From the NCBI RefSeq assembly GCF_037126465.1, contig NC_088201.1:195990403-196054402 (forward strand): 64,000 nucleotides of DNA, written 5' to 3'. Under the pieces are notes generated by a model. The model searched no databases. It was not told the DNA's origin and worked only from the letters and a program-made list of their open reading frames with translations. How positions within the stretch are numbered: the stretch's first letter is position 1; each line of letters begins with the position of its first letter. The position numbers and the translations under genes are program-made. This DNA comes from Ornithodoros turicata. Its lineage: Eukaryota; Arthropoda; Arachnida; Ixodida; Argasidae. Of this stretch, positions 1 to 64,000 are shown one piece after another.

Positions 1-15
1 AACCTAACCTAACCT
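1..15. repeat. three telomere-type AACCT units
   Basis: The window opens with three perfect AACCT units, the complement of the arthropod telomere unit TTAGG. Three copies are too few to show a chromosome end. They may be an interstitial remnant or a contig clipped close to a telomere. Confidence 0.4.
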
Positions 16-1547
16 GAAGGATAGCACTGCTGGACATGGAGTTAGAGATTGAGAAGTACGGCATTTTCAAAGAGGTCCTCGGAGGGAAAATTCGGGGGGG
101 GGGGGAGGGGGGCAGAGCCAGCACCGTGAAAACTCGAGGAGCGGTGGACTGTTCCCCCTGCCCCCACATTCCGATTTATACCGAAACTAAACAGAAGCAG
201 CTTTCCAAGCTAGGGCTCCGGAACGAACCGACAACAGTAAAAAACAATAAAAGAAAAAGAAAAACAAGAAAGAAAACAAGAGGAAGGAAGCACAAAAAAG
301 ATGTATTCGCTTGAACCGCAACAGGTCAAACAACATTGCAAACTCGTTTTTCTTGTGCCAGTCATCGGCATTTTTAGCAGCTTTTCTGAACCGTGATGTG
401 GATTACAGGCCCAAATAATCACAAATGAGCAAGCACGCATCCTCGCTGCTTAATTTTTGGTCACTTTACGTCGTTTGAAGTGCAAATTGTTGCGCCTACC
501 ACTAGCGCCACATTCGCGTTCAAATTGCTCCTCTGTTGAACTGTCCTTGTCGGCTCACATGGCCGCGCCCATGAAATCGGCAATCAGCTGTTCTCGTTTT
601 CTGGAGTGTACACCAAACTGTTCACAGTTCAAGGTACAGATACTTATCCGAGTGGGAAAGCCTCGGCGGTCTTCCTGTGGATTCGTGGGTGCATCAACGA
701 AGATGGGCATAGTTTTCGGGATGGCTGTGTGTTCGACAGCTGATATCTGTGCGCTGAACTAACTTCTATTTTTTAAAAACAACTTCAATATATTGCAGTT
801 GTAGCGTGATAGTTTCCTTGGTTTTGTCGCATATTGCGTTCACTTCATCTGCTTTTCGCCAACTGGTGTAACCCCCGCTTTGACTATTGCGGCCTCCCTA
901 AGGTTTATGTGTCAGTTTTGGAAACACTGATATTGTTACATGTGACACATTGTAGTGTACTGCAGCCAGCTTCACTGTTTGACTGATAATTTGCACGGGT
1001 ACTTCTTTAGTATTATTTGGATTACTTTCATCTGATACTGTACCATTAAATAGGATAGGAATCCATTATGGTTCAGAATTATTTTTCCTTTGCAATGTTC
1101 CCACACTGATCATGATGACAAGTTGTCTCTCATTAAATTCCTTTTGGGTTGTATTTCACACTGCTTACAGCACAATGTGAGAATGAGAAAATGTATGCTT
1201 CACATGTTCTCAGCATCCTCTACAGCAACTGCTCCTGGGCTTACAATCCAGAAACTACACACGAAAAAAAAAACTGTAGAACAGACGACACATCAAAAAG
1301 GACACGACAAAATGATTGGGACTGTGTTATGCTATGCTTTTTTTGTGTGTGTGTGTCTCTCTGGTTCTGCATTTTCGTGAACATGTGCCATGTTGCCGGC
1401 ACCCTTGCCCTCTTGTCACAAAAACACCCTCAGACATAAAAATGCAGACATAGAAGTAGAGAACTCCAACTTAACATAACAAGAGAGAACAAAGATGGGG
1501 ACACAGGAAGCTTCTAGAGTCTCGGAACATACGCAGTGACCCCTCGG
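16..1547. other. no gene recognised
   Basis: Only short open frames without recognisable domains are seen. The stretch holds a G-run interrupted by one A (94-112), a GT-rich tract near 1342-1356, and a short segment at 1384-1419 related to the small inserts at 12674 and 37717. I see no promoter, splice pair or domain that supports a gene. Confidence 0.5.
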
Positions 1548-2311
1548 CAGACATGTACAAGATACTCAAAAATGTATTTAAGATAAGATAATAAATACTA
1601 ACGTTATAATGTAATTAAGATAGAGTATAAATACATGAAAATTAAAGTAATTAAGATAGAGTACAAAATACTTCAAAAGGTATTTGAAATACAATTAAGA
1701 TACTATTCATCCTTAAACACAAAAAGTCACCGGTCACTGGTCAATGCGGCAAGTCGCCGCTATGGCACATGGATCACCTAAACCCCGCGCACTGCGCTAG
1801 CCGCCGCTGTGTGATAGGAGTTATCTAAACACAAGTCCCAAAAAGATGACAAAGAGATACCACATAACTTCACTAAGTATATGTGACCCAGAACAAAGCA
1901 AACTTTTAGCATGTCCCTGCTCGGCCAGGTCAGAATCCGGCGTCACCGCGTCAGGGCACACATAATAGAACCCTCACTGGCCAAGGATTAGTACAAACGG
2001 GGCATGATCTCTAAATGGAGACTTCCAAGAAGGGCCAATGTCCGGGTCTAGAGTCACTATCCGGGTCAAGTCCGAGGGACTCAGGAGATTTCCACTGAAC
2101 AAGAAAGATAATGGAAAGACGAGACACAGAAAGTTTGAGAGGGAGATTCAAAATATGTAATTAGAGTATTGAGTAGAAAATACCATAAAATATATTTTAA
2201 ATAGAGTACAAATACACAAAATAAAAAGTATTGAGTAGAGTACCAAAATACCGCAAATTGTATTTAAAATACAGTATTTTAAATACAATACTCCAAATAC
2301 GTACAAGTCTG
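1548..2311. mobile_element. non-autonomous hAT-type element
   Basis: The 764-bp element starts CAGACATGTAC and ends GTACAAGTCTG, an inverted terminal pair with one mismatch in 11. It is flanked by a perfect 8-bp direct repeat CCCCTCGG (1540-1547 and 2312-2319), the target-duplication length of the hAT superfamily. Both subterminal regions are packed with variants of the palindromic word GTATTTAAAATAC (1560-1700 and 2150-2300), as expected for clustered transposase-binding sites. The middle (1720-2120) is unrelated sequence with no coding potential. Confidence 0.8.
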
Positions 2312-2408
2312 CCCCTCGGTTTTTAAGAAAAACCGTGGCCCTTCCCCGAACAATACTCCCATCTCCTTAAATAATGACCGGTTGTACAATCGCTCATTCA
2401 GTTTGGCA

Positions 2409-2442
2409 CTGATGATGTCCGTCGCATGACGGATGAAACGTC
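2409..2442 (+). ncRNA. hammerhead-ribozyme-like motif, probable PLE tail
   Basis: CTGATGA is followed by a perfect 6-bp stem (TCCGTC/GACGGA) with a GCAT loop, then GAAA and CGTC. This is the order of the hammerhead core (CUGANGA, stem II, GAAA), which is known from Penelope-like element termini. Extra bases between the core and stem II, and the absence of a clear stem III, make it a degenerate copy at best. No PLE coding sequence is attached. Confidence 0.3.
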
Positions 2443-2449
2443 TGAGTAA

Positions 2450-4500
2450 ACCTTGTTATTTTGTTATGTTAAGTTGGAGTTCTCTACTTTTTTGTCTAGT
2501 TATGTCGTCTCCCGGATTTTGGAGTACTTTTGCATAAAGATGCACGTTGTGAGAGGCACATAAACCCTGCTTGCATTGCTAACCTGTCTATCACAAGACA
2601 TGTGAAAGGATTGCCAAATTAAAATCCAGTAATACAAAAATGATTCTGAAATACATAATTCCAATAGAAGGGAGAGTAAACATTGGAATAACAGGTAAAG
2701 GTAAAGCACTGAAGTGTTGGCATTCTTCTGATGTGTATGATATACTGCTCTATTTAACCCATGACATATATGTTGTCAAACATTAACTTCTTGCATTCAA
2801 CATCAAGATGCTATACCTATTCCATCTAAGCGACTCGTCTTTACACGGACACGTGGCACACCATTTTGGCACAAAGATTTGATATCTCTGCTTGTTGGAC
2901 ATATCAAGCAAATATTGTGCCAAAATTGTGTTACCTACATGACATACTGCTTTGCTGAGATATGTTACGGAAGAAATACTCCTGAAGCGATTAAAGGAAG
3001 TGCATACGAGTACATATGCTTTGCAAAGTTGTTCCAAAGTTCCAAGTGTTGAATTGGGAAAGCATTAGTCATCTCATAACAAAGTGATGAAAGAAACTAG
3101 AGAGAAATGCGAAGCCGCAAGCACTGTTGCATGGCCATGTTCACAATGGGCAATGACGCTTTTCACTTTGCGTACCGCGGACTGACTATGCCCAATGAGT
3201 GGTTTGCAGTATCTATGATTGATGTAGGCCATGGCAACTACCGATGCACTTTGCAGAGTGTGCAATGATGTCTTTTGTGAACGAGACAAACCTCAAAATA
3301 TTCCCACGTAATTTTGATCCTACAATTAATTGGGTTTCAGGTATTTAAGTGTGCACCTCTCTTCTGATATTTAGTGGAAATCACACAATAGTTACGCATC
3401 CTCTAAGCCTCTTAAAAAAATTGTCTTCTTGAAGTGGACACGGAAACTACCTTTCGCAGACAGTACACTGCTGGCATACAAAACCCTTGTACAAAGTGCC
3501 TTAGAAACGGTACAAATGACATCATACTGTTCATCATAAAAACAAATGACATCATACTGTTCAACAGTGCCACCAATTTGGTACAGTTGAGCTACGCTCG
3601 GGCTAGGGGGGGGGGGCGAGTTTGCATCAAAAAGGCACGGTCTTGAGGGGATTATGGTGGTCTTTGACAGAGCACGCGACTTTCGGTCCTACTTTTCTTT
3701 CAAGAGGAGGCAGTGAACAAGTGCCCATTCATGGAACCCAGCCCTCCCCTTCCGATTTGTTTCGGTATCAGTCTGTCTACCAATGTCATGATGACATTTA
3801 TATTCTGTTGAGTTTCTTACATGCTGTCCAGGACATATATGTAGGTAGGTAGGTATGCCAAGAATTTTTTTAATTACTAACCTTATTTTGTAGTTTGAAT
3901 CCCTCGAAAAACCATTGCACAGCACCAGAACACAAAGGCTACATAATGACCCAGTTTCACCAACCTTTTCAGCATCTGAACTAAGATGAACGGTCATTAA
4001 ACTATCTGCTTCACCACATCACCGATGGAAAAAAAGAACTGTCTGTTAAGTGTCTGTTCGAGGATTGGCAACCCTTGATATTGGTTCAGTTAACCAGAGT
4101 TGGTGAAACCGGGCCTATGGAAGTCACCGAAACATTCGTCACATCACAAACCAAAGTTTGTTAAAAGAATTGAGTGCTAGCATGAAGTTTTGGCAATTCT
4201 GAGTAGCATTTTAACTGCTGCCTATGTAGCTGCTGCATAATTACAAGTAATTCAGAAAAAGTAGTACAAAATATGAGGGTACTCTACTCTATCTTCCTCA
4301 GCATGGTATTGAAAACTGTGATGATTCCAAGAGCTCATCGTCTTGGCCCAGATTCTGTAGGAGATTTATCAGCCATTTGTGTTCCTATTTGTGGTACTGT
4401 GGCAAACTAGTCACTCCACCCACATACCAGCATTCCTATAGGTTACACATACCATGTGGTTGATATACGAAGAGGGGAGTCAAGTCCTGTAGATCGCATA
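2450..4500. other. no gene recognised
   Basis: Minus-strand open frames at 2783-3037 and 3074-3289 have no recognisable domain. There is a 22-bp direct repeat starting ACAAATGACATC at 3512-3533 and 3542-3563 (period 30), a G-run near 3606-3616 and a GTAG microsatellite at 3839-3855. Nothing here supports a functional gene. Confidence 0.45.
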
Positions 4501-4502
4501 AA

Positions 4503-4619
4503 CAAAATACAGTAACCGACACTGAAGATTTTTGTTTAAGTTTAATTTGTACAAGGTTTCGCATGGAGGTCCACGCTTCCTTAGGTCCTACCTGAGGTAG
4601 TGTCGGTTTCTGTATTTTG
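4503..4619 (-). mobile_element. PLE-like terminal fragment with inverted ends
   Basis: The segment is bounded by 21-bp inverted arms (starting CAAAATACAGTAACC at 4503-4523 and ending TTTCTGTATTTTG at 4599-4619, one mismatch). On the minus strand the interior reads CTAAGGA, a GCGTGG/CCATGC stem and GCGAAACC, a degenerate hammerhead-like arrangement of the kind found at Penelope-like element ends. The same layout, a tail flanked by a short inverted copy of its own end, recurs at 27733-27852. There is no attached coding region. Confidence 0.4.
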
Positions 4620-4625
4620 TCTGTA

Positions 4626-6440
4626 TCATGTAGTTATAAGAGTGGTTTAAACTACCTCACAGAAGTTGCAGATGCTGTTCATCAACTTTATTTTGAGATG
4701 GACAGAGAGTTTCATTGCCTGGGGTAGTACAGTACCCCATAGCTGCTTGTGGTGTGAGGAAGGAAATAATGTCCCATGGAGTCCAAAATTGCCAAAAGAG
4801 CTTCGAGAGCAGGCATTCGTGGGCTCGATTTAGCTATAGGCCAAGAAATTTTAGAGAGAGGGGCAGGAGTTCAGGTTATTGAGATCTCAAAATGGCAGTT
4901 TGGAAAGCTCAGTAGTGTGGGCAATGACAAAGAATATACTCTGGATCTTCTACAGCACTGCAGTGACAGCACCTGAGAGAGTCAACTTGCCTCATGTGGT
5001 AATGACACTGAGCTGTAAATGCCCCATTGAGTCACAGTGCACCACAGTGGCGAGAAGTGTTTTGTGGCATCCAGAAACCAAGCTCTGGGCCAACATTGCT
5101 CAGTATAGACGGGACGAAAACGTCAGTTGTCCATTGACAGGAACACTATTTAAACAATCCATTGATATGTTGGTGAACGAGATCTGCTTTCTACATGACC
5201 AGTAACATTCCTTTGCTATCTTTCACTGTGATTTAATTAAACACATCCCTCATGTGACGGCGTTCCCGGCACAGTTTTACCTTGCTAAACCACTTTTCGC
5301 GGCGCTTATCAAACATAACATTAGCGGTTCTTCTAGGCCGAGGCCGAGGAAAGCAAGAGACGTTTCCATGATGTTTACCGTGATGTACGTGATCACCGTC
5401 GTGACAAATGGTCGACACAGCAGTTTTGCGGTACGTTTTATATGTTGCCTATCGTGGACATTTTTCGCTATCAGATTGCCTGTCCAAAACAGCTACGACT
5501 GCATCAATGTCACTTCACCAATGAATTCCTTCATAAGTTACACGCGCGTGTTAGCACACCAAGTCGTTACACGTCTGAAAAATACCTGACGAAATCGGCA
5601 GAAGAAACATATGCTTTATTAGAGCTTGCAGTGATTATCCTTTTTATGCAGCACATCACGCAACACCATACAGCTCCGTCGTTACTCCATTTTCTCTAAT
5701 AGCCTCGTCCCCAATGGTAGCCGAACGGCCGAACCTCTGAAGCGTTGTTTTCCTAGTATTCATACGCGTAGTTATTTACGCCTTTAACTTAATTAAATTA
5801 ATGAATAATTGAGAGATACATGCTGAATACCACACAGAATTGCATAAAGACTCGTTATTCTGGAGTGTGACCTTCTTAAACACTGATTTTCTCAAGTAAA
5901 ACCATGCTTAACACTGGACTGCATAGACCCATTGTGATTTATTTTGACAGCTTGAATTTGAAAGGATTGGAATTTGAAGGGTGGATTTCTTAGCGTGGAT
6001 TTCAAAAGTTTTATTATTAAGAGTGGGTAACAGGGTACACCCATTTTATTAGCCCTCCATTCGTTCATCGTTCGTTTCTGGGCTGATCCCACCCTGTCGA
6101 TTCAGCCCATTGAGCCCATAAAAATGAAAACGATTTTGGCTATGCTTGTAGGCACATTAGCGTGCGTGTCGTACTTTTAATTTGTGGTGGATTCACTGTA
6201 GTTTTCATCTTCCATGTTCTTTCAAGGATCGGAAAGTGTCTCTTTGGAGCTTGCTTGGAATCATTTACCGTCTAATGCGCTACAGGTAAGAATCCTACGT
6301 AAATCGGAAAATTCTCTAACATTTATATGTCTGTATCACGTCTGTGTCGTTTTTCTCAGTGTGCTTCGAGGGCGGAACATCTACTCGACCGGTGAGTTCC
6401 ACATATTGGAAAACACGAAGGAACAATGAAATCGGGAGCC
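4626..6440. other. no gene recognised
   Basis: Several open frames of 60-110 codons occur on both strands (for example 4879-5205 and 5254-5589, plus). None shows a domain, a convincing splice-bounded exon or a homologous copy elsewhere in the window. No repeat structure stands out. Confidence 0.4.
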
Positions 6441-6442
6441 GT

Positions 6443-7605
6443 TCATAAGGCAACAAGGGACCGGAGGCTACAGTTGCGTCGCTTGCAGGCATGACCCGAG
6501 CTAATTATACTGGTGAGTAACATCGATCGTCCTTCATATTTACACAAGGTGGCAATATTGTGATCGTGATCTGTATAAACGGACGCTGTGTGCATGGGGT
6601 CAGCATGGGGGTCAGCACGCTTGAACAGCATGTGAATGAGGGGCTGGAGTATCGTAGCACAGTTGGGTAAGAATCGACGATAAAAGTTTATAAGTCCCAA
6701 GAACTCGTGCAAATCACCCAAAGTGGTGGGCTGGGGAAACCGTTGAATTGCAGCCACCTTGTGCGGCAGAGGGCGAATGCGATGCTTATCCACCCGATGG
6801 CGGCATTGGCCGCATTTAGGACGATGCCATATTCGGAAAGCCGGGCGAATAACTGGTGAGGGTGACATTCGTGTTCTTCTGGGGTCGCCGAAGCCACGAG
6901 AACGTCGTCAATGTAAGCATAAGCGAAGGGCCAGCCGCGCAGCGCTTGATCCATAAACCGCTGAAATGTTTGGGCAGCGTTTCGTAGACCGAAGAGCATA
7001 CGCAGGTACTCGTACAACCCGAACGGAGTGGTGATGACAGTTTTCTGAACGCTCGAAGGGTCCATGGGATCTGATGGTATGCCTTTATAAGGTATACTTT
7101 TGAAAACAACGGGGCTCCGTGCAGACCAGCCGTAAAATCCTGAAGATGAGGGATTGGGCATCTGTCGGGACGTGTAATACGGTCCAGAGCACGATAATCC
7201 CCGCATGGTCGCCAATCCCCCGTTTTCTTGGGGATCATGTGAAGAGTGGATGCCACGTGCTTGCGGATGGACGTACGATCCCCAGTTCGAGTAGGTGCTC
7301 GGACTCTTTCTCAGCGACTGCCCGGCGGTCAGGTGGAAGGCGTCGGGGCCGAGCGAAAACACGTGGCCTGTCAGTGTCAGTGCAGTGCGTGACGTGATGT
7401 TTTGGAGGAAGACGTAGATTACATGGCAGCGTTAAGGTAGGATAGTGCTGTAATAGTGCTTCGAACCGATTTCGTGGCATCCGGAGATATGGGGGTATCC
7501 ACAGAGAGAGACGAAGGAGGAGAATGACCGGTGACAGAAGATAAGGTAACGGCGTCAACCATGCGACGCTTGCGCACGTCGACAAGGAGATTGAAGTAGT
7601 TCAAG
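6443..7605 (-). pseudogene. pol: Ty3/Gypsy polyprotein fragment (protease end to RT)
   Basis: Three overlapping minus-strand frames carry successive parts of a Gypsy-type pol gene. The C-terminal edge of the aspartic protease reads NLLVDVRKRRMVDA near 7600-7560. RT motifs follow: MIPKKTGDWRPCGDYRALD near 7240-7180, LIKAYHQIP near 7090, and the catalytic YIDDVLVAS near 6920-6890. The connection-domain motif GLINFYRRFLPN lies near 6700-6650. The frame changes at least twice, so no single product is possible. No RNase H, integrase or LTRs were seen, so this is an internal relic. Its upstream end joins a mariner fragment at about 7605. Confidence 0.85.
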
Positions 7606-8368
7606 AATTCTATTGATGGTGGTACCACTGGGCAGAAAATCAACATGAACAACGCCAGCCTTGTACCAGAAAACCTGGCCATGGCCTTACCCGTAGACGG
7701 GGTGCTTCGGAACTTCTTGGGAGCTGGCGAGCCGGGATGCTTCCACTGTTCTGAAGCGCGTTTAGACTCAAGAGTGAAATGGTGCACCAACGTTTCATCG
7801 GACGTGATGATCCAATCAAGGAACGGCTGTCCTTCAGTGTCGAAACTTCCTTCTTCTCTGCCGGTCAAACACGGACCCAAGGGGCACTAACTTTCCGAAA
7901 CTGGACGTGTTCATGAATGATAGTGTTCAACGTTCCCACAGAAAGGTCCTTCTTTCGAGCCAGTCCGAGACATGTTATCCGTCGGTCCATGATGATCAGG
8001 CGCTGCACCAGTTGGATGTTCTCAGGAAATCTGACACTGGGCTCTAAGTCATCCAGGACGGGACCCTCTTGCACTAATGTACGGCCGTCTCGGAACCGTT
8101 TGCACCACTCAAACTCTTTGCTGCGGCTAAGTGTATCGTGGCCATACCGAGACTGAAGTCTTCTTTGAATTTCAGATGACTTTACGCCTTCATTCACGAG
8201 AAACTTCATGACAATTCGCTGTTCGACGTGCGCGCTCAACTCGTTGCTCGCCATCTTGTCCATACGTGTCTTCTGTTTTGCACGAACTTTGGACCACCAC
8301 GTGGTGAACGCAGAGGCCTGTTGCGTGTGAAAGTGACGATAAAGAAGTAGCGCGAGCCATTTGTACAC
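7606..8368 (-). pseudogene. mariner-family transposase, truncated
   Basis: The minus-strand frame from 8368 contains the N-terminal helix-turn-helix region of mariner transposases (EQRIVMKFLVNEGVKSSEI, then EFEWCKRFRDGR). After a frame break near 7870 it continues with the first catalytic aspartate motif IITSDETLVHHF and PGSPAPKKFR. The second and third catalytic acidic residues are missing because homology stops near 7606, where Gypsy sequence begins in the same reading frame. Mariner transposases are usually about 340-350 residues; roughly two thirds is represented here. It cannot encode an active enzyme. Confidence 0.85.
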
Positions 8369-8413
8369 TCAGGAGACAGAAAGTTCCGGTTTGACTTGAA
8401 CACCCCTCGTAGA

Positions 8414-9320
8414 TACAGGGTGTCCACGCTGAGTGTGAACAGATTTTTTAAAAATATATCAATCACTTTTTCCGAGATGAAATCAATTGCAATATAGCAT
8501 ATGCTGAAGGGCACTCCCTAGGGGGGGCATTAACAGACTCCTAAGGCAATGTCATAATAGACTTTCAATAATTAACTTTTTAATTATAAAAGCTACGAAG
8601 TTGCTCCAATGAGAACATCTGATCTCTTCGGTCTCCAGATACCAAAACCGTTTTCAGAACAAAAATTCGTTCGGTAGATCGTCCGCAAAAAATTCGTGAA
8701 GGAACGCCATTTTTTTCTTTATTTGGTTTATTGGGCATCTTCGAAGAAGCAGCTTTCCTTTACCCCCAGTGTGAGAGAGTGAAAGAGCACAGTGCCGCCT
8801 CATGCGCCGAAGATTAGCTTTAACTTGCGGGAACAAAACAAAAACACAAATCTATCGGGTGACTTTATCGCGACTGCCCTTATCTTGGGCTGCATTTTCT
8901 GCTTTCTTTTAATCTTTTTCCAGGACGCAGGAGGCGATAGTGTGCTCTTTCATCCTCTCGTATTGAGGGCGAAGGCAAGACGCGTCTCTAGAGATGCGCA
9001 ATGAATAAAATAAAGAAAAAAAAATGGCGTTCCTTCACGAATTTTTTTGCGGACGATCTATCCAACGGATTTTTGTTCTGAAGACGGCTTTGGTATCCGG
9101 TGACCGAAGAGATCAGATGTTCTCATTGGAGCAACTTCGTAGCTTTTATAATTAAAAAGCTAATTATTGAAAGTTAATTAAGACATTGCCTTAGGAGTCT
9201 GTTAATGCTCCCCTAGGGACTGCCCTTCAGCATATGCTATATTGCAATTGATTTCATCTCGGAAAAAGTGATTGATATATATTTAAAAAATCTGTTCACA
9301 CTTAGCGTTGACACCCTGTA
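8414..9320. mobile_element. foldback element, TACAGGGTGTC family, copy 1
   Basis: The ends read TACAGGGTGTCCACGC and GCGTTGACACCCTGTA. The inverted arms are about 400 bp each (8414-8812 and 8926-9320): near-perfect for the outer 300 bp, and still alignable inward through a GAAAGAGCAC block. The loop is only about 110 bp. There is no transposase. TA at both ends fits a Tc1/mariner-type target, but the superfamily is not certain. A structurally similar element with the same first 11 bases lies at 20371-21178. Confidence 0.8.
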
Positions 9321-10539
9321 GAAATATACACATTAGTGTTTCAGATGGAGCTGAAATAGGGGAATGCCGCTTTGACGTAAAAAATACTCCATGTTAGGAG
9401 GTTCTTAAAGTATCAAACACTGGAATGAGCATTTGTACTTTACTTTAAAGGAGTACAGAGGGCCATCAAAAAAAATTCAGATTAAGACATCTGATGAAAG
9501 TATGTGCGTCATTATACCGAATAGCGCGAAAGGTTTTGATATGTGCAATTTGTTTCCCAGAAAAAAAACCCGTATACGCATAGCTCCGCGCGTTTACCCT
9601 TAACTCGCCACTCCAGCTATAACGAGGATGAGGAGGTATCATGCCACGTCACCGATGACGGTATAAGGGACTCGTTCTGGTTCGCCGGTCAGTGCGGGTC
9701 AGCGCCTTGTCCCTTTGCCGCCGTAAACCTGTTTTGCCAGTTCTCCCGGAGTATTGGGAATAGAAGGAGCGGCCGAAGCATTACCGAGCAAGGAGAAATG
9801 CTTTATCAGAACCCCGAACAGCCGAGTAGCAGACGACAGCGGAGTAGCAGACAATATTTCTCTAGGCCAATCAGCGAGCGTTCTCCTTATAGCGTCAGCG
9901 CGAGGTTCCAGGCAGATCACAGGCTGGTACTGCTCTTCACCACCGTTGCGCACGGTCGCTTTTTGCGGCGTATTTTAAATTCAATTCCTGCGATAATTAT
10001 GACTCTGTGGTGTAAATTACTTCGCATGGTGCATCTTACTGGCCTACTTAACAGTTTTATAGGAAGAAAACTGGGTGTTAAAAATGACTACTGTGCTGCT
10101 TTAAATACTTTTCAGTATGTGTACTTGGTACTGTGCTCCAAGTACTTTTATCCAGTGCTTTCCCATCAAGTACTCAATTCGTAATGCAAAACCAACAAGA
10201 AAGAATACCGCACACATAAATAGTGAACCCTTTTTTTTTTCAAATAGAGAATTTGGGAGAAGGGACTCCAGCGTCGACAGGCCTTGCATGTTGAGAAGAC
10301 ATGAGTACTGTACTACTTTTATGTCCTTTATCAATCAAAAGACAAGGACCTAAAAATTTGCAGATGTGCTGTGATTTCATTGCTTACAGTGTGCTTTTGA
10401 GTTGTCAGTACAACATCCAGTTTCGTGTGGTGTTTGAAAAAAATAAAAATAAAATGGAGTAATAATGGAAATGAATTGTCTTGATCACTGAGAATGTGAG
10501 TTTCAGAAAAATTTTCGCGAACTTCTCAGTGTAAAAGTA
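9321..10539. other. no gene recognised
   Basis: A 213-codon plus-strand frame (9543-10184) and antisense frames of 74-84 codons are open, but they have no recognisable domain and no splice context. I treat the stretch as non-coding. Confidence 0.4.
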
Positions 10540-10988
10540 GCCGAAAATAGCCAAGCAGCCAACCAATTTTTTCAGGGGGCTCATTCCGCATGAAGCGACC
10601 CAATGGGGTGGCTTCAAAACACGGATCTTGTAATTTTTTTTTTACTGGTTTACACCATACACAAACTATCGCACAGAAAATATTTTCGCAGAATTTGGAG
10701 GCATTTTCATGTTAGGGGGTCCTAAGCATCTGGAGGTGTGGTAAAAGCGAGGTGCCTTCAAAACCTTCTCCTCGGAAAGCGGCTAAAGATATGTTAGGTC
10801 GGTACACGTCAGAGTGGCTTTCGGGGACGCTCTTTCATTCTCTATGAAGAAACTCCCATGTTGATGTGTATTTCATACCGTACTATAGGCCTAGAATTCC
10901 ACAGTTTCGCGGTTTGTTTGCGATTTTTTTCTGAGGGACTGCCTGTACATCGCGACATAAAATTCGGTAGTGGTGGAGCTTGTACCTT
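10540..10988 (+). repeat. outer part of left arm of the large inverted repeat
   Basis: The reverse complement of this stretch aligns with 23940-24365, for example the blocks AACATGAAAATGCCTCC against AACGTGAAAATGCCTCT and GGAATTCTAGGCCTAT against GGAATTCTTGGCCTAT. It ends at the 12-bp duplication AGCTTGTACCTT (10977-10988), where the PLE composite begins. Confidence 0.75.
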
Positions 10989-11115
10989 CGACAGCAGAGA
11001 GAGGGCGCAGACAAGCTGGTTCATGATGACAACGATGCAACCAGAGGCAGGGAATTAAACAACAGACAACAATTTCCTCAGACACAGCACCAAAATTTAA
11101 TAGCGAAACCGTCAC
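10989..11115 (-). repeat. PLE pseudo-LTR, inverted copy
   Basis: This segment follows the GIY-YIG frame on the minus strand. It is repeated at 13183-13320 and, shorter, at 16526-16609. The shared landmarks are GTGTCTGAGGAAATTGTTG and TTTAATTCCCTGCCTC. It ends with CTCTCTCTGCTGTCG directly at the target duplication. Confidence 0.75.
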
Positions 11116-12560
11116 TTATATACACAACAACCTCCGGAGAGGGGGTATGGGCACAAGGGAGGGCTTGCTGACGCAATGTCCACGTGCAGCTATCTCTAAA
11201 GATTCCCTGAGTAACCTCCACCACAAATTATTTTCTTTACACAAAACTTCGGTTTCAGAGAAAATTGGTTGGCAATTGTTGCATTCACGCACGTGGGCTA
11301 CGAATTCAGGGGAAATGAGATTCTTCCCCGTATTTAGGTTGTGCTCTTGCAGCCTATGATTCAAGCACCTCTTTGTTTGCTCCACATAGCATAGACCACA
11401 ACTAAAAGGAATACAGTAAACCGCTCCGCTGGAACAAGGTACGAATGGCTTTTTGTGCGAGACGGTACAGCATTGCGATTGGGATAAAAAAGGCGTCAGT
11501 CTGGATAACTTGTGAGCATTAGTGAACTCTACCCTTATGCCATAGTCTTTTGATACTGCCAAAGTATTATGAGACACTGAGTGGAAATTGGGGAATAGAA
11601 ACAGTATGGTCGAAAGAAGGCTCTGTTGATGATTGATTACTGGGGGCCTCATCATCTTGCGCAATTCAATTAGAGCACGCTTGGCCAGAATGTGTTGTTC
11701 GTACCCAGCCTGTATCAAACGGAAACAGTGTTGCTGCAGACTGTACGCAGCGTGGTGGACACAACTTTTTGAAATGGCAGAATTGAAGAGGTTGGAAACT
11801 ATGCCAAATTTGACTATTTTATTATTTTATTTGGTTATTTTGGAGTGAGAGCTGCGTTGAGGTAAAAGTGGCTTTGGGTTGTCTTTTGCATTATACCAAT
11901 AGAGGCCTCTTTCGGAAATCACGGTGAGGTCCAAAAATTTCAGTCTATACTCTGTGGGACATTCAACAGAAAAAGTTAGTTCCGGGGCGAAAGACGTGAT
12001 CGTACTCGATAAAGGCTCGGCCATCAAGGACGGGGGATTGGTTAGGACAATGATATTGTCAACATACCGCCGTATACGAAATCGTTCACAGGAAGTCTCG
12101 GTTATCAAATTTCTAATAGCACCATCAAGGACATTGAGGTAGATTTCAGCAAGAATGGGTGCAACGGAAGCACCAATACAGACACCTTCGGCCTGAATAT
12201 ATAGTTTTCCTTCCCAGGTTACAACAGTAGATTGCAGGTAACATTCTAAGATGGTGAGAAAGTTCGCGGCAGACATACCAGCAGTAGAGAAACTGAGAGA
12301 AACTGATGTTCTGAGGCTGCGCAGTGGCTTTCATCTTTCACGTTGATACCAGCAGTGTTTTGGAAAGCGGTGGTGTGGTCATCAATTAGCTCAGAGGTGC
12401 GTTTCAGTAGGAGCGGTACATTCATTGAATAGTATAAGTCCTTGAAGTCCACAGAAAAGAGCGTAACCTTTGAACCGTGAAAAGGGTTTAGATATTGTAG
12501 CGATTCCTGTGAATTACACAGGGAGATCAATTCGGGGAGAGGAGGCGAGCGCAGGGACAA
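11116..12560 (-). pseudogene. PLE reverse transcriptase plus GIY-YIG endonuclease, inverted copy
   Basis: Minus-strand frames in order: 12560-12246 with RT motif FSVDFKDLYYSMNVPLLLKR; 12276-11827 with AEGVCIGASVAPILAEIYL and the catalytic box RRYVDNIIV; and 11718-11116 with the RT C-terminus and GIY-YIG domain (YCIPFSCGLCYVEQTKRCLN, then RLQEHNLNTG). The second catalytic aspartate of YVDD is replaced by N. Frames are broken between segments. It is 5'-truncated at the head-to-head junction with the next copy (12560/12561). The family is EN(+) Penelope-like elements, whose RT is related to telomerase. Confidence 0.88.
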
Positions 12561-13182
12561 TCGTCAACAGAGCCTTCATTCGACCATACTGTTTCTATTC
12601 CCTATTTTCACTCAGTGTCCCATAATATTTTGGCAGTAGCAAAAGGCTATGGCATGAGGGTAATCCTTACAAGTGGTGGTGGTGGTGATGGTGAAAGGGC
12701 AAGGGCTTGCCGTTGTCGGCCTCATGTATGTGGGCAACGTCACGACTGACGCCCTGGGGAAATGTGCGTCCTGGGCCGACCCTTACAAGTTATCAAGGCT
12801 GACGCCTTTTTTATCCCAATCACAATGCTGTACTGTCTCGCACAAATAGCCCTTTGTACCTTGTTCCAGCGGAGTGGTTTACTGTATTCCTTTTAGTTGT
12901 GGTCTATGCTATGTGGGGCAAACAAAGAGGTGCTTGGATCATAGGCTGCAAGAGCATAACCTAAATACGGGGAAGAATCACATTTCCAGTGAACTCGTAG
13001 CCCACGTGCGTGAATGCAACAATTGCCAACCGATTTTCTCTGAAACCGAAGTTTTGTGTAAAAAAATGAATTTGTGGCGGAGGTTACTCAGGGAATCTTT
13101 AGAGATAGCTGCACGTGGACATTGCGTCAGCAAGCCCTCCCTTGTGCCCATACCTCCTCTCCGGAGGTTGTTGTGTATATAA
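12561..13182 (+). pseudogene. PLE C-terminal part with GIY-YIG endonuclease, truncated direct copy
   Basis: The copy starts in the RT C-terminal region (matching 16010 onward) and runs through a GIY-YIG frame at 12874-13182 (VYCIPFSCGLCYVGQTKRCL, RLQEHNLNTGKNHIS). The segment is interrupted at 12674-12780 by a 107-bp insertion with a 9-bp duplication CCTTACAAG. GIY-YIG domains give PLEs their endonuclease activity. The domain here keeps the VYCIP and YVGQ motifs, but without an RT it is not autonomous. Confidence 0.85.
12674..12780 (+). mobile_element. 107-bp insertion with 9-bp target duplication
   Basis: The PLE sequence is interrupted by a (TGG)n-headed segment flanked by CCTTACAAG at 12665-12673 and 12781-12789. 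The uninterrupted PLE copy at 16120 shows the empty site. The core AAAGGGCAAGGG resembles the 36-bp insert at 37717-37752 and the segment at 1384-1419. Confidence 0.7.
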
Positions 13183-13330
13183 GTGACGGTTTCGCTATTT
13201 AATTTTGTTGCTGTGTCTGAGGAAATTGTTGTCTGTTGTTTAATTCCCTGCCTCGGGTTGCATCCTCGTCATCATGAAACAGCTTGTCTGCGCCCTCTCT
13301 CTGTTGTCGATTGTTCTACCAAACGCAGGA
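13183..13330 (+). repeat. PLE pseudo-LTR between tandem copies
   Basis: This is the same sequence as 10989-11115 (inverted) and 16526-16609. It sits between the GIY-YIG end of the truncated copy and the 5' reading frame of the next copy, the partially tandem pLTR arrangement known for Penelope-like elements. The next protein's first ATG (13274) lies inside it. Confidence 0.75.
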
Positions 13331-14132
13331 CTTTTATCAGTTCCACCTCATGCTATTTCTCAGGACCATGAGACTTTCCTTCGTCGCTTAGCCCTCTCTA
13401 ATTTATGGAAAATTGGTGTCACCATCGCCGCCCTGGAAGTTGACATCTGCATACTGAAGCTGGCATCTCGCAGGAGGTTCATCCCTCCAACCCCGCTACC
13501 TGCTTCAACTCAGAGCCGCCTACCATGGCAACGTGCGCAACGTATTATCGAAAATCACAAGACTTCGACAATCAATCATGTGAAGGATCTCTACGCCGTT
13601 TCTAACCTACTGTGGACTGAACTCTTTGACAACAACTTCCGTAAGCATGTGTATTTCCGTCACTGGCTATGGCTTAAGAGGAAGGAATCTGCTACATTGT
13701 GGTTTCCGAAGAAGCAGATATTGCAGCCTCACATAATGGCGGCAAATTCCGGACCCGCCAGTGTTTCGGTTGTCAACCCCAATAATGTCCCTTTATCTAA
13801 GACAACCTTGGATGTCCACTCTGACACTCCAAAATTCTGTTTACCTGTGACACCTTCGAAATTTGATATTGCTGCCATCATTTCCAATGTCGCGTCCAAA
13901 GTAACTGATCCAACCAAGAAAAATGTCTTCGCTGAACGATGTATCTCCAGGATTCCGTCAGATGCCTTCTGTACTGGGAGCAATCGTAGCTTGCGTAAAA
14001 TCCGGGAGGTACAGAGTGAACTCCACAGTGCCGACCTCAAACTAATTCAATGCGACAAATCAGGCAAGTTTGGTGTTCTTCCGATGTCATCTTTCCAGTC
14101 CAAGGTAGAACCGCTTTTGACTCACTCTTTAA
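13274..14132 (+). pseudogene. PLE protein N-terminal region
   Basis: A 286-codon open stretch begins in the pLTR and contains the region upstream of the PLE reverse transcriptase, including LIQCDKSGKFGVLP near 14038-14080, which matches the DKG-type motif preceding PLE RT motif 1. The frame then meets a TTAA-flanked insertion (14133-14962). Skipping it, the frame resumes with SPSRVYLNCPNQA at 14965. The start is uncertain because PLE N-termini vary. Length fits the N-terminal third of a PLE polyprotein. Confidence 0.75.
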
Positions 14133-14962
14133 AGGTACTGTAAAGCAGTAGACAAGCATGATATGCCGGTGATGTGACTAGAGACTTTGTTGCTTCTAAA
14201 TACCATATGCGGAGCCATACGACCGACAACGCGCTATAAATGTTTTTAATTTGCCATGAAAGATGCGGCGTAGTGGAGCGGTGCGACGCCTGGTGTCAAA
14301 CAACCCCCAATACAGCGGGCAACACTGAAAATTGGTATTACACACTGTGACATCGGAACTTCGTTATTTTAGTAACCATATTATTAGTTTTCCTGTTTAC
14401 CTATGCATTCTGAAACCCCTGTTAACAGTTTAACCTGTTATCCCCTGTTTTTGCGAAGTAACCCAGTGCTGGCCGCTGTTCGATGGGGGCTCTCCCTACT
14501 TCTCTGCTGCGCCTGCGCGCTCCTTTTGTTCGCGGCTTCTTTCGAATGAACAAACTCTCTCTGTGAACCTCTGTGAACAAACAAGTCCCGACGCTGTCTG
14601 GCTTCTTGAACGTCTGACACATTTTTTTCAACGGCTCAGCATTTCATTTAAGTTCGCTTATCCGTTTATCCTCAGATGTGGATCGTTGTGTGGATTGCAG
14701 GGGCGGATTTTATGGTGGATTGTGGTGGAGTGTTATGTCGGGCCCAGTGTTATACGCATGCAATGTGGTTGCCGCCGTATGTGTCAGAAGTACGGATTCA
14801 TTTCGAATACCTAGTACAGTGTTGCCCGTAATCTTTAATTGTAATTTTCTAATTAACTGCACCGTCGATGGGAATGAAACTTGCACAGTTTTTGTCCTGT
14901 TGGCTTGGACTATCGAATAGCCACCCTAAATGACATTTGATCGGTGCTGCTTTACAATACCT
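14133..14962. mobile_element. TTAA-flanked MITE inside the PLE
   Basis: The ends AGGTACTGTAAAGCAG and CTGCTTTACAATACCT form a 16-bp inverted pair with one mismatch. They are flanked on both sides by TTAA (14129-14132 and 14963-14966). TTAA duplication points to piggyBac-like or Kolobok-like elements. Removing the 830 bp plus one TTAA restores the PLE reading frame. No transposase is present. Confidence 0.8.
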
Positions 14963-15720
14963 TTAAGCCCTTCACGGGTTTACTTAAATTGTCCAAATCA
15001 AGCATTGTCAGTGTCCTTTCAAAGAATCAACATCCTCTCAAGAATGCTGTCAATAATTGTTAGCCTTCATCCCTATCCGTCAAGTTTTTTTCTGAAAGAT
15101 CATAAGGCGGATATGCAGGTGCGTGTCGTCATCAGTTAGCGTGGCTCATGGGAAAGAATAGTCTCAAATTTTCTACAAAGGTCCCTGCGCTCGCTTCCTC
15201 TCTCAGAATCGATCTCCCTATGTAATGCACAGGAATTGCTACAATATCTAAACCCTTTTCACGGTTCAAAGGTTACGCTCTTTTCTCTGGACATCAAGGA
15301 CTTATACTATTCAATGAATGTACCGCTCCTACTCAAACGCGCCTCTGAGCTAATTGATGACCACATCACCGCTTTCCAAAACACTGTTGGTATGTCTGCT
15401 GCGAACTTTCTCAACATCTTGGAATGTTACCTGCAATCTACTGTTGTAACCTGGGAAGGAAAACCATATATTCAGGCCGAAGGTGTCTGTATTGGCGCTT
15501 CCGTTGCACGCATTCTAGCTGAAATCTACCTCAGTGTCCTTGATGGTGCTATTAGAAATTTGATAACCGAGACTTCCTGTGAACGATTGTGTATACGGCG
15601 GTATGTTGACGATATCATTGTCCTAACCAATCTCCCGTCCTTGACGGCCGAGCTTTTATCGAGTACGATCACGTCTAACTAACTTTTTCTATTGAACATC
15701 CCACAGAGCATAGACTGAAT
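14963..15720 (+). pseudogene. PLE reverse transcriptase core, direct copy
   Basis: Motifs run in order: FFLKDHKADMQVRVVIS near 15090-15137, SLDIKDLYYSMNVPLLLKR at 15285-15340, AEGVCIGASVARILAEIYL near 15478, and the catalytic YVDDIIVLTN at 15602-15631. Unlike the inverted copy, both catalytic aspartates are present. Stops at 15140 and 15680 and a frame change show it is inactive. Confidence 0.85.
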
Positions 15721-15735
15721 TTTTAGGACCTCACC

Positions 15736-16525
15736 TTGATTTTCGAAAGAGGCCTCTGTTGGTATTATGGAAAAAACAACGCAAAGTCACTTTTACCTCA
15801 ACGCAGCTCTCACTCCAAAATAGTCAAATTTGACGTAGTTTCCAACCTCTTCAATTCTGCCATTTCGAAAAGTTGTGTCCACCACGTTGCGTACAGTTTG
15901 CAGCAACAATGTTTCCGTTTGATACAGGCTGGGTACGAACAACACATTCTGGTCAAGCGTGCTCTAATTGAATTGCGCAAGATGATGAACCTCCCCAGTA
16001 ATCAATCATCAACAGAGCCTTCCTTCGACCATACTGTTTCTATTCCCTATTTCCACTCAGTGTCTCATAATATTTTGGCAGTAGCAAAAGACTATGGCAT
16101 AAGGGTAGTGTTCACTAATGCTTACAAGTTATCCAGGCTGACGCCTTTTTTATCCCAATCACAATGCTGTACTCTCTCGCACAAAAAAGCCCTTCGTACC
16201 TTGTTCCAGCGGAGTGTTTTACTGTATTCCTTTTAGTTGTGGTCTATGCTATGTGTTGCAAACAAAGAGGTACTTGAATCATAGGCTGCAAGAGCATAAC
16301 CTAAATACGGGGAAGAATCACATTTCCAGTGAACTCGTAGCCCACGTGCGTGAATGCAACAATTGCCAACCAATTTTCTCTGAAAACGAAGTTTTGTGTA
16401 AAGAAAAGAATTTGTGGCGGAGGTTACTCAGGGAATCTTTAGAGATAGCTGCACGTGGACATTGCGTCAGCAAGCCCTCCCTTGTTCCCTACCCCCTCTC
16501 CGGAGGTTGTCGTGTATATACGTGA
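15736..16525 (+). pseudogene. PLE RT C-terminus and GIY-YIG endonuclease, direct copy
   Basis: The frame 15736-16236 continues the RT thumb region (GYEQHILVKRALIELRKMM). A frame change near 16214 leads into the GIY-YIG domain (YCIPFSCGLCYVLQTKRYLN), where the usual YVGQ is YVLQ. The downstream pLTR starts at 16526. The protein is broken at least twice and would not be functional. Confidence 0.82.
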
Positions 16526-16609
16526 CGGTGTCGCTGTTGAATTTTGTTGCTGTGTCTGAGGAAATTGTTGCCTGTTGTTTAATTCCCTGCCTCGGGTTGC
16601 ATCCTTGTC
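16526..16609 (+). repeat. PLE pseudo-LTR, 3' end of composite
   Basis: This is a shorter version of the pLTR (GTGTCTGAGGAAATTGTTG, AATTCCCTGCCTCGGG). It stops at CATCCTTGTC, immediately before the second AGCTTGTACCTT. Confidence 0.7.
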
Positions 16610-16621
16610 AGCTTGTACCTT

Positions 16622-16860
16622 GTTGAACATGTGAGCAAATTTATTTCCCAGGCTATAAAAGAGTGGTGACGAGAGCATTGTGAATTGTTCCGAATTTGAA
16701 AAATTCGTTCTATTGCTAGCCGAAAAAATCGATTTGGCCAACGCGATGCGAGAATGTGTTGAAGTTAAAATGATGATGAGTGACCCACTTGACCATAATA
16801 AAAAATTGGGAGGGTATATTTTATAGTTTCTTATCAAGTTTTTTTTTTTTTTCAATTTGC
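16622..16860 (+). repeat. middle part of left arm of the large inverted repeat
   Basis: This aligns with the reverse complement of about 23740-23930, including GCCGAAAAAATCGAT and the adjacent TTGGCCAAC/TGGCCAACG blocks. It is bounded on the left by the PLE target duplication and on the right by the MITE at 16861. Confidence 0.75.
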
Positions 16861-18076
16861 TAGCATTTCAGTCGTAACTGTTCCGTTCCACATGCCGATT
16901 TATGGCACCTGTGACACGACGACGCTTAACAAATCAATAACGTGTAGCATATATCGTGTTTCAGGTGTCCCACGAACTTCATGAAGCTCAGTTTCAGTAA
17001 TTGGCGGCACCAAATGGTCGCTGTATAAATACCAGCGCATAATTTTCATTTCTTCGACCCCTATTCCGCGAGAATATTGAAGATCCGTACAATGTCACTT
17101 TCAGCACCAGCGAAGGTGTACAACGTCAGGACCAAGGAACGTTGGGGATGAACTGATGTTGTCCTTGTAATGTAGTCTAGATTAGGTTTTCTTCTTCCAA
17201 ACTGGTGATAGCATTTTTTCCAGAGGGCATTTTTTCGTGGACCACCAGGTTAAAAATACGATTTATTTGAGTGAAGTCATTATAGGACGACGAGGGCGAT
17301 AACGTGACATCAACAGTTAGGAAGTAGAAAAAGTAAACGAGACTACATTACAACGACAACTTTATTTTATCACAATGACTGAGGAGCTTTATCCGGTGGG
17401 ATAAACTCCCTAACGTTCCTTCGTCCTGACGTTGTACACCTTGGCCGGTGTAGTAGTGTTCTCGTGGAAAGGGGCTCGAAGTAATAAACATCATGTATGC
17501 CTGGAATACCTTGCGTATCGTGCTTTCAACGCGATCTGCTCCGATGACACATCAGTACAATGGGCTGACAATGGAAATATGGTTTGTAGGTATCCTTCAG
17601 CTCACAACAAAACGTACCGAGGAGTTAAAGTTTACTGTCAGAATGACCTCTGAATGCTAGCCTTTGTCGCACGTGGCTGCAGCGCGCCTCCAATCACGTC
17701 ACACGGTCCTTTTCCGTGTGACGTCCCGATGCAGTTCCATGTCGCTGGAATCCCAAGATCTTCTTCGTGAAAGCACAAGTTTACTGAGCTCTTCTCATTA
17801 TTATTATTATTATCTTTTTATATTGTGGAGCAGCACCATAGAAAAGATTGTGAAGCCTGTAGTATGTCAGTCCAGATGCAGTACTAAGTGGATTACGCCG
17901 CGCTCTATCTATACGGCGTTCATTTGTTGCCACTAGGCGCTTAAATTGACCTCCATGAATTCCGTACGGCACTTCAAGCACGATATATGAGATTTAATAT
18001 TTACTTGTTAAGCTTTGTGGTGCTACATGTACCATAATTCGGCATGTGGAACGGAAAAGTCACGACTGAAATGCTA
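16861..18076. mobile_element. MITE with about 240-bp inverted ends, inserted in the left arm
   Basis: The ends are TAGCATTTCAGTCGTAAC and GTCACGACTGAAATGCTA. Similarity continues inward (TTCCGTTCCACATGCCGA on both arms). TA at both termini fits a Tc1/mariner-like target. A second inverted pair lies inside (17115-17175 against 17340-17445, sharing GGTGTACAACGTCAGGAC), so the interior may itself be a nested hairpin element. No transposase frame is recognisable. Confidence 0.7.
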
Positions 18077-18790
18077 ATACATTTTAAAGAATAGTTGCTG
18101 GGTCATTCCACGCAAAGGGATTCGATGGGTGCGCTCGACCTACCACCATTCGAGCCGAAAAAATTGTGGCACCTCTTGGGTATCTATAATGTCATATGAC
18201 AAAATATTTATGTTCTAGTGGTAGCCGTTGTCGCTCCAGGCACCATTAAAGGGTGAGTTCCTTTTAAAACCCACCAATCACCCGAAAGTTTGTAGCGACG
18301 CTCCGGGATCTCCTAGAGACTTGGGGTTTGTTTGAAATTGTAGAAGGTGCCCTGTTTTATACTCGCAGCGAAGTTCCCACCCCTTTACTTTCCCCCATCA
18401 GTGCCTGCGGAACCCGTCACGAACGGAATTTCCGCCTAAGTTTGCGATTTTTTAATGCTTATGGGGTCAGCTGAATTTTCTTGAATATTTATTCGCTGGT
18501 GGCTCTCGTGATGCTGCTCATGCAAAAAAATCGTCGGAACTGAAAGTGTAGTTCGTAATGTATTAAAGATTGATAAATTAGCCTTTTTCTTTATAAATCT
18601 CCAATGTTCGGAGGCATAATTCGGAATGAGGAGGTAGGTTTGGAAAAATATAGTTTGCGTCATTGTATGCAATGGACCTTGCCATACAACATATAAAAAA
18701 ATCTCGAGGGTATTTTTTGATAAGCGCGAGAAAAAAAAATGCCGACGGATACGTCGCCACTCCGCTGGGTGAATTGGCATCGCGCTCGTG
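18077..18790 (+). repeat. inner part of left arm of the large inverted repeat
   Basis: This matches the reverse complement of 23055-23730 from GGGTCATTCCACGC (18100) through the AGATCCCGGAG/CTCCGGGATCTCC block to TGCCGACGGATACGTCGCC. A 266-codon minus frame (18578-19378) crosses this arm. The other arm has a similar open stretch, so the open frame is more likely chance than a gene. Confidence 0.75.
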
Positions 18791-19752
18791 CTTCCGCATT
18801 GAGGGTCGGTGGCCCCTGATAGTTTTCTTCTTTATTTGCTGTGCATGTCTCATTCGTCCGTATAGGCAGTCGTCGTTCTGTGACTTCCACATCAACTCCC
18901 CTACTCTTAGTCTTAGACTAGTCTTAGATTGAACGGAACAGTTCAGTTCCTCTTGACGTGTATTCGCGTAAGTCTTACTTATTGCGGTGAGACTTATCTT
19001 TTTCCTGTGACTTTTTGTTAGCGTTCTCGTTGCTAGAGCCCTGCCCGGGCCCCCGTCCCGGCCCGCGGGCCGGTCCATTTTACGATGCGCCCGGGCACAC
19101 AACCCACGCATACGCTGCCCTCCTATCGTTGCCTCCAGGTAATCTGGTTCAGATGTGGATAAAAGAAACTTACCTGGCGGAACTCCAGAGATCATGCGAC
19201 CTTCTTGATGGCTTCGCTTCGTCCATCGTGCAGACTGATCGACGAGCGCGACGCTGAATATTTGACGCTGATCTGTATATGGAGCGAAGAAGCAGCGGAT
19301 GCCGCTGCGCGTTCGTTGCGGGGCTCTCAGTGTGTCCAGACAAGTGAAACACGTTGCGGTCAAAGATGAAACGAACAAGCAAGCTTTTGAGACTATCGTT
19401 CCTGCTTTCTAATAATCAAACTACGCTATAAGAGTGTTATAACCTTCATTAAAACGATTTTTAGTCTTTTTGGCCCGGTCATAACATTTACGTGCCTATT
19501 TCGTGAAACGCGCGAAGTGGTAGAGTGTTGTCTGGCTACAGTGCACGGGCAGACAGTCGTAGGAGAAAGCCGCTGTCCAGGGGTTGGATTCGCACGACAA
19601 AAATAGTCGCAAGTCCGTCGTAAGAAAAAAGTTGCGAGAAAGTGTGGATTGACGAAGCGCGGGCGTCGGAAGATCGTCACAAGTTACGGCGAAATCCTGA
19701 GAGAGCCACAGAGCTGTCGTAAGTCAATCAACAGCAAACGTGGCTGCCTACT
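18791..19752. other. no gene recognised, left part of the large element's core
   Basis: GC-rich unique sequence without recognised motifs, apart from a GGGCCCCCGTCCCGGCCCGC tract at 19049-19068. It probably belongs to the Harbinger-type core that follows. Confidence 0.4.
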
Positions 19753-20202
19753 TTGGCCGCTGTGGATCTCGAACAGTTGGAACCACAACGAGGTTTGCGA
19801 AGTGAGAGGGTTTGTTGGAATCGTGTGACCTTGTCTGACGTCTCTGAGAGCCACTTGCTACGCTACCACAGACTGTCAAATGCTGGGATTCGTATAGCCT
19901 GTGCGAGGTTGGCTCCCGCTTTGAGGCGACCAACTGTTCGGTGCCACGCTATTCTCGGGGACGTGCAGGTCATGGTTGCGTTTCGCTTTTATTCAAGTGG
20001 AAGCTTCCAATTGGTGATAGGAGATTTGGCGGTCGTAAGACAAAGCAGTTGTTCCCGCATCGTCGTTGGTGTAACAACTGCAGTCGTGGAGCTGACGATC
20101 GCTCAAGTGAAGTTCATTCGCACACCGAGTGAACTTCTAAAGACCACCCTGGGTAAATTATGTTTGGTCATCTTCAGGCAGTTGTCATGCAAGGTAGCGT
20201 AA
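19753..20202 (+). pseudogene. PIF/Harbinger-type transposase fragment
   Basis: The 149-codon frame contains the helix-turn-helix region that precedes the DDE nuclease in PIF/Harbinger transposases (HARBI1-like): LLRYHRLSNAGIR, then VMVAFRFYSSGSFQLVIGDL and SCSRIVVGVTTAV, matching the family pattern ALRFYATGSFQ..VGD..GVSQ.SVSR. The catalytic DDE part is missing; the frame ends at 20202 and a foldback element starts at 20371. It lies in the centre of the large inverted repeat, so that element may be a Harbinger derivative. No active product is possible. Confidence 0.75.
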
Positions 20203-20370
20203 GCATGGTTCTTCTCTGTGAACATTCACTCTACGTGTGCATGTTCTGAAACTGTGCAGGTGGAGCGCCCGGGGGACAGAGAGTGTGGTTGTTTTAGAAA
20301 ACACATTGATGTCTGAATACGCTCCTAAATAATTTCGTAAATGAAGTCAACTAAATAAATGAAGATTGCA

Positions 20371-21178
20371 TACAGGGTGTCCCACCGAAAAAGGGCCAGG
20401 GGCTAAAGAAAAAACGGAGTGCTCTACGCAAATGGAACCAACTGTACGTGCTTGGCAGTTGTGTAGTCTATCCAAAAATATTTTTTTTCATCGCCCCTTG
20501 TCAATTAATTAGCGGTAATAAATTTTCTAACTTTTTAATTATCGGTTTTAGCTCTCAGATGTCAATGAGGAAGTTGTAGTACATGTCGAAAAAGACGCAA
20601 CTGAAGTGGTTCGAGCTTGCTATGGCTTGTGGTTTCGTTTTTTCCCGGGTTTAAAAATTGGTTTCAGAAGCCGCGCGCACCACAGAGCGCTCCCCATAAT
20701 TCGGCACCCGTGCGCGACGATTGCAGTGCACTCTGATAGGTGTGCCGTGAAACAGGTTAAATATCTTCCTGTTGTGTGACGTGGCCCAAGGATGGTCTCC
20801 AAGCGCTAATCTCAAGGTCAATGAACGCCGGAGGGCGCTGGAATCGTCGCGCGCAGGTGCCGAATTGTGGGCAGCGATCTGCGGTCCGCCCGGCATCAGA
20901 AACCCGGAAAAAAATAAAACCGCAAGCCATAGCAACCTCGAAGCACATCAGTTGTGTCTTTTTCGACATGTACTACAACTTCCTCATTTGCATCTGAGAG
21001 TTAAAACCGATAATTAAAAAGTTAGAAAATTAATTATCGCTAATTAATTGACAAGGGGCGATGAAAAATATTTTTGGATAGACGACACAACTGCCAAGCA
21101 CGTGCAGTTGGTTCCATTTGTGTAGAACACTGCGTTTTTTCTTTAGCCCCTGGCCCTTTTTCGTTGGGACACCCTGTA
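20371..21178. mobile_element. foldback element, TACAGGGTGTC family, copy 2
   Basis: The ends are TACAGGGTGTCCCACC and GTTGGGACACCCTGTA. The arms are about 365 bp and nearly complementary throughout (20371-20737 against 20826-21178), with a loop of about 90 bp. Both arms share AAGGGCCAGGGGCTAAAGAA at the edge and GATAATTAAAAAGTTAG-type AT-rich blocks inside. No coding sequence is present. Confidence 0.82.
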
Positions 21179-22093
21179 TACTTATGTACGCAGTCTATTC
21201 ACTGCTTCCGCCTGGCAATGTGTTCACCCATACTTATGCTGCTCTATGGCTAGCATTCGCCTTTGCAGAACAAGCAGGCCTGCTAAATGTTTCTCAGTTT
21301 TCTTGTGAGTCTCCAAAACTTCCTCTGCCCCAGTGCGGCTGTCATCTTGACGTCTTCATGAAATGTCATGTACACACTAATCTGACAAGACAGGCAGATA
21401 ATTATTGACTCAATTGACTGTACACTGTGAATGCACGTGAGGAAGGATAAGGAGGTATAGTCTGCTTCTGGTTCTACGCGTGGTTCTACTCTGCATGCTC
21501 CTGCTCAAACATGAGTTTTTGCTTGACCATGAGGCGGATGCCGGAGGCTGCTGAGCAGGCTCTACATAGATATCATTCACAGTCGCTTTCTCCGAAGGTA
21601 TGTACACATGGGAGAAAACGTATTCCCTGAAAGGGGCGTCGTTGGACGTGGTCAATGGGATAGGCCTGGATTCCTGAGTTGTTGTGCTGATTCAGAGCTG
21701 AGTACAGCATTCTCAGCGAATTAATTAACAGAAATTTGTGGTGAGAATGTTCGATGCAGTCACCCCCCCCCCCTCACACGCACCAATATTGAACCTACCA
21801 GCAATATCATGGACAGCAGTTCGGTCAATGGCCCCAACCAGTACCACCCAACCACAACCCGAACTACAGTAGCGTCAACGGTACTAGCTGCGCTGCGGTC
21901 TACACTTCCTCCTGACGTTTGAAATTAATATAGTTGTGAATGTTATGAAATTTCATAACCGTCCTTTCCTTTCCTCTCTGTAATATCCGCCCTAACTGTT
22001 GAAAAATTCGCAATGAACTCTCCCATTGTGCTGTTCCTGCGAACGTCCACATCGTACCTCTCTTTTGCTCGAACTTTGAAAGTCTGCCCACTT
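21179..22093. other. no gene recognised, right part of the large element's core
   Basis: Short frames without domains are seen, plus a C-run at 21765-21774. No DDE nuclease motif of the Harbinger family could be found here on either strand. Confidence 0.4.
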
Positions 22094-22464
22094 CTACTTC
22101 TGCAAAGATCCGTGTAACTCCCGAAACCGCGAACAGGGATGCAGTGATGTGCTTCGAAGCGTTTTGCTTGTCTTTAGCTCCTTCTGCTCGATCGCCATTG
22201 GCGTCGATAGCGTTTTCATTTGTACCCTTCCACGAGGGTCTCTATCTCTCTCTCTGTAAAATTCGGCCGGTGGACACGCTCTGAGGCCCAATGAGTGTCT
22301 TCCATATCAACTTCAGAACACACTTCTACAAATACCGCATGATTTTGTTGACAAACACCGTGGCATGTGGCATAGGATATAACGGGCCCCATTGGTTGAG
22401 CTGACGTCGTTGCTATAACAATAACATACCATCGGGCCCCCTCACTCATTAATCCCACGGTCAC
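22094..22464 (-). pseudogene. possible Myb/SANT-like protein fragment of a Harbinger element
   Basis: Overlapping minus frames give RPNFTEREIETLVEGYK at the end of one frame. This resembles the start of the Myb/SANT-like DNA-binding domains (NFT..E...LVE) carried by the second gene of PIF/Harbinger elements. It lies on the opposite strand from the transposase fragment, as in autonomous Harbingers with divergent genes. The continuation is in another frame and only weakly similar, so this rests mainly on one short motif and the neighbour. Confidence 0.35.
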
Positions 22465-23054
22465 ATTTCAGGAAGCACGTCAGCTGCTCTTTCTTGCTCG
22501 TTCTGCCCATCATGAACCTCCTTCTCCTTTACGATCCTTTCGTGAATACTGAACCCCGCGATTTGCGACGATGTCTTACGTGACCATGACACTTGTTTGT
22601 GAATCCGACCCCAGAATGATATGGGTGTCCTCTGACGCCTTCTTCTTTTGAAGAAGAGGCTATTGCTCATGAAGCTGAGAGAGCTTGCGGAAAAAGAGGA
22701 AAGGAAAAGGAAGTTCTGGGTGCATCCTATATGGCAACCAAGAAAATATTCTAGACGCGCCGCTTTTGCTGGTGCTGGGTCTCGTACAACGGGTGAAGAG
22801 CGCGCGAAGACGATGACGACTACGTACGGCGAGCAGAAGACGGGAGTCGGGACCAGTATTGAGCCCTAAGGCTGTTTTCCAGGCACTGCCAGCTGGCCGC
22901 TTCCGGGAGCGTCGGACGCCGAGCGAAATTTTCTGGCCTGGCCAGATCGAGTGCCGGCGGCATTTTTTTTTTTTTTACGCCGGGCGTCGAGCGAACGACG
23001 CCGGACGAAGTTCGCCAAAAGTTTGTCGCATATTCGCTCCATGTAACCCGCCGT

Positions 23055-24370
23055 TTAGCGAGACGCAGATCCCCTCGTGGAGACGTGGCGATATATCCGT
23101 TGGCAATTTTTTTTTTCTCGCGCTTATCAAAAATACCCTCGAGAATTTTTTATATGTTGTATGGGAAGGTCCGTCGCATACGATGACGGAAACAATATTT
23201 TTCCAAACCGACCTCGTCATTCCGAATTTCGCCTCCGAACATTGAAGATTTAACTAAAAATGGCTACTTTATCAATTTTTAATACATTGCCAACTACACC
23301 CTCAGTTCTCACGATTTTTTTTGGATGAGCAGCATCACGAGAGCTAACAGCGAAAAAATATTCACGAAAATTCAGCGGACCCAGCAGGCATAAAAAAATC
23401 GCGTTCAAAAAAGCGCGTTCGTGACGGGTTGCGCAGGCAATGACGGGCGAAGGTAAAAAGGGGAGAATTTCGCTGCGATTATAAAATAGACAACCTTCAA
23501 CAATTTAAAACAAACCCCAAGTCTCTAGGAGATCCCGGAGCGTCACTACAAACTTTCGGGCGATTGGTGGTTTTTAGAAGGCGCCTGGAGCGACAACGGC
23601 TACCATTAGAACATAAATATTTTGTCATGTGACATTAAAGAGACCCAGGAGGTGCCACAGTTTTTTTCGGCCTGAATGGTTGTAGGTCGAGCGCACTCAT
23701 TGGATCCTTTCGCGTGGAATGACCCTGCTGGAAACAAGAAAAAGTACCCTACCGTATTTTTGTACAAGTTCAAGTGTACACATTCGCCATCATTCTAGCT
23801 TGACAGAATGCCCGTATCCCGTTGGCCACATCGATTTTTTCGGCCAGCAATACAACTAATTTCTTAAATTCGGCGTGATTCACAAAGCTTTCTTCGCTTT
23901 TCTTTTAGAACACCTGAGAAAAAATTTTGTCAGGTTTTCGTCAAGTGACCAGCTCCATGTCTACCAAAGTTTATGTCGGTATGTGCAGGCAATGAATCAG
24001 AAGAAAATCGCAAACATATTGCGAAAAGCTGGAATTCTTGGCCTATTGTACGGGAGATTGTCTTCATACAGAACGAAACAGTGATCATTTATATAACTCT
24101 GACTTTACATACCTAAAATATATTTAACCGTTTTCCAAGGAGAAGCATTTAAAGGCAGCTTACTTTTGCGACAACTTCAGATGCTTAGCGCCACCTAACG
24201 TGAAAATGCCTCTAAATTCGACGAACATTTGTGGGCGATGGCTTCTCTACGGCGCCAACCAATAAAATAAAAAAATCGACATCCGTGGTGGTCGAGCCAC
24301 ACGAATTTATCACTTCATGTAGAATAACTCACCTACAAGCGTAAAAAAAGTAGCCAATTTGGTGCAAAGT
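23055..24370 (-). repeat. right arm of the large inverted repeat
   Basis: This is the uninterrupted arm whose reverse complement matches 18790 back to 18077, then 16860-16622, then 10988-10540. Because it lacks insertions, it acts as the empty-site reference for the PLE composite and for the MITE at 16861. Confidence 0.78.
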
Positions 24371-25779
24371 ATCCAGAGATGGTAACCTTGAACTTCCCCA
24401 TTGACTCCTTGGTAGAACGTGCACTGAACGTGGGCGCTTTCGCTTGGATTACCAGATAAATCACCCGAAATCACGTTCAGTTACTCATTCAATCACGCGG
24501 TACAACCTGATCGCGTAACTACAACCTACCCGAGCATTTGTTTAGGAACGCACCCCTAAGATTGTCGCGTACGGTGAGGAAATTTGCTTGGCGATTTCTG
24601 TCAACACCCGAGTCAAGTGCTTTCAGACGACGAGGTGATATCTGCTATTGGTAAGACAAACGGCGCCGCCGCAGCGATAATGCATCTCTTTCTGCCAGGC
24701 GACATCAGTGACAAATCTTTTCCGACATATCCAAAATGGTGACGTAGCCGAGTCAAACTGAGAGGATGTATATTAAAAAAGAAAAAAAGAAAAATTTGGT
24801 ATTCTGAATATGGCGCCGTCGTCGTTTGATATCTATCGCACATCCGTGCGATGTCAGACAAATGCTGCTGTTTTTCGTTGCACGCAGTGAAGGTACTCGA
24901 TCGAAAAACTGGGCTTGTGCATCGCTCAAGTCATGTAAAAAACTTCATTCCAGTATAGAGTCTGAGTTAGAGCGCTTCAGTTTGGAAAATTACGCGGTTT
25001 CGCTGGTCCCGCTGTACGCTTCTGTCTGTTTTATACACCACCGTGGTTCATTCCAATTTCCCAGTTTCCTGAGGTTACTTCCCCATTGTTTGCTACTGGC
25101 TGTGATGCCAGGGTTGGACGGAATTCCGTTTCCGTTACCACCGGACAAGTGAAAGAAAAATATGTCGACGTGCCCTTCCGTAAGCAGCAAAGCAGTATAT
25201 CTCCATGCGGAGGCACGTAAGCTCGTCAAGCCAACAAGTTTTGGGCCTTGTAACACTTCTAACCGGAAGGCTAATATTAAGGCTATCGGTTATCAGATGT
25301 GTCCCTAATGTGTCTAGTACGTGGGAAGCGGTCACTTCCACGTGGATTTTCCTCTACAGTTCACTCTACAGGGTGTCTAGCGAGAGGATGTAAATTAATT
25401 CTTAAAAATAGTATACATCCCCTAAAAATTGGAAACCACTTGTGATACACTCAGGAGGGTTTTGCAGGACATGACAGGCGTTTGGATTCGCGTTATGCAC
25501 TAAGTAAGCTAATTTGGTTAATTACACTCGTAACATCATGAAAAAAAAAGAAAGAAAAAAAGGAACTGCTTTCGATTCTTTGAAGGGCTGTTGTAATAAC
25601 ACACTATTCCCACAAAAATCCGAGAATTCTTCGCACTATTTCTACGAAATTTGAAACGCGAAACTCCTTCATTCGCCACAGCACTCCTCACGGAATTTAA
25701 AATGCTCGCTCCGCCCCACCTTCCCATGCGAGATACAACTAAAAACAAAAGAAGTGTCAACGCTTTTGTCTGTATGAAC
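24371..25779. other. no gene recognised; one solo TACAGGGTGTC end
   Basis: No domain-bearing frame is seen. TACAGGGTGTCTAGCGAG at 25367-25384 matches the first 11 bases of the foldback family ends at 8414 and 20371, but no matching right end is visible before or after the hAT insertion at 25780. A stretch of A/AG-rich DNA lies at 25540-25563. Confidence 0.4.
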
Positions 25780-27244
25780 TAGTGATCTAGCGAACTTTTA
25801 TGAGCTTAAGTTAGGGATTTTCAGATCTAGGAACTTTAAGTTCGCAGTCGAAACCCGTTGTTTTGCGTGGTTCGCCGAACTACCGAATTTCAAGCCAGAT
25901 CCGCTGAGGCTCGCAAAGGTTCGCAGACTTGACCTTTCTAATGAAAACTTAAGAACCTGTGAGGCACCGGAAGGCAAGGTTGCTTTTCCATGGGGGGTCG
26001 GACTCGCTCAAAGAAGCGTGACCACAAGGGAGCTGCCATCCATTGGTCATTTACGGCGTTGCCTTCCATTGGGTGCTTCATTCCGCTAAACTTGACGTGC
26101 TCGTTTTCCTAAATTCATCACTTCCTATCTAAATGCGGCGTGCTATGTGCGCATCTCATACGTATTTGTCAAACAAATAAGCAGTGAACATTTTCCCACT
26201 GCATTACTTGCTTGTGTGCTGTCCTTCGTTCGTCACTTTATTATCACGAAACTCGACAGGCCAGAGCTTGGAACGGCGGGTGGTTTCGGTTTTTATATTT
26301 TCAGTTCCGGTTGGTTCGCAGAGCAGCATGAAGATGACGGTTTACTGTGTGTATTCATCTTTGGATTACAGTTGTCTTCGGAAATGCATGCCTACACTCG
26401 TTACGATGTGTAACGATTTACGCTCACAAAGCATAATAAAAACGCCACTTCAACGCATCATAGCCGACAAAAATCTTCAGCTGTGTTGGTGGAAAGCAAA
26501 GGGTTGGCGGTGTCGCAGGTAAACTCATAGATAAGATAGTATTCGCGTTTGACATGACGTTCACATTGCGATTCCCCTAGCACTACTCAATTATGCACGT
26601 ATCCCGAAGATTCGTGCGTACTCAACGCAATTAGACGACTGGCCTCGCTTCCTACGCTGGGCATCGTTCCCTCCATCGTCTCGTTTCCCCGTTTGTTATC
26701 CCACGTGACTGCACAGCGTTGGCAACAAACGGAGCAGCTCCGCTGTAGTTAGGGGGTAGAAATTCGTCCACTAGCACTGTCCATGACGAACGGACGGCTG
26801 TGCCCGGGCGGTCACGTTCAGGTGTGGGAGAATTCCTTTGACGGCACCCCAAGTACATTTTCTAGAGTCTTCCTATATTAACTCTATGTGTCCTTCGGCG
26901 GCGCCTCTCAGTCGCGCCAGCAGGTGACTCTCATTATACATTTCCTTTCCTTGTGAGGTTCCCGTCCACTTTGCTAGTGTAATAAATATACCATGACATA
27001 CTCACAAAGTATAGAATGAAAATAAATAACGAATAATAAATAAATAAATAATAATAAAGAATAACATAAACATAACTCGTGTACTTGGCTACTGCTCGAG
27101 TCGCAGAACATATGCTTCCGCTTCCGACCATGAGATCTGCGCCGTCCAAGTCGAAATTCTGCGAACGTTTTCGAACTTTCTGAAGAAAAGTTCGAATTTC
27201 GCGAACTTTTGCGAAATCGATTCTCGAAGTTCCTGACATCACTA
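25780..27244. mobile_element. hAT-type non-autonomous element
   Basis: The element starts TAGTGATCTAGCGAAC and ends TTCCTGACATCACTA. It is flanked by a perfect 8-bp duplication GTATGAAC (25772-25779 and 27245-27252). Subterminal regions are rich in GTTCGCGAAC-like palindromic words (25790-25930 and 27150-27240). The interior (about 25990-26895) is homologous to 38700-39860. An ATAAATAA microsatellite lies at 27013-27062. No hAT transposase motif is seen. Confidence 0.8.
25990..26895 (+). repeat. internal segment homologous to 38700-39860
   Basis: Ordered shared blocks include ATTCGTCCACTA.CACTGTCCATGAC (26762 and 39727 regions), GTTGTCTTC.GAAATG (26370 and 39347) and CTCTAGAGTC-like words (26863 and 39828). 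The two copies differ by many substitutions and small indels, so the duplication is old. The second copy carries a SINE. Confidence 0.65.
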
Positions 27245-27732
27245 GTATGAACACCTGCGCAGACACCTGAAACGCGCGACAAGGCCAGAAAAACGTTGGC
27301 ATGACACATACTGCCTCCTATGTGAGTTGTGCAGCCCTTCCATTTCCTCCCGGTCAAGGTGGACCCCGAAGTCCCTCAAATTACAGCGGCCGCGCCTGGA
27401 CGAGCACCGCGTTTTCGGTTGCGTTTCTTTAGAAACTCGATGAATACCCTCGGAGCCTTCACGGGAATAGTGCGTTTAGATGCAAGCTTCTGAATTGGCG
27501 AGCAAAACTTCTGCCTTTGCTTGGTGATTTTTCATGATTCATCATTGCCTGACAAAAATGCAAGCTGCCGTAATCTGTGTCAAAACCTTTTGTAAGCGCA
27601 ACCCAACTTCCCAAGTAGCTTCAAACTTTTACGTAACGAAGCTTTTTTTAAACAGTGAAATGCATTTTACCTCGTCTTCTATTTACAAGTATTGTACTGC
27701 TTATGTGTACTGCTGGTGTAAGCATCGGTGTA
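27245..27732. other. no gene recognised
   Basis: Flank of the hAT insertion with a short plus-strand frame (27534-27770) without a domain. Confidence 0.4.
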
Positions 27733-27883
27733 TGCATAATGTAAAACCCCGAGACTATTCTTGTATGTGAAGTAAAATTTTCAGCTGTGTTTGAGACTTC
27801 GTGTTTGTGTCTGTCCTTTCGTGTTCCCTAGTCTCGGGGTTTTACATTATGCATCATCTTCACCAGCTCGCTTGCTTCCTAGC
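27733..27883 (+). mobile_element. PLE- or LINE-type tail with inverted end copy
   Basis: A 104-bp segment (27780-27883) reads through GTGTTTGTGTCTGTCCTTTC and AGTCTCGGGGTTTTACATT and is present again, inverted, at 35392-35495. At its left side a 23-bp inverted copy of its own end (GCATAATGTAAAACCCCGAG at 27733) forms a hairpin with 27830-27852. This layout matches the segment at 4503-4619. The exact family is uncertain. Confidence 0.5.
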
Positions 27884-28615
27884 TATTTTTTCGGTGTATG
27901 CTATGTATTCTATGCCACTTCTGTGATGTAATGCCCTCTCTGGGCCTTTGGCGTATGACCAAATAAAAAGTCACATCCACGTTGGTAACCATGTATGTCT
28001 TGAATGAGAGCTGCAATCCAAAAGGAAATATCTGAGAGTGAGAAAGACTGAGTAGAGGTACGTGAGTTAATACACGTTTAAAAGGCATATGAACAGATCA
28101 CACGAATTTGTCCAGCAATTTCCCTCGAGTTTCGGTCTTTGTAGTGTTTCAAAGTGGATTATGAGCACCAAGTTACACTGAAATGATAGAAGGAGTTGGA
28201 ACCTGGATGCCTACGCCTTACATATCCTTTGTGTAACAGTTGCTGATTGTGACAAGTACACTGAGCAGATTGTGATAAATCTGTCACAATACATTCGCAG
28301 AGCCACAGCCTCGGTGTCGTTAACTGACTGTACTGTAACTGTCTGTATTGACTTGGCTGGAAGAGGTCGTCGCGTATTTCGAAACACCTAGTCTGCGCTG
28401 TAGATTTGGTGAGTGTGTGCTCAAATATGTTTCTTCGAAACAAAAACATGCTGCACTGTAGTTGCCGGGACAATCACTGACATCGCCTAAGTTAGAAAAT
28501 TGCCCACTGCGATTCCATTGCAGGATCCTCTGTCCCATAATAATGGCAGCATTAATGATAACCAAAATATGCACCACAAACAACAACTTTATTGTGAGAT
28601 GATCAATGGGAAGTT
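27884..28615. other. no gene recognised
   Basis: Only short frames without domains; no repeats to other parts of the window were noticed. Confidence 0.4.
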
Positions 28616-29005
28616 TCATAGCCACGGGCCATACTCTACCCCATTGCTGGTGGTGATGCGGGGAATGAAATAATGAGGTACCCAGAAAGGTGAAGAGAGC
28701 TTTGAGGGCAGAGCGTTGATCGGCTGGATGTGGTCCGCGATCATGCAGTTTTGTGAGGGATAGGGGCGAGAGTCCAGCTCGTTAAGGGATCCGGAGAGTA
28801 CGGATCGAGAAGGGTGGTACTGTGGGCAGTGGAGAAGAACGTGCTGTAGATCTACTACATCACCGCGGTGACAGCAATGGGGAAGCCAACTTGTCTCAAA
28901 CGCTGACGCCACTGCGTTGTAAAAGCCACATAGAGGCGCATTTGATTAACTAATGCGGCGACTTGACGTGAGGTATGCCGGGGCATGCGGAAAGCGATGT
29001 GTTGA
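28616..29005 (-). pseudogene. LINE ORF2 C-terminal fragment
   Basis: The minus frame carries CCHRGDVVDLQHVLLHCPQY, matching the zinc-ribbon-like C..C/DLEHLLLHCP end that follows RNase H in I- and Jockey-related LINEs. Just upstream, another frame (near 28990-28930) reads RQVAALVNQMRL, which fits the preceding helix. The two are frame-shifted against each other. A 5'-truncated PLE abuts it at about 29010. It may belong with the LINE RT segment at 30069-30480 across the PLE, but the RNase H core is missing. Confidence 0.6.
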
Positions 29006-29011
29006 TCAAAA

Positions 29012-29686
29012 ACTGTAAAAAATGCTACAGCTCAAAATGTTGTAAAAAACGCGCTAGAGAGATCCTGTGAGCACAGAATGTTTGCGAGTTGTGTTGCGCA
29101 AATACATAGACTTCAGAGGGCTGGTTATCCGGAAGCAATTATCACTGACATATTGAGTCGTGTACTAACACGTTTAATAAATGGATCAAAACAAGAAAGG
29201 GCTAGGGAGAAGAATAAGTTCGCTGTCATTGAGTATGTGCATAAGGCATCGCATAGGTTAAAGAAATTATCGAAGAAGTTTGGGATAGATGTCGTGTTTA
29301 GAAAGGGATGGGGTCTTAATTCCCTACTAAATAGTGTAAATAAGGAACGGAACACCGGGTGTAAAGTTGAACATCAAACAAAGTACGTTAAATGTGCTAT
29401 AGGGGTAGTGTATAGTATTCCATTAAAATGTGGGAAGAAATATGTTGGACAGACAACACGGTGCTTAAACACAAGACTAAGAGAACATAACAAAAATAGT
29501 AAAAGAATGGAAACGACATTAGGTGGGCACCTCGCACAGTGTAATGGATGTGAACCCGACTTAAAGAGCACAAAAGTTTTGTATAAAAACAAGAAACAAG
29601 GGGCGTTACTATACTTGGAAGCTTTAACGATAAAGAAAATGGGGGAATTCGTGCATAAGTGTACCATCAGTAACCTTGTCTGGTAA
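29012..29686 (+). pseudogene. second PLE family: C-terminus with GIY-YIG endonuclease
   Basis: An open frame, in phase from about 29033 with the first ATG at 29078, contains the PLE RT C-terminal helices (LKKLSKKFGIDVVFRKGW) and a full GIY-YIG domain: VVYSIPLKCGKKYVGQTTRC, TRLREHNKN and LYLEALTIKKMG. It is clearly diverged from the PLE at 11-16.5 kb. The RT core is absent: homology starts abruptly near 29012, so the insertion is 5'-truncated. The endonuclease part itself shows no stop or frameshift, suggesting a fairly young insertion. A tail of about 200 bp follows. Confidence 0.8.
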
Positions 29687-29890
29687 GATAGAATGTTTTC
29701 TTGCGTAGAATGTATTCTCACGTGATGCTGTAGTTAGTGTGGAGAGAAGGTATTGGTATAAAAAGGAGACGGTGACGGAAATAAATTCTTTTGGTTGCAG
29801 TCAGTGCTGTGCGTCGTCCCTTTGTCTGTGTTTGTCCCATTGTTTTACCTTCGCACTGGGGTATTTTATCCATTTTAAGAAGTAGAACAT
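29687..29890 (+). mobile_element. 3' tail of the second PLE
   Basis: The non-coding stretch after the stop contains TATAAAAAGGAGACGG, AATAAATTC and CCCTTTGTCTGTGTTTGTCC. The last segment resembles the GTGTTTGTGTCTGTCCTTTC tail at 27780 and 35392. The right boundary is estimated from where LINE-like sequence resumes. Confidence 0.5.
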
Positions 29891-30068
29891 TTCGTGCCTA
29901 CCAGAGCATACAAAGGGCCTCGAATTACTTGAGGGGAACCTGATCTCTTCGCTCCTGGACGTCCGCAAGACGTACGAAGGTGGGTGGCACAGGCATAGAC
30001 CAGGGGGACGTCCTGCGGTGTGATGTCCTTACCTACGAAGCCAGTGAAAGCCTGGCGTATCCTCTGCG

Positions 30069-30480
30069 CTACGCGATGGAAATCACTTTCAGGACGGTAT
30101 CGACTTTTTCTGAGGAGTGCCCACGCAAACGTATGATGTGTCGAGCCGTTTCACGGTCACGAAGAACCTCCACCGGTAGTTTACCAGCTTCAACCAGGAC
30201 TTGCGTAGTTTCCGCTATCCTTGGAGCTCCAAGGTAGCGACGAAGGCTTCGCGCAAACAATTTCCGAATCGTATTTAATGACGTTGTGAAAATCCTGTGC
30301 AATATTGGATGGCTGTAAAGCACAGTCGCCCTCACCAAAGCCGCGTGAACGGCTAGAAGGAAGCGCTGACCACGGCCCCATCCTAAGCCAGAAAGATGTT
30401 GAATTGCAGGAACCCAATGCTGCACTTTTGTTTCCAGGTGCTTAATGTGGCGAGCTCAGCGCAGTCCTAGTTCATGAGCA
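30069..30480 (-). pseudogene. LINE reverse transcriptase C-terminal (thumb) fragment
   Basis: The minus frame reads GRGQRFLLAVHAALVRATVL, LFARSLRRYLGAPRIAETTQ and VLVEAGKLPVEVLRDRETAR. This matches the region after the RT catalytic core of I/Jockey-like LINEs (LY.ALV.S.L.YG, LR..LGLPR, VLAEAG..P). The catalytic FADD box would lie at higher coordinates and was not found. It ends near 29890, where the PLE tail begins. Confidence 0.7.
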
Positions 30481-30499
30481 CACCAAGGAGGCGATGGGA

Positions 30500-33400
30500 A
30501 CGTAAGGCTCGAGCTTCTTTGCACCAGCCCAAAGAGGGAAATTTATAATGAAAGAAAGCTGGATGCACTTTGCGGGCGAAAGGTCCATCCCAGGCCGCGT
30601 GGGGTATAGACTGACATTATTTAAAGGTCAGCTACGCCGATTTCCCGATGTGTTGAAACGGTTGTGATATTCAGAACGAGCACATCCAACTGCCCCCGAA
30701 ACGCAACTTCGTTTCTCAATTTTGTCTTCCTATTACGAAAATTAATTAATCAAAGAAACCAAAACAAGCCATGGGCGCAGCCATTTTTGTAACGTAGATG
30801 GGATAAACCTGCTCCATCTACGTAGATAGAGAATCGTGCGTCTGATTGGATGAAAGCTGAGGCTTTCTCTGACTTCCCTGGCGTCTTCTCCCGTTTGCGA
30901 GGAAATCCAGTTGTGGCCGCCGGCTACGATGAGCGTTTCGTCTGAGGTGATCCCGAGAACTATTGAACGATGGAAACAACAACCGGCGAACTCACCTCAA
31001 CATCATTTTCGGCGTGAAATTGTGATTATGTGCTCGAGAACTTCGCAGTTCAACCCTTCAGCTGCCATTCACGTCCACCCGTTTGCTGCTTTTACTACAA
31101 GTGCAGGAATGGGAGTGATTGAGCAACAACGTGAGACTTGGTGATCGTTTGAGCATATACCTGCAGAGGACTGGTCTTCAAAGAAAGAAGGCCGTATTTC
31201 TGCCCATGCACATCGTGCGATTGCCAGGCTTGTTACACGAGATATATATATTGTGCAGCATCATAGCGCGACTGCAATGAACGACGTAGGAATGTATCGT
31301 GACCACTCCAACTGCATTCGTTGAACCATTCGTCGGTTATCTGAAAGTGCTCATTAGAGTTGCCCCGCACAAAAAGTATTGGATGTAGTTTTGTACTGTG
31401 TTGTTTATCTCGTAGAGCGCATCGCGGCATGTAGGTCGAGAGCCCTTATACGTATTTTTTGCATGTTTACTTGAGTGTGCGCATTGTTCTATACCACACA
31501 GGCCATACTTCATTCATAATAGTTTCGCAAATAAACATGTACGGGTCGACCTCATATTGCTTTTGAGTTAGGCATAGTGTCTTCAGATCAGGGTATGTGT
31601 ATCCTGTTTACTGGGCCCAACAGATGTTATTAAGGGTAGTGCAACATTTCCCACTTCTTGAACCATGCTAACATTGCTAAATAAGGAACATTACACTGTG
31701 CTGTGTATTCCACACTCAGTTGTCTCGCGACGTAAACCCCCAATTATTATATTGGGTACTGCACATGTTCAACCAGTCAGCACTTCCCATAACCTATTTT
31801 TTTAAAACATGTGCTTAAAATTGCACAACTGCCACTCAAGTAACTTTGCCACCAGATTAGTCAGTGACAAAAGGTATAGGTACTTTATCACAAATTTAAT
31901 AACCTCGGTGGAAATGGTTGATGGTGTCCTCTGCCTTGCACGGTGCACTTCATAGCAAAATACAAAATAGTCCAAATGTTTTCCTTGTTCACAAATGCCC
32001 TGTCAAAGCTGAAAGACTCTTATCAAAATGGAGAAGCGGGCTTGCTTGTCCAGTGAAACAAATATGAAACTGCAGTGCTCAACGTAAATAACTGCATGCT
32101 CAGCGACTCAGGCTGGTGATGCTGAAGACCTAATATTTCTAGGTTAAAAGGAACAAAGGAGAAAAGACCACTGCAGCGTATTAATGTTGTTTCAAAAGTA
32201 TAACGCCACAAAATTTGTGAGAGTCAGTTGGTGTATTTAGTTATGTTGGTCACCTCCTGCACCAATTTTTAATAAAATTCAAATGCGTTGCTACCAACCA
32301 GGACCTAAGCCTGATCTATGATCTAATAATAATAATAGTATCTATCTATGACCTATATAGACCTTCACCACTAGTTTGGTCTAGGTTTCACACATGGCTT
32401 CTAGTGAAATTCGAAGGTGCTCTGTAGAGCTGACAGGAGACTTGCAGAGTAGAGAATTTTTTATTTATATTTTCCAAAGAACATGTAAAAAACAATGTGC
32501 TGTACCAACTGTATTCAAAGAAATACAAATATACTTTGTTTTAGTTATGTGCATATTAGCAGATTACAGGTGACCGATGACACACAATAGGCGTGAAGGG
32601 TGAGAACACAAGCATACTACCACTGCAGGCACTGTCCTGAAATTCTAAGTCACCATTTCTCAGAAAGCAATGACCACGCACAGCCTAAGGATCATATTGA
32701 GTTCCTTCCATTATTCTTTTTATTGACAGCATGTTGGCTGCCATCCAGTCCATGAAAGTGACCCTTATCGTTGAAAGAACGGTTCAACAGCAAGCGAGCA
32801 AGTGATAGTGTCCATGATGGCGAGACATGAAGAGGAGATACAAAAAGGGACATAAACACGCTATGTTGAGATATTGTGCATGTCCCTTCCTATCCCTCGA
32901 CTCAGGGTTTTTCGCTATGGACCTTCATGATGTTTCCTTCGGCAAACTTTACATATTTTTATGTAGAATTGCGAAGGTACAGCCAGGCGCTGTTAGCAAA
33001 TCACACAGTACTTTTCTTGAATCAAGAATCCATAGAAGGTACACAGTCATCTTCAGCATTGCACACATCTATGGGACATGTTAATCACTTTGGAATGTCA
33101 CAGACATGTCATGGAGGCCGGCACATGATAAGTGGTGCTGAACAGACAACTATTTGTCATAGTTTAGGCATAAAAAGCAGTTTTGTCACCTGCATGTTGA
33201 GACAGATGTATCTCTACATACTTTGCCATGACACAAATATATGAAGCAACAAACGTACCCTCTACTTTATTATGGTTATTAGTCAACACTGCCAAGAATG
33301 TGGGAACACAGTCTTGTACCACCTACACTCTTCAAAATGACCTTCACACACGACACATTGTAGGTCAACGAGACTCCAGAATGATGTCCTCTCCCTCCCC

Positions 33401-33500
33401 ATTAGCTGAAAACATTTTTCTACAACCTTGCGTAAGGGGAAGTTAGTACGAGAAACGCACACATTCCTTTTTTGAGCAAATCAGTATTCAGAGCGTTACC
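30500..33500. other. no gene recognised
   Basis: Largely unique, AT-rich sequence with short frames on both strands (for example 32876-33244, plus), none with a domain. A local hairpin GTAGATGG/CCATCTAC occurs near 30795-30822 and an AATAATAATAGTATCT run near 32326. I see no transposon ends. Confidence 0.4.
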
Positions 33501-33524
33501 ATATTGTGGTAGGCCTGCAGTGCA

Positions 33525-33833
33525 TTACGTGGTACAGCACACACTGTAAAAAATTTCACCGTAGAACATGTCCCCCATTCTAATGACAGTCTTCTCCATT
33601 TTTTCAAACTGCCATTTCCCATACTGCTTTATGGTATCACACAGTATTTCTAAATCTTTACTGTAGTTTACTGGTTGTAGCAGAAAAAAGACACCACTGT
33701 TTCCGATCACAGGACGCAAGCCATAAGTGCTATACGGAAACAGTACATGCTGCTCTCTAGCAGTTGTTGGTGTTTGGACATGGTATGGTGCATGCAGGGT
33801 AAATTCCATGGTTAAAATATCCAAACGTGAACA
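33525..33833 (-). CDS. putative exon of an unrecognised host gene
   Basis: On the minus strand an open stretch of about 102 codons follows a plausible acceptor (TAATCTAACAG at 33834-33844). It has balanced composition with a compact hydrophobic/charged pattern (YGLRPVIGNSGVFFLLQPV, then DTIKQYGKWQFEKMEKTV and MGDMFYGEIFYSV). Loose resemblance to Tudor-type folds is not enough to name it. There is no stop until 33525, and possible GT donors lie just before. It could be one exon of a minus-strand gene with the exon-like units near 35.2 kb. Function unknown. Confidence 0.35.
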   Translation of the reverse strand, partial: CSRLDILTMEFTLHAPYHVQTPTTAREQHVLFPYSTYGLRPVIGNSGVFFLLQPVNYSKDLEILCDTIKQYGKWQFEKMEKTVIRMGDMFYGEIFYSVCCTT

Positions 33834-33869
33834 ACTGTTAGATTACATGATGTATAATGCTCTATAGTA

Positions 33870-34580
33870 CAGTAAAACCTCCAAAGTCGGACACCTCCCT
33901 ACCTCGGACAACTCCCCATGATTCCATTGCACGGGCAGGCTCCCATTGAAACTACATGGGGACGAAATTCTCTATGTCGGACACCTCCCTATCTTGGAAG
34001 TAGGATAGGGTTTTCCCTGCAAAGTCGGACAAAACCCTGGCCAAATTATCTCAATATCGGCCCATCTTTGCACCAAAAAGACCCAAAATAAGCCAGTGGC
34101 CTTGACTTTTGCCCCTTTTTTCCCCCTATACTGGTCTCAGCATTTTGTTGGTTTAGTTTTTAGAGTCCAAAAGCAAGTGCTGTCAGTCTACATTGTAATT
34201 CTTTATGTGAGCACTTGTCTTCAGTTTGTCTAGAGCCTTTGAACGAGCACTGCACCAGAGCTATGAGAAGTGGGCTGACGCTTCAGAGACAAGTCCTGGC
34301 TGCTCGAAAAGCTCCAGAGGTAATGCCATTGAGTAGAATCTGAACGGAGTTGAATATACTAAAATCAGTAATAATTATCAGCGAAGAGTGGGTAGAGGTA
34401 CCACTACCAGGCACCACCACCAGGTACCACTAAGGACCTTAAATTGAAGAAGGGGGACATTTCTCACAGCTGTTATCTCTTCCATTTTTTGTTGCCGTCA
34501 TATTCTGTAACTCGGACACCTCTATAAGTAGGAGATGCTTCGGCTGCACCGCGGGTGTCCAACATAGGAAGGTTTCACTG
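33870..34580. mobile_element. Tigger/pogo-type MITE
   Basis: The left end is CAGTAAAACCTCCAAAGTCG and the right end GGAAGGTTTCACTG. The pattern CAGT.AAACCT with GGACACC inside is characteristic of pogo/Tigger elements of the Tc1/mariner superfamily. TA flanks both ends (33868-33869 and 34581-34582). The GTCGGACA word recurs several times near the left end (33892, 33978, 34024). No transposase frame is present in the 711 bp. Confidence 0.8.
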
Positions 34581-35173
34581 TATTTATGTTCCGTGTCATG
34601 TGACCACAAACAATATATGCTTTTGCTCATGCTGCACAGCACAGGCGAATTGAGCTGCATGTGAGGATAATAACCTGAAACCCGAGGCGCGGAGGAGAAG
34701 GCATGACTTTACGGTCTCTGTGTCAGTTGTTTCATGTTGTAATTGCGTACCAGCTGGCCTGTACCTGAGAATAGGTTTGATGCATTGTACACGCAGCATA
34801 GACATGCAGTATGTGGTGTGTTGTGATAGTAATGCAACTGCCAATTGAAGAATAATGCTCCAGGTGGATTGTTTCGGTACAATCTTGAACTATGCATACC
34901 AAGGGGTAGGGCATCTGCGTGACAGGTTTACCTTGAAGTAAGAATGTAAATGTTAGCTGAAGTCATTGAATAATTAACATTATCAATATACTGCTGCAGA
35001 TGATACAAACAATAGCACACAAGATGCTCCTATATGTTCTGCAGGAATGTCTCTGTACTCACAATATTTGTACAGCTGCTACAGAAAGGCATAAAACAAG
35101 TTTTTGTATACATTATACCACTTGAATGCAACACAAGCTTCTGCTGCACTGCCAGAACACCACAGCGGACAGA

Positions 35174-35610
35174 TTTACCTTACTTCACCTGTGAAAAAGT
35201 ATGTACTGTCGCACACAGGATGCTGTTTGAATGTCTTGAAAAACATAATTTATGACCGAAAGACATCAACTGGAAGATCTCGATTTACCTTAGTCAAAAC
35301 TGAGAAAAAGTATGTGCTGTTGTACACATGAAACTGCTTGAACTGCCCTTGAGCGCTCTGGAAGAACACCTTATTTGTCAATGAAAAAAGGGCTAGGAAG
35401 CAAGCGACCTGGTGAAGATGATGCATAATGTAAAACCCCGAGACTAGGGAACACGAAAGGACAGACACAAACACGAAGTCTCAAACACAGCTGAAGCCTT
35501 ATTGAACATTATTGTGACCAAAATACAACAGCTGAGCCAACATTGAATTTATACCTTACTCAAAATACACAAGATGTGCTGCCGTGCATATGATACGATG
35601 ATACTGCTTA
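35174..35610 (-). repeat. three related exon-like units
   Basis: On the minus strand three similar short segments end in a donor-like AAG|GTAAATC or AAG|GTATAAA: near 35222-35179, 35331-35287 and 35612-35564. The first two share ACATACTTTTTC and about 80% identity over 45 bases. The second and third share an AAGCAG acceptor context. The peptides are STYFFTGEV and STYFFSVLT. They look like duplicated short exons but carry no known domain, and the third contains stops. A PLE-type tail (35392-35495) sits between the second and third. Confidence 0.3.
35392..35495 (-). mobile_element. PLE- or LINE-type tail, inverted copy of 27780-27883
   Basis: This is a 104-bp segment identical or nearly identical to 27780-27883 in reverse orientation, sharing ATGCATAATGTAAAACCCCG and ACACGAAAGGACAGACACAA. 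No coding part is attached, as expected for a severely 5'-truncated retrotransposon copy. Confidence 0.6.
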
Positions 35611-36212
35611 AATGTACTCTGAACTCGCTGGCACCTCAGGCATGGTTGCTCTAAGCTAGCGAGCAACAGCAAGGGTATACGAACACAAGAAGTCGAGCAC
35701 AAGTGATGGTATGCACTTGATTAATCAGAAAATGAAATGTCTCAGTACCAGGTGTCACTGTTCCGTCAACAAAAACAGATGAACTTTGAAGGGGCGTCTG
35801 GTTGGCACTGGTGACAGCCTTCAGCTTGAAACCCAGACGGTGATAGTTGAGACGGAGTGCAAGTTTTTCGGTGGTGCCAGAATGCCTGCGAAATCATTTA
35901 ACACATAAGGCATTTCCAAATCTGTACTGAAAATACAACCGCTGGGGCGTAATCTCTAAAGGATGAAGCAGTAACTGACAGATAGCGTATTTTTCTCTTC
36001 TACGTGATGCACTTTGCACCGCATGACTGACTTGTCTAACATTACGCGTCTTACCTTTATCTGCTGCTTAGTCCAGCCCCTGCAATCTCCTGCTGCAGAT
36101 AAGGTTGACATAGCATTCCGGAGGAGACATCTTCGGCTTCTTGTGAAACAAGTTGCGCATTGCTTCCGTAACATTCGTATGAGCCAGATGAACAGATCAA
36201 ATCGCTGCTTTC

Positions 36213-36518
36213 ACCAGCGGCATGGCCGAGTGGGCTAAGGCGTCCGCTCGTTGGTGGTAATCAAGGTCGTGCTGTAGACTGGGAGGTGGTGGGTTCGAAT
36301 CCTACCTCCGGCTGTGCTGTCTGAGGTTTTCCCTGGGTTTTCCGAAGACTTTACAGACGAATGTCGGCACAGTTCCCCCTGAAGTCGGCCCAGGACGCAT
36401 ACTAATCCCCCTGTCCCCCACACCTTCCTGCTGTCCTCTCTCCGTCTGTCCACATCTGTACGCCGCTCATAGCCACTGTTGCTTCGCGGCGCTAACACGC
36501 AATCAAAAAAAAAAAATA
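36213..36518 (+). mobile_element. Ruka-like SINE, copy 1
   Basis: The tRNA-Ser-like head starts AGCGGCATGGCCGAG with an A-box-like TGGCCGAGTGGGCTAAGG. The B box is GGGTTCGAATCC near 36291-36302. A body shared with the copy at 38999 (CTGAGGTTTTCCCTGGGTTT and TTGCTTCGCGGCGCTAACA) leads to an A-rich tail. A 14-bp direct duplication AAATCGCTGCTTTC flanks it (36199-36212 and 36519-36532), the hallmark of LINE-mediated integration. Tick SINEs of this type have been described as Ruka. It is transcribed by RNA polymerase III if active. Confidence 0.85.
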
Positions 36519-36532
36519 AAATCGCTGCTTTC

Positions 36533-37180
36533 GAAGGTGGCACCCAGTCGGAGTTGTAACCGATTGTTGCAGTCAATAGATTTATCCTTCGCCTTTCGGG
36601 AAATTGTGGTTTGAAACATTGGAACTGCATGCTGAAGTGTTCTTGCAGACGGGAGCAAAACGTTCACGCATTCTCGGCACGAAGCACAGAACACGAATCA
36701 CACCAGGAAGTCTGTACTGGCCTAGCAAATGCTTTGCAGTCGAAGGAAGCAAAACTCACGTTCCTCGTGGGCTTAGTGAAGTCCAGAAATATACTGGCTC
36801 CCTAATAGCGAACTGTTTATTACTCCCCCAATGTGAATCTGCGCAGCAGACGGCTCGGCAGAAGAAACTGGCCGGCTTGGCGGAAGAAACCAAGCCAAAA
36901 GTCATGCCAAGCTGGAGCGCGGGCAGGCCACGAATGTGTCGTCGACATAGGGTTTGCGGGCCACAAGACGGGATGTCAGTGAAACTAAAAATTCACTTTT
37001 TCGGAAAACCGCCAGGAGTTTGGGATAACTATTCTGCATACATAATCAGTGTTCCCTTATGAACACATCGTGTGAGTACCATTCCATTCTGTAACACTCG
37101 AAAAGGTTAAGGCTTTAAGGTTATCTGCAAACGGCACTGAATGGCTGGTCGTGACTTGCCTACTGCCCAAAGTGCAATGG
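36533..37180. other. no gene recognised
   Basis: A 152-codon plus-strand frame (36604-37062) is open but shows no domain. It might be antisense to an eroded transposon. No splice or repeat evidence supports it. Confidence 0.35.
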
Positions 37181-38400
37181 CGTCGGCATGCACATAGAAT
37201 GCTACTTTGCAAGGAATTATCGACTTTATGCCTGCCATTACTACATTAAAGGGTGTAGGACTCTGAATGCTTCATTGGGGTACGCCGTGATGAACAGGAC
37301 GCTTATGGCTTTGTCTGTGCGGATGGCGAGAGTTCGGCCCGTAAGGAAATGGTGGAGCCAGCTGAAGAGTCGACGAGATACTTCAAAAACGCGCAAGGCG
37401 TGCAGCACACAAATGTGCAAGACGGTATGATAGGCGCGCTTGATATCTAAGAAAACTTATATAACGATCTCCCGACGTGCACGGCATGTTCGACTGTAGA
37501 AACGAGGTCGAGAACTGGATCCATAGAGCTTCGGTGACTAGGAAAGCCAGTTTGTGAGGGAATGCAGCTTGCTTTTCGAGCCACTAGTCGAGACGATGCA
37601 GAACCATTTTCTCAATCAATTTTCCCACACAGCTTGTCGGGCACACAGGGCGAAAAGAGGAGAGGGCATTTGGGGGCTTGCTTGGTTTCAGGACGGGAAC
37701 AACTAACAACAACTAACATGTACCAGCTGGCCTGCACCCTTGCCCTTCTGCCACAACTAATGCCTCCTTCCAGGTAGATGGTCGGGATCCCTGTTGCCAA
37801 GTCGTATTATAAACATGAAAGAGAGCTTGGAGTGATCGGCCGTCAAGGTTTCGCAGTGCGGCATAAGTGATTTTGTCTGGCCCCGGGGACGAGTCCACAT
37901 TCGCAAATTTCAACGCTGTCTTGAGCTCGATAAGAGTGAAGTAGCACTCCATAACCTCCGGTGGACGGGGCCATTGTGGGTGAATTCCGGCCGTCAAGCT
38001 CTGGACAAAACTGATGTGCAGCGCAGTCGTCGACGCAGCCGCCGGTATCGTTGGTACGACGGAGAAATCTTTCACTAGTGTGTTTTCTTTTACACTCTCA
38101 AAGATGGCCAATGCCGCGAGAGGATTGTTTTGTGCGGGCGCATCCTTCGGAATAGTCCTCCAGACCTTTGTGCCCGTGTCGATGCTCTACAAAATTTTGC
38201 TGACTGAGAAGGAAACACTTCATAATCATAACTCTAAGCGATTCGTCACCGCGGATGCGTTTCGCGAGCAGCCGCAATCTCTCTGGCAGCTATGTCTGGC
38301 AACGAGCCACTCTGAAGCATGCATTATTTCCTTGCGATTGCGAGCTCGTGTTCGCAAAAGAACGTTCTGGACTAGTGCCATCCCCGCACTCTATAGAAGT
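37181..38400 (-). pseudogene. LINE reverse transcriptase fragment
   Basis: On the minus strand, in order: EVMECYFTLIELKTALKFAN and SSPGPDKITYAALRNL (38000-37830), WKEALVV (about 37765), then after a 36-bp insertion PVLKPSKPPNALSSFRPV (about 37690), GKLIEKMVLHRLD (about 37620), VFLDIKRAYHTV (RT motif A, about 37455) and LFSWLHHFLTGRTLAIRTDK (about 37370). This is the RT of an I/Jockey/R1-related LINE. Frames change several times and stops occur, so it is a relic. The 3' part with the FADD box was not found. Confidence 0.82.
37717..37752 (-). mobile_element. 36-bp insertion with 8-bp target duplication in the LINE
   Basis: The LINE reading frame is interrupted by a 36-bp segment (CATGTACCAGCTGG to CTTCTGCC on the plus strand) flanked by ACAACTAA at 37709-37716 and 37753-37760. 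On the minus strand its core GAAGGGCAAGGGTGC resembles the core of the 107-bp insert at 12674 and the segment at 1384-1419. Confidence 0.65.
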
Positions 38401-38699
38401 AACATCTTCCTATCGATCTTTATGTGGGTCTGTAGGAGTACCTAAGGTGAGTACTACGTTTCTGGCTGTTCACTTGTTCTTGCGTACCCTGATCTCCCTT
38501 ACATCAATTATGCCCCGTGATTTGAGATTCCCGGGAATTTCTTCCGCCGAGACAAGTTCAGCGAGAGCGGTGGCATCGCGGCTGATGTTCAAAGTTTTGT
38601 GTATGCATTTCTGTCGACTTCAAGATGTGATTGCCGTCGGCCTCAGAACCACATTTAGTCATGAGGTCTCCCGACCGAAGCTTCTTCATATTAGCTTAA

Positions 38700-39860
38700 A
38701 GCAAGGGGGTCGAAGTTGGTCGAGGAAGCGTTACCAACGGGAAGCCGCCATCAGCTACACTTGACTTGCTTCCTTCCGAAAAAATCGTCGCTTGTAATCT
38801 AATTTCGCCATGCTACGTGCATATCTGATACACATTTGTTATACAAATAAGCAATTAATATTTTCCACTTGCTTCTGCGACGCCGTCATTATGTCAGTTT
38901 AGTATAACGTAAACTCGACAAGCCGTAGCAAGGAATGGCAGGTAGCTTCGATTTTGTACACTTCCGGTTACCGTTGGCTTGCAGAATAGCGCGGGACCAG
39001 CGGCATGGCCGAGCGGGTTAAGGCGCCCGGCTGGTTGGTGGTAGCCAAGGTCGTGCTGAACACTGGGTGAAGGGGGTTCGAATCTTACCACCGGCTGTGC
39101 TCTCTAAGGTTTTCCCTGGTTTTACCGAATACTTTTCAGACGAATGTAGGCACAGTTTCCCCTGAAGTCTGCCCAGGACACATACTAACCCCCTGTTCCA
39201 ACTCCTTACTGCTGCCCTCTCTCCATCAGTCCAACTCTGTACCCTTCTCATAGCCACAGTTGCTTCGCGGCACTAACGCAAAAAAGAGAAAATAAAATAA
39301 AAGTATGTCGATGGCGGTTAACTGCGTGTAGTCATTTCCTGATTGCTGTTGTCTTCCGAAATGTGCGCTATATTCCTTACAATTTATTTGCTTCCCTACT
39401 GGAGCATATGAACGTCACTTGGATACGTCATAGGCGGTAGACATGTACATCCGTGTAGGTGGAATGCAAAGATTCGGCGGTGCTGTAGAGGACCTCACGG
39501 ACAATATATGAGTTCGAACACTTTCTCTGTGACACCGGTAGCATGCTCAATTCTACACGCACGCAGAAGGTTTACACAGTACTTAAAGCAATCTGCAGGG
39601 CTTGCCAAGCTAACTTCGCTGGCCATCGTTTCCTCCATGGGCGCGTTCGGCCGTTCTATTGTGCACGTGACTTCCCAGGGTTGCTCTTGTAAACGGGTCA
39701 GTTGCGCCGTAGATAGGCTACCGAGATTCGTCCACTAACACTGTCCATGACAGTGTTAGTACACTTCGACTGTCCGCGAAGGTCAGAGGCGGGGTTAGGA
39801 CATTCCCGGAGCGTCACGTCCGTTCTCTAGAGTCACCCATATGATCTCTATGAGTGAAAG
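38700..39860 (+). repeat. diverged copy of the internal segment of the hAT at 25780
   Basis: This is colinear with 25990-26895, with a Ruka-like SINE inserted in the middle (38999-39303). hAT termini are not seen around this copy. Either they have been lost, or the segment is an independent element that also sits inside the hAT. Confidence 0.65.
38999..39303 (+). mobile_element. Ruka-like SINE, copy 2
   Basis: It has the same structure as 36213-36518: AGCGGCATGGCCGAGCGGGT head, B box GGGTTCGAATC near 39075, shared body, and A-rich end (AAAATAAAATAAAA). No clear target duplication is visible. The uninterrupted homologue near 26326 shows the approximate empty site. Confidence 0.82.
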
Positions 39861-40071
39861 TGACGATACTGATTTTTTTATGAATAGTGGTGAGATATTT
39901 CCGCCGAGTGAAGTTTCTTTTTCGGAGCTCTGGGCTACATGCTTCGGGGAAACTGGTCTCTATTTTGCGCTGTTGTCTCACGCTGTCCTGGAACAGATGG
40001 TGTAGAAGGACGAATACAACGCGTGCATCACAACGCCCATTTGCATACTTCAGTTGAATGATGACATTGAA

Positions 40072-40555
40072 GGAAAGTCACCAGCAGTGGGATACGAACC
40101 CATACCTTGTGATCGCCGGTCAGAGATGCCACAAAGTACATTACGCTAGGTACCCTCTCTTCGACGTACCAGGCCACGCCGGGAAACACGGGGAGACACA
40201 CTCACCCGCAACAGATTATCTCTTACATTGTTGCCAGTCACTCGCATATCCACACAGACGAAAGCGATCGCTGGGGGCGGCATTTTTCTCAATGTTCCTT
40301 CCCCCGTGTTTAATTGTCTCATTTTCTACAACGTTACATGAGAAAGATGCCGCCAGAAACGATTGTGTTCGTCTGTGTGGATGTGGGAGCGACTGACAAC
40401 AATGCGAGAGAATGTGTTGAGGGTGAGTACCTGTCTCCGTGTTTGCTAGTGTGGCTTGGTACACTGAAGGGAGGGTAGCTTGCATGCGGTAATTGGTAGC
40501 ATCCCTGATGGGCAATAAGAATGTGGGTTACAATACCACTGCTGGTGCCTTTTCT
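40072..40555. mobile_element. palindromic element with tRNA-like arms
   Basis: The two halves are inverted copies (GAAAGTCACCAGCAGTGG left, CCACTGCTGGTGCCTTTTC right; GACGAAAGCGATCGC against AACGATTGTGTTCGTC in the middle). The left arm on the minus strand carries tRNA-like control boxes: TAGCGTAATGTAC as an A-box candidate and GGGTTCGTATCCCAC as a B box. The right arm has a decayed version (GGGTTACAATACCAC). It appears to be two SINE-like units joined head to head, about 480 bp. Confidence 0.6.
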
Positions 40556-40835
40556 CCAAGTGCTATAAATTAATTAACGTAATTACCGTTGCCCATTGCC
40601 ACATTTGGCATACCATGCGGTGCGCAATCAAGGGAGCAGCAGATCCTGGGAATCTCTGATAAATGTGACCTCAGTTTCTCTAGCGAGGATTATACTTGAG
40701 GTCTTGCAATGCTGTACTCCACGATTCTTAAACGCGGATATTTAGGCACGAAAAAAGAGTTCATTTTGGGCGCCTATCACAAGCAGCAAAATATATCGAT
40801 TAAGGCACTAAAAGGAGTGTTATAGGGAGCATAAA

Positions 40836-41566
40836 TCGTAATCGTAATCTTTATTTAGTCAATTCTGCAAAAAATGTACACAAAGCGGGACTGTGAGGGC
40901 AAGGCCTGTGGTATAGTCCCAGCACAATTCAATTTAAATCATAAAATTAAATACTAATTTTATTATTTACTACCAGTGGTACTGGTAAGTTACTACTAAC
41001 ACACTAGTAAGTTACTAAACAACTAAGGTACGCACGGGGAATTACCCGACAATAAACAGACTGCTAAGATATTGAGCAGCGTTAACAATCCGTAGCAACT
41101 GAGTGCGTAAAGCAATCCGTTCGTTGAGCGTATGTTCGGCATTGCTGGAAATACGGAAGCCAAAATGTGTTCAGTTCGCCAAAAATGAGGCAGAATGAAA
41201 TGGGTGTCTGTTATTTCCCTCAGAACAGTACATGAACTGGAGTAGTTATCCCGTCACAGTCACAAATGTTGCTGCCAGCGCTACTAGAAGCAGAGCAAAC
41301 ACCCGTTACCACATATTTGTTGAAGGGACTCGTACGGAAGAATATTTTTCTTGCAATCGAGTTGGTCCCAACATATAGCTAAACATACGCTGAGAGTGTA
41401 CTGGTAGGAAGAACAGGTCATTTAAATCGAGTTTATTAATTGAAGGGAGGCTAGAAATTGAAATCGGACTTGGCTGCTCCAAACTCTGCAACGATAGGGG
41501 AAATGGGAGCACATTGAAACACGGGGTATACCGACACCGTGAACTTTTCATGTCCCCTTCTGGCAT
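40836..41566 (-). mobile_element. LINE 3' end with ATTACG tail
   Basis: On the minus strand the segment ends GACTAAATAAAGATTACGAT followed by repeated ATTACG words. This polyadenylation-signal-plus-short-repeat tail is typical of several arthropod LINE clades. The open frame at 41306-41566 precedes it (RMFSYMLGPTRLQEKY) and may be the eroded C-terminus. No RT motif is retained, so the clade cannot be given. Confidence 0.5.
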
Positions 41567-41885
41567 AAGCAGTTCGAACTTTTGACGGTAGCGGCGTTCC
41601 GCTCTTCTGCTTCATTCAAAACAGCATCACGGTGCCGCGTAGAACGGATCGCCTTCGAGACAACAAAAAGTAGTTCCTGGCATCAAAAGCAAATTTTCTC
41701 TGACTACATTTATTGTATGTGTGCTCGGAAATGCTTCCACAAGAAGCACGAAAGCTGGGACGTACCCGTACGTTTTCCTTTCGCGCTTTCAACTCCTGAA
41801 AGTATAGTAACTTATGGCGTCTCCTTTGGTGGCAAATTGGCGTTTACTGGTGCAATGCCGCTATGTGGCAAATTGCAACGAGTGC

Positions 41886-41985
41886 TAGTGATGGGAAGTC
41901 CGACTCGTTTTGGTGAACCGGCTCATTTCGATCAATTCACTTTAATGATTCGTTCAAATGGTTCGTTCATGAACCAGTGACATCG
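41886..41985 (+). mobile_element. solo hAT-like terminal sequence
   Basis: TAGTGATGGGAAGTCCGACT, followed by GGTGAACCGG, TTCGTTCAAATGG and TTCGTTCATGAACC words, resembles the start and subterminal repeats of hAT non-autonomous elements, as at 25780 and 55491. No matching right end was found up to 43 kb, so this is a truncated copy or a chance match. Confidence 0.35.
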
Positions 41986-41999
41986 CAGTTTTTCTGACG

Positions 42000-44080
42000 T
42001 CATACTGGCATTGCAGCTGATGAGCACAACGTGGCTGCTATCTGCTGGAATGCCGGCTCACACACGCATAGAGATACTAAAAAAAAGGAACACACACGCA
42101 CACACTGGTCCTGTACTCCAAGTCATCCAAAAACTAATCAGTGTGAGTCTTTGCGGTCAACTAGCCACGGTGGCACCACAAGTCACCCTCCGTCATACGG
42201 CAACATGACAGTGGCACAGCGAGAGGCACGACTGCAAACAACAAAACGGCGTCGGCGAGCCTCTCTGAACCGAACAGCGCAGCGACTACACACTACAAGG
42301 CTCCAACAGCTCCCCATAGAGTCCATAGTTTGAGATAATTCACACAACACTGGGCATACGACCAATGAAATTGCGACGCGATGGAAATTATGCATAAGCA
42401 GCCGACCAATCAGAAGCCTCTCTATTTGGCTCGTCTTCCGGCCGCTACTGACCCTTCCCTGGCTATTTACAGCTTTTGGTGGCTTCATATCTATTTCCCG
42501 GTTGCCGTTGCTCTGCAGTTCTCCCATTATAAGAAAGTGGCTAAGGCAAGTTTTGTGGAAATAAAACATTTATTTGAATATATAAGTCAGCAGTGTGAGA
42601 AACATGTGCGTGTGAATGAACAGGATAACGTAGATGAGGTAGCTCGCGCAGTTCCATTGTAGGCGGAACATATCCGTGACAACGACTGTGCAACAACACC
42701 AGTGCATTATCTGCATAAAAGGATTACATATGCTTTCACATGATTCCTTTGTTCAGGAACAAAACAGGAAGTTACACAGTTTTTCTCTGAACAGGAAGGA
42801 ACGAGAACATGCTATGTACACAGGCATCGCAATGCACGGATAACCTTACATCGGTCGTGAAACACAATAAAACAGTGTGCTATATCGTCATAGCCTCAAA
42901 CTCCTTAACAATCTCTTCAGGATTATGTCGTCAAAATAACGACTATGACGCAGTGTATATACAATATCATAAGCAAATGTACTGCCAAGGATCTTATGAA
43001 TTTGTTGGTCAGGGAAGTGGTGGTAGAACGCGGATGTTTTTCACTAAGTACTGCCACTCAAGAAACTTTGCTTGGCTGATGAGAGACACAAAATGTCGTT
43101 TCCACACTTTCAAATGACTGCCAATTCCTACAGCATGAGAGCTGAGGATGGCTGCGTAATGCAGTCCTCACATTGTTGTAGCCAATCATAGCAATAGCAT
43201 CACAAAATCAAAAAGGCGCATCCTCTGATTATGTAAAGATTCATTCACCGATCTACCCTGCCAAAACTATAGCTAGCACCAATGCTAACCTTTTTCTGAG
43301 AGCTTCTCACTGCATAAAGTTACACAAAGCAGGGATGGATATAATGTTTGGTTTCTTTTAGCCATAATAACCTAAGAAAAGACATGTCAATCTAATGTGA
43401 AAATGTAAGGGGAAAATAATTTGTGCTGCATAAGGTTGCTTATGTGCTGGTGGTACAAGTAAAACAGTATTGTGGCTGAATATGTGAAGTTAAAGTTTCA
43501 CCATACTGGCAAAGTTTTCGTGCAAACTATGCATTACAAATTATGTCGCCATGTGACCAGTGTCATTTTCTGCATTGGAAGGAAACAGAATTTGTCCATG
43601 TTTTCGTATGCAGCTTGAATATTTGTAGTGTGGAAAACTGGATCCCTGTTTATCACAGTGTTAAGAATACGCAGTAAGTAAAGTAAAGTAAAAGTGAACT
43701 ATTTTGCTTTAAAGTAGTTTTTCAGATGTGACATTTCGCTCTAGAGTACGTACCAAAGGATCATACAACACAGGTACATATTTTCATACTTTTTTCACCA
43801 ACACTATGCATCTCAAAGGAAAAACAGAACCCCATTTGCATATAAGAGGCTTTGGTTGTAGAAAATGTCTGGCATAACTAAAATAACCTTAAGAGTTGTC
43901 ATGCAGTACGTCAAGCCTGGGGTCATCAACAGAGCGTTCAGTAGGACTGATAAGTGCATTCTGTTTTCTTTCGTGTGCTGTACTCTTCATGTGAAGCTAC
44001 TGATGGAATTGCAATTGCGTTGGAAGCTTTTTTCGTTTTCTCTGCTCTGACCTTCTGTGAGCAGCCTCAGGAGACTCTCT
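42000..44080. other. no gene recognised
   Basis: Short frames only. It could be the 3' flank of the minus-strand exon-array gene, but I found no convincing AATAAA signal close to the candidate stop codon at 44085. Confidence 0.4.
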
Positions 44081-44084
44081 GTTT

Positions 44085-44152
44085 TTAAGTCTGATATGGT
44101 ATTGCATCCGCTTTATGGCAAAAAGAAAAAGCTATGAAATGGGCTTGACATG
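44085..44152 (-). CDS. candidate terminal exon of the THAP/exon-array gene
   Basis: On the minus strand a good acceptor (CCTTTCTGCTGTGCAG) precedes 44152. Entered in phase 1, the frame reads CQAHFIAFSFCHKADAIPYQ and ends at TAA (44087-44085). It is the first acceptor in the needed phase with a stop downstream of the array. The exon is short and has no known domain; other acceptors nearby are possible. The assignment is inferred from phase and position only. Confidence 0.25.
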
Positions 44153-44321
44153 CTGCACAGCAGAAAGGCTCATGACTGCTCTGAGTGAATGCACTTATGA
44201 GGCGCTGCTTTACTCCTTTTCTGTGTAGGACATTTGCAACCTGTCGTAAGATAATGTTTTCTAACTTGCAAAAGCATGCAAAGAAGGCATAGTTCATAAA
44301 AAGAAATGTACTTCCACTTAC

Positions 44322-47300
44322 CGCTGGCTTCCCCTGGGTCATTTGACTGGTGGTAGGATGTCGAAGGAATTGGAGAATCAGGTGCAGACCAAACAGTGGT
44401 TTCTGTGTGGCCTGTTAAAACAAGGTTTAGCCTAATGAATTATGGTGGCACTAACCAGTTCTCATTCTTTCTTGCTTAATGAACAAAATGCAATGGAATT
44501 ACAGTGTGAGCTCTGGAACCACCGTCTGTAGTTCATAAAAAGAAATGTACTCCCACTTAGCGCTGGCTTCCCCTGGGTCATTTGACTGGTGGTAGGATGT
44601 CGAAGGAATTGGAGAATCAGGTGCAGACCAAACAGTGGTTTCTGTGTGGCCTGTTAAAAAAAGGTTTAGCATAATGAATTATGGTGGCACTAACCAGTTC
44701 TCATTCTTTCTTGCTTAATGAACAAAATGCAATGGTATTACAGTGTGAGCTCTGGAACCACCGTCTGTAGTTCATGAAAAGAAATGTACTCCCACTTACC
44801 GTTGGCTTCCCCTGGGTCATTTGACTGGTGGTAGGATGTCGAAGGAATTGGAGAATCAGGTGCAGACCAAACAGTGGTTTCTGTGTGGCCTGTTAAAAAA
44901 AGGTTTAGCATAATGAATTATGGTGGTACTAACCAGTTCTCATTCTTTCTTGCTTAATGAACAAAATGCAATGGTATTACAGTGTGAGCTCTGGAACCAC
45001 CGTCTGTAGTTCATAAAAAGAAATGTACTCCCACTTACCGCTGGTTTCCCCTGGGTCATTTGACTGGTGGTAGGATGTCGAAGGAATTGGAGAATCAGGT
45101 GCAGACCAAACAGTGGTTTCTGTGTGGCCTGTTAAAAAAAGGTTTAGCATAATGAATTATGGTGGTACTAACCAGTTCTCATTCTTTCTTGCTTAATGAA
45201 CAAAATGCAATGGTATTACAGTGTGAGCTCTGGAACCACCGTCTGTAGTTCATAAAAAGAAATGTACTCCCACTTACCGCTGGCTTCCCCTGGGTCATTT
45301 GACTGGTGGTAGGATGTCGAAGGAATTGGAGAATCAGGTGCAGACCAAACAGTGGTTTCTGTGTGGCCTGTTAAAAAAAGGTTTAGCATAATGAATTATG
45401 GTGGCACTAACCAGTTCTCATTCTTTCTTGCTTAATGAACAAAATGCAATGGTATTACAGTGTGAGCTCTGGAACCACCGTCTGTAGTTCATAAAAAGAA
45501 ATGTACTCCCACTTAGCGCTGGCTTCCCCTGGGGCATTTGACTGGTGGTAGGATGTCGAAGGAATTGGAGAATCAGGTGCAGACCAAACAGTGGTTTCTG
45601 TGTGGCCTGTTAAAAAAAGGTTTAGCATAATGAATTATGGTGGCACTAACCAGTTCTCATTCTTTCTTGCTTAATGAACAAAATGCAGTGGTATTACAGT
45701 GTGAGCTCTGGAACCACCGTCTGTAGTTCATAAAAAGAAATGTACTCCCACTTAGCGCTGGCTTCCCCTGGGTCATTTGACTGGTGGTATGATGTCGAAG
45801 GAATTGGAGAATCAGGTGCAGACCAAACAGTGGTTTCTGTGTGGCCTGTTAAAAAAAAGGTTTAGCATAATGAATTATGGTGGCACTAACCAGTTCTCAT
45901 TCTTTCTTGCTTAATGAACAAAATGCAATGGTATTACAGTGTGAGCTCTGGAACCACCGTCTGTAGTTCATAAAAAGAAATGTACTCCCACTTAGCGCTG
46001 GCTTCCCCTGGGTCATTTGACTGGTGGTAGGATGTCGAAGGAATTGGAGAATCAGGTGCAGACCAAACAGTGGTTTCTGTGTGGCCTGTTAAAAAAAGGT
46101 TTAGCATAATGAATTATGGTGGTACTAACCAGTTCTCATTCTTTCTTGCTTAATGAACAAAATGCAATGGTATTACAGTGTGAGCTCTGGAACCACCGTC
46201 TGTAGTTCATAAAAAGAAATGTACTCCCACTTAGCGCTGGCTTCCCCTGGGTCATTTGACTGGTGGTAGGATGTCGAAGGAATTGGAGAATCAGGTGCAG
46301 ACCAAACAGTGGTTTCTGTGTGGCCTGTTAAAAAAAGGTTTAGCATAATGAATTATGGTGGCACTAACCAGTTCTCATTCTTTCTTGCTTAATGAACAAA
46401 ATGCAATGGTATTACAGTGTGAGCTCTGGAACCACCGTCTGTAGTTCATAAAAAGAAATGTACTCCCACTTAGCGCTGGCTTCCCCTGGGTCATTTGACT
46501 GGTGGTAGGATGTCGAAGGAATTGGAGAATCAGGTGCAGACCAAACAGTGGTTTCTGTGTGGCCTGTCAAAAAAAGGTTTAGCATAATGAATTATGGTGG
46601 CACTAACCAGTTCTCATTCTTTCTTGCTTAATGAACAAAATGCAATGGTATTACAGTGTGAGCTCTGGAACCACCGTCTGTAGTTCATAAAAAGAAATGT
46701 ACTCCCACTTAGCGCTGGCTTCCCCTGGGGCATTTGACTGGTGGTAGGATGTCGAAGGAATTGGAGAATCAGGTGCAGACCAAACAGTGGTTTCTGTGTG
46801 GCCTGTTAAAAAAAGGTTTAGCATAATGAATTATGGTGGCACTAACCAGTTCTCATTCTTTCTTGCTTAATGAACAAAATGCAATGGTATTACAGTGTGA
46901 GCTCTGGAACCACCGTCTGTAGTTCATGAAAAGAAATGTACTCCCACTTACCGTTGGCTTCCCCTGGGTCATTTGACTGGTGGTAGGATGTCGAAGGAAT
47001 TGGAGAATCAGGTGCAGACCAAACAGTGGTTTCTGTGTGGCCTGTTAAAAAAAGGTTTAGCATAATGAATTATGGTGGTACTAACCAGTTCTCATTCTTT
47101 CTTGCTTAATGAACAAAATGCAATGGTATTACAGTGTGAGCTCTGGAACCACCGTCTGTAGTTCATAAAAAGAAATGTACTCCCACTTAGCGCTGGCTTC
47201 CCCTGGGTCATTTGACTGGTGGTAGGATGTCGAAGGAATTGGAGAATCAGGTGCAGACCAAACAGTGGTTTCTGTGTGGCCTGTTAAAAAAAGGTTTAGC

Positions 47301-50300
47301 ATAATGAATTATGGTGGTACTAACCAGTTCTCATTCTTTCTTGCTTAATGAACAAAATGCAATGGTATTACAGTGTGAGCTCTGGAACCACCGTCTGTAG
47401 TTCATAAAAAGAAATGTACTCCCACTTAGCGCTGGCTTCCCCTGGGTCATTTGACTGGTGGTAGGATGTCGAAGGAATTGGAGAATCAGGTGCAGACCAA
47501 ACAGTGGTTTCTGTGTGGCCTGTTAAAAAAAGGTTTAGCATAATGAATTATGGTGGCACTAACCAGTTCTCATTCTTTCTTGCTTAATGAACAAAATGCA
47601 ATGGTATTACAGTGTGAGCTCTGGAACCACCGTCTGTAGTTCATAAAAAGAAATGTACTCCCACTTAGCGCTGGCTTCCCCTGGGGCATTTGACTGGTGG
47701 TAGGATGTCGAAGGAATTGGAGAATCAGGTGCAGACCAAACAGTGGTTTCTGTGTGGCCTGTCAAAAAAAGGTTTAGCATAATGAATTATGGTGGCACTA
47801 ACCAGTTCTCATTCTTTCTTGCTTAATGAACAAAATGCAATGGTATTACAGTGTGAGCTCTGGAACCACCGTCTGTAGTTCATAAAAAGAAATGTACTCC
47901 CACTTAGCGCTGGCTTCCCCTGGGGCATTTGACTGGTGGTAGGATGTCGAAGGAATTGGAGAATCAGGTGCAGACCAAACAGTGGTTTCTGTGTGGCCTG
48001 TTAAAAAAAGGTTTAGCATAATGAATTATGGTGGCACTAACCAGTTCTCATTCTTTCTTGCTTAATGAACAAAATGCAATGGTATTACAGTGTGAGCTCT
48101 GGAACCACCGTCTGTAGTTCATGAAAAGAAATGTACTCCCACTTACCGTTGGCTTCCCCTGGGTCATTTGACTGGTGGTAGGATGTCGAAGGAATTGGAG
48201 AATCAGGTGCAGACCAAACAGTGGTTTCTGTGTGGCCTGTTAAAAAAAGGTTTAGCATAATGAATTATGGTGGTACTAACCAGTTCTCATTCTTTCTTGC
48301 TTAATGAACAAAATGCAATGGTATTACAGTGTGAGCTCTGGAACCACCGTCTGTAGTTCATAAAAAGAAATGTACTCCCACTTACCGCTGGCTTCCCCTG
48401 GGTCATTTGACTGGTGGTAGGATGTCGAAGGAATTGGAGAATCAGGTGCAGACCAAACAGTGGTTTCTGTGTGGCCTGTTAAAAAAAGGTTTAGCATAAT
48501 GAATTATGGTGGTACTAACCAGTTCTCATTCTTTCTTGCTTAATGAACAAAATTCAATGGTATTACAGTGTGAGCTCTGGAACCACCGTCTGTAGTTCAT
48601 AAAAAGAAATGTACTCCCACTTACCGCTGGCTTCCCCTGGGTCATTTGACTGGTGGTAGGATGTCGAAGGAATTGGAGAATCAGGTGCAGACCAAACAGT
48701 GGTTTCTGTGTGGCCTGTTAAAAAAAGGTTTAGCATAATGAATTATGGTGGCACTAACCAGTTCTCATTCTTTCTTGCTTAATGAACAAAATGCAATGGT
48801 ATTACAGTGTGAGCTCTGGAACCACCGTCTGTAGTTCATAAAAAGAAATGTACTCCCACTTAGCGCTGGCTTCCCCTGGGGCATTTGACTGGTGGTAGGA
48901 TGTCGAAGGAATTGGAGAATCAGGTGCAGACCAAACAGTGGTTTCTGTGTGGCCTGTTAAAAAAAGGTTTAGCATAATGAATTATGGTGGCACTAACCAG
49001 TTCTCATTCTTTCTTGCTTAATGAACAAAATGCAGTGGTATTACAGTGTGAGCTCTGGAACCACCGTCTGTAGTTCATAAAAAGAAATGTACTCCCACTT
49101 AGCGCTGGCTTCCCCTGGGTCATTTGACTGGTGGTATGATGTCGAAGGAATTGGAGAATCAGGTGCAGACCAAACAGTGGTTTCTGTGTGGCCTGTTAAA
49201 AAAAGGTTTAGCATAATGAATTATGGTGGCACTAACCAGTTCTCATTCTTTCTTGCTTAATGAACAAAATGCAATGGTATTACAGTGTGAGCTCTGGAAC
49301 CACCGTCTGTAGTTCATAAAAAGAAATGTACTCCCACTTAGCGCTGGCTTCCCCTGGGTCATTTGACTGGTGGTAGGATGTCGAAGGAATTGGAGAATCA
49401 GGTGCAGACCAAACAGTGGTTTCTGTGTGGCCTGTTAAAAAAAGGTTTAGCATAATGAATTATGGTGGTACTAACCAGTTCTCATTCTTTCTTGCTTAAT
49501 GAACAAAATGCAATGGTATTACAGTGTGAGCTCTGGAACCACCGTCTGTAGTTCATAAAAAGAAATGTACTCCCACTTACCGCTGGCTTCCCCTGGGTCA
49601 TTTGACTGGTGGTAGGATGTCGAAGGAATTGGAGAATCAGGTGCAGACCAAACAGTGGTTTCTGTGTGGCCTGTTAAAAAAAGGTTTAGCATAATGAATT
49701 ATGGTGGCACTAACCAGTTCTCATTCTTTCTTGCTTAATGAACAAAATGCAATGGTATTACAGTGTGAGCTCTGGAACCACCGTCTGTAGTTCATAAAAA
49801 GAAATGTACTCCCACTTAGCGCTGGCTTCCCCTGGGGCATTTGACTGGTGGTAGGATGTCGAAGGAATTGGAGAATCAGGTGCAGACCAAACAGTGGTTT
49901 CTGTGTGGCCTGTTAAAAAAAGGTTTAGCATAATGAATTATGGTGGCACTAACCAGTTCTCATTCTTTCTTGCTTAATGAACAAAATGCAGTGGTATTAC
50001 AGTGTGAGCTCTGGAACCACCGTCTGTAGTTCATAAAAAGAAATGTACTCCCACTTAGCGCTGGCTTCCCCTGGGTCATTTGACTGGTGGTAGGATGTCG
50101 AAGGAATTGGAGAATCAGGTGCAGACCAAACAGTGGTTTCTGTGTGGCCTGTTAAAAAAAGGTTTAGCATAATGAATTATGGTGGCACTAACCAGTTCTC
50201 ATTCTTTCTTGCTTAATGAACAAAATGCAATGGTATTACAGTGTGAGCTCTGGAACCACCGTCTGTAGTTCATAAAAAGAAATGTACTCCCACTTAGCGC

Positions 50301-53300
50301 TGGCTTCCCCTGGGTCATTTGACTGGTGGTAGGATGTCGAAGGAATTGGAGAATCAGGTGCAGACCAAACAGTGGTTTCTGTGTGGCCTGTCAAAAAAAG
50401 GTTTAGCATAATGAATTATGGTGGCACTAACCAGTTCTCATTCTTTCTTGCTTAATGAACAAAATGCAATGGTATTACAGTGTGAGCTCTGGAACCACCG
50501 TCTGTCGTTCATAAAAAGAAATGTACTCCCACTTAGCGCTGGCTTCCCCTGGGGCATTTGACTGGTGGTAGGATGTCGAAGGAATTGGAGAATCAGGTGC
50601 AGACCAAACAGTGGTTTCTGTGTGGCCTGTTAAAAAAAGGTTTAGCATAATGAATTATGGTGGCACTAACCAGTTCTCATTCTTTCTTGCTTAATGAACA
50701 AAATGCAGTGGTATTACAGTGTGAGCTCTGGAACCACCGTCTGTAGTTCATAAAAAGAAATGTACTCCCACTTAGCGCTGGCTTCCCCTGGGTCATTTGA
50801 CTGGTGGTAGGATGTCGAAGGAATTGGAGAATCAGGTGCAGACCAAACAGTGGTTTCTGTGTGGCCTGTTAAAAAAAGGTTTAGCATAATGAATTATGGT
50901 GGCACTAACCAGTTCTCATTCTTTCTTGCTTAATGAACAAAATGCAATGGTATTACAGTGTGAGCTCTGGAACCACCGTCTGTAGTTCATAAAAAGAAAT
51001 GTACTCCCACTTAGCGCTGGCTTCCCCTGGGTCATTTGACTGGTGGTAGGATGTCGAAGGAATTGGAGAATCAGGTGCAGACCAAACAGTGGTTTCTGTG
51101 TGGCCTGTTAAAAAAAGGTTTAGCATAATGAATTATGGTGGCACTAACCAGTTCTCATTCTTTCTTGCTTAATGAACAAAATGCAATGGTATTACAGTGT
51201 GAGCTCTGGAACCACCGTCTGTAGTTCATAAAAAGAAATGTACTCCCACTTAGCGCTGGCTTCCCCTGGGTCATTTGACTGGTGGTATGATGTCGAAGGA
51301 ATTGGAGAATCAGGTGCAGACCAAACAGTGGTTTCTGTGTGGCCTGTTAAAAAAAGGTTTAGCATAATGAATTATGGTGGCACTAACCAGTTCTCATTCT
51401 TTCTTGCTTAATGAACAAAATGCAATGGTATTACAGTGTGAGCTCTGGAACCACCGTCTGTAGTTCATAAAAAGAAATGTACTCCCACTTAGCGCTGGCT
51501 TCCCCTGGGTCATTTGACTGGTGGTAGGATGTCGAAGGAATTGGAGAATCAGGTGCAGACCAAACAGTGGTTTCTGTGTGGCCTGTTAAAAAAAAGGTTT
51601 AGCATAATGAATTATGGTGGTACTAACCAGTTCTCATTCTTTCTTGCTTAATGAACAAAATGCAATGGTATTACAGTGTGAGCTCTGGAACCACCGTCTG
51701 TAGTTCATAAAAAGAAATGTACTCCCACTTGGCGCTGGCTTCCCCTGGGTCATTTGACTGGTGGTAGGATGTCGAAGGAATTGGAGAATCAGGTGCAGAC
51801 CAAACAGTGGTTTCTGTGTGGCCTGTTAATAAAGGTTTAGCATAATGAATTATGGTGGCACTAACCAGTTCTCATTCTTTCTTGCTTAATGAACAAAATG
51901 CAATGGTATTACAGTGTGAGCTCTGGAACCACCGTCTGTAGTTCATAAAAAGAAATGTACTCCCACTTAGCGCTGGCTTCCCCTGGGTCATTTGACTGGT
52001 GGTAGGATGTCGAAGGAATTGGAGAATCAGGTGCAGACCAAACAGTGGTTTCTGTGTGGCCTGTTAAAAAAAGGTTTAGCATAATGAATTATGGTGGCAC
52101 TAACCAGTTCTCATTCTTTCTTGCTTAATGAAAAAAATGCAATGGTATTACAGTGTGAGCTCTGGAACCACCGTCCGTAGTTCATAAAAAGAAATGTACT
52201 CCCACTTAGCGCTGGCTTCCCCTGGGTCATTTGACTGGTGGTAGGATGCCGAAGGAATTGGAGAATCAGGTGCAGACCAAACAGTGGTTTCTGTGTGGCC
52301 TGTTAAAAAAAGGTTTAGCATAATGAATTATGGTGGCACTAACCAGTTCTCATTCTTTCTTGCCTAATGAAAAAAATGCAATGGTATTACAGTGTGAGCT
52401 CTGGCACCACCGTCTGTAGTTCATAAAAAGAAATGTACTTCCACTCACCGCTGGCTTCCCCTGGGTCATTTGACTGGTGGTAGGATGCCGAAGGAATTGG
52501 AGAATCAGGTGCAGACCAAACAGTGGTTTCTGTGTGGCCTGTTACAAAAAGGTTTAGCATAATGAATTATGGTGGCACTAACCAGTTCTCATTCTTTCTT
52601 GCTTAATGAACAAAATGCAATGGTATTACACTGTGAGCTCTGGCACCACCGTCTGTAGTTCATAAAAAGAAATGTACTTCCACTCACCGCTGGCTTCCCC
52701 TGGGTCATTTGACTGGTGGGAGGATGTCGAAGGAATTGGAGAATCAGGTGCAGACCAAACAGTGGTTTCTGTGTGGCCTGTTAAAAAAAGGTTTAGCATA
52801 ATGAATTATGATGGCACTAACCAGTTCTCATTCTTTCTTGCTTAATGAACAAAATGCAATGGTATTACAGTGTGAGCTCTGGCACCACCGTCTGTAGTTC
52901 ATAAAAAGAAATGTACTTCCACTCACCGCTGGCTTCCCCTGGGTCATTTGACTGGTGGGAGGATGTCGAAGGAATTGGAGAATCAGGTGCAGACCAAACA
53001 GTGGTTTCTGTGTGGCCTGTTAAAAAAAGGTTTAGCATAATGAATTATGGTGGCACTAACCAGTTCTCATTCTTTCTTGCTTAATGAACAAAATGCAATG
53101 GTATTACAGTGTGAGCTCTGGCACCACCGTCTGTAGTTCATAAAAAGAAATGTACTTCCACTCACCGCTGGCTTCCCCTGGGTCATTTGACTGGTGGGAG
53201 GATGTCGAAGGAATTGGAGAATCAGGTGCAGACCAAACAGTGGTTTCTGTGTGGCCTGTTACAAAAAGGTTTAGCATAATGAATTATGGTGGCACTAACC

Positions 53301-54838
53301 AGTTCTCATTCTTTCTTGCTTAATGAACAAAATGCAATGGTATTACAGTGTGAGCTCTGGCACCACCGTCTGTAGTTCATAAAAAGAAATGTACTTCCAC
53401 TCACCGCTGGCTTCCCCTGGGTCATTTGACTGGTGGGAGGATGTCGAAGGAATTGGAGAATCAGGTGCAGACCAAACAGTGGTTTCTGTGTGGCCTGTTA
53501 AAAAAAGGTTTAGCATAATGAATTATGATGGCACTAACCAGTTCTCATTCTTTCTTGCTTAATGAACAAAATGCAATGGTATTACAGTGTGAGCTCTGGC
53601 ACCACCGTCTGTAGTTCATAAAAAGAAATGTACTTCCACTCACCGCTGGCTTCCCCTGGGTCATTTGACTGGTGGGAGGATGTCGAAGGAATTGGAGAAT
53701 CAGGTGCAGACCAAACAGTGGTTTCTGTGTGGCGTGTTAAAAAAAGGTTTAGCATAATGAATTATGGTGGCACTAACCAGTTCTCATTCTTTCTTGCTTA
53801 ATGAACAAAATGCAATGGTATTACAGTGTGAGCTCTGGCACCACCGTCTGTAGTTCATAAAAAGAAATGTACTTCCACTCACCGCTGGCTTCCCCTGGGT
53901 CATTTGACTGGTGGGAGGATGTCGAAGGAATTGGAGAATCAGGTGCAGACCAAACAGTGGTTTCTGTGTGGCCTGTTACAAAAAGGTTTAGCATAATGAA
54001 TTATGGTGGCACTAACCAGTTCTCATTCTTTCTTGCTTAATGAACAAAATGCAATGGTATTACAGTGTGAGCTCTGGCACCACCGTCTGTAGTTCATAAA
54101 AAGAAATGTACTTCCACTCACCGCTGGCTTCCCCTGGGTCATTTGACTGGTGGGAGGATGTCGAAGGAATTGGAGAATCAGGTGCAGACCAAACAGTGGT
54201 TTCTGTGTGGCCTGTTAAAAAAAGGTTTAGCATAATGAATTATGATGGCACTAACCAGTTCTCATTCTTTCTTGCTTAATGAACAAAATGCAATGGTATT
54301 ACAGTGTGAGCTCTGGCACCACCGTCTGTAGTTCATAAAAAGAAATGTACTTCCACTCACCGCTGGCTTCCCCTGGGTCATTTGACTGGTGGGAGGATGT
54401 CGAAGGAATTGGAGAATCAGGTGCAGACCAAACAGTGGTTTCTGTGTGGCCTGTTACAAAAAGGTTTAGCATAATGAATTATGGTGGCACTAACCAGTTC
54501 TCATTCTTTCTTGCTTAATGAACAAAATGCAATGGTATTACAGTGTGAGCTCTGGAACCACCGTCTGTAGTTCATAAAAAGAAATGTACTCCCACTTAGC
54601 GCTGGCTTCCCCTGGGTCATTTGACTGGTGGTAGGGTGTCGAAGGAATTGGAGAATCAGGTGCAGACCAAACAGTGGTTTCTGTGTGGCCTGTTAAAAAA
54701 AGGTTTAGCATAATGAATTATGATGGCACTAACCAGTTCTCATTCTTTCTTGCTTAATGAACAAAACGCAATGGTATTACAGTGTGAGCTCTGGCACCAC
54801 TGTCTGTAGTCCATAAAAAGAAATGACTTCCACTTACC
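44322..54838 (-). CDS. array of 90-nt phase-1 exons coding a 30-residue repeat
   Basis: The lowest exon is 44322-44411; the others repeat every 239 bp. Ninety nucleotides with 1-1 phase keep the frame through any number of units. In phase 1 the peptide is G-HTETTVWSAPDSP, then IPSTSYHQSNDPGEAS, rich in Ser, Thr and Pro, resembling linker or mucin-like repeats. The diverged unit at 54838-54928 keeps SAP.SP.PST.Y in this phase while another phase has an early stop, which supports phase 1 as the original frame. Canonical donors occur in 19 of 45 units, including nine in a row near 52.4-54.4 kb with GTGAGT. 26 units have a broken donor, almost all GT to CT. One unit near 53.73 kb has a broken acceptor (AC). 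Expression is not shown. Confidence 0.6.
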
Positions 54839-54928
54839 GCTGACTTCCCCTGGGTCATTTTACTGGAGGATAGGGTGTTGATGGAGTTGGTGAGTGAGGT
54901 GCAGACACTTGAACATGTTCTACTCGGC
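54838..54928 (-). pseudogene. diverged edge unit of the exon array
   Basis: Aligned with the 90-nt exon it has 91 nt, a GG instead of AG at the acceptor, and a one-base insertion that brings TGA into phase 1. The donor GTAAGT is intact. The conserved SAP.SP.PST.Y pattern before the frameshift suggests an old functional exon that later decayed at the edge of the array. Confidence 0.55.
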
Positions 54929-55490
54929 CCGTAACAGAAGCATGAGTCAGAAGTCATGGAGCAGGTGCTTCATTCTTTGTTTCCCCTTTTGTTAAATCGA
55001 AAAACAAATATCTATATGCAACATTTCTGAACAGAATAGTATGCGTCTAACGGGCTGCTATACAGGGTTTGACAGGTGCACCCTGAATCAGTGGGTTATC
55101 CCGACCTTCAACATCCCGCAAATGTTTGACAATGACCCCCCCCCCCCATCCCCGCGAAAAAAGGGGGAAAAACCTCCCTGTATTACAGTTACAATGTAAC
55201 TGCGCCCCCATTCTTTTTTCCTTTTTTGATAAACTGCTGCTCAATGTTAAATCCAAAATGAAAAGCACACAGCGGCTCTGCAAAAACCTTGCGGGGGATT
55301 ATATTCTGACCGCCATGTTTCAATAGCATTATGCATTCAATGTATCCTTGTCGACATCTAGGCTATGCATGTTAATATAACAGAAACCCCTTGTAAGAAG
55401 GAATGTTACGGAGACGTCGCCAAATATTTAGGAGATTTAGAGAGGGCAAAGATAAATAACTGGGCTTGCTGTCCATTGTTCACTGACAAG
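54929..55490. other. intron-like sequence between exon array and hAT element
   Basis: No domain-bearing frame is seen. It includes a C-run at 55137-55147 and a short TACAGGG/CACCCTGAA imperfect inverted pair at 55060-55090. The first part is recognisably related to the intron of the array units (CAAAGAATGAAGC against AAGAAAGAATGAG on the minus strand). Confidence 0.4.
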
Positions 55491-55987
55491 CAGTGATGGC
55501 CAGTACTTAACTACATGTAGTTAAACTACCTGATTGTAGTTAAAAAGTAGTTTTCAACTACTTGCAGAAATGTAGTGGGAAACTACTAGTGAAACTACTA
55601 TGCAGAGTAGTTAACTACTGTAGTTAGGTTACTGCAGGTGCCAACTACTTTCGATTTTGCCACAAGCTTTACGGCACGATTGTGCTTCCAACTTTTAACC
55701 ATAATGGAGGTGCAAAGCAATTGTGCAGTGCATGTGTACTAAATCTTCCCTTTATCGCTGCTTGTGATTCATATTTAGGTGTCCAAGAACACTACAGAAT
55801 GGGATTGGTGTTGATGGACAACGTTAAGTACTTATATAGATGTAGTTAAAATACACTGCAGTAGTTAAACAAGTAGTTTTAACTGCCTCCCCTGAAAAGT
55901 AGTTGAACTACTAGTTAAACTGGTCCATCGCGACGTAGTTAGTAGTTAGAGTTAAACTACTGTATACGTAGTTAGTGGCCATCACTG
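55491..55987. mobile_element. hAT-type MITE with 8-bp duplication
   Basis: The ends CAGTGATGGCCA and TGGCCATCACTG are perfect 12-bp inverted repeats. The element is flanked by CTGACAAG (55483-55490 and 55988-55995), exactly 8 bp. Both halves contain dense AGTAGTTAACTAC-like palindromic words. At 497 bp with no coding region it is a non-autonomous hAT. It lies in the presumed intron between THAP exon 2 and the exon array. Confidence 0.88.
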
Positions 55988-56027
55988 CTGACAAGGATAG
56001 AGGCGTCAGTCACTCAAAAAGACTCAC

Positions 56028-56052
56028 CCGCTATCATTGAAGGGCAACGCTG
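56028..56052 (-). CDS. distal end of THAP gene exon 2
   Basis: On the minus strand, directly after the end of the foldback element, the sequence GCGTTGCCCTTCAATGATAG leads to GCGG followed by the donor GTGAGT (56027-56022). If the foldback element is removed without residual target duplication, the exon-2 frame continues as RCPSMIA and ends in phase 1. That is the phase needed to enter the 90-nt array exons. Joining across the element is inference; a target duplication not divisible by three would alter the phase. Confidence 0.45.
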
Positions 56053-56180
56053 CAGGGTAGTTTCATTTTAAATCGAACAACATGTGAAAGTCGTATTTTT
56101 TAATTCGCAGAGAAACAATATATGTTAGATGACAGCTCAAACGGCGCAAATCGCGCCACGTGCGACGCTCGTGCGTGGAG

Positions 56181-56394
56181 TGTTGGGCTGTATCTTTTGC
56201 GTCTAGCGCAAATCCTTTTAGTTTCGGATTAGTTATCTTTTAATAATAAAAGGCCCGAGCAGCGCGATGTGTGTGATGACAAAGTGGTGTACCACATTCT
56301 CTCGCTGACTGGACCGAACTGGATGTCTGACTGATGCTCTCTCGGTAGTGTTGAAGCCACACGCACAGATTGTCCACGGCATAAAACCTCAACA
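56181..56394 (+). repeat. Copia 5' LTR
   Basis: Begins TGTTGGGCTGTATCTTTTGC and ends ATAAAACCTCAACA. ATAAAA near the end may serve as part of the polyadenylation context, and TAATAATAAAAGG at 56240-56252 is another candidate. It pairs with 57801-58014 at one mismatch. Confidence 0.93.
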
Positions 56395-56396
56395 AA

Positions 56397-56410
56397 GGTT
56401 ATGGGCCCAT
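56397..56410 (+). other. Copia primer-binding site for initiator-tRNA half
   Basis: GGTTATGGGCCCAT starts two bases after the LTR. It complements the anticodon-arm region of initiator methionine tRNA (ATGGGCCCATAACC), not the CCA 3' end. Use of a half-tRNA-iMet primer is established for Drosophila copia. Confidence 0.75.
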
Positions 56411-56456
56411 ACACTGGCCCAAGACTGTTGCCGTAGGGACATCGCAGGTTGAAGGC

Positions 56457-57482
56457 GTGGATTATTTTGAGACTTTTTCACCCGTTGTCAAGTTGACAAG
56501 TTTGCGAATCCTCCTTGCATTAGGCCTCGAGGAAGGAATGGCGATGCGCCAACTTGATGTGAAGACGGCGTACCTTTACGGAAGACTCGAGGAAACTGTC
56601 TACGTGGAGCCACCTTTGGGCTATCCCGGAGCTGCCAATAAAGTATGTCTACTAAAGAAGGCACTTTACGGCCTCAAGCAATCCGGGAGGACATGGTACC
56701 TAACGCTTGATGAAATCCTCAGGAACTTGGGTTACAGGAGACTTGAAGCGGATAGATGTGTTTACCTATTGATCCAAGGACATCAGAAGGTTATTCTAAG
56801 CGTATATGTGGACGACATGCTTATGATGGCCACTTCATCAGCCCTTCTAAAAACAGCCATCAAGGACCTAGGGCAAAAGGTCGAACTGAAAGACTTGGGA
56901 GAGCCAACCTATATTCTCGGAATTGAGGTACTACACGACAAACAGAACAGGACCCTAACGATCAGTCAAAGAAAATACATTGACGAGATCTTAAATCGCT
57001 TCAAGATGGAGGATTGCAAACCGATAAAAACACCAATGGAAGTTGGGCAGAGGAATGACACGACGACTGCGACTGCTGCAGAAAAGAATCCGAATGTACC
57101 ATATCAGTCCCTGATAGGAAATTTAATGTATTTGGTGCAAGGGACACGTCCAGATCTTGCATTTGTCGCTCACTACCTGAGCCAGTTCAACTTAAATCAC
57201 ACGCTAAGTCACTGGAGGATGGCGAAAAGAGTGCTCCGCTACCTCAAAGGAACCCGCAACGTTGGAATAACGTACAGCGCATGCAAGGAGCCCATAACAG
57301 GTTACACCGATGAAAAGCTGGAACGAGTGCGGCACTGGGAGATCGAGGAGTGGTTACGTATTCACAATGTCTCAGGGTGCGATCAGTTGGAGATCGACGA
57401 GACAACAACTAATAGCTTTGTCAACATGCGAAGCGGAATACATTGCGCTTACGGAAGGCTTAAAAGAAGGAAAGTGGATTAA
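56457..57482 (+). pseudogene. pol: Copia reverse transcriptase, truncated and frameshifted
   Basis: The frame begins inside the Copia RT domain: YFETFSPVVKLTSLRILLAL, MRQLDVKTAYLYGRLEETVY (motif A aspartate), ALYGLKQSGRTWY, and the catalytic box LSVYVDDMLMMA near 56800. The connection region follows (LGEPTYILGIEV, SLIGNLMYLVQGTRPDLAF, RVLRYLKGTRNVGITY). After GYTDE at about 57315 the frame shifts, and the last 50 codons are not Copia-like. The RNase H continuation is in the +1-shifted frame starting at 57310. Upstream domains were deleted. Confidence 0.92.
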
Positions 57483-57768
57483 AACGTTCATGGCAGAACT
57501 TGGATTCAATAACTATGGAACTCAGACCTTAGAAGTCCGTTGTGACAACCAGTCTGCCATCAGAATAACTGAAAACCCGATGTATCATCAACGAACAAAG
57601 CACATCGATCTCAAATACCTATTCGCCAGAAATGAAGTGGAAAACAAACGGTTCAGGATCACATTCTTACGCACTGAGGACATGATCGCCGACGCTTTGA
57701 CGAAACCAGTGTCGAACGCAAAGAACACCGTGTGCGGCAAAGGCTTCGGCTTCACAAACTTTCCTTGA
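57310..57768 (+). pseudogene. pol: Copia RNase H, out of frame with RT
   Basis: Frame with SGYVFTMSQGAISWRSTRQQ, CEAEYIALTEGLKEGKWI, NQSAIRITENPMYHQRTKHI and IADALTKPV, the conserved blocks of Copia RNase H (active-site E in CEAEY, D in the LRCDNQSA-type block, D in IADALTK). One frameshift near 57310 separates it from RT. A polypurine tract (GCAGGGGGGCA, 57788-57798) follows just before the 3' LTR. Confidence 0.92.
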
Positions 57769-57800
57769 TGTGTAGGATTTGCTGGACGCAGGGGGGCATT

Positions 57801-58014
57801 TGTTGGGCTGTATCTTTTGCGTCTAGCGCAAATCCTTTTAGTTTCGGATTAGTTATCTTTTAATAATAAAAGGCCCGAGCAGCGCGAGGTGTGTGATGAC
57901 AAAGTGGTGTACCACATTCTCTCGCTGACTGGACCGAACTGGATGTCTGACTGATGCTCTCTCGGTAGTGTTGAAGCCACACGCACAGATTGTCCACGGC
58001 ATAAAACCTCAACA
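57801..58014 (+). repeat. Copia 3' LTR
   Basis: Same length as the 5' LTR with a single substitution (GCGCGAGGTG instead of GCGCGATGTG). It is followed by the target duplication TGGAG at 58015-58019. Confidence 0.93.
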
Positions 58015-58136
58015 TGGAGTAGTTTCCGCGTGGGAGAGGAGGAAAGTCTGAGGCTGCTTGAGCGCGCTTTCTTCTGGACCGACTTTGACGGGATCTAGCA
58101 CGGCTGATTTTATGCCTAGGAACTGGATGTTTTTTT

Positions 58137-58385
58137 GTGATTATAGGCTACACCATAGACACTGTCGACAGCTACGCACAGAACTCTGAGGGCCACAGAT
58201 TTTCTGTTAAAAAATGCCAAACTTGGCGTATACGTTCAAAAAGGCCAAACTTTGTTACCAATTTGCTTCATGACGAACGTCTGAGGACATCGAGCTTAGC
58301 GTCATTCGATAGGACGTTGAAAGAGCTCTCGTGCTGTATAAAGTTCATTTTTCTGAGTTCAGTGCTTTCCGTGTTATTAGGTTGA
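58137..58385 (+). repeat. paired 82-codon frame in left foldback arm
   Basis: The frame (IIGYTIDTVDSYAQNSEGH, then RFSVKKCQTWR) is mirrored with the same length and few replacements on the minus strand at 60631-60879 in the other arm. It has no known domain. Conservation is explained by the arms being copies, so it is reported as part of the inverted repeat, not as a gene. Confidence 0.4.
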
Positions 58386-59082
58386 GAATCGCACATGGTA
58401 GGCGAAAATTACCAATGTTGCATCTCAGTTTTCTCAAAAATGCCATCTTGGATTTCCTTGATCATTTTTGAAAAGGTGGCGTCATGCCTCTACTTTAGAC
58501 GCCAAGTGACACAATATTTTATTTTTACTTGAGAGACGCGCAGCGATTTTTTTGGTCAGACATGGTCCGCGAGACTGCAGCCTAGCGCGCCCCATCCACG
58601 AGGACGCGACCTTCAACCTCTTCTTTGCTACAGGTCTCCCGCTGACGGAGTAATCAATGACCACTCTGCGTGAGCTTGTTGTAGTATACCAAGAGCATTA
58701 CTTTACGTTTACCCAATGGTCTCCCAGTTCCGTCAGGCTCATTCAAACCGTGGGAGAGTACATGAGTTGCCTGTGCGCCCTTGACGAGAAGCCCCAGTCC
58801 GCGAACATACCGACAAAGTAGTGAGAAGAAACGAAGCGCTTCGTAAAGATCTTTATCCAGTGGCAACATCGTAGCTTTTGTTTCAGGTTGCCGCCAGTCC
58901 CCCAGGAAGTGTGAAAGTCACATCCTTTTCATTGGTAAAAGAACGTTGTGAAAGTTTCGAAAAACGTAAAATGTGCCAATTGCGAGACCCCTGCAGATCA
59001 TGGCTGCCACCATTGGATTAGCATCATCCAAAAGCTTTACAGGACCTTTCACATGATATAAAGTGACTGGGTTCAAGCGCAT

Positions 59083-59958
59083 CTTTCGTCCGCCTAGTAT
59101 CGCAAAACCACGAGTGGTACGCGAAAATTTTGCATGTTCGATCTTAATTATTTCTAAAACCCCAGAATATTTTTCACGATTTATTCCACAGGGGCAGAAT
59201 TATACCTGTACTTTGCCCTGCTGGTAAGGTAGGTATCTTTTCTCTTTTTGATTGAGACTCTGGGCTACTTTTCCGTGGAGCGATTTTTCCACACAAAGGC
59301 GCTCCTCGTATGTCTGCGAGCTTGCTTTGCTTCTTAACCTTTGGTTTGTAATTTATTGCCCAGACGTTGCATTCTGTACTTATTTTGCACTTATGGTACG
59401 TATGTTTATTTTCTCCTTTGGAATCTCCTTTGGGCAATACTTTCGTGGGCTCCTTGAACTTGCTATTACGCACTTTCATGGGAGTCGCACGCCCCACGTG
59501 TGCGTATGCACGTGCGCATAGTCACTATTCTCCCGCACGGTGCTTGAGGCAATGCACATACGCACGCTATGAGGCTGTCGTGCGAGTTAATATTAGGAAG
59601 GCAGAACTACGGCCACAGGGGACAGAAAGTTACAACACGTGAGAATACAAATTTGTGGCCGCCTCTTAGCTTGGGCGCAATGAGTGATAGTTCCGAAGCT
59701 GTGCATCCTACCTTTAATTAGTTTTATGCCCCGTAGCGTTATTTCGGAACCACGACGAGTACTATATACAAAGCCCGTAAGACCCCTGTGATGACAGTAT
59801 GTTGCTGCTCTCAAGTATAACACGTTCGCCCTCCACGAGCTGTGTCAGTGCCACCGTGGGAATCAAAATTTCCGACAGAACGACGCACAACTAAAATCCC
59901 TCGTTTCCGGTAGCCGTAGGTACCCTCGGTGTGGTCTTCAGTAATCCTTTTAGCATCC
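59083..59958. other. spacer between foldback arms, no gene recognised
   Basis: Several frames of 76-107 codons on both strands, none with a transposase or other domain. The GCGCGTG/CACGTGCG-rich stretch near 59490-59570 has many small palindromic words. Confidence 0.4.
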
Positions 59959-61125
59959 ATGCGCTTGAACCCAGTCACTTTATATCATGTGAAAGGTCAT
60001 ATCTAAACCTATCAGATGATGCTAATCCAATGGTTCCATCCATCATCTGCAGGGGTCTCGCAATGGGCACATATTACGTTTTGCGAAACTTCCACAACGT
60101 TCTTTTACCAATGAAAAGGATGTGACTTCCACACTGCCTGGGGGACTGGTGGCAACCTGAAACAAAAGCTACGATGTTACCACTGGATAAAGATCTTTAC
60201 GAAGCGCTTCGTTTCTGTTCGAGGACTGGGGCTTCTCGTCAAGGGCGCACAGGCAACTCATGTACTCTCCCACGGTTTGAATGAGCCTGGCGGAACTGGG
60301 AGACCATTGGGTAAACGTAAAGTGATGCTCTGGGGACACTACAACAAGCTCACGCAGTGTGGTCATTCATTTCTCCGTCAGCGGGAGACCTGTAGCAAAG
60401 AAGAGGTTGAAGGTCGCGTGCTCGTAGATGGGCCCTACCTCGTGGACCCTGCATGACAAAAAAAAAAAATCGCTGCGCGTCTCTCGGGTAAAAATAAAAG
60501 ATTGTCTCACTTGGCGTCTAAAGTAGAGGCATGACGCCACCTTTTCAAAAATAATCAAGGAAATCGAAGATGGCATTTTTGAGAAAACTGAGATGCAACA
60601 TTGTCAATTTTCGCCTACCATGTGCGATTCTCAAACTAATAACACAGAAAGCAGTGGACTGACAAAAATGAACTTTATACAGCACGAAAAGTCTTTCAAC
60701 GTCCTATCGAATGACGCTAAGCTCGATGTCCTCAGACGTTCGTCATGAAGCAAATTGGTAACAAAGTTTGGCCTTTTTGAACGTTTACGCCAAGTTTGGC
60801 ATTTTTTAACAGAAAATCTGTGGCCCTCAGAGTTCTGTGCGTAGCTGTCGACAGTGTCTATGGTGTAGCCTATAATCACAAAAAAACCTCCAGTTCCTAG
60901 GCATAAAATCAGCGGTGCTAGATCCCGTCAAAGTCGGTCCAGAAGAAAGCGCGCTCAAGCAGCCTCAGACTTTCCTCCTCTTCCTCGCGGAAACTACCCC
61001 ACGCACGAGCGTCGCACGTGGTGCGATTTGCTTCGTTTGAGCTATCCTCTAATATATATTTTTTTCTGGGCGAATTAAAAAATACGACTTTCATCCGTTG
61101 TTCGATTTAAAATGAAACTACCCTG

Positions 61126-61297
61126 CACTGACTGGAGAGGCACAGTGGGGACAGCCGTCCTTTTCAGACGTGTCCTCTGCCTGTTTGTGAAAGCGTCGGA
61201 TGTGAAATGCGCCTCGCACAGCTTCTGATGTTTTAGCTGATCAGGTGGAAGAGTGGCATATTCTGGTTGACCAGCGTGCTCGATCCACGCAGACTTC
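61126..61297 (-). CDS. THAP gene exon 2 (proximal part)
   Basis: The minus-strand frame reads AWIEHAGQPEYATLPPDQLK, then KLCEAHFTSDAFTNRQRTRL and KRTAVPT: the C-terminal half of the THAP zinc finger with C-x2-H and the closing AVPT motif. A strong acceptor (TTCATTGTGTTACAG) ends at 61298. Entering there gives the wrong phase from exon 1; the next AG four bases later (exon from 61293, TCT) keeps the frame. At 61125 the exon runs into the foldback element, whose terminus adds about 15 foreign codons and a TAA (61075). The intact exon would continue at 56052. Confidence 0.7.
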
Positions 61298-61450
61298 CTG
61301 TAACACAATGAAAGTTGATGCATAAGGAAAGAAACAATCAGAGAGCTTAGGCTATGCAGACTAAACCAAAGGAGAACATCGCTCAATGATTACTGCGATA
61401 AATAAATCGGATTCCTACACAACAAGGCTGGAAAGAAACAGGAACTCTAC
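61298..61450 (-). other. intron 1 of the THAP gene
   Basis: 153 nt from GTAGAGTTCC (61450) to TGTGTTACAG (61298), with a pyrimidine-rich 3' end and TTTCTTTCC inside. The phase conflict at its 3' AG is the one weak point of the exon 1-exon 2 join. Confidence 0.6.
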
Positions 61451-61573
61451 CTCTCGTCTCCTGGGAATCCAAAAAAATGAAGGGTTGCAGTTCAGGCGTG
61501 AATTCTTGCAACCGCTGACTCTGCATTTGATATAATTGATTCGTCTTGGTGGATCATCTTCCGGTGCTGCCAT
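61451..61573 (-). CDS. THAP gene exon 1
   Basis: Exactly 41 codons from ATG (61573-61571) to a donor GAG|GTAGAG. The protein MAAPEDDPPRRINYIKCRV continues SGCKNSRLNCNPSFFWIPRR RE (read in two parts) and contains the N-terminal half of the THAP domain: C-x4-C and the SFF.IP block that corresponds to FFxFP. THAP domains (C2CH zinc fingers of about 90 residues) bind DNA and occur in transcription regulators and P-element-type transposases; they are common in ticks. Splitting the domain by an intron after the FP motif is usual for THAP genes. In-frame upstream codons exist, but the ATG in a typical short-leader position is preferred. Confidence 0.75.
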
Positions 61574-63183
61574 TGCCTCACGGCTCCTCACACAAGTGGC
61601 ATGGTGAACATGGTAGTGTGACAGCCAGACATCGATAATAAACCGAACAAGTACGGAAGCACTTAAATAGATTCTGGTCGACATTGAGAATCCTTGGGTG
61701 TTGCCTTGTGCTCCTTTCGTGCGCATCACTTCAGTCCACTTCCTTTTGCCCCAAGACCAATTCCCACGAGAACGGATACTCAAACCTTTTCTTGAGACTT
61801 CTTCAGAGTCGGCGCCGCTTTTACTTCGACAGTCAAGGTCGACTTGTATCTCACGTAATCCCTGGTCACTCTGGACGCTCTCACGGAGTACGCCCCCGTA
61901 GCCGCCATAGCACTCCGTAACGGCCAGAGGAGTCAAATCGAAACCGCCAAGCCGATGCACGCAGGTGCGCGCGAAAATAATCCGCGTTGGACCAATCGGA
62001 GCGCGTGTACAGTCTCGGCCAATGGGCTTGCAACATGGTGTATGGGCGCAGTGGTACATATTCTACAGCCGCATCCGCGGGTACCTGATGACATAGAAAT
62101 CTTAAGGAGTATGCTAGAAGGAAACCTCCGAAACTCGGACGTACGGGCGAGGGGAGCGCCATATTCAATCAGCTACTGTTGCCGCGGCGCATGCAAACAA
62201 AGGAATCCAGTAAGCATACAGCAAACATAACGCCAAAAATGTTTTTGGAACAGTAACACACCGCCAGAAACCGTGACACCGTAAGATATATGAAAACACA
62301 TACACACACACATAGACGAAGAAACAGACACGCCACGGACGCCACATGGGGATGCCGTCTCCGCCGCTGCCTCAACCAGCCTTGACTACAAGCCTGGATA
62401 GGGGCGGACACTGACAAAATATGTAGCCGACGGAAGCAGAGGAGCAACCGAGCAAGTGTTGCAACAGTTTTTGGAACTGTGGCTGCTTTCACGGGCTGGA
62501 AATACACGACGTTTCCTCGGCTGATTCAATATGGCTGCCTCCGAGCGCATAGATTGAGAGAGGGAAGAGCCCCGTTCAAGTGCTTTGCTCTCCTCCGATC
62601 CTCCTCCCCAGCTTTCCTTCCAGCCTCTCTCCTTAAGATTTATATGCCTGAGGAGGACTGACACTACTACACCGCCCACTGCCGCTTCGATACCCGTATC
62701 TCACTCCTGGCCTCCAGCTCGTTCTCCCACCCGGCGATTTAGCATTCAGCTGCTTAGTTCGTCAGTTCCCCGACTCTCGATTCCTTCGAGCACTCTCGGT
62801 ACGAACGAAGCACCCGCACCTCCATGAGTCTTTACTCTCACCACCTTACGAACTGCCCTCAACAGTATGCCGTACACCCTCTCCGCCGCCTCCGCCCTGT
62901 CGAGCATTCGAGTAAACATGGCAACAACGTCCACAGATGGCGCGACGGGCTCGCGGCCAACAAACAGCCGCTGTCGCAGCTCCTTTTATGCGTGTTCGTG
63001 CATGTTACGGCCATTGTGGATGTGATGTTAACAGGGTGAGCTGGTGAACTGTTGAACTATATTTGCCTGATCGAAGAATCGACACACACAGTTCAGTCCG
63101 GTGAGTCGTTCACTATGATCGAATCATTCGCGATTGACACACCAGTAACCAGTGCATCAACTTGGAAACGTAAAGGCAGCATG
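61574..63183. other. upstream region of the THAP gene, no further gene recognised
   Basis: The in-frame extension upstream of the ATG (to 62059, minus) lacks THAP-like sequence. GC-rich DNA around 61940-62170 could hold the promoter, but no clear core element was identified. An ACACATACACACACAC-type tract lies near 62298-62312. Confidence 0.35.
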
Positions 63184-63861
63184 TACAGGTCCCGACAAAA
63201 GTTTACGGAACACGCGAGCGGTGTATTTTCTCCTCGGTGCGACACCCTAGCGGCAAGCGGAAGCTGGCGAAATCAGGCCAGTTCACTGCCTCAGAGGGGT
63301 GGACGACTGCACTCTTAGCGACACACAGCGGTAATTTCGGTATGATTTCTGTTGTATGTGCCCGCAAAGTGAGCTGGATTTTACTGTTGTGCTCGCCAGC
63401 AACACGTGATTCAACGATTGTTGAGACAGGGAGCTCGCCGCTATCATCGCGTTAACAAGGATGAATCATAGTGGCAACACTTTACCGTGTATTGTTTTTA
63501 TTGGAAAGCCAGGATATGTAGAGAAGACAAAGAAAGGTATCTGGTGAAGAGTTGCCTTATTATGGACGACGCGTGACGAGCTGATAAACACATGACGTTG
63601 ACATTGATAATTGATTGATAAACAAGTGACGTGAGTCACGAGTTGTTGACGAGCACAACAGTTTAATCCAACTCACTCCACGGGCACATACAACAGTAAT
63701 CATACCGAAACTACCGCTGTGTGTCGCTAAGAGCGCAGTCGTCCACCCCTCTGAGGCAGTGAACTGGCCTGATTTCGCCAGCTTCCGCTTGCCGCCAGGG
63801 TGTCGTACCGAGAAGAAAATACACCGCTCGCGTATTCCGTAAACTTTTGTCGGGACCTGTA
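63184..63861. mobile_element. Tc1/mariner-like MITE with long inverted ends
   Basis: Ends TACAGGTCCCGACAAAAGTT and AACTTTTGTCGGGACCTGTA. The arms are about 240 bp (63184-63425 and 63625-63861), sharing CAGTTCACTGCCTCAGAGG and GGGCACATACAACAG-type blocks. TA at each end fits a TA target. A spacer of about 200 bp lies between the arms. There is no transposase; open frames in the arms are mirror images. Confidence 0.8.
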
Positions 63862-64000
63862 CATCGCAGAGAGAAGCAAGACACAGCAAACATTGAGCAG
63901 ACCAAAGCCTAGGACGTCCAGGAGTAAACGGCGCCCAAACCTGTTCTCGATGCCTTGATAGAATATTGCTCCCTGGTGTGACATGAGAAATACGAACCCA

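Follow-up and report, generated by a model that had tools for sequence, protein, structure and literature searches.

An array of exon-like 239-bp units, probably exon-born and satellite-like, behind a damaged-looking THAP gene in Ornithodoros turicata

Genes that carry many similar exons in tandem have been described in several organisms, and the account given here draws on excerpts of the papers cited. In the LRR genes of Tetrahymena, exons of exactly 90 bp stand in tandem with introns of equal length, forming units of about 347 bp in T. thermophila, where a gene can have from 1 to 51 of them; the phase is 2 throughout, growth is ascribed to unequal crossing-over, and the exons have RNA-Seq support (PMC6564038). 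In the SmPoMuc mucin genes of Schistosoma mansoni, the 27-bp exon 2 and its flanking introns are found in tandem up to about 20 times, in units of about 1 kb with introns more than 94% alike, and give rise to a repeated peptide; transcripts with many repeats have been sequenced (PMC2576457). The kringle IV-2 (KIV-2) repeat of human LPA is an intron-containing coding tandem repeat with units of 5.6 kb, present in 1-40 copies per allele (PMC11462820). Chicken BG genes have runs of about 27-37 small, similar 21-nt exons, expressed as a heptad-repeat tail (PMC5938342), and human genes in segmental duplications are altered by internal tandem repeats in or at exons, which may be kept or spliced out (PMC2812944). 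An earlier, sequence-only reading of the DNA described below held that exon arrays of such size and homogeneity are unusual; going by these excerpts, large uniform ones are in fact known (Tetrahymena LRR, SmPoMuc, LPA KIV-2). Among the literature matches listed there was nothing on point for tick THAP, domesticated THAP, the Rhipicephalus THAP domain or exon-derived satellites, which is not a claim of absence from print.

The DNA analysed here is a stretch of 64 kb (the window). Tandem Repeats Finder identified one large tandem array in it, with a period of 239, 44.4 copies and 98% matches. Counted on the minus strand, there are 44 units with a recognisable exon start, all of them 238-240 nt long, and one diverged unit at the 5' edge, giving 45 in all (numbered u00 to u44 from the 5' edge; Table 1). 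The array, its position and the figure of some 45 units of 239 bp had all been given in the sequence-only reading, and are borne out. Each unit is made up of a 90-nt segment with phase 1 on both sides and about 149 nt of intron-like sequence. It thus has the composition to be expected of a coding array, namely one exon-length open segment plus its intron, with equal phase on the two sides. Read in phase 1, the segment gives GHTETTVWSAPDSPIPSTSYHQSNDPGEAS, and it is free of stops in 44/44 units, as had been claimed. It is preceded by a T-rich tract and AACAG or GACAG in 43 of the 44 units, so that the tract and AG ascribed earlier to each unit hold with the exception of u05, which has AC for AG, and of u00, which has GG. 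The array is equally what would be expected of a satellite, being a long head-to-tail run of near-identical units, with identical units at several offsets.

Table 1. Positions of the array, its units, the THAP exons and the inserted element in the window.
Feature	Position	Strand	Basis
Tandem array, 239-bp units	44290..54906	-	Tandem Repeats Finder and unit listing
u00 exon (edge unit): 5' part from a different though related exon, 3' part of array type	54838..54928	-	Sequence
u01 exon-like segment, first full unit: 90 nt, phase 1-1, donor CT without GT	54600..54689	-	
Block u02-u10: nine units in a row, donor GTGAG in each; u05 acceptor AC for AG	52449..54450	-	
Units u11-u43: 25/33 without donor GT	44561..52299	-	
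u44 exon-like segment, last unit: donor GTAAG	44322..44411	-	
THAP exon 1: ATG to donor GTAGAG	61451..61573	-	
THAP exon 2, 5' part from the first AG; frame of exon 1 continued only from the second AG, 61293	61128..61297	-	
THAP exon 2, 3' remnant behind the inserted element; ends GCGG/GTGAGT, phase 1	56028..56050	-	
Element with long inverted arms in THAP exon 2; TGCA at both ends	56051..61127	.	Repeat comparison

The repeat itself is beyond chance. The exon-like cassette on its own is weak evidence and proves little: under lenient settings, chosen after the unit had been seen, the GT-form unit was put through 2000 dinucleotide shuffles, and 215 of these contained at least one comparable cassette of acceptor, frame and donor on either strand. 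Nor is phase 1 the sole open frame of the 90-nt consensus segment, a second one being free of stops too. With the cassette so frequent in shuffles, the case for an exon rests on the surroundings of the array.

What is missing from most units is a pair of working splice signals. The donors in the 44 units are GCTAAG (25), GCCAAG (1), GGTGAG (9) and GGTAAG (9, three of them standing after AAC), which means that the donor GT is present in 18 units and absent, with C for G at +1, in 26. One more unit, u05 (exon start 53733), has a GT donor and has lost its acceptor AG. Both sites are found in 17/44 units (u02-u04, u06-u10, u22, u26-u28, u33, u40-u42 and u44), and in 27/44 one of the two, the donor GT or the acceptor AG, is missing. 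The sequence-only reading had described intact-looking units with a donor in each, and a protein carrying dozens of identical 30-residue repeats; the first does not agree with the donors found, and the second loses its support.

The two kinds of unit are unevenly placed. The block u02-u10 is an unbroken run of GT donors with both sites in 8/9, and within u11-u43 the donor GT is confined to u22, u26, u27, u28, u33, u40, u41 and u42. At the 5' edge u00 and u01 are both defective, u00 having GG for the acceptor AG and an exon of 91 nt that is out of frame, with the donor GT kept. The sequence GGTAAGTGGAAG is found in both edge units of the array, each of which borders single-copy sequence. Given that the units next to single-copy sequence carry GT, the GT form is taken to be the older, loss of the donor to be derived, and the broken form to have multiplied inside the array. 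Two substitutes for the missing donor were considered and rejected. A GC donor one base earlier in the CT units (C/GCTAAG) agrees poorly with the donor consensus on inspection by eye, and the next GT on the 3' side of the exon (TAA/GTGGGA, at +4) would shift the frame. If splicing used the acceptor of a CT unit and no donor followed, the reading frame would run into a stop 20 codons beyond the exon.

On the same strand, with its exons about 6.2-6.6 kb 5' of the array, there is a THAP gene. With exons 1 and 2 joined at the second AG and translated, a Pfam scan of the resulting single peptide identified the THAP domain PF05485 (E 1.9e-11, 45 bits against a cut-off of 23.9). The peptide contains C-x4-C, C-x2-H and AVPT, which we take to be the zinc ligands and the AVPT box of the THAP domain motif. 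The join between the exons is out of frame at the first AG and in frame at an AG four bases on. When the flanks of the element that lies in exon 2 are joined, the exon continues for 27 nt to GCGG/GTGAGT and ends in phase 1, with u00 following 1.1 kb behind this donor. A match in phase would arise by luck one time in three; taken with the shared strand and the position, it makes the array exons read as a natural extension of the THAP gene. Read on into the inserted element, exon 2 meets a stop in frame 15 codons past the insertion, unless this could be avoided by GTAGTT near the end of the element, a candidate donor. The host gene is thus not open from its start to the array, on account of the element in exon 2 and the frame break at the first AG. 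It looks damaged, and is not to be called dead on sequence alone.

The 3' end of the gene was sought among phase-1 candidates with an acceptor (20 to 44.29 kb, at least 40 residues) and among frames of at least 45 residues from about 15 to 44.4 kb. No 3' exon of the THAP gene was recognised among the downstream minus-strand frames listed, between about 15 and 44.4 kb; when ten of the downstream frames were compared with Pfam, eight had no match to E 0.1 and two had weak matches below the cut-off. A search for protein relatives, using THAP plus four repeats and twelve repeats as queries, gave none at cut-offs of 0.001 and 0.01, and 10 and 12 candidates that share words. We take the protein database used to be mostly microbial, and a null result there is no evidence against animal relatives.

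The element in exon 2 is 5.1 kb long. Its arms pair 56051-56181 with 60996-61127, with further arms between 58015-59082 and 59959-61001. Nested inside it is a copia-like element, which has identical 214-nt direct repeats (56181-56394 and 57801-58014) flanking an RVT_2 domain, has TG...CA termini, and is bordered by TGGAG on each side. It is worth adding that the window contains several other repeats and fragments of mobile-element type. A second inverted repeat lies 5' of the THAP exons at 63181-63864, with two 233-nt arms that are 93% complementary and 218 nt between them, and the stretch between the THAP remnant and the array (55500-55970) is rich in words like TAGTTAACTAC. Further away, at 6443-8368, a fragment of RVT_1 reverse transcriptase stands beside a Mos1-type transposase HTH fragment (HTH_48), in frames that overlap or adjoin. 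In the region 11116-16525 there are RVT_1 fragments at 11830-12330 (below cut-off) and 15140-15679, and at 29006-29686 there is a GIY-YIG frame (29006-29683); these RVT_1 fragments and the GIY-YIG frame may be Penelope-like.

The edges of the array provide clues as to its origin. Compared with the consensus, u00 differs in 34 columns, of which 8 are in the intron and 26 in the exon, 25 of these within the first 69 columns. This clustering indicates that the 5' part of u00 comes from a different, related exon and that the 3' part is of the array type. At the other edge, unit-like intron runs on for 32 nt after u44, to 44290, and is followed by single-copy sequence. The arrangement suggests that both edges fit a single unequal crossing-over between two neighbouring related exons within their shared 3' halves. 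Over codons 9-20, a well-aligned part chosen after the data had been seen, u00 and the array exon differ at 2, 1 and 5 sites in codon positions 1, 2 and 3 (dN 0.13, dS 0.76), which suggests that these exons were once under protein constraint. Over codons 1-20 the differences by codon position are 7, 7 and 8 (dN 0.46, dS 0.63), and on this longer comparison the two exons appear to have been under little constraint, which counts against an exon-born array, so that the argument from past constraint depends on the well-aligned part. Within the window, blastn and tblastn turned up no convincing older relative of the exon apart from u00, for which tblastn gave E 0.004 (0.34 for the next best). An exon origin of the array segment is supported by its phase, which is 1 at either end and agrees with that at the end of THAP exon 2, and by the related exon of u00, whose differences from the array exon over 12 well-aligned codons fall mainly at third positions.

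Among the 43 full units, 32 columns are variable, 7/90 in the exon against 25/149 in the intron (Fisher p 0.052). The lower variability of the exon could mean constraint, and to that extent counts against an exon-born satellite. The changes within the exon comprise 6 replacements and 1 silent change, set against 194:66 for all possible single changes, and hence give no indication that the protein is constrained in the array as it now stands. Splice-critical columns, a set picked after the data had been seen, are variable in 4/9 cases against 27/230 for the others (p 0.018). Stop codons are found in 0/44 array exons, which says little, given that just 10/270 single changes would create one. Units differ from one another at a mean of 4.5 positions per pair. 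By raw counts, identical pairs number 5 at an offset of 3, 3 at 4, 6 at 5, 4 at 9 and 3 at 14, with 0 to 2 at each remaining offset up to 24, and in the block u02-u10 the order recurs every three units. This suggests that the array grew partly in steps of several units. Linked variants occur in mixed order along the units, with identity at several offsets, and do not form one block exactly repeated.

We conclude, with a probability of roughly two in three, that this is an exon-born, satellite-like array in a damaged THAP gene, which is now mostly skipped or spliced out. On this proposal, the ancestral THAP gene would have contained two or more neighbouring 90-nt exons, related in sequence and of phase 1, that encoded a Ser/Thr/Pro-rich linker. 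Unequal crossing-over between their similar 3' halves, as judged from the chimeric edges, would have produced the 239-bp unit of exon plus intron, and unequal exchange would then have multiplied it, partly in the several-unit blocks that the identity pattern displays. The donor variant without the G of GT was multiplied with the rest, and now stands in 26/44 units. Units without a donor would be skipped, and most of the array would leave the transcript as intron or skipped exon. With the gene itself looking damaged, any present contribution of the array to a protein is probably small or nil. The alternative put forward in the sequence-only reading, in which one exon gave rise to a satellite that splicing removes as junk, fits better than a coding array, with the amendment that the seed would be a crossover between two related exons. 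The identification with an exon could be mistaken, the array being an ordinary satellite that resembles an exon by chance, as both the shuffle control and the second open frame would permit. We consider this highly unlikely in view of the GTAAGT/GTGAGT donors at both edges, the phase and strand shared with THAP exon 2, and the mainly third-position differences of the 5'-edge exon over 12 codons. Arrays this uniform are hard to assemble, and the copy number might accordingly be a product of assembly, a shorter array having been looped by the assembler. The mixed order of linked variants and the several identity offsets, in place of one exact repeated block, make this scarcely credible.

A working coding array is the other reading to be weighed, and we regard it as unlikely. 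Some or all of the 17 two-site units, mainly those of u02-u10, which lie nearest the THAP exons, would be included by splicing and give the THAP protein a linker of Ser/Thr/Pro-rich repeats, and the donor-less units would be skipped harmlessly, each exon being 90 nt with phase 1 on both sides. It draws on the survival of AG and GT in those units, on the uniform GTGAG donors of the block and AG in 8/9 of its units, on the phase of THAP exon 2, and on the lower variability of exon columns; excerpts on Tetrahymena and Schistosoma also describe near-identical or uniform exon arrays in use (PMC6564038, PMC2576457). Against it, the broken donor is the majority state, the element interrupts THAP exon 2 and exon 1 joins in frame only through the second AG, the two units at the 5' edge are defective, and no 3' exons were recognised among the downstream frames listed. 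A more particular proposal, which we think quite improbable, is a self-tuning exon array, in which the splice-competent minority would contribute to a THAP protein and the donor-less copies would serve as silent spacers. If this were true, unequal exchange between the two forms would alter the length of the linker without ever breaking the frame.

Taken as exon-born and satellite-like, the array seems to show an exon caught in the course of becoming satellite DNA. Units that keep their splice sites adjoin units that have lost one, and linked markers run through both kinds, which offers a test of whether the growth of such arrays is driven by selection on the protein or needs nothing beyond recombination. 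That the broken form is in the majority favours recombination and drift. The coding arrays of Tetrahymena and Schistosoma raise the same question. There is also a warning for annotation, in that gene predictors may call many exons at this array.

The present array is laid out like the known exon arrays, and probably, by analogy, grew in a similar way. As far as the excerpts go, it shares with the Tetrahymena LRR genes the tandem 90-nt exons, the equal introns and the single intron phase; unlike those phase-2, leucine-rich and RNA-Seq-supported repeats, it has phase 1, a Ser/Thr/Pro-rich linker and a splice site missing in 27/44 units. It resembles SmPoMuc in that an exon and its intron are repeated within one gene, whereas the excerpt on SmPoMuc describes a shorter exon, larger units and sequenced transcripts, and the present array is known from genomic sequence. 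LPA KIV-2 is likewise a tandem repeat that includes introns, with a copy number that varies widely, but from the excerpted description its units are far larger and encode a working protein domain. The chicken BG genes similarly have many small, similar exons in a row and a repeat in the protein, and differ, in the text drawn on, in that their exons are 21 nt long and expressed. The internal repeats of human genes, as excerpted, are unlike the array in being few and shorter, and in lying mostly inside an exon or at a single exon-intron boundary. With splice sites missing in most of its units, the present array is not counted among the coding arrays, and what is unusual here is that the broken state is that of the majority.
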